This document shows positions 1 through 50,614 of a stretch of 50,614 nucleotides of DNA, piece after piece (the first letter of the stretch is position 1; every line of letters begins with the position of its first letter). The translations under genes and the position numbers were made by a program. The stretch comes from Pezizomycotina sp. ARF18 (taxonomy: Eukaryota; Ascomycota): the NCBI GenBank assembly GCA_002224055.1, contig AZLU01000176.1, forward strand, positions 1 to 50,614, in the 5' to 3' direction. The notes beneath the pieces are model-generated. The model worked only from the letters and a program-made list of their open reading frames with translations. It ran no database searches and was not told where the DNA came from.

Positions 1-143
1 ATTCCCTCATGGCCTATTCAAGCACCGTATTCTCTCTCTCCTACGCGTTCCGGCTCGTCGTCAAATCCGCGTCATAATGCATTCGACTCCGCAACGTCCA
101 GTTTCCGTCAACGCTGACAATTCCATCACTACCTCATAGTCCC

Positions 144-780
144 TTGTGGCTTCGGCAGCGCTTGCTGCAAGCCGTGGCAATGCTACTGGGCAGGACGGCA
201 ACCCCTCCGCGGAGTCTGCTTCGAGAACGTCGGCCCACCCTCGTCGACCTCGCGTCAACGAGCCGATCCAAGCTCCGACGTCAACCGATCCAAGCTCCCG
301 AGGACGTCACTCCAAGTGTAAATCTTTACGCCGGTTTGTTTTCCCACCCCTTCACGCTCATCTTCTTTCAAAAGCTAACACATTTCTGCTCTAGGTTCCT
401 GCGACACTGTCAACAAGTGTTGCGACGCGATGGTCTGCTTCCACTCTTTCAAGTCCTTGCACGGAACTTACGGGGATAAGGCCAACAGCGGTCGCTGCGT
501 TTATCCTCTCCAGGTTGGACGCTGCGAACGTATCCCCATCCAGGGACAGTTGTTCAAGAGGGTGGATCCGCCGTGTCAGGAGGCCATGGTAAGCCCCTCT
601 TACTCCCCACTCACACTCCCTCAATGTCCTCAGGTATTAACATATGCTGACAATAAAATTTGAATAGCTAGGTGCGAAAATGACTGGGACTGCTGCCAGC
701 TCGACTGCAGCGTTCCCTTGATGGGCGATCGCCATATGAACACCAAGATCTGCAACGGTTCGGCTTTAACCGTCGTATAA
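144..780 (+). pseudogene. K1: secreted two-unit knottin-like protein, 5' end damaged
   Basis: Two cysteine modules are clear. The exon at about 395-588 reads SCDTVNKCCDAMVC, then GRC and VGRC, and ends with a PPC just before a GTAAGC donor at 589. The last exon (about 672-780) reads CENDWDCCQLDC and a final C, ending in TAA at 778-780. This is the C-x5-CC-x3/4-C pattern of the other loci, and the PPC would be C1 of the second unit. A candidate signal-peptide end (SLVASAALAAS) lies near 141-175, but an in-frame TAG precedes it and it is not in frame with the cysteine exon, which joins the frame at 144 through a phase-1 donor at 316. The frame across the last intron is off by one. Either a pseudogene or a sequence with errors. 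Function unknown; a secreted disulfide-rich peptide is inferred. Confidence 0.5.
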
Positions 781-2256
781 ACAACGATTCTTGGTGAAAG
801 ATCCATTAAGGAAACGACAAAACGATCAGAAAAAAGTGTTATCTTTGCTTTTATTATAGGGAATTTTTCTATTTTCAGAATGCTTTATAATGAGTGTTTT
901 TGTCTCATTTTTCTAAGGATTCGATTATTTTGTTTTTACGACAACGGACAACAAAACAATGTTTCTAACGAAAAGAAATAGGGATAGGGAGTTCTTGGTA
1001 TTTAGCAGATCTAAATCAAACTTGAATTGAAAATCTTATAATACAGTATTTCTCAACATCGTGATTTGCAATTTCGAACACCAATGTTTCGAGTGAAAGG
1101 CCATACGGAGAATACGGACGAGTATTCTATGAGTTATTTTCAATTATGATACTCCTCTACTTGATCTCAAAGGAAAGATAGTCAGGTCATTCTAGACTAG
1201 AACCGCCCTATAGGTAGAGATTTGAGAATCATACGTGAGATACCTTTTACAGTACATAGTGCCACACTAGCCTATGCTAATGACCATACCGAGTGGGTTC
1301 CTTGTATATAATCTTGTCCTCGCGATTACGGTACTTCTCATGTTTACTATAAATATATTAATATCTTATTTCCAGGCTTTCTTCCTTGCGTATCTATGTT
1401 CAATCAAAAAGAACTACAACAATACGGACCTCGTTTATTGCACCTCCCAAACCACACGAAACTTGAACTCACTAATAAAAGCTAATATGCTCTCACCCCC
1501 CATTCTCACTACTCATCTTCTATTTCATGCTGGATACACTGTCGCGGTGCCGACTTCTACTGAAGCCGTACCGTGTGTTAAGCTAGGCGGTAGGTGGCAT
1601 TGCCACCCTCAGGTTTTTATAACGCTAACTAAATATTCGGATGAAAAAGGAGACTGCTTGAGAGGGTCATGTCGAGTTATATTTAGATGTGTACTTCTCA
1701 ATTGTGTTTTCAATGGATATTGGCTAAGATAATGGAACGTAAAAATGTGGAATGTAAAGCGAGTCTCAAATGCATTCAAGCGTGCCAGTTGTATTGTTCT
1801 TCGATGTAGTCCCTGCGATGTCCTGTGTTGTGTTGAGAAAATTCAGAAAATTTTGCGGGTGCGGAGTATTGGCCCTCCGATCGTGAATATTATGGTAACT
1901 CACGTCCCTCGAGTGATTGATTATATTCAAGATATAAAACATAAAACCCATGCTATTGGTATCAATAATAAAAGTCATGCTTGTTAAAAAAGACTCAAAA
2001 TAATCCTTTCACGTTTTCCATGCTATGAATACAATGAATATTTTTATTACGTTTCTCTACTTTGCATTCAATTGGTTTCTTTCTTTCGTTTTTCTTGTTT
2101 CTATACATCTGATACTCTCTACTTAACTCATTCAAATGTATGATAAAATCCTTGCTGTATGAACCATTACTTCGCAAAAGACATATTTACTGCTTGAATA
2201 TGATTGCATTAATCCTCCTCAGTTATCTCCAATAATCTAGAAGCTAAAGGGCAAAA
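781..2256. other. Gene-free stretch
   Basis: AT-rich sequence without convincing coding potential. The open frames here lack signal peptides, cysteine modules and splice signals, and their amino-acid composition looks random. No repeat or RNA gene was recognised. Confidence 0.5.
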
Positions 2257-2666
2257 ATGAAGTACTCTACCTTTTTTATTATTACTAATCATTACGTCTT
2301 TCAGCTACGCAGAGTCAAACGTTGCCAGTTCGCTGAACGAAAAATATACGAGGTGTGGAAGAGAAGATAGTAGGATGGCGCTTCGACGAAAACCCCTAAA
2401 TTCATATTCTTTCAGGTCGGTATACTGAGGTTATTATTAAACAGATCTGCGATTCGGATAACGCCTGCTGCAAGGGCTTTGTGTGTATCGATAACGGAGC
2501 GCTAGGAAAGACGTCGTTAGGATGGTTGGGATGGTGGTGTCCGAAGGCGACTATAGTCATGGGGAACAAAGCCTTTGCCGGCGGCGGTCAGAGACCCCCG
2601 AGTTGCCCTTTGGAAGTCCTTGTTGTATTACTGCAATCACGCTTGCTTTTTCATGTCATGGTTTAA
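2257..2666 (+). pseudogene. K2: knottin-like secreted peptide, broken
   Basis: The ATG at 2257 opens MKYSTFF. After a one-base shift in a T run the next frame continues LLLIITSFSYAES, which together look like a signal peptide with its cleavage region. The cysteine module starts near 2446 and reads ICDSDNACCKGFVC, the C-x5-CC-x4-C core of this cluster. Beyond it the frame becomes unclear. The literal frame ends at TAA 2664-2666 without a convincing C6, while another frame has a CNHAC stretch. The intron between signal and module is probable (acceptor around 2445), but its donor is uncertain. Probably a decayed or error-containing member. The cysteine core is solid; the 3' end is not. Confidence 0.45.
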
Positions 2667-3118
2667 AAGCCTATAAGCGGACCCCAGACAAACCTCTTGA
2701 GACTTATTACGAGAACTGTACTGGATAAATGTCGTTTCGTACTGAACGCGACAGAATAGGAGTTAGAAGCAAGCACTGGCTTGGAGCACCAATCTTATTT
2801 ACGGGACGTGCATCGGGAAATGAGTACAGGTGTCACTGAAGCTTCCGATTGGCGCACAGAGCCAACTTTCCGCCCGCATCTTAGAAGACAAGCCTTGTTT
2901 TTCGCCCTTTCCGAACTCCGAACACAATTTCACGAAATGTTGGAGAAAACAAGCGCTAAGGCCTTTAACCGCCAGTTATGAAAAATGAAAAAAAGTAAAA
3001 AAAAAATGAAACCCTTTATAAAGCCTTGTTAGAAAGGGGCAATAAATACTGACTCCCGTTTGCCTTCTTCAGTGTTCATCACGGTACATATATTATACGG
3101 TCGCATCGTTTTCATAAA

Positions 3119-3833
3119 ATGATCCTAAGAGTCCAATAATTCTACTAGTAACGCTGGCGGTTCCGGTTTTCGCCAAGCACGCAATCGAGGTCCAATTACC
3201 AGCATGCCTTGGACTTGAATGCTGCCCTGAAAAGAGTATGAAATTCCCTCTCCGTCTCGGTTTGATCGACCCCGATCATTCGCCGAAGCTAACTTTGTTA
3301 ACGCATCTCCCAATAGATTTTGCTCCGGTTACGCTGATTGTTGTTTAGGGCTAAGTTGCCAGCGCTTAAGCCCTAACTCGGTTATTTACCAATGCCAACC
3401 GGCCCGACCGCAATAGAAATGCTCCTCGACTCCAGACCCGATAAACCGCGTAAGTTATTACTATAGCCAACTGCGATGGTATATATAAACGCTCGAGCTA
3501 ACACGGCTTTTAGGAATTTGTTCTCCTGGCTCCGACGAGGCTTGTTGCGACGGCTACGCATGTTCTTCTTTCCTTATCAATCAGCACACCGGCGGCCGAT
3601 GTGTTCCGCGTCGCAATGCTCTAGAAGCTCCGGTACGTCATCCCACCATGAAATTTCGACCATTCTTGGGCTTAGATAGAGATATAGCCCTCTGGTCGGT
3701 GGTATTTAAGGATGCAGATAGCTAACTCTTGTAACGGCCTTTAGAAAACTGTTCTTTTATCAAAGGTTGTTGTCCAGGGCTTGTTTGTAATGCTTCGGGA
3801 GACGGAAAGGCTGGGACATGCGAAGAGCAGTAA
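3119..3833 (+). CDS. K3: multi-unit secreted knottin-like protein with frameshifts
   Basis: The ATG at 3119 gives MILRVQ. One base out of frame follows the hydrophobic stretch ILLVTLAVPVFAKHA (a signal peptide), then PACLGLECC. Three further cysteine exons follow: 3317-3449 (FCSGYADCCLGLSC), 3514-3632 (ICSPGSDEACCDGYAC, then GGRC) and 3745-3833 (NCSFIKGCCPGLVC, then GTC, stop TAA 3831-3833). Introns have GT-AG ends and CTAAC branch sites just upstream. Exons should start and end in phase 1, but 3317-3449 is two bases short and 3514-3632 one base short of a multiple of three, which explains the apparent TAG near 3425. The same family as K4 and K5. Target and function unknown. Confidence 0.65.
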
Positions 3834-4387
3834 ACAATAGAACTGCTACGATACAATTTTCTCTCATTTAATTTCCCAAAGGCATATAAAATGATAGTTC
3901 CGTGATTACAGCTAATGAAAAAAAAGGGCATACCAATCTTGGTGCTAGTATTATTGATTTCCAGAGTGTGGTCTACCGCTATAAAGCTATGACATGAGCA
4001 CCTGAATAATCTACCATTAGGCTTCATCCAATATTTGCACCATTACTGAAGGAAGCGCAAAGAAATTCAAGGCGGCGTCTAGAAATATTCCCGGTACTCG
4101 AGGGAGTATTCCGGCCACAAGTGTTTCATTGGTTTAAGGCGCCGAGCCATTGAACCGCCGGGTAATAAATATGGGTTCCAGAAAACATCAAAGAACAGTG
4201 TACCAAGATTTAGATTTCAAACCAGCAATGAAATACTGTCAAAGCGCAGTCAACGTGGTTTATGCTTATCTGTTTCATGCAGCTTACTAATATAAAAATT
4301 CTCATTCTGATAGTGGGGCACTTGTATCTGCACAGGCTCTTTCCTGCACCGCCATCAGGTCTGCGAACTATAAATATATCGAGTAGC

Positions 4388-4398
4388 TATATAAAAGG
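4388..4398 (+). promoter_or_regulatory. TATA box of K4
   Basis: TATATAAAAGG lies about 95 bp upstream of the K4 start codon, with a second TATA-like motif just before it. This is the usual RNA polymerase II core promoter layout. Confidence 0.5.
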
Positions 4399-4492
4399 CA
4401 CAGCCCCGCCGCGATCTCATTATCTCACTAAAAATGAAGAGAAACTGTTTCCATTTTCAAAGCATAAACAACTTTACTAGACTTCAACCGCG

Positions 4493-5291
4493 ATGATTTT
4501 GATCACGACAGTACTAATTCCGATATATATACTACTCTGGCGGATAACCGTTACAGTTGCTGCTCCAAACCCAACGCCAACTACGCCTCTAAAACCGCGG
4601 TTTCCGGGCTGCACGGGGCCTGATGGATGCTGCAAGGCTAACAGTAAGTAGTCCTTACAAGAGCATAACAGGTCTCATACTTATGATAATTTGGACGAAG
4701 GCTAACTAGCAATTCTCTCACGAATGGTGGCATTCTTCCTAGATTTCTGCCATTTCTTTACAGATTGCTGCGAGGGCCTTTACTGCCAATCAACCGATCT
4801 GGACGGTCCCATAGCCTCATGCGCACCGCTTCCGGCACCTAGGCCTAGTTTATATTGTCAAAAGCTGGGCGACAAGACACGTAAGAAAAATAATTGCTTC
4901 CAGATATCGTCCTAGAATAAATACTAATAACATCCTCTTTCGCGTCTAGTTGACGGACTGACCAACGAACCCAGCAAATGTTCAGGCCAGGAAGACTGTT
5001 GTGAAGGAGGCGCATGCGTTCGCTATAAATACGGGCCGGGCATGAAAGGGACTAACTTCCAACATTGCGTACCGACCAAGACATGCCGACAAAAAGTCGT
5101 GAGTACTTCCTACAGGCAGCCTTTGACAAAGTCGTCTCGGCAAAGGTTTAGGCTAACGTTAGTATATATTTTTAGAATTCTGTGACTTAGAAAATGGCTG
5201 TTGTAGCCCGAGCATGTTTTGCAAGATTCAGTGGCAGTGGCCCGTGGGCAACGAACAGTTTATTCCAGTAGGGACATGTTCATATAATTAA
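4493..5291 (+). CDS. K4: four-exon secreted multi-knottin protein
   Basis: Exons 4493-4643, 4743-4880, 4950-5098 and 5176-5291. Exon 1 encodes a hydrophobic signal region (IPIYILLW), a Pro/Thr spacer and PGCTGPDGCC. Exon 2 reads FCHFFTDCCEGLYC and ends with an LYC. Exon 3 reads KCSGQEDCCEGGAC and ends with HC and a TC. Exon 4 reads FCDLENGCCSPSMFC and stops at 5289-5291. The last Cys of each exon is C1 of the next unit, so introns fall between C1 and C2, in phase 1. Frames join cleanly at the first two introns. Exon 3 is one base short (149 nt), beside an A5 run, so the last junction is off by one. Best explained as a single-base deletion. K5 is its inverted paralogue. Role unknown; likely an extracellular disulfide-rich protein. 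Confidence 0.75.
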
Positions 5292-5574
5292 TTATAGATA
5301 TCAGGAAATATCCTTCTTATGCGACTATCATAAGAAATACAGGCACCGATTCGGTGAGAGGGCCTGTGAAAAAATCTTCCACAGGATCTGATTAAATCGA
5401 ATATCTCGGAGTAAGCGTCTCACATAGAACGTTAACGGTTATATTGGTTTTTTAAGTTGCTTTATGGACTAAAGAGCTTCTAGAATAACTCCTGATAGTG
5501 ATGCGGGAGCTTGTGTTCCGCCAGGGTTGGTTATTTCAGAACCCTCTATTATATTTTGTGGCGCCACCTCAAAG
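5292..5574. other. Shared 3' intergenic region of K4 and K5
   Basis: About 280 bp between two convergent stop codons (K4 stop 5291, K5 stop 5575). No gene seen. It must contain both polyadenylation regions; I recognise no specific signal beyond AT-rich stretches. Confidence 0.5.
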
Positions 5575-6431
5575 TTAAGAATTGAGTGCGGGTACCCAGG
5601 GCTTCGGGTCCGATATACAGGTTCCAACCCATTGCTTCGCAGGTCCCACCAGCCACTTTGCTAGGCAGAACAGATTCGGGCAGCAACCCTCCCTCATAGT
5701 ACAGAGGTCTACATCATTCGTGGTTAGCACAGCATAAACTTTTAGAAACGCCGCAATTATTATTAGAATGAAAAAATATGAAGAGCGGGACTAACCTCCT
5801 TCCTTACGGCATCCTGGAGTCGGAACACACCTCCCCTCGATTCCGAATGGAGGCGCGATGTATGGGCGCAGAAGCCGCTACAGCAGTCTTCCTGCGTTTT
5901 GCACTCCATGCTATCATCCCAGGCTTCACAAAAAGTGATGTTAGCGTTTTTCTCTGGCCTATTTTCAATTTACAGCAATGGCTGACGTGACGTACTGGAG
6001 AAAGCGTTGAACCCATTGGCCGTGAGTAGCGGGATGCAATTCTTCTTCGGTTTCTTGAACTTTTGGCACTAGCTGACGAGCCGCTGAAATCTGATTGACA
6101 ATAAAGGCCTAGAAAGTGTTACTTAGAGGTCGTCCTTGTGACTGCAGATAGCCAAACGGATAGAGGGGCTGAACCTTTGCAGCAGTCCGTGTGTTGAAAA
6201 CAGATGTCTGGGGGGAATGAACGACCCTTTGTTAGTATGTCCAGATATACGTTATAAGAACACGAAGGGGGCAAAGCAGGATGAGGTTTCATACTAGGTT
6301 CGTAGCAACACCCGCCAGGTCCGGGACAACCCGGAAGGCGCTTGTACAAGGTGAAAGGCAGTGAACCTGGCTAGTGGCGACAAGAGCCGACATCGCCGAC
6401 AAGAGAAATATTTCAACGTCAAGTGATTCAT
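5575..6431 (-). CDS. K5: five-exon secreted multi-knottin protein, inverted paralogue of K4
   Basis: Exons on the minus strand: 6431-6251, 6207-6175, 6108-5996, 5923-5796, 5708-5575. Exon 1 opens MNHLTLK and, one base out of frame, continues IFLLSAMSALVATSQ (signal peptide), then LPGCPGPGGCC and PSC. Exon 2 is only 33 nt and reads ICFQHTDCCK. Exon 3 begins GLYCQSDFSG, matching GLYCQST of K4. Exon 4 reads ECKTQEDCCSGFC, and exon 5 LCTMREGCCPNLFC with a final TC and stop TAA. Lengths imply one missing base in each of exons 3 and 4 (exon 4 at a GGGG run) and about three missing bases or junction mismatches in exon 1. The tiny second exon implies an extra intron between C4 and C5 that K4 lacks. 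Function unknown. Confidence 0.7.
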
Positions 6432-7430
6432 TTCTGTCAAGCTATGGGTCTCTTACTGTTGTATGTGGATAATTCTTTCGGGAACAAAGCTTTGATAAAG
6501 ATCCTACTCGAAATATAAAAGCTGTTTCATTCATTTCTCCTGGTATAATGACTTCAGAGTCCTTTACCAAATTGATAGACTATTCTAACAAGCACATGCA
6601 AGTTTAACAGTCCAATATTCGATTGGACGTTGCTTCAAATCCATCAAAGTTGCTCTAACCTGATACTTACCAATTTCTATCACTACTTTAATGCCAGCGA
6701 AAATTGAGTCTTCGAACATATCGGTCTTATTAGTGCTAAAATGGCGTCTCACGCCTATAGCCTAGAGTACCATAATAAACCGAAATAGCACTGTAACTGG
6801 ATTCTACGGCGCTCGGGGGTCTGTCTGCTATCTCTTGGCTTCTCAGCTTCGCTGCATCTTCTCGGAAAAATGAAGGACTGGTTCTACGCGCTATCAGTAA
6901 ACCATGTTTCCAGTAAAATGATTTACACGAAAATAACGGGCGCGGAAACGGATAATGGTCGAAACAACAAAGAACGGGCTGTGATGGATTCTCGGATTCG
7001 CGATGCGTTTTGCCCTATAAGGCAGTAACAATGCAATAGTGCGGCGCCAGACAAAGCGCTAAGAAACAACGGGTTTCGCGACGCCGGTGAAACACACAAT
7101 TGAATTTACACCTTCCGACGGTTGAAAGGTCTTAGAAGCTCGTCTTAAGAATCCATCTCAGACAAGTTTATCAGATATTGTGTTATTGTGCAAGGCTGAC
7201 CCCTTATCTAACGGGTCTTCTACGGAACTATTCGTATACTATATAGTGACCGGTTCCCGTATCGTCACTCGCAATCTTAGTTTCCGCCTTCTTAAATTTT
7301 TCCTTGCCCGCCGGTAAAAAAGCATATCAATTCGTCATACCTCAGCGCTCTAGGACCCGCAGTACCATTCCCTAAAGCGATATAATCTCAACTTTCGCGT
7401 TCCACAAGTATTCGCTTTCATTTCTCAAAT
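6432..7430. other. Gene-free stretch between K5 and K6
   Basis: Contains the divergent promoters of K5 and K6. TATA-like motifs occur near 6511-6522 and 7243. No cysteine module, signal peptide or repeat was seen on either strand. Confidence 0.45.
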
Positions 7431-8318
7431 ATGACGCAATGGTCTGCATATATTCTTACTTGCAATCGCTGCGTCAGGTCTGGTAATGGGGTCACATTAA
7501 CTAAGAGGGATTGCATTCCTAAAGGGCTGATGGGTAAGTACTTCAAGATCTGTCGATGTTACTATGGATTGCTAACCAAAGTTGGGATCCCTAGATCACA
7601 ACAGGCAATGCAGTTCGGACTCGGATTGCTGTAATCACGGAAATGGCGATTGGAAAGGGATATGCCAGCCATTCAAGGAGAAGGGCGAGCAAATATACCA
7701 TTACTGTGTTCCCAGAAAGCAGTACACCTCCATATACTATCCCTGAGGCGGAACTAGACCCGGACCCGAAGAAGAGAAAAGAACAAGAAGAAAAGGATCA
7801 GAAGCCAATCTGCTCAGGGATGGGAAATGCAGCGCAAAGGATGGTGAGTATAGAAGCATCGGACTTTCCAAAATCTACTTGTTTTTCACTCCCGCTTTCA
7901 AAAATCCGTACATTTGAATGCGAATGCTGATACATTATTTTACGGGCTATAGAGGTTGCGGCCTTGGATTCCATGTTGCGACGATCTCATCTGCAGTACG
8001 ACTGGGCACGAACAGCGGTACATGTGTATTGCCCGCTGCAAAGGTCCGGAAAAGCATGTCGGACGAGGCAAGGAAACTTGCCAACGCAATCGTAATCTCC
8101 CTGATGTTTTCCCCGCGCAAGGCCGGGCAATAGTCCTTTTTCACATATATCTATCTTTCACTTCGGTATTGCGTTACACACGGTACATGCCGCGTTTGGA
8201 TTTTCCTGAAGGTTTTGGCTCGTTATTTCTAGCGCCGATACAGGGCTGTTTTATTACATGGGACCGGCGTTCTAGAGGTTTGATTTGCTTTGACTTAGAT
8301 CTAATACTATTTGGTTAG
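7431..8318 (+). CDS. K6: three-exon secreted knottin-like protein with frame breaks
   Basis: Exon 1 (7431-7533) starts ATG. A hydrophobic signal (HIFLLAIAASGLVMG) is read in a neighbouring frame, followed by a frame with RDCIPKGLM that supplies C1 and a phase-1 donor GGTAAGT. Exon 2 (7595-7843) joins in frame and reads QCSSDSDCC, GIC and HYC. It then has a TGA in the literal frame, while the next frame continues with a Lys/Glu-rich linker (KKRKEQEEKDQKP) to another Cys. Exon 3 (from about 7955) reads CGLG and, after a one-base shift, PCCDDLIC, MC, ARC and TC. The 3' end is uncertain: TAG at 8131 in one frame or 8316-8318 in the cysteine frame. At least three single-base breaks. Same family as K4. 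Confidence 0.6.
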
Positions 8319-8665
8319 GTTATATTTCCAATACCTACTTCTCCCGGAATAGAATGTCTCTGTATAAAACAAAGCTACAATATAATGCTTATGACTCGTG
8401 ACCTCAACAGACTATGATCCCTTTCATCGGATTACTCAAGTATTTATGATTGAAATGTCTCGTGAAACTGAAACTGGAGTATTTGAATCAAGTTCCGACA
8501 CTGTCCGTGTAACTCTCAATCTGTCGTATTGCCTTGGCTTGACAGATACAACGAATGGATGAACATAAAGATACAACAAAGGGTTGAAAATAAATAATTC
8601 CTCGCAAACTATCCAAACCGATTCATCAACTTCTCCATTGAAGACAAAACAATCATCTCGACATA

Positions 8666-9019
8666 ATGAAAATTTCGCTATACATTGTTATCGCCGGTTT
8701 GCACCTCGTCGCAGCTCAGAAGCCGCTTGCCGCACGGAAAACGGTAAGAAAGCTGCTGTCATTTCCGTACACTATAATCGGAATTTACCGTTCGGATAGA
8801 TTCTTGTTCTCACGGCAATTTAGTGATCTGCGTCACGAACTCGCAGTGCTGCGATGTCTCGTCTGTTTGAAGCATAATAACGTTTACGGGACATGCAAAA
8901 AACCTGCTGAAACATCTACGCCTCCGCCGCGAAGCCAACGGAAACTCCTTAAATGCCGACGGTTTCTAATCTGTGGTAGGAACCCTATAAACCCCTTTCA
9001 CTTTCCATCAGGATCCTAG
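8666..9019 (+). CDS. K7: secreted knottin-like peptide
   Basis: A clean signal peptide, MKISLYIVIAGLHLVAAQ, is followed by a GTAAGA donor after KPLAARKT. The next exon (about 8800-8975) reads SCSHGN, then CVTNSQCC and, one base later, CLVCLKHNN and GTC, with two more cysteines (LKC, LIC) before a GTAGGA donor. The CC-x4-C spacing returns if one G is missing at about 8854. A terminal FCSPSSDC near 9040 may be one more incomplete unit. The unspliced frame ends at TAG 9017-9019; the true end may be nearer 9100. Family membership is well supported, the exon structure less so. Confidence 0.55.
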   Translation: MKISLYIVIAGLHLVAAQKPLAARKTVRKLLSFPYTIIGIYRSDRFLFSRQFSDLRHELAVLRCLVCLKHNNVYGTCKKPAETSTPPPRSQRKLLKCRRFLICGRNPINPFHFPSGS

Positions 9020-9225
9020 GATTATAATAATGGAATCGACGTTTTGCAGCCCCAGTAGCGATTGCAGGAGGAATATACCTCGGTAACGGATATGGACATT
9101 AGATACTGCTAGCCTGAAATACTGTGAACGAAAATATCTAAGGAAGCGTTCTGTATAACTGGCGGTATTTGCTTCCACCTCAGCCATCTTATTGTCAGTT
9201 TCGTGAACAACTCATCTGCGTCTCC

Positions 9226-9425
9226 ATGTACTACAATATTTGGTTCTTACTCTTTGCGTACACATATAGCTTCACTCCTGCCATTCAGAAGCCGAGAATA
9301 TACTCACGAGCCTTTAGTAAACAAGATGCATTAGATAAATGTGTGTTTTTTTTTTTTGTTGCGGTGGAGCGATGGCTCCGCCTTGGCACCTCCGACAGCG
9401 GTTATTTCATTTAGCTTCCGCCTGA
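9226..9425 (+). pseudogene. K8: possible short knottin-like relic
   Basis: ATG at 9226 gives MYYNIWFLLFAYTYSFTPA, a good signal peptide, then a short propeptide ending DALDKC. A run of twelve T follows and then, in a different frame, CCGGAMAPP with a stop TGA near 9423-9425. The distance from DKC to CC is close to the usual C-x5-CC, but the T run makes the frame undecidable. No convincing C5 or C6. It could be chance plus a real signal peptide. Confidence 0.3.
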
Positions 9426-10520
9426 ATTAAGCTCTGCAGTTTGCGCCTTATAAAACAAGATATCTCAATTACCAATTTCCGCTGAAGTTCCCTCATCCGC
9501 CCTTGAGTGCTCTAAGGTGTTGTAAATCGCCATAGAAACGTATATCGAGAAACAAAGGCAGCTCTCGATAGTGCGGCCTTAGTAACGGCCATTCATCGAG
9601 GTACAGTCATTTCGAACATCATCAACGAAGGCAGTTTGTATTATTACCAAGAATAGACAACAGTACAATGGAAGCGCCGGGGAAGTCAAGAGAGCAACCG
9701 CCCGAGCTATAAATGCCACGCGAACTTCATGCCTAGAAACAAACCTCCGAAAACGAAACTTCTCGCGCGTTTAAGTGTAAGTATGGCAGTGCAAAATAAC
9801 ATGCCAGGACCTAAATAAGCATTCCAAATATACCAAAAATTTCAGGTGTTCGAGAACGACCAGAAAAATATTATTTTAAAATAAATTTCCAGCGGTAATC
9901 GGCCGTTTCGTGAGACCTCGCTTAAGGTGGGCTGGGGTATCCCTGCGTTATCAAACCGTAAGAGTAATCCTCCACTATTCCGCGGTAGCGCCCGGAACAC
10001 ATAACGGTTTGCTCCAGCTTCTATTCTAGTAGCTCCCCAACCCCAGCATTAGACCTCTAGAAGCAGTTATATATAGGTCGCCTGTTCGCTGTTGGAGCAA
10101 GATATCCAAAATTCGAGATGTTGCGAATAGCCGGACTAACACAACGTATCTTTCCCACATTTCAACTTCGACAATTTTGGCGCTTCCGGGTGAAGTGAGC
10201 ATCGAGTTTTCATCTTCACTATCAAGCCAACATGTTCGCCGGTCGACTTGTCACGCGCGCAACTTTCCAGAGCTGGCGCTTGGAAGTATAAACCAACTTC
10301 TAATTTGTTTAACGGTAAGTTTTCATCTGTCATTATTTCAATGACCACGATGGTGTTTCCGGTGTGGCTAATTGAATAGAATCATTATTTAAGAAACGAC
10401 ATCCAGCCTGTCGAGTCGTCCCACCTTCATCCTATCTCTATCCATTGAGACGATCTCGAGAATCAACGTATCGAAACTCCTGAGTATTAGTCCTTACCGG
10501 TCCACGACCTCCCACAATTT
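9426..10520. other. Gene-free stretch
   Basis: No supported gene. A weak CCKSP followed by a stop near 9515-9530 (+) resembles the end of a cysteine unit, but has no signal peptide or splice context. Otherwise nothing recognised. Confidence 0.4.
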
Positions 10521-10524
10521 TCAA

Positions 10525-10532
10525 TATAAATA
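10525..10532 (+). promoter_or_regulatory. TATA box of K9
   Basis: TATAAATA about 40 bp before the K9 ATG. A very short 5' leader is implied. Confidence 0.5.
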
Positions 10533-10566
10533 TAGCCCTTCTCCACGAATATATTTCTCGTACACA

Positions 10567-10825
10567 ATGCAATTCTCGACTTCTGTCATCCTTCTCGCAC
10601 TGGCTGCTTTGGTATCGGCGTCTCCGATCGGTCCGCGTGCGGCTTCTGCCGGTCTTGACCTTGCGCCTAGATCTTGCCATAAGAACGGGGGTAAGTCCAC
10701 ATCATTCCCCGTTGATGTCAGTACGTTACTAACTTAATTTACTCGATATAGCAACATGCTGGAGCAGTAAAGTTTGCTGTAGTGGAATCTGTGATTCCAT
10801 CTCCAGTAGTTGTACCAACCACTGA
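10567..10825 (+). CDS. K9: intact single-unit secreted knottin
   Basis: Exons 10567-10690 and 10752-10825, 65 residues, no breaks. Residues 1-18 (MQFSTSVILLALAALVSA) are a signal peptide, residues 19-35 or so a short propeptide, then the knottin: SCHKNG, intron, TCWSSKVCCSGIC and SSC. The cysteine pattern C-x6-C-x5-CC-x3-C-x6-C is the canonical six-cysteine inhibitor-cystine-knot arrangement. The 61-bp intron (GTAAGT...GATATAG) is phase 1 and falls between C1 and C2. Because it is intact, it is the reference for the unit in this cluster. Such folds serve as antimicrobial peptides, protease inhibitors, channel ligands or effectors; sequence alone does not say which applies here. Confidence 0.88.
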
Positions 10826-11087
10826 GTGTCCGCCTCTGCTAGATCAGTTGCCATCGAAGAAACGGTGCTATAACTTGCTTCCACGCTACCATGCGAGAAC
10901 TCCGAGCCTCGAGGCTGGAAATCTTCCTCATCGATTCGATTCGTCATCAACAATTTCTTTCGTCCTTTTTTCCTCCTCCTTCGACCCTTGTCATTCGTTT
11001 ACCTTTTCCTACGAGCATGGCCTCATCTTTCCTTCCAGGAGGTCGTCCATTTGTAATTTCCACCTTGGTTTATTCACTGGTTTGATA

Positions 11088-11252
11088 CCCTGTTTCCGGT
11101 CTGGAACTGCTAAAGGGCTGGTACCACTACCGGACTGGAACCCTTCTTCGTCTGGCACGACACTTAGTCAGGCACTATCTCAGTCTGGTACCGTCTTCGG
11201 TCTGGTACCATCAGTCTGGCACTTCGAGGGGTCTGGTACCATACACGTCTAC
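11088..11252 (+). repeat. Degenerate CTGGTACC minisatellite
   Basis: Within about 165 bp the motif CTGG(T/A/C)AC(C) recurs about eight to nine times at irregular 12-25 bp spacing (for example GGTCTGGTACC, GTCTGGCAC, GACTGGAAC). It lies outside recognised genes, downstream of K9. Origin unknown; degenerate tandem duplication fits. Confidence 0.55.
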
Positions 11253-12241
11253 CGTTTGTCCGCGACTTCATTGGTATGACATCATATTGCGGCTTGACCG
11301 CTAGTTATCATATCTTGCTACTCTCTCCATACCTGTATATGCTTTTCGTCTATTCAGGATATTTCACCTGTTAATTATTGCTACCAAAATGCCCGTGGGA
11401 ACGCCCATCACTAATACCCCTGCTTTATCGCCCTTTTGCTGTATTCTATAATCATTACCTTCCTTGCTCGTTTAGTGTATTTTAAAATAGTTGCAATATA
11501 TAAAATCCCTTTCATACCTTGAACGCTCTTGTAGGATGTATGGTTGCTAGTGAACGTACAGTCCCATGATACACCGGATTGCTACAAAGCGTATATCCGC
11601 GGATGAGCTATGTAAAATCCGTCCGATTAGGCTTTCATTTATAATTATACCGTGCGACTTGCAACGTCAATATCTGGGTAGCCGACCCAGATACTGAACA
11701 GTGTCCCTACGAAACGCCAGAAGAGAACCTTCTTGCCGTGACATTTAAAGTCCTCTCTGGCCCAAAGGAATGCCTCTACATCGCGAACATATGACCACCC
11801 TCTTCAAATTTGTATACCCGTTTCTGATTGTAAATCCAAAGATCCAACTCGATCTTCACACTGTGCTCCGCAAAGATTGTGTTTCATTAACGATATCCTG
11901 AACGGAGTGCGATTTTAGGACCGTGATAATGGATTCGCGAGGGGACATCCTTTGGAGTCTGCAAAAGCTCCGCCCAGCTCGCTAAAAAAAAAAAAAAAAA
12001 AACCGAGAAAATATTAAAGCACGGACGGAATTATAAGAAGCGTGCATAGCGTCAACTTCGAAACGCAGCTTCGCGACTTTCCCTCCTCCAAAATTCCTTT
12101 AACTCTTCACCACAAACAATCGTCAATCAAATCCCTTTAACGCTAAAAAAAAAAAAAATCCCTAACAAGCTCTTTTATCAACGTACAAAAAAATACTTCT
12201 TCAAAGGCTTCCAAAGCATTTCCAATAAGCATCTATTCAAA
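11253..12241. other. Gene-free stretch upstream of K10
   Basis: No gene seen. It contains an A run of about 18 nt near 11984 and other short A runs near 12146. A TATA-like motif (TATATAAAAT) near 11495 is too far from K10 to assign. Confidence 0.45.
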
Positions 12242-13067
12242 ATGAAGGCTACTATGTCCCTCTCCCTGTTTGGGTCCTCGCAAGCTTCCATAGTGCGGTT
12301 GGCAAGCCAGTCGTTGGTCCGAATATCAATTGCGTTCAGGCTGGTAGTAAGTACTTCTCCATCTCTTCCGCTTCACAGCATCGTGATCAAGCTGGCGAGC
12401 CTTAATCGATCAGCTTCCACGGCTTCCGTGGAAACTGCTTCTTATGTTCAAGCTCTGCTCCCCTCCCCACCCCTCGCAATCTGCTTGCCGTTTGGTTCTT
12501 CACGTCCTTCCTCATTATTTCTAGACATTGACCCTCCGTCATCGCTCCAACTCTCCTGTTACATACTAACGCTCTTCCATCTTTTCGCCTTCCGTAGGTG
12601 TCCAACGTTGCGACATCGCGCACCCTTGCTGTTCGGGGTACATCTGCAGCCCCATTAAGGAAGACGGTAAACTCGGCGCTTTCGGCCACTGCATGATCAG
12701 GGCCGGGCAGCCAACGCTTCCGGCGGCGGCCCCAACCCCACCATCCAGTCTCCCGAACACGAAGACGCCGAGTCCGTCCGCAACCCCACCATCCAACACG
12801 CGAAATATATTTTTAACTCGGGTTCCAAGCACGTCACTAAGAGGGCCGACGACAAGCACGTCACCATCCAAGATCCCGAGGACGCCGACATCGATGTCCA
12901 CAAGAGGGGTGTTGAGAAGAGGTGCAAGGGCAACGGGGGTAATATTTATCTCGTTTTCTTCCTTGGTTGATGAATGCTGACGTTGATGTCTTGTAGCTTT
13001 GTGCTGGTCCGACCGCGATTGTTGCGGGTTCTGCAACTTGATCTCGAACAGCTGCGTTGCTCATTAG
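12242..13067 (+). CDS. K10: two-knottin precursor with Kex2-type sites
   Basis: Exons 12242-12346, 12598-12938 and 12997-13067. Exon 1 starts MKATMSLSLF and, one base out of frame at a GGG run, continues VLASFHSAVGKPVVG (signal peptide) to an NCVQA that supplies C1. Exon 2 reads RCDIAHPCCSGYIC and GHC (long-loop unit). After another missing base at GGG a linker follows with repeats of PTIQ and three Lys-Arg sites ending at about 12844, 12907 and 12922. The last site directly precedes CKGNG. Exon 3 completes the second, short-loop unit: LCWSDRDCCGFC and NSC, stop TAG 13065-13067. Both introns sit between C1 and C2 in phase 1. Kex2 would release the C-terminal knottin starting at its first cysteine (inference). 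Exons 1 and 2 are each one base short. Confidence 0.72.
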
Positions 13068-13730
13068 GCTGACTACTGTCCTCTAGTACATCACGGAAGT
13101 TGGATCATGAAGATGGGGAGGTGATTTTAACAAAAGGATTAAAAAAAAAAAAAAAATTTTTTTCGAATTCTCTTTTTTTGTTCCGTGGCTTTTTCAAACA
13201 TTTCGTTTATAACGGGTTTATGAAATTAAAAAATTGGGAATATTCATGTACACATCTTTTTTAAAACGGAGTTTCGTCTTTTTTAAAAATTGCCCTGGAA
13301 GAGCAAATCGAGGTTAGCAAATAGTTGATCGTTCATACTACCAATCAAAAATTATAATTTGAAAGTATTCATTTAAAGGCACAGCAAGTCCCGTACCCAT
13401 CGTGAAGCTATAAATATCAATCATCTAATGTTCTATCAGGAGACTGTGATATTATCTGACGTCGCATGGTGAGCTATATACAAGGACCAGGGCGAGCCAG
13501 TTAATACATCCCAGCTGCCGTGGGTCAATCCTTACCGTTCGGCTCTCCCCAGGAAGACAAGGATTTCAATAACAGGCATTGGAGTGATATTGCATGTCAG
13601 CTTACTATTCATATCATCTCGATCAACTACGTCAGAATAAAAGCATCATTCGATGAACGAATGTCATGGAAGTTCGTTTAGTGTGCGGTCCCGAATGGGA
13701 AATACAATCTCACCTGGCTACTAGTATAAA
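13068..13730. other. AT-rich intergenic stretch
   Basis: Contains A and T runs near 13140-13165 and no recognised gene. Confidence 0.5.
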
Positions 13731-13733
13731 ACC

Positions 13734-13740
13734 TTCCCTT
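13734..13740 (+). promoter_or_regulatory. TATA box of K11
   Basis: TATAAAA about 120 bp upstream of the K11 start codon, followed by a pyrimidine-rich leader. Confidence 0.45.
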
Positions 13741-13858
13741 TCTCTCGTTCTAGGAGAGAGAATATCGCAAATATCAACTATACTACAACCGTTCAAGACA
13801 ATCACAAACAAGATACACTCTCGCTTCCACCAACTTCTCCAAAACCTCTACATCCGCA

Positions 13859-14131
13859 ATGAAGCTTTCCCTATACATCACCATCATCGCCTCGACGCTC
13901 GGGATAACTGCCCTTGCCGCTCCCCAAAGCTGTCTCTGGCTGCTCGGTAGGTTTTCCCCTTCCATTCCTTTACCAAAACGGTTTTCCGTTTTTTTCAGAT
14001 AGATTAACCGATGAATGATATACTTTCATATAGGGGCCTGCAACAAAGACAAGGATTGCTGCGGGACATTTAAGTGCTACAAGCACAATAATTATGGCCC
14101 GGTGTTTGCATTAGGCCTGGCGGCCACTTGA
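13859..14131 (+). CDS. K11: single-unit secreted knottin
   Basis: Exons 13859-13946 and 14034-14131. MKLSLYITIIASTLGITALA is the signal peptide. C1 is in QSCLWLLG, the phase-1 intron follows, then ACNKDKDCCGTFKC. The literal frame runs on to a TGA at 14129-14131 without C6. One base later the next frame has GVCIRPGG, which supplies C6 at a plausible distance, and then stays open to 14382. A single missing base in the CCC run at about 14098 would restore C6 but leave the end of the protein uncertain. Spacing C-x6-C-x5-CC-x4-C agrees with K9. Function unknown. Confidence 0.72.
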
Positions 14132-14399
14132 GGAAGAAAGAATTATTTCCTAGGGAAACGTACGGAGATCTATCACCCGTCACGGACAAGTCTGCAATCG
14201 AGATAATTGGGGTCTTGAAACAACAAAAATGGCCTTTTCATATCTCATACTCGTACTGTTTGCAGCCTAATCAACAGAAAGTCGATCTAATCTACAACTA
14301 TACGAACTTCACATCAACGGATATCTGTCCGTTAACAAACTGCATTGTATTCACTAGTAAAGACGTAATACTTAATTTCTAAAACGAGATAGCTTAATA

Positions 14400-15228
14400 A
14401 AAAATATATTGGCAGGTTTAGAAAGAGCAAAACGTTTTGAAAGAACCGGTTCTGGTGGTCCTAGGCTTGTGCAACCATACTATATATATATGGCGCGTTG
14501 AAAACGTCTGTGTCGGGTTGGGAACTAGTGCAAGCGTGTTAGCAACGGTAGCATATGTTGGCCTCTACGTGAAATTAAGCATTTACTCGGTATAAAATGT
14601 TCCAAGCCCAAAATCGGATGTTGATTTTTCACGGACGAGAGGGAAGGACCCCTTCCGGTTTACGATGAATTGATGAAGCGGTGTGGAATGTGGTTTATCA
14701 CTAAATAAATACTTGGTAGATACTCCAAGCCTTTCCAGATAGCACCTCCGCGTATGGTATGGCGCAATGTAAGATCAGCGGGTCGGCTTGCAAGTGGAGC
14801 ATTTCTCAGACCTGGTTACGGCGATGTAATGCCATGAGCTAGCTTATCTAGGTTTTAATGATACATTCGTATCAGTGAGTGATCTGTGGAGTGAAATTCG
14901 CTCGCGGGTTATCAACGGTCTAAGCTAATACCAACCGATATTGATTCTGGGAGCTATCCAGGTACTTGGGGCTCGAAAAAGTATTGGGACTCCGTTCTCG
15001 GTCTGCTCGTATTGCAATCTCTCCTGTGCCTATAGAAAATACGTGACCGAGTACAGATACGTATCCTCATCGGAGCATTGCGACATTTCCTAAGTATGTC
15101 GACAATATCTCTCTGGATCCTTCACTCATCACTACTCACCGCAGTCACATTCCATTCAGTCCTACTCATCTATTTGCCCTACCCACACAGCAAGCCTTAC
15201 AAAGTTTCCTGCGAAAATCATAGCCAAC
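14400..15228. other. Gene-free stretch between K11 and K12
   Basis: No coding potential recognised. A short (TA)n lies near 14482-14490. It contains the 5' region of K12. Confidence 0.45.
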
Positions 15229-15997
15229 ATGAACTTCATCCTTGTTGCCCTCCTATCCGCGGTGTCGTCTCCGCTTCCCCGGGCTCCAAAGCCAGAAGAT
15301 TTCGTTTCTTGAAAGAAGTGACCCGTTGCCATATTCCCGGAGGCAAGTCGAAATATAGCTACATATAAATTCGCCGAATATCTAACTCCAGAACCCTCTA
15401 TTCGCCAGAACCCTGCGATCACGCCTCACAATGCTGTCCTGGACCTCCTGTGATATTAATGCTTACGAATGTAAGCCTGACTTCAGCATCAAGAAGATGT
15501 GCCATATTCCTGGAGGTAAGTTTTCAAACAAAAAAAAATCTTTTTCAACATCACGACACAAAATCGCGATACTACTACGACTGCTCAACTTCACAGAGCC
15601 TTGTGATAGGGGAAACCAGTGTTGCCCGGCCTAGGCTGTGATTTGATGCGTACGAATGTGTTCCGGAGCGAGAGCTTCTTCGGAAGAAGGTTAAGACCTC
15701 CGGCTGTCATATTCCTGGCGGTAAGTCGATTTTTCCGTTTTTTCGGCCTCCACGTAAGATGCTAAATCTTGAGTATTATGCGGAGCCTTGCGATAGGAAC
15801 GGGCAATGTTGCACAGGCAGGTGCGTTTGTCGACGTATCAGTGCGCGCCGTGGAGCGGTGATGAGGATAGTTTTAGCCAGAGATTTGGCCTCAGCAGGCT
15901 TCTGGCCTTGCGAGGATCCGTGCGCAGAGGAACTGAGCTAGTTATCCCAAATGGGAGGGAGAAGCATGAAGAAGCAGGAAGAGCTTGGATAGCTTGA
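15229..15997 (+). pseudogene. K12: CHIPGG-type multi-knottin gene, damaged
   Basis: Exons 15229-15342, 15409-15515, 15597-15720 and about 15784-15997. Exon 1 has a signal peptide (MNFILVALLSA) and, after a shift, KEVTRCHIPGG. Exon 2 reads EPCDHASQCC, SCDINAYEC and MCHIPGG. Exon 3 reads EPCDRGNQCC, AYEC and GCHIPGG. Exon 4 reads EPCDRNGQCC and STYQC with a long tail to TGA 15995-15997. Each knottin is CHIPGG, intron, EPC-x5-CC-x3-C-x6-C. Exon lengths imply one missing base in exons 1 and 2 and two in exon 3. Two substitutions also hit splice sites: the exon 1 donor is GCAAGT (a usable GC donor), and the exon 4 acceptor position reads GG, not AG. Probably a decaying copy of the K13 type. Confidence 0.7.
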
Positions 15998-16637
15998 AGA
16001 GCTTGAGAAAAGTATTTTTGGAAGGTTTTGAGTAAATGAGTATGAAGAAAAGCTTTTTCGTAGTATTAAAATTATAGATTCTCTAAAGAATCTCAGAACA
16101 ACAACTCGATATATAACTGCTCGATGTTTGAAAGGGCATCCTAGGAGCTTATAGTTACCAATCGTTCTTTACTTAGCAATAAAAAAATACATTCCTTATA
16201 AAATGAAATTTCCCACCACTATGCCATAAAGAATAAGGCGCCATATCACGCAAGATTTCAATCGCAGCTCGTTCAGTCTCTATTTACTCTCGAGATCAGG
16301 TCTTGCTCTCTATCTTCATCATTATGAGGACAATCAACCGATTAAGGGAACAAGACCCCTGACGGTATTATCAACGGTCATCTGACAAGGGCAGATGACA
16401 CGGACTGACTTTTCGATATATACTTGCAAATATTACGGCTAGTTAATCGGAATATGCGGTCGTTGTATCTGGAGAGACAAATTTACTCCCGGTCTAACAA
16501 AGAAAATGTCGCCTATTTATATAACGCCTTGAATAGGATAGGAATTTCTGCTGTAAATCAATACTAGTAATTGTTAAAATATGGCTACGAGATAACGCAA
16601 TAAGGGTTAACGTGGGCACCACCCTGCGAGCCACCAC
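15998..16637. other. Gene-free stretch downstream of K12
   Basis: No gene seen. AT-rich, leading into the inverted-repeat element at 16638. Confidence 0.45.
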
Positions 16638-17099
16638 CTACCAGCGAGCCAGTCAAAAAACACACCAAAAATTAATAAAATGCTATAATTTTTAACTCGA
16701 CAAACGACAGTATAATTTTTATATAAAGCAACTATATACTAAATAAGCCTTAATATTAAGAATATTAAATAAAACTAAGTAGTACCAGCGAATTTCATTG
16801 CGTAATCGACAATTATTATAAAAATTTGATATATAAACGATACTTTAAAAAATTATAAAAATTTAAATCCGCCCGAAAATTTCTAAAATTTAAATATGTC
16901 GTAATTATAGTTTTATATATTCGTAGTTTTTCGTTTTCGTGATGTTTAGATGAGTGATTGTTGAGTTATTCGTCGTTGTTATTTGTTTATATTTTGGTGA
17001 AAATATAATTGAAGTTTGAGTTGTGGTTGTCTGGTTTGTCGGCTTTTCGGCGTGATTTTTCTTGACATTGGTCTTGGCATTGAATTGGCTCGCTGGTAG
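16638..17099. mobile_element. Possible MITE with 14-bp terminal inverted repeats
   Basis: CTACCAGCGAGCCA at 16638-16651 is repeated as its exact reverse complement TGGCTCGCTGGTAG at 17086-17099, enclosing about 460 bp of very AT-rich, non-coding DNA. The left end is preceded by a related GCGAGCCACC copy. I see no clear target-site duplication and no transposase, so the element would be non-autonomous. It sits between the convergent K12 and K13. An exact 14-bp inverted match flanking a compositionally distinct segment is unlikely by chance, but superfamily cannot be assigned. Confidence 0.5.
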
Positions 17100-18573
17100 T
17101 TTCGATTCAAATACCTTGATTCCGTAAATAATGATTATTATTGCATTGATTTGTGTTAAATTGTTCGCGAATGGGGTATCCTTTCCGATATCCGATTAAC
17201 GAAATCAAATCATTATCGCTCGTGCTTTGGGTGGTGGGGTGCGGGGAGTGAGGATACGCTTGGCGCCGGCTCGGGGTGTTCGCAGAATATATCGCCGTTG
17301 TGCGGTACTTTTTACGGTGACTTGGTGGCCACACGCTTGTATATAGCTTCCATAGCTTCCATTTATATTCCGCATTGTGCTCAATAAAGTTTTTTTTGTA
17401 TATTTTCAGCAGCTTGCTAAGTTGGGGGGTCATCTGCAAAGGAATAGGGTTCGATTACGATTAATATTACTCACTAAACATTGCGTAAAAGATTATTCCT
17501 GTAAGAATTGTAAAATATTCGATTGTGTTGATTGAGGGATCGAGGATTTAGACGTACATAGAATAGTATCCCACAAGTACTTGAATCATATACTATTGAT
17601 TTATTATCACGAGTTATAAGCTTCTAACCAGTATAAATGTTCGTCTCCGCAACTCGGTGTATTCAGGAATCACGAAACTTTAGTCACGGAGTTCGTTTTC
17701 ATTAGAACCTTCCAATATGGCCATTCTGAAATTGTGTTGAACACAGTTAATAATATTTTGGATGGGAGGTGGGAAGATACCAGCCAGCTGACTTTCGGTG
17801 GTTCAGTCGGGGGAAAATGGGGGTGCAAGACTTGATACTTGCCGCTATCTACCGCATCTTTATTCATATATATTAAAGATCGAGAACAGTGACGATATTA
17901 TATATCAGTAAAAAAAAAAAAAAAAAAAAAGGAGGATCGATGAATGCACTATAACACCGATCGTATGTATAGAAGTGTGGATCGATTTTGTGTGAGTTGT
18001 GAAATGATAGATCTCTTTAATCGCCCGCACTTTCTTTCACAGCGGAGGCTGTATCCCAACATACTATCTGAATATTGCGTGATTTTTTAGCGCAGCGGGG
18101 ATCCGTCATGTTCACCGGTATATAAAGGAATGTAAGGAACGACTTTGTTTTTTAACGCTATGAAAGAGTGGATAGTTAAGTTACATATCGAAAAACATGA
18201 GTGGATAAATTTTTGCTATCTTCTTTTTCTTCTCATATTACTTCCGTGCCTACTCAGATTAATCGAATTCCACAATAACAATACGAGACCTATTCGATAA
18301 GCTTCTCAGCTTTGTTGTTCGTGTAGCTATTGGTCATCATGTTGTTGCATTGCGGAACTTTCGCAGAGGATCCGTCTTTCACTGAAAATTACAAATATTC
18401 ACTGCTTTGGAAAATAAACATGACCCGTTAACGTCTCCTGGTTTTCGAGAGGGACTATATAGGAAGTGTTACCCTTACCCTGGACGCGGAACTTCTTAAT
18501 GTCTATCTCTTCGAGCAGAATGTTAGTTAGGGTTATAATGGCTCGACCGTGTACTTCTTCAAACCCCGGTCAA
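17100..18573. other. Gene-free stretch between MITE and K13
   Basis: Long open frames on the minus strand (17107-17439) have no recognisable domain and AT-biased composition. An A run of about 21 nt lies at 17910-17930. No gene supported. Confidence 0.45.
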
Positions 18574-19464
18574 CTATAAATTTTTTACAACCTCAGAGGA
18601 AGACTTGCCGCTCGACTTGAGACCAGAGGACCCATCACATTGGTATTTGGATAAATTGCACCGCCCATTACAGCACTGGTCATTTCGATCGCAGGGTTCT
18701 GTCAAATAAGCGTTAGAAAAGGGATTAATCATATGCAGAAATCTGTGCGCTCACCCCCCGGAATATGGCAGGCTCTGAGGAACGCCCTGCTAGCCTTGCT
18801 CAAGTCCCGGAAATCTTTGCACTCATAGTTACTTCCACAGCTCCCGGAGCAGCACTGGTCGTTGCGGTCGCATGGTTCTGATGAAGAACAGTCTCATTAG
18901 CATTTTTTCATCCTCAGAAAACAAGGAGCGTAACAGAGGTTTTCGAGATTTACCTCCAGGAATATGGCAAGAATTGGACTTGAATTTTAGGACATCGGAG
19001 GGGCCCTTGCACTGGTATTTGGACGTGTCACAGGAATTACTGCAGCATTGATCGTTACGGTCGCAAGGTTCTACGGGAAAACGTGTGTTAGTCGAACTGA
19101 CGACGTAGGAGGTGTTTCGCGATGTCCACTTACCGCCGGGAATATGGCAGGCCCGCAGCTTGAAAAAGTCTTCATCGTCGCTTCTTTCGCACTGGTATTC
19201 ATTCAGATTACATTTTAATCCAGACAGCACTGATCATTGCGATCACAGGGCTCTGGAAAAAGGAGAATCAAAACATCAGTCTGGTGGTGCTGAAATGGCA
19301 AGACAAAAAAAGAGTTTCCTAGGAGGAAAAGGACTATATTTTGGCAAACCTCCGGGAATATGGCAGGCTACCATAGCCTTCCAGAACTTGATCGTCGCAG
19401 AGCTTGTGCGAGGAGCTGCGGAGACGACAGCTGCGCAGAAGATGGCAATGGTAAGAAACTTCAT
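18574..19464 (-). CDS. K13: CHIPGG-type four-knottin secreted protein
   Basis: Exons on the minus strand: 19464-19350, 19252-19134, 19070-18954, 18877-18755, 18698-18574, about 199 residues. Exon 1: signal peptide MKFLTIAIFCAAVVSA, then VACHIPGG. Exons 2-5 each begin EPCDRNDQCC. Exons 3 and 4 are intact (CCSNSC and KYQC; CCSGSC and NYEC) and end in CHIPGG. Exon 5 reads CCNGRC and KYQC and ends in a Ser-rich tail and TAG. Each knottin is formed by CHIPGG of one exon plus EPC...C of the next: C-x7-C-x5-CC-x3-C-x5/6-C. All introns are phase 1 (56-97 bp, GT-AG). Exon 2 is 119 nt, one base short, giving an apparent stop after CCLD. The best example of a module-per-exon array here. Function unknown. 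Confidence 0.82.
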
Positions 19465-19610
19465 GTTGTGGGCTTTTGAGGTATAATGTTAAAGAAATAT
19501 TTCGATTACTGATTGTTATAAGAGTTTTGGATTCAGGAATTAAGATTGTATGAATTGCGAAGCCAATGATTGCTGTCTAAAGGATTGGGACGAAGAGAGG
19601 GAGACCGTCG

Positions 19611-19622
19611 GCCTTTTATAGA
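19611..19622 (-). promoter_or_regulatory. TATA box of K13
   Basis: On the minus strand TCTATAAAAGGC lies about 150 bp upstream of the K13 ATG. Confidence 0.5.
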
Positions 19623-22375
19623 CACACTTGTCTCGCTTTTCTAGAGCTTGCTTCGACATCGCACAAACGTTACTCAATGACATCAAGTTTGGGTGACTGG
19701 TTTTCGAACGGAAAAGGAGTAGAAAGAACATGCTCTACTCCGAGAAGAACGTAAAAGACCAAGTATCACTCGCATTGTCGTCATGTTCACTTCTACTGTT
19801 TGCGCTGGAAGCGATACTACCAGGCCGCGCTAGACCTTGATCTCTTCCGAACGAAATGAAAGCATTCAGCTTTTTCCAAACAAATAGCTATTGAGTACTG
19901 GTCTCACTACCAATACTAGTATGTTTTAGTATTTGTTTTCTCATTGATCTGGAGTTCAACATTCTCATGTCGATTGGGTAATTTCCCGCACGGCCGCAGG
20001 GATGAATACCTCCCCACTTCCAGGTTTTCACGGGGTAAGATGCACGGAATCCCTTGATTCCGGGGCTTAAATGCAAGGTGAGTAGCTGGGAGATCTGTAA
20101 AATTGGACTTTAAAGGCGAGGGCATCCATCTGGTAATGCGTTATCGGAAAAGCAGGATGAGCGAATTTAAAGCTTATACTAATCAGACTAGTGACACGAA
20201 AAAACCGGGGACGAGCAGCTCAGCCAAGTTATAATTGGCCCATGCGGCGCATAAAAATAACCTCCGACGCACAATGATCGATTAAATTCCCCGACGGGGA
20301 CGGTCCGCAGCGCCGCCGATCGACATCATGGAACCCCCACTAAGCTTATCTTGGAGGCTTGCTTGGAATGTGTCCAAATCCATATGGGGAAATATAGGAA
20401 TCGAATCCAGCTTCGTTCCCCTAGGTTGTAGAGGCCTAAAGTGGTCATCAGCTGCAGGTAAACCAATTGAAAGACAGGATAGGAAAATTTGTTTCTCAAC
20501 TTGCGCGATTTAAGACCAATTGACAAGCAAGCACATGGAGATCCTCGCGTTAGCGCAGAAAATGCATGTTTCAATGGCAGTACCAGCGCAAGAAACTTGA
20601 AAATTGAGGTTTGACAGCGGTCACATTGGTGCGGAGAAATTTTCTGAATGGTCGAAAGCAGAAGGAGAACGGTAGGTCAAAACACATAAAGGAAATAAAG
20701 GATTTAGTTTCATGCAGGAGCATATAAACTTACAGGAGCAACGAGCAAACGACGAGTGCAAAGTCTCTCCACAAATATCTCGAATTGACAGAGGTCAATG
20801 TTGAAAGGGAACGAGAACCGCTTGCTGTGCGACACATGCGTAGTTATGATTGGCTCTGGCCCGTCCGATAATGCATTCCCATCGGGACCGATCGTGCATT
20901 GATCAAACTTATTCCTTGTCCCTGTTCTATCAAGCCAGCGCATATTAACGATGTCACGATGCAGGAAGATGTCCCAGCTTCAGCGGCAATACGCTACTCT
21001 GGGTTAAATATATTAAAGAGCATATTCAGGCCTTTATTAGCTTGTGCATCTCGAACTCCGTTACTCTCGGGCTGCGTGTTACCCTTAGTGCCACATGTGC
21101 TGAAGGGAAAACGAGCTCGAATAGTGTGGGGAAATCAATCCGGAGTTATTATGGTCAAGTGAAGAACCACGAAATGAACGGAATAGGCGATGGATACCCC
21201 TCAATATTCTCCCCCTAAGCTAAATTTCGTTCTCTCGGGTTTCCTCCTTCAATGTTATATTAAGTATTAACCCAATCTAGGTATCAGAAGACCCATCTCA
21301 ATCCAGGAATAGCGTGAGTAACAACTCGTACTCTATTTTAACTTAGCAACTATCTTTCCCGCTTTCCATAGTTAGGTTTGGTATCAGAACCGTCCAATCA
21401 TTTTGCTCGACGCGAACTTAGCTACAGCACCATAACACGAATCCACGATCGCAGGATCAGTTCATGACAAGTAACTGCCCTGTTATAGTCCATGATAACC
21501 CCGACAATGTAGATCCTCATGCCTACTAAGCTTCGCTACAAGGGATACGAAGGAGGGTGTCATCTCCGTCGGCCTTTTGAGCCCGTTCTCGAAGCCCCAC
21601 GTCTTCATTGCCTGTCCTACATCTCTTGAACGTGGTTGAGCTTTTACGAAACGTTCTCGTGCAAGCTTCCGTTATTTCGCGTGGTTTTGAAAACCAAATC
21701 GCTATAGGTATTTACTGGTTGTTTATCACAAGAACTTCCCCAATACTTTACTGTTACAATTACTATTACGGTGGTAACTACTGGAATGCATGCGGAACAA
21801 CGACTACAACAACTACCATGACGGCAACAGCTACTGGAAGTACAGGTGGAATAATAACTACTTACCATAAGTTTCCAGTGGGACCACAATTGGGTGAAGC
21901 TATTTTAAAATATATCTGGAAAGAAACCCCCGTGAAAATATCAAAGTTAACCTTGGAAGTTTATAAGAATATTTATCATGATTTTGAAACCTAATCCGCG
22001 AAGCAAGCGCGTGTTAAATGGAAACAAGGGAGTCTTGTAGTAAGAATTTCCCTTAAATTTCCCTTGGAAGACGGCTTCGTCCGGGAACTATATACTGCTA
22101 CCATGCCTTCGCAATGAAAATTTTCCGAGCAGGTATCAACAAAGATCGTTCTGCTAAAAAGCTAGCAGAGGCATGGTGTATTTCAGAATGACCCGGGGGA
22201 ACCGGAGAAGCAGTCTGCACCAAAACTTCATGCATCTCCCTTGTATAAAATAAGCCGGAAGAGGAAAATGGTCTACACCTGTGCTAAGCACATTATTGGA
22301 CATGGGAATGAACTACTTTCGTATATTAATTATTAATCATTCTACTAGCTTGATAATGAAGTTTCGAAACCTGTC
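19623..22375. other. Long gene-poor stretch between K13 and K14
   Basis: No supported gene. An open frame at 21608-21994 (+) with Tyr- and Thr-rich low-complexity segments lacks an ATG start and a signal peptide, so I do not call it. Nothing else recognised on either strand. Confidence 0.45.
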
Positions 22376-22911
22376 CTAAAATACAAACAAAATAGTCGCT
22401 GAAAGTTTATGATTGGATTGATTCGCCGGGGAAATTTTCCTACGCCGAAGATTTCCTGCAGAACTTGAGGAACCTTGCTTCACCGCCGACGGGGTGCACT
22501 TCCAGCCTTGATCAGAGCAGCAGTCAGAGTTGGATTGACATCGGCCTAGGAAACGTAAGATGTTTGTTAGTTCCTTATTTCGTTTTATATTTCCCCTTTC
22601 ATCGGTCGGAGTTTGACTTACGGTTTGCCGACTCGCAGACAGTTTGCTTCTTTGGCTGGCACCACCTCCACCAGCGAGCTTCGCCGCCGCGGGCTTCACA
22701 TATGAAACTAGCGCAGCAGTCTTGGTCAAGGGAGCAGGGAGCTATTTTCGGCGGTACCATATCAGCGGGTGTCCTATCTATCGGAAATCTAGTTTGGGCT
22801 TGAACTACCTTTTTCTAAAGCGCATACTGTTGGCGGAGTTGTATCGGCGATAGCGATCGCGTTGACGGTAGCCGCAACGGCGAGAAGAACGAGGGAGGCC
22901 GATAACTTCAT
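22376..22911 (-). CDS. K14: two-unit secreted knottin protein
   Basis: Exons on the minus strand: 22911-22809, 22741-22622, 22545-22376. Exon 1: signal peptide MKLSASLVLLAVAATVNA, then VCALEK (C1). Exon 2: PCSLDQDCCASFIC, RWC (C6) and TVC (C1 of unit 2). Exon 3: RCQSNSDCC and GWKC. All three exons join in frame through phase-1 introns between C1 and C2, without a break. In the literal frame exon 3 runs to TAG 22376-22378 and lacks C6. One base later, after a GG, the next frame gives FLKFCRKSSA and TAG at 22440-22442, supplying C6, so the true stop is probably there. Unit 1 is of the long C5-C6 type (12 residues), as in K4. Confidence 0.8.
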
Positions 22912-23036
22912 GGTTTAGCAATCTTGAGTTATATAATTGGGTTGAAGTTAGTAGGGACGAAGGGATGAATATCGATGAGTGAGATGTGCTCTGATCAGAA
23001 TATTCAACGTAACAACATTCGGACGACGCCAGTCCA

Positions 23037-23049
23037 CCTTTTATAAAGG
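23037..23049 (-). promoter_or_regulatory. TATA box of K14
   Basis: Minus-strand CCTTTATAAAAGG about 130 bp upstream of the K14 start. Confidence 0.5.
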
Positions 23050-24097
23050 TCCGGCTCACAGCGAGTCAGCCTACCCGTGAGATCCGATATAACTAGACGG
23101 AATTGGATTCTATTCCATTCAGCTTTAGCCATCTCATTTTAATTCCATCAGTTCCGTCGTATGGTCGAATCCTCCCACCACAAATACTGCCAATAGCCGA
23201 TCTTGCTGAGGCTAGATTTTTTCGGGGCTTATCGATAAATGCGTCCGATCAACACACAAGTCCGGAATCTTTTCTGTTGTAAAGAGGAATAAAAGGAACC
23301 CAGCTTCCGCATTTTTACGTGGATCCCACGGAGAATACAAGGGTTCACTTAGGCTTTCATCCATCAGTCCAGTTCATTAAAGCTTACTTTTGGCTATTTC
23401 AGTCGCATAGCGACCTTCAATTCTTACGTACAAATTTCGTTCGTTCGCCACTTCGTCCACAGCTCCTTCCCTGGTTCACAAATACGCGAAGCTGTTTATT
23501 GGTCATAGTGTCTGTGCTGACATCGCAATCTGCGAAAAAAAACGTTAGATATTCTAATCTACGCGGCCTGAGCGCTCCACTTCCTTTGTTAATATTCCGT
23601 CAGGTTAATCTCAATCTACCGCTAATATCAAACTAGTTGAATTTTTATTATTTCTCCTATATCTCTATGTACACGATTCTACTCCTACTAAGCTAAGATA
23701 TATTGTGGGGTTGTTTCTCGTCATGAAGACTTTTTGGTATTTTTTCTATATTCTAGACGCTTTGTGCGAAATTATCAGGCTACACGAAAAACCGGGGTTG
23801 CAGGCATTGGCTTTCGCCCCGAAGCGTTTACAAATAAAGGATTGGACCATACAAGGGTTAATTTTATAATGAGCTTCCCTGCCGGCCGGTGGAGCGTTCC
23901 GTGGATGACATACAATTCTGGTTAGAATAAATTCACGAGCCAATTTTTCTTCAACGAATTCTACACGGTTCACAACGGCATCCTTCGGCGATATCGAGTA
24001 TCATGATATCTGAAGAGACGCTGAACTGATGCCCCTCAACAGATTCCACGAGCTATTTTCTCGAAAGCGTCCCAAATATAATCCACAGCCTAACTCG

Positions 24098-24128
<31 letters not shown>

Positions 24129-25522
24129 CTCAGTTCCGCAATTCGGTCGCTGAGAGCCTACGGGACTTCCCGAGATAGTTCTTAGCGTGTCGTGTGATTA
24201 TTTGAAGGAATTTTATTTTCAGCGTATTCGTTTTTTCACATCTGTCGAGCGTAGGTGTAGGGAAATAGCCGGTCTCGACGATTGACAAATTCTTACAGAT
24301 ATAAAACGCCGTCTCTAGGGAAGAGATTTATTCCATTATCTCATTGACTTTTTGGCCCTGTCTCGCCTCTTCAGGAGCCTACGGCAAGCTTGAACCGATT
24401 TCTGGGTTAACCTCTTGAGTAAAGTTACGAGAAGCTCTCCCGGTCGCATTATCATCTCCGGGTTGTACTGGTACATAAGACTCAGGCAAGTCTATTCTTC
24501 CCGTCTAACCCGCATTCTCAGAAAGCACCAGCTCAGGAACGGCGCCTTTAAATCCCAAATCTGTTAGGATTTTATGTTATGTAGTAACAACCCTACTTAG
24601 TGGGAATCGAAGTCGGACGTCGGATATAAGCGATCGCACAAGATGATACACTGCAAGAGAAACCGAAGCAATAATATCGAGCCTCGATGAGGTTGTAGCG
24701 TATAGAGAGAATTCGCGGCCGCCTACGTACTTTTTAAATAGCTAGCGGGTGCCACCGTATTTGCCTGTTTAACAACGACTCGGGTTTTCGCGATCGCGCG
24801 AGATCTTCCTGTCGTCAGGGTGAAACAAAAGTTGCCGCAGAAAGTCTTGCGTGTCACACGGCAAGCCTCCACGTTCGCGAAACTCTAATAATAAGTAATT
24901 ATAGCTTCCGTATTTTAACTAACTTGACATATTCAGCGAGAAATGCTTGTCTCGCCTATAAGTGTGCCAGGGCTGACGCGACAGCTAGGACTAGGGGTGT
25001 CACAGCCGTTCCTAGAACCCCGCGAAGTATATCATAAGTGGTCGAATCGATAAAATCCACGCGAAATCTTACACGCGAGGAGCACCTCCGTAACATAACA
25101 TGGAGTAATTGAGGGATCGAACGCTGCAATTTCAGACGAATCCTTTTCTTCGGATTACTGAGTAGGATAGTGGAGACGGATAATGGTCGTACATCTTTCT
25201 GGATGTGGAACTGCGCCGGTGTTGTGATCCTCTACCTCTGCAAACGCATACAACTCGAGCTATGTCGCAATATAGTGGATACCATCACAACCTACTTCTT
25301 AAAAAGAAGGGATGTCGAGTTCATGCATGACTACCGCTTCTTGTTCAACCGAGTAATGGGATCGTGAGTGTGGTTGCGCATGTACTACGACTTTCAGGGT
25401 TCAACAGCTTCGCGATATACATAGACAAGTCCCAGTGATCTCCCTGAAAAATATCTAATCTTTCACGTTCAAGTCTAACGTCCAAAATCTCGGCGACCAA
25501 TATTCCGTTATCAAAGGGTTTC
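23050..25522. other. Gene-free stretch
   Basis: No gene supported. A T run of 26 nt is at 24103-24128. Short open frames look random. Confidence 0.45.
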
Positions 25523-26458
25523 ATGCGTACTTATCGCTTGTATCTCGTTTACGTAGCTCTGGCAAGTGTAGCTGCAGCCTCTGTGACGGCAACCGGTAAT
25601 TCCACCACTTATTACGGAAAACTATACATATATTCGCTATCTACGGGACAGAGTTTACCTGCGGGTGAGCCATTTACAACCAAATATGGAGTTGCAAATG
25701 ATTCTAACGATACCGCCCCGCTCCGCTCCTGCTACGAGTATTCGATCTCTCTCTTAAACCGCACATATAACTGCCCAGCTCGACCCGGTCGAATCTCCTC
25801 CCGCCCCAATCTTACTAATATCGTGTCGCTAAGTTTCGGGAACACCACCAAGTCCTTCGCATCCAGCATTGAGGTAGCTGGGATGCTACAGTCCTCAGAA
25901 CATGGTCCATGCAGCTGAAATTTAAGTGCACGCGCCCTGTCACACCCTCAACTCAGGACTACGTTGTTTACTTCTAGGTAAAGTCCTGCCAAACATCATT
26001 CTCATCCCTGGCCGGCACTCCGACGACGCCCGCAAACCTCACCGAAGCAGATCATGGCGATGGTAGTGCCAGTATTGTGGGCTCGAAGCATGGTAAAAAC
26101 ATTTTTATATGCCTCAGTATCGGAGTCTTCATGATCATGACTTGCCCATGGCGCTATGGAGTATAGGAGGCGCCGCTCCTCTCCACTGAAGCCGCCGCCC
26201 CTAATCGGGATCGCCTGGATGCGGAAACTTCTCCTCAAGCCTCGAGCTCCCTCGCCTCCTCGGCAGGCGGTATTGACGCGTTTGGAAGGTAGGGTTGCCT
26301 GCCGGCGCCTGCTCCTAAGCCGAAGATCTAGTCCCTCGAACGTGGTGGTCATTGAGCTGTATGAAGTCGAAGCCCTCTCGACCCATGACTTATCTAGTGG
26401 TAGAAGGGATAGTCATGAGACACTGAGAGAAGAACCTCTTCTTCAAACTTCATGCTAG
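25523..26458 (+). CDS. Putative N-glycosylated secreted or single-pass membrane protein
   Basis: ATG at 25523 gives a signal peptide (YLVYVALASVAAASVTA) and a 131-residue frame with at least five N-glycosylation sequons (NST, NDT, NRT, NLT, NTT) and cysteines at RSC, YNC and GPC, ending at 25918. A frame one base away takes over near the end (MQLKFKC, DYVVYF), followed by a Ser/Thr/Pro-rich part and a hydrophobic stretch ICLSIGVFMIMTC at about 26100-26145. A very basic stretch (RRRRSS) at about 26158 starts a frame open to 26458. The order ectodomain, membrane span, basic stop-transfer and tail is typical of fungal single-pass surface proteins, but it needs two or three frame changes or an intron (a GTAAAA donor near 26093). 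No named family recognised. Confidence 0.4.
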
Positions 26459-26937
26459 CTGTTGGCTTTCCATTTTTCTTGCCAGTTGTTCACTAATATC
26501 TCCTTACCAAGCTTTTTCTGGTTTTATTTTTGATAAAGCTTCGTTTATACATAGTAGCACGTTTTGATTAGCCGGAGTTGTAGATATAGCTCCGTGGGAT
26601 AGATAGTAATACACTAAGTTAATGCTGCCTCCTGTCAACTTTCTATTGCTGTGCCTCGTTACGTTCGTAGAGCTTTGGGATCAAAATTGAGAACTCTGGA
26701 GAAAACATGAAAGCTCTTGATTTCGAGTTAACGCTTTTGCTTCATGTTCTATATATAAGGACTATTTGCACCCTGAGCTGAGTGAAAATGATGTAAATGA
26801 ATCTATTTTTGCTTTCCTCTATAAAGTTTTCAATGAAGGAGCTGTTCTATGTCTAAAATACAATATTGGAAGTTTATACAGGTGCCAGTGCCGTCGCGGC
26901 CAAAAGTCGCTCGGACAAACCACCGTGGAGAACTCGT

Positions 26938-27835
26938 TTACTGGGTAGCCTTCGCAAGGGCTGGCAGCTTTCTGCCCTCAGTTTTCTTCGCGCTGTTGTT
27001 CCAGGCTCCTGGTGGACCACCGTTGAACTGGTTGTACTGAACAATGGATACGCTGTAGCAAGTCGGTCCCCTACCCTGGTCCACAGTGACCCAGCCAATA
27101 GCCCAGCGGTTCTTGATGTAGCACATAGCCCACCTGGACTGACCGTTGATGGTCAGGTACTGGCCAGAGAAAGACACGCCATTCCAGAAGGAAAGCCCGC
27201 GCGAATCGGACCGGTTGCCGTTCGAGTTGGCCATGATGAACGGGGTGAACCCCTTGCCGATGGCGAGAGCAGATTGCCCACCCCACAGAGCGATGGAGCC
27301 GTCGTTAGACTCGCCGCCGTAGTATAGATAGCCGTTGTTCAGCTGGAAGGTTTCGGCGAAGTCGCCCGGTTGGAGCTGTTATCAAGATCCAATTAGCTTA
27401 TATTCTCCCGGGTCCTCCAGCTGGAGCTAGTTAACTTACGTAGTTGATCCCAGAAACCTGGTCCCCGTTGACAATGAGGGGCTGGTTGTTATAGCCGGAC
27501 CAAGCGGCGTTCACGATCTGCAGGTGGAAGCCGTTGTTCCTCGGAGGAGGCGGGTGACTGTTTGATACTAGTGTTAGTATTTCTAACAGATCGGCTTAAC
27601 CGAAAAATATCATTTGAGAAGGGCCATACGGGTGGTCGTGGTGGTACGGGTCATCCGGAGGCGGCGGCGGGTTACCACCGTTACCAGGGCCGCCCCATCC
27701 CGGAGGAGAAGGGGGATTTCCGTTGTTCCCACCGTTACCACCGGAACCCGGAGGCGGAGGGGGGAAAGTGCTGCCCTGTGGAAGGGCGGCGGCGGCGGCC
27801 ACGAAGGCGGCGACGGCAGCGAGAGAGAACTTCAT
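26938..27835 (-). CDS. Secreted protein with Pro/Gly stalk and PhiA-like domain
   Basis: Exons on the minus strand: 27835-27630, 27557-27440, 27375-26938, giving 253 residues with no break. Residues 1-18 (MKFSLAAVAAFVAAAAAL) are a signal peptide. Residues 20-75 are a Pro/Gly/Asn-rich stalk (PPPPPGSGG, GGPGNGG) ending in a His/Asp cluster. The rest is a compact domain starting FHLQIVNAAW, with LWGGQSALAIGKG, LTINGQ, an MC and a TC with VQY near the end. The layout F-x-L, paired cysteines about 20 residues apart near the C-terminus and a final V-x-Y resembles fungal cell-wall protein PhiA (phialide development). That match is from memory of the family and is tentative. Likely extracellular or wall-bound. 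Confidence 0.75.
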
Positions 27836-27971
27836 AATCGACTATGGTGCTGGAAAGATTGTTTATGGAAAAGTCTACAATAAGGACCCGAGAGATTGTT
27901 GCAGAGGATGGAGAACTTTGAGTGCTGCTTGAAGGATGAAGTTTGATATCTAGAGGAGATTGAGGAGGTTT

Positions 27972-27985
27972 TATAATGTTTTGAA
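27972..27985 (-). promoter_or_regulatory. TATA-like element of the PhiA-like gene
   Basis: Minus-strand CATTATAAAACCTC about 140 bp upstream of the start codon. Confidence 0.4.
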
Positions 27986-28099
27986 AGTTGCAATACAACT
28001 CGAACGATTCTTGCGGCCCAAGATAGAGATACACAGATGCAGTGATGGAAGACTGACATATGCTTCTGCTTCACGCCATCTTTTCCCATCATCGATAAG

Positions 28100-31000
28100 A
28101 TCTAGCCTTCCTTTCTTTCTTATGTGCCGTGTTTCCATGGTTTTCCATGTTTTCGGTCTCGATGTGGCAGATGGGAAACATTCGCAATCACGAAGCTATC
28201 GAAGTTTCGCGCGGCCTTTCCGCGATATTCCATTCAATAACCGAAACATAAGGACGATCAATAGAGCAAGTGGTCGGAAATGAAAGCTTCGATGTTTGGG
28301 GACTTGAAATCGCCTATTGAGGAGACGGCAAACACCACAATGGCGATGTAACTGTTGATAATTAGGTGTCTAGAGACAGACATGTTGTGATTTCAGGCCA
28401 GTCGAACCAAGACTATATCTACGATCGGCAGCCTTTTCTGGAAGTTTTCTAGGAAGGTTAATAGAAATAGACAAAATTGATTTCCTCAAGGTATTAGAGA
28501 GTACGTTCCCTGCATATGTCTTTCAACTTCGCAAACAATAGACCAAACTAGCGACCGGGAATGGATGAAAAAAGTGATTCCCGCGCCTCTCCGAACTCCC
28601 TATTCAGCATACCACTTCTTCTTCCATATAACTCTTTCATTCCCTTAGTTTACTAGTTATCACGAATCCAGCAGGACGAGTATCTCCTCTGGCTTCTATG
28701 GGTTACCCCTCAATGTGCTCTTCAAGAGCCGGTACCCCAGGATTGGGCAATGGCTTAGGTATCGCCCTTAAATGTCTCAGGTCGGCTCAGGGTGCCTAGA
28801 CCCAATCCACCGTTTCTATTTCTGCGGTTTGCTGGCTCTGGGTAGGTGGCGCTGAACGGCCGTGGTACGTTTGTAATAATACCAGCGGTCGAATCGCACG
28901 ATACCACTTCCCCACCTTCCGGTGCAGGTTATTCCCCTGGTTTTTATCTTCCGCAGGTAAACGGATCCCCCCGGATCAGCCTCTTTTGCGAGGCAATTAT
29001 TGCTTCTAGAAAGGGTAGTTGCCGGTTTGTCGATCTTATCAGCTCAAGAAATAGAAAAAGACGTTGCACATCATGATCCATCAGTTTATGCGCACCGAAG
29101 CGACACAAGGAGTGCTATTGCACCTTCCAACAAAGATTATGGACTGGAAGATCCCCGTAGGCTATGTTGTAATAACGAGACTGAAATTCACGGTCGGCCC
29201 TCTAGCTCTAATCATCCGAATGGCCATCCGGATCAGCATCCGATGCAAATGATTAGGTTTGGGAGCATTGGTGAATCCCAATACCAGTTAATGGGCTTCT
29301 ACAATTTCTAGGATTACCCCAGCTATTCAGCTTATCTGTCGTATACCGCTTCCATTTCTGGATGTTCAAGTTATACCGGACGCAATCCGAGACCATGCGG
29401 GAAGCAAAAGCTAAATTTGACAGACAAATATAGGAAGTGAGATAACATCTGTCGCCATCGCTATCCGCTTATTACACAAAGACAGTAATGTTATGAGGGA
29501 CAGTAAGCAGAACAGTTTTCTACTGTTTCTGTAGTGTTAAATGTAGTTGCTAGTATCTGTCCAAACGGATAAGGAGTTAAGTAAACATCTGAATATCGCG
29601 GAGAAATAGGAAACATACAAACCTTCCAAACAAAAAGCTTACAACTTCCTTTAAACATTGATCTACTTGCGTCTCGATGTGCCACGGTGGCCGATGTCAC
29701 TATTGGCTATTATCAGCTCCGGTACGCCGAAATCACTATTGCTATACTCGATTAAACTGGAGCGTAGCTGAATCGTATGTGCCGGCGTTCTACCTCCAAG
29801 CCCTCCTCTTTGATGAGAAAGTATAGTGGAAGGTCTGAAAGCATTTCCCACGAGCGCCGAAATCGTCTGATGTTATTCCTCCCATTTAAATGCAGGAGTC
29901 TATAGCAAATAGTAGTGGGCTAAACCTGCATCTTTCTTGACCAGGCATGGACTGACAGTTCGAATCAACTGAGTAGCCTGAATTTATTTGGACTTAACGC
30001 TTCGATGTGACGAAGGTTTGAAGCAATGTGGGATTCTACCTGGTATCTACCCAGCCCAAAGTGAAATCTTGAGTCCTCTAGACGTGACTGAAGACCCCAG
30101 GCCCTCCTAATGAGCATTTAGGGATCGCATAAGAATCGGAGCAAACAGTATGTAAAAGTAGTCTAGTATACAATTGAGTTTCTTCGTCGCAAAAACAGTA
30201 CGTAGCGTCACATCGCAAGCCTACTACTGTAGCAATGATGAAAAATGTATTATAGCAACCTTGCAAGATGTCAAAAAGCTTCAGTTTGCCAATGTTGGCT
30301 CGGCTTGACTATATTCCGACAATAATATTTTTCGACAACTGGCCGTCCTCCACAGCTAAATCTCGTAAAACTGGCTACTAACTCCTCCCCCCCCCGGGCG
30401 TAATCCAGGCGGAATATATTCCACGACTTACGTGATGAAACTCCCGATAGGTTTGTTTCTCACCTACTGTGTTGGGTACGAATCTAGATGTAGTCGATCG
30501 ATTTCAACCCGGCAATCAAGGTTCTTGCACTACATACTGACGCCCAAATGGTGATTCGTCGTCCACCTTGGGGGGTTTTCCATGGAAGAAACATGGATGG
30601 GAGTTGCAGCATTTGAATTGATTCAGTGTTAGTTAACCTTAAACTCGGGCGTACTGTACAGGATTAGAACACGCCCATCAGCACGTAGCTCCAGCATGAC
30701 CCAGCAGCACGAACTGGATATCCCCATTTCCCTCTTGAACCAGATCCTTCAGATATATACTTGAGAAATAACCTGAGAGGCAGTGTATGCCTATTGTCAT
30801 TGTAAAAGGTAGAGAATTTCATTCTAATGACCCAGGAGTCGAATTGTCCATTTTCGAAGTTTCACGCTTTATTTCCGTTGGCGCTGAGTGTATAGTGGAG
30901 AGGTTCGTACGAAACATGATATATGTCATTCCGTATTCCAAGAAGCTTCATTGGTTAGGCATGTACAGAGCTCTTTTTTTTTTTTTTTTTTTTTTTATTA

Positions 31001-31830
31001 TTATTATTGATAAGAGAAACAGGACGGTTGCTACAAGACGACTACCATCCTCTGGTTGTCATAATGAAACTAGATGATTCCTCGAGTATAGGGGGTCGAA
31101 AGTGCGTGTAAAGGAGCATTGAGGACGTCAACGACAATATCTTGCTCTCGTCGTTTACACTAATCCCAATCGATCAAAGTTAACATGGATCAAATGGTTA
31201 CTATGAACGAGACACTGTTGAGGAGAGTTACGACCGGCAGATCGAGCAATACATAATGTCCTGTGCCAATATTGCTTTTTCTTCGCCTGATTCGATACGT
31301 ATTTTCGCCCACTAGCTACCTACGGTGAAATTGAAACTCTGCATACGGACTTTATAGTAGTTAAACCGATAGGAACTGGATCACGGATCCTTTCGCTTGC
31401 CCGATTTTCAGGGGACTTGGACGAGAGCTGCAAGATTACTATCGCTAATTTCCGCTGGGACGGATTAGCAATGTCTGCCTATTTAGATACCGGCCTTTAG
31501 TACAGCGTATACCGTCCATTTTCGCTCCCCGTATGTAGTAAAGGAGCGATATCTTCGAATTGCGTAAAACGGGCTCAAGGAAAGATAGCGACGATATCAT
31601 GTCTATGATAGATTTCTTTCATCGCGGAACAATACTATTGTCTCCCGGAATCGGGTTCCGCCCAATCGGAAGCAATTTGAGGAGCCCCATCGCAACCCCT
31701 AAACCAGAGCTGAAGCGCAAAATGAGGCTGAAAAGAGTCCCTCATCTACTTTACGCCTTCGTGCGAACCGTGGATACAGTTCGAACCATAACCATGTTTT
31801 AGACTTCGAGGTGTAAGCTCATAACCCACT
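28100..31830. other. Long gene-free stretch
   Basis: About 3.7 kb without a supported gene on either strand. A T run of about 22 nt with TTA repeats lies near 30975-31010, and a C run of eight near 30389. Open frames at 28846-29311 and 30787-31077 have no signal peptide, domain or splice context. Confidence 0.45.
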
Positions 31831-31835
31831 CGACC

Positions 31836-34800
31836 ATGGCCGACGACCCCCCCTCAGTCTCCATCCTCTCAACGATCGAAGACGTCGCCACCCGCTTCAA
31901 CTTCTGCCGTAACCGCCTCTGGGAAATTACAAAATCCCTCCCCGCACCCGACCGCTTCCCGTTCCTCCAAATAACATCCCCCTCACTACATCGCAAACAG
32001 GCTCGCACACCGGCCATGAAGAATGTACATTTGACTTCTGCGAGCACTCGCGGCTGGATTTCACCGCCGTCGCGCAGCGTCACGAAGCGTGTAAGGGATG
32101 CGAAACGCGACAATTCGGCAGCGAAGTGCTTGAAAAAGCCATCGCGGATAGAAACCTTACGGCGTGGAAGTTAGACGGCACCGGCGTCGTAGAGCGTCCG
32201 CGTCCGTTTATGGCTGTCAGTCACGTATGGTCCGACGGCACCGGCGCGGGCGCTTGGCCTCCGGGATACGTAAACACATGTTTATTCGCCTACTTCAAAG
32301 CCATAGCCGAAACGTTCAATTGCGAAGGTCTCTGTGGGATACAATCTGCATACCCGCGAAAAGGCCGCGCGGAGTAAAGCCATCGTACGCATGCAGCGGA
32401 ACTACGAAGACGCGACCGTAACTGTAGTCCACGTACGTTCCTGCGCGGGTGGGAGTGGGTTTCTCCGACGTCGCGTGTTTTGCGATAGCGGTTTCGCCGT
32501 GGTTCAGTCGCGGCTGGACGGCGATGGAGCTGGCTGGGTCGAGAAGGTGAAGGTGATTTTTAAGAGGTGTGTTAAGGATCTCGATGAGGATATATTAGCG
32601 AAGGTCGGCGCATCGCGGGAACATTTTATCGCGTCTGGTGTTATTGAGGGGCTTCGGAAGAGAGGGGTCGCGGATGTTGACCATTTACTCAAGTCCTCGG
32701 ACCGCGCATACGTCTTGGCCAGAGACGTGGCGATAATATCTGGCCAACTTGCTGGTGTCGTCGTTAATCCGCGTTCATCGCAGCAGGAGATTTATATGTC
32801 CGTGTTGAAGAAAATCGGCCACATATCACAAGAGAATCTATTTCATAATTCCGTCACGATGTCGAAGGGTTTCGCTTGGTGTCCCACGAGCTTGTTCAGC
32901 CTTCGTCCTTCGTCCTTCGCGACGGCTTCGACGTTATCTATCGACAACAACGGCGATATAAGGGGTCAATGGGCGATCATAAATCACGGAGGACATGCAG
33001 GAAAGGTACGTTTGGAAGGATACGCACCCTTTAGTAGAAGGCAAAGTTCAGGATGCCTTGAGAAAGCCAGACGAAACTACTCTCCTTGTTTTCGAGGAGA
33101 CGGTCTCGAAGGCGCTGGTGGTTAAGAAAAGCGAAGGGGTGTAAACTTCGTCGGTCCCTTATACTTCCATCCACCTTTCGTCGCTGAGGACATAGTCCTA
33201 GAAGAAATCGTAATAGCTGGATCTGCTGGGGCACAGAAAGAGCTACCGCTCGCGGCCACTGTTGGTGAAAACACCTCTACGGGGCCATCTGGGTTAGATG
33301 AGGACGGAAACACGCCTCTTCATTTGGCATCGCGCAGCGGTCAATTAGAAGTGGTGGGAAAGCTCGACGTAGACGCAAACTTGCGAAACAAAGACAATAT
33401 GACCGCGTTGCATCTCGCAGCCCAGTCAGGGCACGCAGATATCATAAAATTCCTGCTAGAGAAAGGCGCGGATCCGAGCCTATACGACAGCGGCTCCTGG
33501 ACGGCGCTCCATCTCGCCGCATGGAACTCTCACGAAGAAGCTGTACGGTGTCTCATTGAAGGTGGCCGCGCCGATGTTACGCTCGTAGACGCGCTGGGCG
33601 AACACCCTTACACCTGGCCGCTCTGAGGGGTAATCTTCAGATAGCTACAATGCTGCTAGAAAGGGATAGTCGGGAGAAAAAGTCAAAAAATCTGCAAACA
33701 CCGCTGCACATGGCCGCTTGGCGAATTCCGGAGAGATAGCGGCGCTCCTGCTCAGTCATAACTCTCATGTAAGGACTGCTGACAAGAAGCAAACACACCG
33801 CTGCATGTCGCCGCGGAGTTGGGGCATGTCCAGGTCGTGGAAGTTCTGCTCGAGAGAGGCGCATTGCCAGACCTCCAGAATTCTGTAGACCAAACCGCAC
33901 TACACCTGGCGATTCAGAATGGGCATGAAGATGCGGTGGCTCCGCTACTACGTACCAAGCTCGAATACAAGATCAATACGACTCACCCCGTTGCTGGTAG
34001 CAGTTCGGCAACGTCGCAAAAAAGCAGTCGAACTGCTCATAAATGCTGGCGCAGACATTGAATCTAAAGGTGGAAGTGGTAGGTCTCCCTTAACTTGGGC
34101 CTGCGAAGCCGGTGACGAACAATCGTCGAGATGCTCATCGACGCCGGCGCGGACCTGAAATTTATGGTAAGGACAGCCAAACACCCTTATTGTCTGCAGC
34201 GGAAAACGGGCACATCGGCGTACTTAGGCGCTCCTCAAGGGTAAAATCGACCCCGACCTGAGGGCCAGCGGAGGTCGGACGCCGTTAGTATGGGCCGCGG
34301 AGCACGGCCACCTCGAAATAGTCACGATGCTGCTCGAAGCCGGTGCCGATCCGGGCATCCGTGACCCTATGGGCCTAACACCGCTATTGGTTTCTGTTAA
34401 ATGTAAGCACCGCGCGGTTGTAAAGAAACTCCTGGAAAAGAATGTGGAGTTAGAAGCCGAAGACAACGGCGGCCGGACGGCGCTGTCGTGTGCGGCGTTT
34501 AACGGAGACGAAATGGTTATCGAATTGTTGCTGAGAGCAGGCGCTAATATCAGCGCGAAGAATACCTATGGAAGTCACCCTGGACCTTGCCGTGTGGAAG
34601 GGAAGAGTGATCTCGCGGCGAAGTTACTGGTGGAGCACAGCGCAGACCTCTCTGACGCAGCCCTCGGCGCCATTCTGTGTGAGGCTGCCTCGAACGGGTG
34701 GGAAAGCACAACCAGGACGCTGCTGGATCGCGGTGCGCCGATTGACCACGTCGGACCCCACTGGAACGATAACACTTACAGACACACACCACTGGTACAA

Positions 34801-36561
34801 GCGGTGGAAAGCAACCGCCCAGCAGTGGCCAAAATACTCCTCGACGCCGGCGCAGATACGGCGAAGGGATGGAGCATGTATCAGCGCACCGCGCTTTTAA
34901 TCGCGGCTGACAACGGACAGGACGACATAGTAAAGATGTTAATCGACGCAGGTGCTGATTTAACGTTAGAGATAGCAACGGCCGGACGCCGCTGGGGCTT
35001 GCAGCGTGGCACGGCCGCGGCGAGGGTATTGTTCGGCGCTTGATTAATGCCGGAGCTAACGTCAAGGTTAAGGATAACGAGGGGTGCACCCCCTTATTCG
35101 CGGCTGCGCGGTCCGGGAGTGTTGCTGTTACCAAGTTATTTATCGAGGCAGGTTGCAGCGCGGCGGACGTAGACCGAGGATTTTTCGGCTTCTTCGGTTC
35201 CTCCCCTCTCGATGTCGCGCGTTTAGACGAGCCGCTGTTGACCCTTCTGCTCGAAAACGGTGCTGTGCCGGGCGCAAGCTCGCAAACAAGATACTCGAAT
35301 ACGCGATCAAGGGAGGCCACACCGAGCTTTTGAAAAGCGCCTTGAAGCATGGAGCAGATCCGAGCCTAAAACCAGAATACGGCGACTACCCGCTCCAGGT
35401 CGCTGTCGAAAAAGGTTACGCTGAAATAGCAGAACACCTGCTTGCTCATGGGGCAGATGTCAAGTCGTGGCACATGCCGTACGGCTCGAAAGACTACAGC
35501 CGGGATTCATGTCCGTGGTCGAGCTCATAATGAAGAAAGGTGGCGGTCCTACCTTTGAAAGTGGGCCACTCTTCCTTCGTGCCGCCGGCGCTGGACGTGA
35601 GAATCTGGTCCGCCTGCTTGTCGAACGTGGCTCCGACCGCGGCATGGAAGTTGACTACAACGACAGGGACCACGCCAACGGACCGCATTGTCCTTCGCCG
35701 CGGAGCACGGACAGATCGGTGTCGTGCAGTACCTCCTCCAACGTGGCGCGAACATCGAGGCTAAAGATGCGCACGGCCAAACTGCCCTCTTCCATGCCGT
35801 CGGGAATCTCGACGGGCTCAAAGTCCTGCTGCTATACGGGGCCGACCCCAACGCCCGCGACTCGCAGGGTAGAACGCCCCTCTCCCGCGCGACGGCAAAG
35901 GGTCATAGGGCGGCCGTCAGGATCTTATCCGACAGCGAGCTCCTATCGGAATTGATCCTAAAACCGATCGGGTAAGGTTTAACAAGAAGATCACGATATA
36001 CTGAATTCCGTACGGTTTTTATAAGGAGGATCGAGACTTTCATCTGTACGTCGAGAAAGATCCTCCTAACGAGGGCCACAGCAAGTTGGACGGATGATGA
36101 GAGACTTTGGAAGGATCTTAATCAAGGCTTCCAAAGATTCGAAGGCGCTGGAATGATGAATAGGGGAGACATGTTAGCGATGATCGAGGCAGGCCACAGA
36201 GGAAGAAGGGGAAGGGGGGGAATAGGAACAGTAGCAGCAGCAGCAGCGGCTGAAGCTGTTGTTGATGACGAAGAGAAAGCAGAGGGTGAGACAGGGAACT
36301 CAAGGATGACGATGACGATGATAATGGCGACAATGATGGTAATGGAAATAATGATGGTGATAAGGAGGACGACATCAAAAATAACGACGAGAGGAACGAA
36401 GAAACGAGGAGGAAAACAAAGAGGAGGAGAACCATGAAGAGAGGGAAGACGAAGGGAAGACAGAGCATGACAAAGACGAAGACGAAGAGAAAGACGAGCA
36501 GGAAGATGAGCCGGAAAACAACGATCAAGATGACGACAAGGAGGAGGAGGAGGAGTATTAG
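31836..36561 (+). CDS. HET domain - ankyrin repeat protein with acidic tail, multiple frameshifts
   Basis: From ATG 31836 (MADDPPSVSILS) the reading passes through all three frames. HET motifs are clear: MAVSHVWSDGTG near 32212, WDTICIP near 32337, MQRNYEDATVTVVH near 32391 and SPWFSRGWTAMELA near 32500. A linker (KGFAWCP near 32866) follows, then ankyrin repeats from about 33300 to 35960 (DGNTPLHLAS, MTALHLAAQSGH, WTALHLAAWNSH and many more, perhaps 18-20). After the repeats, YGFYKEDRDFHLYVEK (about 36010) leads into an Asp/Glu-rich tail ending EEEEEY and TAG 36559-36561. The full product would be about 1,570 residues. HET proteins trigger non-self recognition and programmed cell death between incompatible hyphae; ankyrin repeats usually act as sensor modules. 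At least a dozen one-base breaks, mostly in short homopolymers, with no loss of motifs: assembly error or a very young pseudogene. Confidence 0.8.
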
Positions 36562-36594
36562 CGTCATACGTAATATATGGAATATTCTAGACGC

Positions 36595-36597
36595 AAA

Positions 36598-36633
<36 letters not shown>

Positions 36634-36681
36634 AAATAAATAAATAAATAAATAAATAATAAATAAATAAATAAATAAATA

Positions 36682-36712
<31 letters not shown>

Positions 36713-36740
36713 TATTTATTAATTAATTTTATTTATTATT
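36595..36740. repeat. (AAAT)n / (TA)n microsatellite
   Basis: About 145 bp of AAAT tetranucleotide repeats interrupted by AAT units, then about 11 TA dinucleotides and more TAAA units. It starts about 35 bp after the HET-ankyrin stop codon. Confidence 0.9.
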
Positions 36741-36948
36741 TTCGGCGGGTATCGACTTTTTTTTCGTCCTCTACACGAATTCCCCACAGAATTAGCAAAC
36801 AACAATCAGAATAATTTTTTCATTATTAAATTACGTACGAAATAAAAGAATCCTAAATAACTTCGAAACCTCTCAGAGTCGTACAAGCTCGTACATCTTT
36901 TCATCCTTTATCGTCATCCTACAAATCCTCTTCGTCGTAATCTACAAG

Positions 36949-38901
36949 ATGACGTCGTTTGGAGCGGCGGCCAAGGAGCTCAACGCGATGCTCGCCGCAT
37001 CACGACTTTGGAGGAGCAGCTTGCGTTTGCGAACGGAAAGGCGAACCAGGAAGGCGCCAAACTCACCCTCCTTAGCGACACCGTCCTCGCTCTTTCCTCC
37101 GGGGTCGACAAGCAGCAGGAAGGAAACTTGAACTCCGGCAAGAAAGCCATCGAGACGCTCGACTCCGGAACCGCCAAGTACGAGGAACAAGTCGCAGCCC
37201 TCCAGCGCAAGGTCACGGCGTTGTCGTCACGCCTCGACTACCTCGGTTCGGAGTCCAACAAGAAAGATGGCGAGATTGCGTATTTGGTTGCGGAAGTCAC
37301 GACTTTGAGTTCGCGTTTGAAGGAGATCGAAATTGATGTCGAAGCGCTCGAGGACGAGGCCAAGAGTCTCAGGCTCGAGATGGGGCCGGAAGGGAGGAGG
37401 AGAATGTCCACCTCCAGGGTTGAAGGCTCGCGTTGGGAGGATCGAAATGCTCCTCGATCACATCAAACTTGGCGACCGTGGAATCAACTGGGAGAATGTG
37501 AACATCGGCAGGGGCGTTCAGTCTGCGGGAAGTGATGCGGGAATAAGTGCCAGTCTGAAGACGAAGAGGAACTCTTGGAAAGGACGCAGAGTGAACCGAT
37601 TTCTCCCTTTAAGAAACAGATGAGCCGTTCTATCAAGGAGGAAGTCCAGTCGGAATTCGGCAATATTTTTTCGACTCCCCTTGGGAAATCTACTTCGGAA
37701 CCCGGACATGGCGCCTTTAATGAGGTTGAAGCTGCCATGCGCGAGCTTTCCAGCCGCAAGATTAATCCCCGGAGTTCAAGGTCGAAGAAGCGGATACTCC
37801 GGTCAACAGCCCCTCCCGGATTCCCCATCTCTGCTATCTCCGCCGGAAGCGACACCGTCAACTTCATCCTCTCGCCGCCGCCGGCCACCAGAAAGTCAAC
37901 GTCACCAAGGAAGCCTCGACGGTAACTCGAACAACGAACCTGACGTCAGGTGCGACGACGTCAAAGGCGACTTCGGTGATCAGAATTTGCACATCCACGG
38001 CGAAGCGAGGTTCAAGGGCCTTTTGGACCCCTCCGCCCCTCCCTTCCATCCGCAGGTAGAATCTTCAGAAACCTTGAACCGATTAGGAGGAGACTGACTC
38101 CGAGGCGGATATTCGCGACGCGGAATCTGATGGTTATACTGGATACATTGTCGTCGCAGGACCCCGCCGTACGTTAGCAGCGACGCCGATGTTGAGAGGC
38201 TTACCGACGAAGCTGCCGGTTCCCAGGCCGATGCGAAGGAATTCGGAAATTATGATGGTACTCAGGAGAGCTACTGGACACAAAGTCGACATGAACAAAG
38301 AAGGCGGTCACACTACTAAAGAGAACATGCCCGTGGCTATCAATAAGAACCGGTTGCTTCAGCCGTCGACGACTTTTTCATTAACTTCGGCAAAGAAGGT
38401 TTCTCCTTCGACCGTACCCGCCGACACCGACCTCCTGAAAGCGCTCAACCGCCTCCGCCAGCACAACTCAATCACCCGTGCTCCGACGCCGAAAAGTCTA
38501 TGCGCTCGCAGCTCCAAGACGCCATGCTCCTCGACATGGAGTCCAAACATCGAATCCCACCGTCTCGAAAACGAATCCGACGAATCCGTCCTCGAGAGGC
38601 TTCTGGGTGTCGATATGAAGGTCGATAGGGATACTAGGGGGTTTTATAACATCTACGATGTCTTTGAGAGTTTGAGGGATGGGGCAAACCCGAGGAGGTT
38701 TGCGACTAAAGAGGAGATCTCGAAGTATTCGGCGAAGACGGGAGGTTGTTCCCGCTGGGGAAGATCGGGCAGGGAGTCCGTTCATAAGTTGCTTTGTAAA
38801 GCTGGCGGTCACGGCGCTGGTCGAGGAATAGGGGTGGTGGTCGTAATAGGAGGAACCGTGAGCGCTTTGGGAGGGGAGGGGTTGCTCAGAAGAATGAGTA
38901 G
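36949..38901 (+). CDS. Coiled-coil protein with GKEGF-x-FDR motif and RGG-like tail
   Basis: ATG 36949 gives MTSFGAAAKELNAMLA. After a one-base shift a long coiled coil runs to about 37380 (TTLEEQLAFANGK, EEQVAALQRKVTALSSRL, LKEIEIDVEALEDEAKSL). A second helical part (LKARVGRIEMLLDHIKLG) is followed by Ser/Pro-rich sequence. At about 38365 VDDFFINFGKEGFSFDR appears, then ESVLERLLGVD, GFYNIYDVFESL and EEISKYSAKTGG. The end is Gly/Arg-rich (GRGNRGGGRNRRNRERFG) in the frame stopping at TAG 38899-38901. At least seven frame changes, no clear introns except perhaps GTAGAA...CAG near 38055-38070. It is a paralogue of the minus-strand gene at 43886-47693. I do not recognise the family. The RGG-like tail suggests RNA binding (inference only). 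Confidence 0.6.
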
Positions 38902-39029
38902 TCTCTTCTTCGAGTTGGTTCATTATGACGAACAATTTTAAGAATAGTGGGTGTGGGTCCCTTCCATTTTTTTTTATTCCCTTTCCTGATATTTTCTTCT
39001 AGCTCCTGGGATCCGGAATATTTTACTTG

Positions 39030-39056
39030 TTTTTTTTTTTTTTTTTTTTTTTTTTT
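39030..39056 (+). repeat. T27 homopolymer
   Basis: Uninterrupted T run just after the GKEGF gene. Comparable runs occur at 24103-24128 (T), 43856-43882 (A) and 44295-44317 (A). Confidence 0.85.
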
Positions 39057-39639
39057 CATTCCCCTCTTTATCAAAACGAAGAACTGCTTTGCGGAAAGGC
39101 GATGGACATTATTGAACCCTTTTTTTCTGTTGAGAATTGGTGGATGGCTTTTAACTTTGTCTACCTTACTCTTGGGGGAAATGTTTCGGGTTTCTTTTTC
39201 TTTTTTTTTTTTTTTCTATACTTACTCAGTGATCAATAGCGCGACGCGACTCTAGTTTTTCCTTTTCTTTTTTATTCTTTCTTATAGTAAATTTCAATTC
39301 GCAAGCAAGATAATATGTCACAAACAGCTGGATACTTATGTAAATAATCTAGATGGCGACGCCCTACCTTGATAAAAGGACGACTCAGAAATTTTATGAC
39401 GATGAAACGAATCAAACATCAGATCGAGGCTTGGAGCTTTTAAAATGACTGGTGATATACAAGTACGAAAAAGTCCTCAGCTTTAGAGAAAAAACCTGTA
39501 TCAGTTGGTAGGATCGTATTTCGTAACATTTGATCCCCTTCCCTAGCAAGTACGTTCAGGTTCTTTTGTCTCGCGGTCGAAACTGGCATACAACTGCTGT
39601 TTTCCCAATCATTTTTCGGGTTTTTCAGTTCTTGTCACG

Positions 39640-39990
39640 TTTTCCGACGAAGTAGACCCCTTCCCGCTCCCACTGTGGTTCGACGCACGTCTCCCCGCCC
39701 TCTTACTAGTATCAACAAACGCTACGTTCTTCCTAGCCCCGCTACTGCTTCCGGGTCTTTGCTCGCGGGCTTCCTGTGATTCGGCGTCTCCGGCGGCCGC
39801 TTCGGCTTATCCTCCGCTGCCTCTGGGGCTTCGTAGCTTCTAAAATGTCCAGCTGCTCGAACAGAAGCTCGCGGCGGAGCTCTAGGGCTTCGACTCTGGC
39901 TTTAACTCTGGCCTTCTCCCTGGCTTTCTGGCCGGGTTGAGTCCCAGCTCGCCGCCACTTTGGAGAGCTGTTTTAGGTCTTTTAGTAATT
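39640..39990 (-). pseudogene. Fragment of a basic coiled-coil protein
   Basis: On the minus strand DLKQLSKVAASWDSTR, then KARVEALELRRELLFEQLD and a Lys/Arg/Ser-rich end with RKNVAFVDTS and TEKPEK before a stop at about 39628. At least three frame changes and no start codon or N-terminal part. The order (helix with LRRELL, charged region, RKNV-x-F) recalls the gene at 41211-42005 (NRREIL, RNVSFGEE), so it may be a broken relative. No domain recognised. Confidence 0.35.
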
Positions 39991-41210
39991 TTCGACTAGA
40001 ATAGTTCGTCTTCTATTTCGTAGATGGGTGTCATTGTGCGGTGGTTGGGATGGAAGCAGGTATTTCTTTTATTTCGTCAGTGGGTGGGAGACAAAGCACC
40101 AGTATTTACTTAGTAGTGTATGGTTATTAAGGGGAAAATTCTTTGGTTTTTCCGGGATATCCTAGTTCCTTTGTTTTATGATATTTTCAGGGTTTTCTGA
40201 AGAATATTTTGCAAGAAATAAATAAGGCTCAGTCCAGTTACTTTCACCGTGACAGTTCCTTGCTTCTTAGTTCATGAAGTCGAATTAGCATAGACTTGAG
40301 AATCTTGAAGCTGGAAGCCGTAGTGAGAAAAAAAGCTGATACTGGTATAAAAGAAGTTGTGATATGAAGCAATACCATATTCGGGCTTTAATAACACACG
40401 CATCCTGAATCAAGCAAATAAAGAGACCTTTCATTACTTCAATCTCGAACATCAGTTGGATAATTGGTTACTGCAACAGGTCGGAAACAATATATTGCAA
40501 GAAATGCTTAAGGAAGGGACATAGACTTGGGAAACTGGGGACGTACAAACTGGAACTTGGGCAATTAAGATCATTACGACACCAACATAAGATACTTCAA
40601 GGGCGATCAAAAGCTATCTGAAAGACGGAAATAATCTCTATTTTGACATTGCTGATTTTGATTCATAGTATTTTGGTTATTTCACTTTAAAGTTAACTCT
40701 TTCGAGTAGTGTGTGAAAAACTGAAAGATTTGAAATTATTTATTTCTTTTTTGATCGAAAGATGTACACCTCGAGAATCAAGCGTCACTTCAGGCATCCT
40801 CTAACTCCCTCATTCGTCGATGCAGAAGGCCATGAGGTCTTACCTAGTGTAATCTCCGAGTCGGCCACACCTTGTTTGCTCCGTATTCCAGAACTATGGA
40901 AACCATTATCATCACGCGTTGGGATCCCTTCCTGAATCGCATTCTTAGGAGGACCGTTTACAGAACCAAGGCGAAAGCTGGACATCGTCCGTACGCTTTG
41001 AGTTTTATGTTCGCCCGATACGTGTGCATTGCTGATACTCTGGTGTCAACGGCGCATACTTTCTTCACTACGGATTCAAAAGTGGTGTGCGAGCCCTAGT
41101 AGTTCCGCGTATTCTCTCGAGAGTCTATCGGTTGTTTTGAAGGACGCCGTCTATGGACTGGATATACTCGGCTGGTTTTGGTGATTCTTCGGACTGTTGG
41201 CTGTTGGATA
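39991..41210. other. Gene-free stretch
   Basis: No supported coding region on either strand; AT-rich with scattered short frames. Confidence 0.4.
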
Positions 41211-42005
41211 TTAACTCCGCTGGGCGTAGGCGCCGGAGGTGCTGTGGACGTTCTGGTGTTCAGGCGTAGGATGTTCCTGCAGGTTATCCGTGATATTGTG
41301 CTCATTCGGGGAAGCCGAGGCGCCTTCCGCTTCCCCACGGCCTATTTCCCGGCCGGGGTCGCACCCGCCTCGTTGCCGTCACCCGTATCCGCCTCATGGT
41401 CCGATTTTCTGTTGAATCGGTTCCGTCGTCGACCTCACTATCCGTTTCGTCCTCACTATCGGTGCTGCCTTCGCTATCCGACTCGCCCTCGCCCTCCTCT
41501 GCATCCTGATCTGCTTCGCGCTTGCTTCGCCGCTTGCTTCGTTCTCGCTCTCTTCCTCGCCCTCGCTACCCGTCTCGAGGGAGTATATTCCTCATCCGCG
41601 TCCGGGATCATTATGATCTCCACCCTTAATTCCTCGCCAAAGCTAACGTTCCTCACCACCCGCTTCCTCTCCTCTACTGTAATAAGCGTGGACTGTTGGT
41701 TAAATGCAAGCTTCGCAGATTGCTCGCTCTCGCATTTGCGAGCGGTGTTCTGCTCCTCTTCTTCGGGGTCGCAGACTAAGTCTTTTGCGGACTCCTCTGT
41801 TTCTTCTTCCTCCTCTTCCTCCTCTGAATCTGGGTCCGTAGCATATGCCCGAAGCCGTTCGATTTCATCGTCAAGTATTTCCCGCCGGTTCTTCAGGGCC
41901 GTTTTCCTAGCGACTAGTTCTGGTGTTTTGTCTACTCGCGGCTAGATCCTCCATGGTGGCGAGGATCTGCCATAGCTCCTCGTTAAGGGCTTCTAGCGAT
42001 GTCAT
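41211..42005 (-). CDS. Acidic Glu/Ser/Asp-rich coiled-coil protein, frameshifted
   Basis: The start codon at 42005 gives MTSLEALNEELWQILATMED. One base later comes ELVARKTALKNRREILDDEIERL (helical), then an acidic block of eight Glu (41827-41804), then LITVEERKRVVRNVSFGEEL and VEIIMIPDADEEYTPS. More acidic Ser/Glu/Asp-rich sequence is spread over two frames (EGEGESDSEGSTDSEDETD). It ends SGAYAQRS with TAA at 41211-41213. About 265 residues with at least four one-base breaks and no introns. I do not recognise the family. The acidic tracts and the basic RRVARARKRARTK stretch in an overlapping frame suggest a nuclear protein, but this is only a guess. Confidence 0.5.
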
Positions 42006-43851
42006 TGCGATGTATAGCACTAGAAGTAGTAATATCTTTGAGAAGAGATGTGGATCGATATATCGCGTAAATTCCTACCGTGTTTTATTATAGTGGTAAG
42101 TAATACAACTTAAGTTTGAGATGGCGTTAGGAATTGTTGGTCTAGAGTGGTTTACCGTTAAAGGATGCGACGATAAAGTGAGCTAAGACGATTTACTGTC
42201 CTCCGGATGAAGCCCGGAGATATAGTTAAGATATTAAGGAGGGTAGTATTCCATGTTATAAATGATAGAGGAAGAAATACTATGAGTAGATTCAACGTTA
42301 AAAAAAATGGGCTGACGTCTGCGGTATTTCAATCTTGAAGACGATTTCTGTTCTCCGTCTGAAGGGCATTGAATTCGAAGCGGGGATGAGTTGATACAAA
42401 AAAAATAGATCGAGAAAAGGAGAGATATCGATGTCAAGATCCCCTATTTACGAAAAAATATAATCTTCTTTTTCACTATCCTTGATAAAGATATCTTTGG
42501 ATAACTCTAAGCATCGAGCAATAAAATATTCTTATGAAATGTAATTCTGGCTCGTTTCCCTGAGTAAGAACGCGGTAAAATCGAATGCCCTGCTACTTAT
42601 GTATTTCTTATTTCTTCCTTTTTCCGGACTCCTAAAAGGAAAATTGGTTCGTAGTCTCGTGTAACGTCAGTCCCCCTATTTTTTTTTTTTTTTTACTAGA
42701 ACAACATGCACGTGTATCGTTCCGGAAAGTGTAGAATTACCCGTCATAGTGTGAATTCTTTCTCTGGCGTGTTCAAGAACCTTTAAGGCCCTGCTATATG
42801 CTTTGGAGTTATTCAGGTAGTTTTGATCAAGTAAATATTGTTCACTTTAGGTCATTAAAAGAGATGAGAGCTAAAACGTGATGATTGAAGAGAAGCATCA
42901 ATTTTTGTCTCTACTGTTCTTGGGGTCATGATCTTTTGGGTTATGATACATAGAGACGGAGACGGGGTTCTTTTCTCCTTTTAATATAATCTTACTAGAC
43001 TGGATGAATCAGCTTAGATTTCCGAGTCCCTAAAGTTGAACAGGATTTTTTTAAGTCCCCATAGGTTCTTATAGGACCTAGCTCGAAAATTTATCTAGAT
43101 GAAAAGTGCTCTAACTTTTAAAGAGCTCTGTCTCGAGAACAGGTTCCAGCTCCTAAGTCTTGTAAATTTCTAGCTCCAGGGATGGGCTTAGGAAGCATCT
43201 CCGAGTTGTTGCCTGCAAAATATACACTGTAATGTGAAATTAGATAAAGATATATGAGTATTTTTTTTACAGACACTCCGTTTTTTTGGAGGTCCTTTAT
43301 TACATTCGTGACATCTTTTTTCCGGTATACTACGCGACTGTACCTACCAACTACCACTAAAAACTAAAAACAGAAGAATCCAACATACCGAGACACGATG
43401 AAGGATGTAGTAGTAAATAGCTAAAATCTCGTAGTAACCGCATCTAAACCTTTTTGCTCGTCCCCTAGAGTGAAAAAAAAAATAGAAAACCATAAAGAAG
43501 TGAAAAAGCGAGAAACCCATGAAGAGATAGAGAAAAGTAAGAAATGATAAAGTAATAATGAAACGTGAGGAGGTAGAAAGGTAGGAGACAGAGGGTATTG
43601 ACTGTGCCGTTCCTGCTTTTCGTGTTACCTTCGACGTCTCCTCTTGTCCTTTTGAGAGGGGAGGAGGGAGATGTTAGTGAAAAGTAGCGGAGGAAGGGGA
43701 AAAGAGTAAGAAAACCGCTGATGAATAAGATAGAAAAAAGAGAAATCCCGGGAAAGAATTAATCGTAAAAAGAAAAACCCCCAATGATAATAAGAAAAAA
43801 AAACGGAAAAAAGAAACCGTTAGTATGTAATAAAAAAAGCCAAATAGTATA

Positions 43852-43882
<31 letters not shown>

Positions 43883-43885
43883 GAA
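42006..43885. other. Gene-free stretch
   Basis: AT-rich. Contains T runs near 42677-42694 and the A27 run at 43856-43882. No gene recognised. Confidence 0.4.
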
Positions 43886-46800
43886 TTAACACCACCCATC
43901 CCCCTCGGACCATGATACCCCTCAACCCCCTCAAGTAACTCCCACCGTGCCTCTTCTCCTTCTCCTTCTCCCACCCCTTATAAACCTTCAACCTGTTCTT
44001 CTCCGGCTTCTCCGGCGCGTTAACGCCCGGCTTCGTAGCAACACCAACCGGAAGGTTAAACCCATCCTTCTGACCCACGCGTTCGATCTTGCCGTTCTTC
44101 AAGAGTGAAACTCGTCGTAAAGCTTCCTGCTGAGCGCGCGGCCGGACTGCGTGATATAGTGATGGAGCTCGTTGAGGGTGCTGAAGGACTGAGGTTTTCC
44201 GAGGTGGCTGTGGCGGATCGATTCGTTATGTCGAGGAGGTTGTAGAGCGGTCATTCTGTATATGTATATATATATCTATTAGCTTATTGAAAAGAAAAAA
44301 AAAAAAAAAAAAAAAAACCAAAGAGGGATAGGGGGGAAGAAAAAGAATAGATAAGAAGGAAGAAAAGAATGAAAAGGGGGAGGAAGTATTGAAAACGTAC
44401 GTAAGCCTCAATCCCCAACAACCTCTCGATAGTGGTCTTCGCCAGCTCCCCCTTATTCCTATGCCTCGCCACCGCCCTCTCGAGTTCGGCCAAAACAGCC
44501 CTCTGGAACTCCCTCGTCAAAAACACAATCTTCGGATCTTCGCTCCTCTCCTTCCCGACGCCCTCGTACATCCTCTTCCTGTGGAATGTAGCGATGATAT
44601 CGAAGTCCTGACTCCTGTCGAATTTGAACCCTTCCTTCCCGTGACCCAAGAAAAAATCGTCGATGGGCGAGTGCGTCTCGAGATAGTTCCTGCGGCGACT
44701 AAAGCGGTGTCCGTCGACGGTGGGAACGGCCTTTGGAGCGTTTCCGTGGTGTGTGGGAACGTACTGTTACCGCCGGGTTGACGCGGACGCGATGGATTGA
44801 TGGGAGGACGCCGTGTTTGTCTTTCTCGGATTTAATAGTGACGTCATCTCGTCCCACAGGCTCCTCTTCTTGGGCTGGACTTTCGCTGGTTTAGGCTATT
44901 CTCGTCACCAATGTCGACAAGTTCGCCCTCTGGAGTTCCATCACCGACAGCAACAGGATCGGTGTAATTCCTCGGCTTCTGTTGGAATATCCGTGGCGGA
45001 CTTGCGGTGCGGCGGAGTCTTGGGACGCGGAATGGCGACACCGTTGATGATTAGGGAGGTAGACTTCCTCCTCCTCCTCTTCCGATTCTGGTTCGTCTTC
45101 GTCGCCGGAGAAGGCGATTAGGTTTCCCCTCTTGGGTTTGCGCAACAAAGTCTTGATTTTCGGGGTGCTGTTGGCGTTGGCTTCGGTGAGGGTGCCAGGC
45201 TCCTGCTTGATCTTTACCTGCGGAATCAGAACATCGCCGATAGCGGTGGTCTTCATGGCGGTGGACTCGGACTGGCCAATGGAGTCTCGGAGAGGAACCA
45301 AATGGGGAGCATCGACGTCCTTCTCGGGGACAGGAACCAAGTGAGGAGCAACAACAACTTCCTTCTCCTGTTCTCGGACTTCTTCGTGCTGGAGGTAGTC
45401 AAAGAAGTCGCGAACGGGTCCAAATCCTCGAGGTCGATCAAATTCAACTGTGGCCTTTGAATACAGCGTCAAGGTCGACGGAAGACTTAGGTTCTAGAGA
45501 CGAGATTTAAAGATACCAGTACGATGTCAGATATTGAGGAAGAGGTTAGAAAAGTGGGAAGGGAAATACTTACAACCGCAGTAACAAGAGAACGTCGACG
45601 GCTTCTCAGCGACATTGGAAACCTCGTCCTTCTTGGCATTAGAAGTATTATCCTGTAAAAAAAGCGGTCAGCAACACCAACCAAGGAGATACTGGGTTGA
45701 GGTGAGATTGGATACTTACAGCCTTATCAGCGAAGCAGCAGTAGAAGACTCCGAGTTCTACTCGATATCTTCTTGACGATTTCCTTAACGGGGACCTGTG
45801 GAGAAAATGCCGATGTTAGCGCGAATCATGAGTAGGTAACTACAGAGGGAAGAAGGAGAGAAGGAAGAACTTACAGCAACGTAGAAGCCCTGGCGACTTC
45901 CCCGCATTCTCAATATCTTCAATCAAGATAACAACGGGCTTGATCGCCCTGTTCAAGCGTCCTTGGCGACCTTGAGTCAGACTTCTCGGTCTCCTCGGGA
46001 CAACCTTAGAACCTGTCATAAAGCAAGAAACCGTTAGACCCAAGTCTTGCACAGAGTAATAGGAGGAAGAGAAAAGGTATACATACAGATTCGACGCTAG
46101 CCTCAACAGCAGGCTTGAATTCTCAGTGACGACTCTCTTCATAGTGTCAAGATCGATAGCATCGATAGACCTGAGAGATGCAGGCTTGGGGACCTCGGCG
46201 ACTTCAACATCGAGTCGACGGTCTTAGAGGTAGCATCATCAGCGACCTTCTCGACCTCGGAAGTGTTGTCTTGGCCTTGGGCTCCATTTCCTGCGAGAGA
46301 AGTGGAAACGTTAGCGCTTGTATTTAGAAAGAAATGATACGAAGTGGAGTGGATGTACTTACTGTAGCAGCGACGACATGGACTTCGGGGTCTCGAGCTC
46401 CTGGACTTGACGGGGGTCTCGATGTTCTTGGCCTTGACGGAGGTCTGCTCAGGAACCTAGTGAAGGAAAAAAATGTTAGCCGGGGGGGTTTCGGGGTGAT
46501 GCGGAAGTGAAAAAGTGGAAGAGCAAAGTAAGAAACAAAAAGGGATAAGAGGATGTATATTACCTTATCGAGCTGGTGTCCTTAGACTCTTCAATGCGGA
46601 TGACGGGCATGGATTCAACGACTTGAAGATCGTCGTCTTCGTTGCGATCGAGCTGGGCGGCAGCGAGGGCCGCTTCGGTCACGGAGTCGACCTCGGTGAT
46701 GACCTATAAAGTAAATATGTGAGCACAAGGAAGCCTTTGAGTTGAAATGTTTGATTTTTGGACAACGGTGGAATGGAATGGGGAACAACGTACGTCACTG

Positions 46801-47693
46801 AGGAGGTCCTCGTCGTCGGAATCGCCCGCCACGGTTTCCTCTTCCTCGTAGATCATGCGATATTATAAAATCCTACAGTCGTAAAAGATGTAGTTAGCGA
46901 AAGCCGAACACGACAAAACAAGAAGCATTTTTAAAGAAATGCGACGATGACGACAAAAGTAGAAAACGGGGATCAACGGGGATGAATTTACCATGTCCTG
47001 AGCCTCGCTATACCCAGAAACACCAAACCTCGCCTCGAGACTACGCAGCGCCCTCTGCAACTGCTGAATCTTACGTCTCTGGCTCTCCTTCTCCTTCTCC
47101 GCCTCCCGGAGTTTAACCTCCGCAGCCGCAAGGCTCTTCTCCATCCCCTTATAAGCCTCCACACCGACCTTCTTCTCCTCCTCGAACTCTCTAATCTTCT
47201 CGTTCGCCGTCCGACAGCTTATTAACAGTCCTCAGCAACTCCGCCTCCCTGGCCGCCAACATCGTAACCGTCTGGTCCAAATCAACCTGGACCTTCTGCA
47301 ATTTATCGTAACCGTTGTTGAGCGCGATCTGCATGTTGCGCTTTTCCGCTTCGGACTTTTTGTTCTGTACTCTTCGGAGCGGAGTTTGTCCGTGATGCCG
47401 GTCATGAGCTTGAGTTGCGTCTTTGGCTTCGAGCTGCTTCGTGAGGTCGGAGTGGAGCTTGAGTTTCGCGTCTTTGGTCTCGAGCTCTGCCATGAGGGAG
47501 GACGTTTCTGGTGGTGAGGTCGGCGATCGTAGTGTGCACCTTCGACAGGTGGCTGGCAGTGCCAGCGGCAGAGGAGGAGTTGACGAGGTGCGGGGATGAA
47601 GTACGGACGGTGTGCCGGATTTACCGTGGCGGGGAGGCGCGGGGGTTACCACGCGGGGAGGCGCGGGAGTACCGCGATGGGAGGACGCGACAT
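43886..47693 (-). CDS. Ten-exon coiled-coil, acidic protein with GKEGF-x-FDR motif
   Basis: Exons on the minus strand: 47693-46992, 46872-46794, 46703-46564, 46456-46363, 46290-46087, 46012-45875, 45795-45720, 45652-45574, 45493-44401, and 44255 to about 43886. Introns are GT-AG, often with GCTAAC branch sites. Exon 1: MSRPPIAVLP, then a long coiled coil (LKLHSDLTKQLEAKD, DKLQKVQVDLDQTVTMLAAR, EKSLAAAEVKLREAEKEKES). Exons 2-8 are short and acidic (EEEETVAGDSDDEDLLSD; DRNEDDDLQVVESMPVIRIE). Exon 9: PRGFGPVRDFFDYLQHEE, an acidic block, then DDFFLGHGKEGFKFDR and TIERLLGIEAY. Exon 10: FSTLNELHHYITQSGR and a Lys-rich end. A paralogue of the 36949-38901 gene. Several one-base breaks. Function not recognised. 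The exact 3' stop is uncertain because of frame changes near the A run. Confidence 0.6.
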
Positions 47694-47849
47694 CCTTTGA
47701 ATAATGACGAAGCAGGACAAACTTATCTGACGAAAATATAAAAGGAGGATAAAATGACGGTAAAACTTTGCAACACAACAATTGGAAGATGTAGAACAGG
47801 AATGAATGAGAGAAATCACAAGCGTCAACAGCAACCACGTAAGTAGAGG

Positions 47850-50614
47850 GTGTATATAATATAGAACAAACTTGATAGTTAAACGACGATTCTTATCTCT
47901 TTTTTTTTATCTCTTTCCCTTTTACTTTAATCTTTTAATGTAGTATTTTTTAAACTCTTCTGGTAGATTTGTATACTACTTTCGTATGGAAGCAGGTAGT
48001 TGGTTAAAGCAGATCTTATATCGTTTGTTTGAAGTGGTAAACAGAAGGGGAAGAACAGGGGGAAGTGGATTTTGTGGATTTTGGTTGTGTGAGGTAAGAA
48101 GAGGGGAAGAAAGAGGCACGAAAATGGCACGCAGCGTGAAAATTTATTTTATAGGTCCGCCGAACAAAGTCGACATGCCAAGCGGGAAAAACGAAAAAAA
48201 AAAAAATTTTTTTTTTTATTTAATTATTTTTTTCTTTTTTCACCTGTAAGTGCGTTCCGTAGGGGCTAACCCTTGGAGAGGGAAAAATAGCGGTGCGTGT
48301 TAGCTAGCTAAAAAGGGCATTTTCACGTGGGCTAATTAATAGATAATTAATTTATTATTGGAAAAATCCAGTTTGGAGATTCTGTTGACGATTGTAGATT
48401 GCGGGATGAAGAAACAGGATTTTATGTGGATGCTCTGTTTTGATATCGCCGAGATATTGGATTCCGTTGATGATTGACCGCTCGTAGACTCCGGGGGGGA
48501 GGTCATCATCCTTTCCCAATAGCCGTATGCGCATCGGGATTAGACGCTCTGCACATGTGGCAGACTCTTTTTTTTTTTTTTTTTTTTGCTTTCTGCTCTA
48601 CGAAACAGGTTCTTGTTTCCAATACATCGCCGCAAGGTAGAGAATACATTAGACGCGTCAGTCGCTGGCGATTTTAGCCAGTCGTCCATCAGAACCTAGA
48701 CTCACGAGAATATGGACATGCACACACGCTTGTATTGCTATATTTGTCTATTATTTTTTTAGTTTTTTGTTACAGGATAATCAGTAATGCTTAACTTTTA
48801 TACATTGTAAGCGATGAAGGAGTAAACCCTTTCAATTATGAGCCAAGCCTTTCCCAATCATACTATCATAGGTAGCAGGGGGAGGAGAGGAGAGGAGATT
48901 GATGTCAAAATAAGGTTGATCGCTTCTGTATATTCCCTGCATTTTTTTTCTCAAATAGCCTTAGTACTGGCGCTACCGATCTCCCTCTCAACACGCGAAA
49001 GCTATTTTCCCTCTTTTTAACTTTCCATTTCTTACCTCAAGAGCTTAATTGAGAGGCTCCTCCCTCCGTACCACCATTCAATAAGAACAAAAGGAAAGGG
49101 AAAACAACGTATGAAAGCCAAGTACCTTTGATCGCCGATTTAGCGATCGTACTACCGGGAGATATTTGACGTCGTCGGGGAGAGTTGGGAATACAACCAT
49201 ATAAGAGAGCTTCGCCGACGTCGACTGCCGTCTCTAAATAGGGAAAGATATTTCAAATCAGACCGGGATGTTGCGCTCACGCGTTGTGTAACGTGGAACC
49301 GCAGCGCCGTACTTTCGGAGGTTTGCTTCAACTCCCGCACAAAACCAAAAAAAAAAAAAGAGACCGCGAGATACAAATGATGTCAAAATTGGGGCCTGAT
49401 GAATAGGAGAGGAAATTTGGAATCTTTTATTATCGTAGGAAATAAAAGCTTCATTCCCATGTGTCTTTGATACCAGACTTGGTGGTTGTGGTAGTCGGCG
49501 TTGCAAGGTAAAGGCGAAGATAATAGAAAGAAGTCAGACGAAGGCTTGGCTCGCAATTGCGACTCTTCGTGTCTTCTTCATTATTTCCGCAAGGCCAAAC
49601 AACCCAAAAAGAAAAAAGAGGAATCGGATGTTTTATCTTCTCGGTTCTCCCGCTCTCGCAGAGCAGAAACACGGCCAGAGTAATGAAGTACGATCGAATA
49701 TCGAAGCCTCGCCTCAAGAAATGCGATCCAGCGATATTGCATTACAAGGAGTAAGATGCCCTCATGCTGTACAACAAAACAAATCGCGGAGAGGAGGAAG
49801 TAATTCGAGTGCGGTTTGATCTAGCAATTCAACCGCAAGAGACAGTAAGCCGCATGCAGGAAAGAGGAAAACGAGCACTAGGATTTAGTAACAGAAGGCG
49901 GAATATACACCGGCGAGGACGCGTAACGGGAGGGGGGGCAGAAAAGAAGTAGTGGTTAGTTCCTGGAGAAGCCGCTCCTTAGATGCGGAGGTAGATCTCA
50001 AAATAAAAGTGTGGGCGCACGCATTTCAGCTCGAGCAGGAAAGGTTGGGCATCGGCGCGCTTCCGGAGATCACGTATCGGGCTTTCGCAAGAATTGGCAT
50101 TGCAGACGACCTATTCGTTGGGTGTTGAGAAGTTTTTTTTTTTTTTATCTGCTACTCGTTTCTACACTGCTAAGCAGGCTTAGAACTTATTGGCGATTGC
50201 GAAATTTCGAAGTTCTAGTAAGCAGATGTAGAGGCCAAAACGCGCCCCCCCACACAAAAGAATGTATCGCCATGGAGTACGAAACAAAACAGTATCCGCA
50301 AGCAGCGCCTCAAAGAAATTGCTTTCCATCACGAACTTTCACATTTTTTTTTGTTTAATTTGATATTACATTCTAGACTCTAAGAGACTCTAGCTAGCTA
50401 CGGGAGTTGAGCTTAATGACATAGTTGCTCTAATTTTGCTAAAGTTTCTTGCAGAGCTTGCTAAAATGCTCCGGCAGGGACAAAGTCTAACAATAATAAT
50501 AAACGACTGCGAAATGAGTAAGCTATAAGTATGGTATTATATTGTGATGAGTGAGAAAAGAAAACAATTCAGTACCTCTGATCTAGAATATGAAGAGATT
50601 TTAATAGTTGCCGA
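47850..50614. other. Gene-free stretch to the window end
   Basis: No convincing gene. T runs at about 48570-48587 and 50133-50145. Open frames at 49451-49717 (-) and 50011-50358 (+) lack domains, signal peptides and splice context. Regulatory DNA of the minus-strand gene must lie in the first part. Confidence 0.4.

Follow-up and report, generated by a model that had tools for sequence, protein, structure and literature searches.

Most knottin-like units of a gene island in Pezizomycotina sp. ARF18 share a predicted phase-1 intron between their first two cysteines

Short cysteine-rich secreted proteins diverge fast and their ancestry is often untraceable. The gene of the fungal knottin Avr9 contains an intron. 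In the exon shuffling described by Patthy, symmetrical 1-1 modules are internal exons lying between phase-1 introns. Among fungal knottins, a Fungi1 family has been described from Histoplasma, Blastomyces and Cladosporium (Avr9) (PMC4503680). Compared by description, its members resemble the locus reported here in being small secreted proteins with six-cysteine knot spacing that form an expanded family; unlike the present locus, the parts of that paper covered here describe neither an intron position nor multi-unit arrays. In the parts covered of PMC9632046, on knottin-like effector candidates of Venturia, and of PMC6262176, on multi-domain cysteine-rich proteins, no intron data on knottins were given. 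The literature searched, as far as its accessible portions go, contained no fungal knottin with an intron at the site described below and no 1-1 arrays out of register with the domain.

Here we report on an island of knottin-like units at the start of contig AZLU01000176.1, within a window of 50,614 nt that is the whole stretch of DNA analysed. An earlier note had claimed that nearly every unit carries a phase-1 intron between its first and second cysteines (C1 and C2); this observation is confirmed, with corrections.

The knottin island and related contigs

The island spans positions 1..23000 and holds 28 knottin-like units on both strands. The pattern C-x(4-7)-CC had 39 matches in this range, of which 28 were kept as units and 11 were discarded as non-knottin cores (1442-, 3205, 4610, 5755-, 6328-, 9342, 18322, 19556, 21453-, 21826- and 21844-, a trailing minus marking the minus strand). 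AG at -5 was present in none of the 11 discarded matches, and 3205, 4610 and 6328- are the first-exon C..CC motifs of K3, K4 and K6, respectively. The K gene numbers of the earlier note were assigned via its coordinates.

With the ICK spacing limits for C-C-CC-C-C as the criterion, the spacing C-x6-C-x5-CC-x3..4-C-xn-C was read in K9, K10 unit 2, K13 units 2-4, K14 unit 1 and unit 1 of a second array, C302; C6 was not read in frame in K11, K14 unit 2 and C302 unit 2. The units are knottin-like by this cysteine spacing, with fold and disulfides predicted, and the island products would probably be small, secreted, disulfide-rich peptides. No Pfam knottin family scored above its curated cut-off with unspliced pieces as queries; the best scores from such pieces were 20.5 bits for Toxin_12 (cut-off 21) at 3489-3722 and 18.5 bits for Toxin_21 (cut-off 21) at 18732-18893. 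A search of solved structures returned only 2mxm, a weak match (E 0.094). At the thresholds set, one protein database of limited sensitivity yielded no relative outside the genome to the K13 open stretch (which crosses an intron), a nine-row alignment or the C302 piece.

Within the genome, the K9 and K4 cores, used as queries, had no match beyond the window. Protein searches found three contigs as distant matches. C302 carries an array laid out as in the island, with a signal-like start. C62 has a single core, with AG at -5 absent and no C1 seen. C32 (L026) bears C..CC repeats of a different layout, spread over several frames as assembled, two of which share one open frame at L026 4643-4903; AG at -5 occurs in 3 of its 16 matches and YAG in none.

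Position and signals of the shared intron

The exact intron site, as placed by predicted splice sites, lies 13 nt after the C1 codon and 5 nt before the C2 codon, where it interrupts, in phase 1, the codon for residue five of the first loop. In the range covered by the earlier note (10567-22911), donor and acceptor are both in phase 1 in 12 of 13 units, and the intron falls at the identical nucleotide in 11 of 13. Across the island the corresponding counts are 19 and 16 of 28. AG at -5 is found in 21 of the 28 island units, every one of them YAG by our reading, compared with 6 of 30 C..CC matches outside the island (YAG in 2 of those 6). C302 has AG at -5 in all three units (YAG in one) and an exact donor in two, the third donor being phase 0. 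A strict-donor scan detected 10 exact units in 1-23000 and none in any of 200 dinucleotide shuffles; it also found none in 23001-50614 or across the remainder of the contig. Because the units are related, this result reflects conservation and not independent events.

On the plus strand, K9 (10567-10822) is a single knottin of two exons with a signal-like start, C1 lying in exon 1 and C2-C6 in exon 2; its phase-1 intron (10691..10751, 61 nt; GTAAGT..ATAG, CTAAC) is exact. K10 (12243-13067) has a phase-1 intron of 251 nt with a displaced acceptor and a loop of 8 (12347..12597; GTAAGT..GTAG, CTAAC), in a unit whose C1 frame differs from the upstream ATG frame as assembled, and an exact phase-1 intron of 58 nt (12939..12996; GTAATA..GTAG, CTGAC), where C1 sits after a KR site. 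The phase-1 intron of K11 (13860-14130) is exact (13947..14033, 87 nt; GTAGGT..ATAG). On the minus strand, K13 (19465-18574) contains four phase-1 introns, at 19253..19349 (97 nt, weak donor GTTTGC), 19071..19133 (63 nt; GTAAGT..GTAG, CTAAC), 18878..18953 (76 nt; GTAAAT..TCAG, CTAAT) and 18699..18754 (56 nt; GTGAGC..ACAG, CTAAC), and K14 (22911-22480) contains two, at 22742..22808 (67 nt, donor GTAGTT) and 22546..22621 (76 nt; GTAAGT..CTAG, CTAAC). The numbers of introns previously claimed for these genes, namely one in K9 and K11, two in K10 and K14 and four in K13, were all reproduced.

For K12 and K4/K5 the same claim stood only in part. K12 (15230-15880, plus strand) has phase-1 introns in two of three units, the first of GC-AG type (15343..15408, 66 nt; GCAAGT..CCAG, CTAAC) and the second with no branch motif found (15516..15596, 81 nt; GTAAGT..ACAG); at 15721..15783 a phase-1 donor is paired with GG rather than an acceptor AG, a branch motif is lacking, and the frame running through is free of stops. 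In K4/K5 (4494-5290, plus strand), K4 introns 1 (4644..4742, 99 nt, exact only when the leading Cys of a CC pair is counted as C1) and 2 (4881..4949, 69 nt, with a longer loop) are phase 1; the K5 intron (5099..5175) is ambiguous, having a phase-1 acceptor, a best donor at 5099 in phase 0 and a weak phase-1 donor at 5103. Elsewhere in the island, phase-1 introns were placed on the plus strand in K3 (the last, 3633..3744, 112 nt, exact), K7 (7534..7594, 61 nt, loop of 11) and K8 (8744..8823, 80 nt, exact, both exons frameshifted as assembled), and on the minus strand in K6, where the first (6208..6294, 87 nt, donor GTATGA) has a CC pair like K4 and the last (5709..5795, 87 nt, donor GTTAGT) is exact.

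The full phase-1 pattern is missing from 9 of the 28 island units: the acceptor is phase 1 and the best donor phase 0 in units 673, 3519 and 5181, no donor was identified in 145 and 400, unit 3321 has a phase-1 donor and an acceptor off by one base, 15789 has no acceptor, 2448 has no assigned intron pattern, and 5903- has C1 and C2 within one open stretch and is apparently intronless there. Weak donors (GTTTGC, GTAGTT, GTATGA, GTAATA and GCAAGT) are among those counted, and the junction is displaced in three loops (4979, 7609 and 12609).

The predicted introns bear fungal-type splice signals: CTAAC occurs in 11 of 19 introns compared with 42 of 1213 YAG sites, and CTRAY in 16 of 19 compared with 128 of 1213. 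The intron sequences themselves do not align convincingly with one another; z-scores from their comparison probably reflect shared splice ends, intron similarity was dropped as a sign of recent duplication, and duplication break points could therefore not be placed.

Internal exons, likeness between units and array growth

The internal exons were found to hold C2-C6 of one knottin and C1 of the next in K13, K12, K14, K4 and C302, as the earlier note had described, and the exon boundary, lying between C1 and C2, is indeed out of register with the domain boundary. Ten of 12 measured internal exons have phase 1 at both ends; a phase-0 donor closes the third internal exon of K4 (unless the weak donor is used) and that of C302. 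On the minus strand, the 1-1 exons include two of K13 (18954..19070, 117 nt; 18755..18877, 123 nt) and one of K14 (22622..22741, 120 nt), and a further K13 exon (19134..19252, 119 nt) has the same content and is frameshifted as assembled.

Duplication of such 1-1 exons had been offered as the explanation of how the arrays grew. The first doubling cannot have been of this kind: a gene of two exons offers no internal exon to copy, and a fusion of two copies is needed instead. A masked protein comparison covered 23 of the 31 units of the island and C302 (253 pairs), leaving out 2448, 5903-, 6202-, 8829, 19247- and the three units of K12. Scores within K13 were 41-51 (three of its four units compared) and within C302 were 5, 26 and 38, the 5 belonging to units 2 and 3, against a between-array mean of -2.7; in a shuffle test, three pairs from within K13 and C302 were each reached by 0 of 1000 shuffles. 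Unit likeness thus upholds exon duplication for K13 and C302. It does not do so for the other arrays, and whole-array copying together with fusion or shuffling probably also contributed.

A stronger form of the latter reading, in which repeated gene fusion and whole-array copying built the arrays and the 1-1 exons are a by-product of the common intron, is a tentative one that we rate somewhat below even chances. It accords with unit scores of only -12 to 5.5 within K1, K3, K4, K10 and K14, no higher than across arrays, and with the resemblance of K10 unit 2 to K9 (score reached by 3 of 1000 shuffles) and of K4 unit 3 to K6 unit 3, both of which are leads only, being the best of 253 pairs; the K13 units and two of the three C302 pairs, far more alike than units across arrays, speak against it. 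A cysteine-masked DNA comparison parts the arrays modestly (0.683 within, 0.654 between; reached by 34 of 2000 label permutations).

As assembled, 4 of the 12 measured internal exons have a length divisible by three, or 5 if an alternative donor is used; an HSP70 gene is frameshifted in the same assembly. Duplication without frame damage, as previously proposed, is therefore not visible as assembled, with 8 of 12 exons off multiples of three. These eight exons would fit a reading in which most island arrays have become pseudogenes that keep the intron pattern as a relic, as would K12, where a stop interrupts the frame opened by the ATG (by eye), exons measure 107 and 124 nt, one acceptor is lost and two introns lack a branch motif. 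In the HSP70 gene on C49 of the same assembly, the frame changes 6 times within 1783 nt while the model positions run on with little or no gap, which means that indels are present in the assembly itself; matches to Cpn60/TCP1 are likewise broken into fragments, with introns possible there. After this control, pseudogene decay as a general cause of the frameshifts was set aside in favour of assembly indels, and sequence error is the likely source of the out-of-frame exons. As cysteines and splice sites are also well kept in K9, K11, K13 and K14, we consider a largely dead island unlikely.

Origin of the family and comparison with known systems

An alignment of 20 unit pieces, including one that was badly cut, reached a mean column identity of 18%. 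The proposal that loci aligning this poorly share descent is nevertheless well supported by the shared intron nucleotide, phase and splice signals, and the same holds for descent of the intron-sharing units from one family. Independent acquisition of loop-1 introns by separate knottin genes, the loop tolerating or attracting insertion, is extremely improbable: it could draw on the poor mutual alignment of the introns and on the three displaced junctions, against which stand the identical nucleotide in 16 of 28 island units and 2 of 3 on C302 and flanking exon bases that, read by eye, have no common proto-splice motif.

We thus favour, as likely, a knottin family from one two-exon ancestor whose arrays arose by fusion and then by exon duplication, copying or shuffling. 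Exon 1 of the ancestor would have encoded a signal peptide, propeptide and C1, and exon 2 C2-C6. Copies now lie in both orientations in the 23-kb island and on at least one other contig, to which the ancestral gene would have been copied. Arrays would have begun with the fusion of two copies, creating an internal exon of C2-C6, linker and C1, which phase 1 in most units makes 1-1 symmetrical and duplicable in frame. K13 and C302 were probably enlarged by duplicating this exon, as their unit similarity suggests, and the remaining arrays may have been copied whole or shuffled. Splicing at each junction would complete one cystine knot, and some peptides may be freed by Kex2-like cleavage at KR. 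Since nearly all acceptors open C2-C6 and nearly all donors close C1 in the same phase, it is conceivable, though highly unlikely, that the arrays serve to produce secreted peptides by combinatorial splicing; exon skipping or joining would then still give whole knottins, some with C1 and C2-C6 from different units.

An intron fixed to the nucleotide is a marker of descent that outlasts sequence similarity, and it allows the origin of fungal knottins to be tested through intron position across genomes. Patthy-type 1-1 modules have phase-1 flanks as in the island and differ in that exon and domain are out of register in the island. As far as the parts of each source covered here describe them, ICK peptides of Nasonia and Apis have a conserved intron before the second cysteine, like the island units, but it is phase 0, in animals, with arrays not mentioned (PMC2853521). 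Bivalent spider ICK toxins of the Hc1a subfamily are likewise multi-knottin proteins of an expanded gene family, with the whole mature peptide in one exon and intra-exonic duplication (PMC13172734), whereas the multi-knottin genes reported here have a predicted intron inside each knot. Medicago albumin 1b knottins form an expanded family with one intron, which lies in the signal peptide (PMC4785745) and not in the C1-C2 loop. In the portion consulted on the CSEP effector candidates of barley powdery mildew, a shared intron position is used to infer a single origin for diverged secreted proteins, as is done here; their fold is ribonuclease-like (PMC3582587), whereas the island units are knottin-like.

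Position and phase of the predicted intron in the C1-C2 loop

The contig AZLU01000176.1 comprises 88,921 bases of a genome of 46.4 Mb in 408 contigs. Its knottin island (bases 1-23000 of the window) holds 28 knottin-like units (cysteines C1-C6) on both strands, counted from 39 C..CC matches after 11 that are no knottin cores had been set aside. Further along lie an ankyrin-repeat stretch (34228-35043) and adjoining open stretches (31913-33125) with no Pfam match. Predicted introns in the window are short and of the GT-AG type; together with the ankyrin repeats they would suit a filamentous fungus.

Junction positions were measured from the cysteines alone. In the standard layout the donor lies at +16 from the first base of C1's codon, 5 bases stand between the acceptor AG and the C2 codon, and the C1-C2 loop has six residues, the intron splitting the fifth codon after its first base. 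An AG at -5 was present in 21 of the 28 island units (YAG in every case, from flanks read by eye), and both junctions were exact in 16. The window and eight further loci together gave 40 unit matches; among these the AG offset peaked at 5 with 22 matches, any other offset from 0 to 30 reaching at most 4. The units at 4979, 7609 and 12609 have a displaced junction or a longer loop, yet phase 1 on both sides. The earlier note had placed a phase-1 intron in the C1-C2 loop of nearly every unit within 10567-22911, and this was borne out: 11 of 13 units are exact there, or 12 counting the first intron of array K10.

When the donor was held to a strict consensus, scanning returned 10 exact units in bases 1-23000, one in locus L024, and none in 23001-50614, in the remaining contig (L028-L031), in L025-L027 or in 200 dinucleotide shuffles; because the units are related, the shuffle and scan numbers express conservation, not independent events. 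In unit 5903(-), C1 and C2 fall within one open stretch, apparently with no intron between them. K3, K4 and K6 have a common first-exon C..CC motif right before the intron (3205, 4610 and 6328(-)), where the choice of C1 is ambiguous.

Splice signals and reading frames

Candidate introns measured 56-251 bases (median 76, n=20). Leaving out the third of K12, CTAAC stood at the right distance in 11/19 against 42/1213 YAG sites of the same DNA, and CTRAY in 16/19 against 128/1213. Weak donors occur in K13 intron 1 (GTTTGC), K14 intron 1 (GTAGTT), K6 (GTATGA and GTTAGT) and K10 intron 2 (GTAATA), and K12 intron 1 has a GC donor. The third K12 candidate (15721-15783) has neither acceptor nor branch motif, and the frame through it is stop-free and open for 21 codons; this last intron with a lost acceptor is a possible retained intron.

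Ten of 12 measured internal exons are phase 1 at both ends; the length is a multiple of three in 4/12, or 5/12 with an alternative donor. HSP70 on another contig (C49:53036-54818) is matched in seven pieces; by arithmetic on the match coordinates its frame changes six times within 1783 bases, model positions being contiguous or nearly so. Cpn60/TCP1 matches in the genome form 33 pieces, some perhaps separated by introns. Assembly indels therefore look common, so that the nearest cysteine is the best local guide to phase, and it served as such here; the HSP70 frame changes mean that any pseudogene claim from this assembly needs care. The one-base-short donors of units 673, 5181 and the third unit of an array on contig C302 may stem from such indels.

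Matches on other contigs and proposed growth of the arrays

The C302 array, reached via protein search, has a signal-like first exon with C1 at its end. AG lies at -5 in all three units, as YAG in unit 1 and as AAG in units 2 and 3; two donors are exact and the third, one base short, gives phase 0. Since this array has it too, the intron layout is not private to one cluster. Such a junction was absent from the core on contig C62, and the layout of a repeat gene on contig C32 is unlike that of the island arrays. That gene (L026, 4643-6485) has many C-x5-CC blocks, several sharing one open frame, with frames changing as assembled; its Dickkopf_N and Toxin_12 matches are weak and under cut-off.

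The earlier note had further explained array growth by duplication of the 1-1 exons (phase 1 at both ends). Protein pieces with cysteine masked were compared in 253 pairs. The explanation suits K13, where the three units compared, of four, score 41-51 among themselves, and C302 (38, 26 and 5); it is less apt for K1, K3, K4, K10 and K14, whose units (-12 to 5.5) are no closer than between arrays (mean -2.7). The closest cross-array pairs are K9 with K10 unit 2 (score reached by 3/1000 shuffles), K11 with K1 unit 2 (2/1000), K4 unit 3 with K6 unit 3 (4/1000) and K3 unit 1 with K4 unit 1 (10/1000), all leads only because they were picked from 253 pairs. When the DNA of the units was compared with cysteine masked, the values were 0.683 within arrays, 0.713 for K12 against K13 and 0.654 otherwise, a result that 34/2000 permutations reached. 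The comparisons do not locate the break points; they suggest an order in which fusion came first, the internal 1-1 exon was then duplicated in K13 and C302, and the other arrays arose by copying or shuffling.

K12 (15230-15880) and K13 (18574-19465) form an inverted pair; the roughly 2.7 kb between them include an A+T-rich stretch (36% G+C at 16-18 kb). CHIPGG ends and a CD-x3-QCC core are common to both, in opposite orientation.

Predicted products and comparison with known knottin genes

KR stands ahead of C1 in K10 unit 2 (read by eye) and just past C1 in the C302 first exon, and from these sites we infer a putative Kex2 release of the peptides. Pfam toxin models match pieces with scores under their cut-offs, and no target is therefore claimed. 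Downstream of K9, 11080-11260 holds degenerate repeats of a CTGGTACC-like motif (read by eye).

None of the cited works, in its available text, describes the C1-C2 phase-1 intron of the island. The logic of the finding is already known, and the case is, as far as our searches reach, a new one. In those texts, candidate effectors of powdery mildew were united as one family partly through intron position (PMC3582587), and the Fungi1 knottin family is expanded in Histoplasma and relatives (PMC4503680). The intron of Medicago knottins sits in the signal peptide (PMC4785745), and in spider genes of the Hc1a type a single exon encodes the mature peptide, bivalency having arisen via intra-exon duplication (PMC13172734). 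Insect ICK genes, in the available text of PMC2853521, have a conserved intron ahead of the second cysteine, as do the island units, but in phase 0 rather than phase 1.
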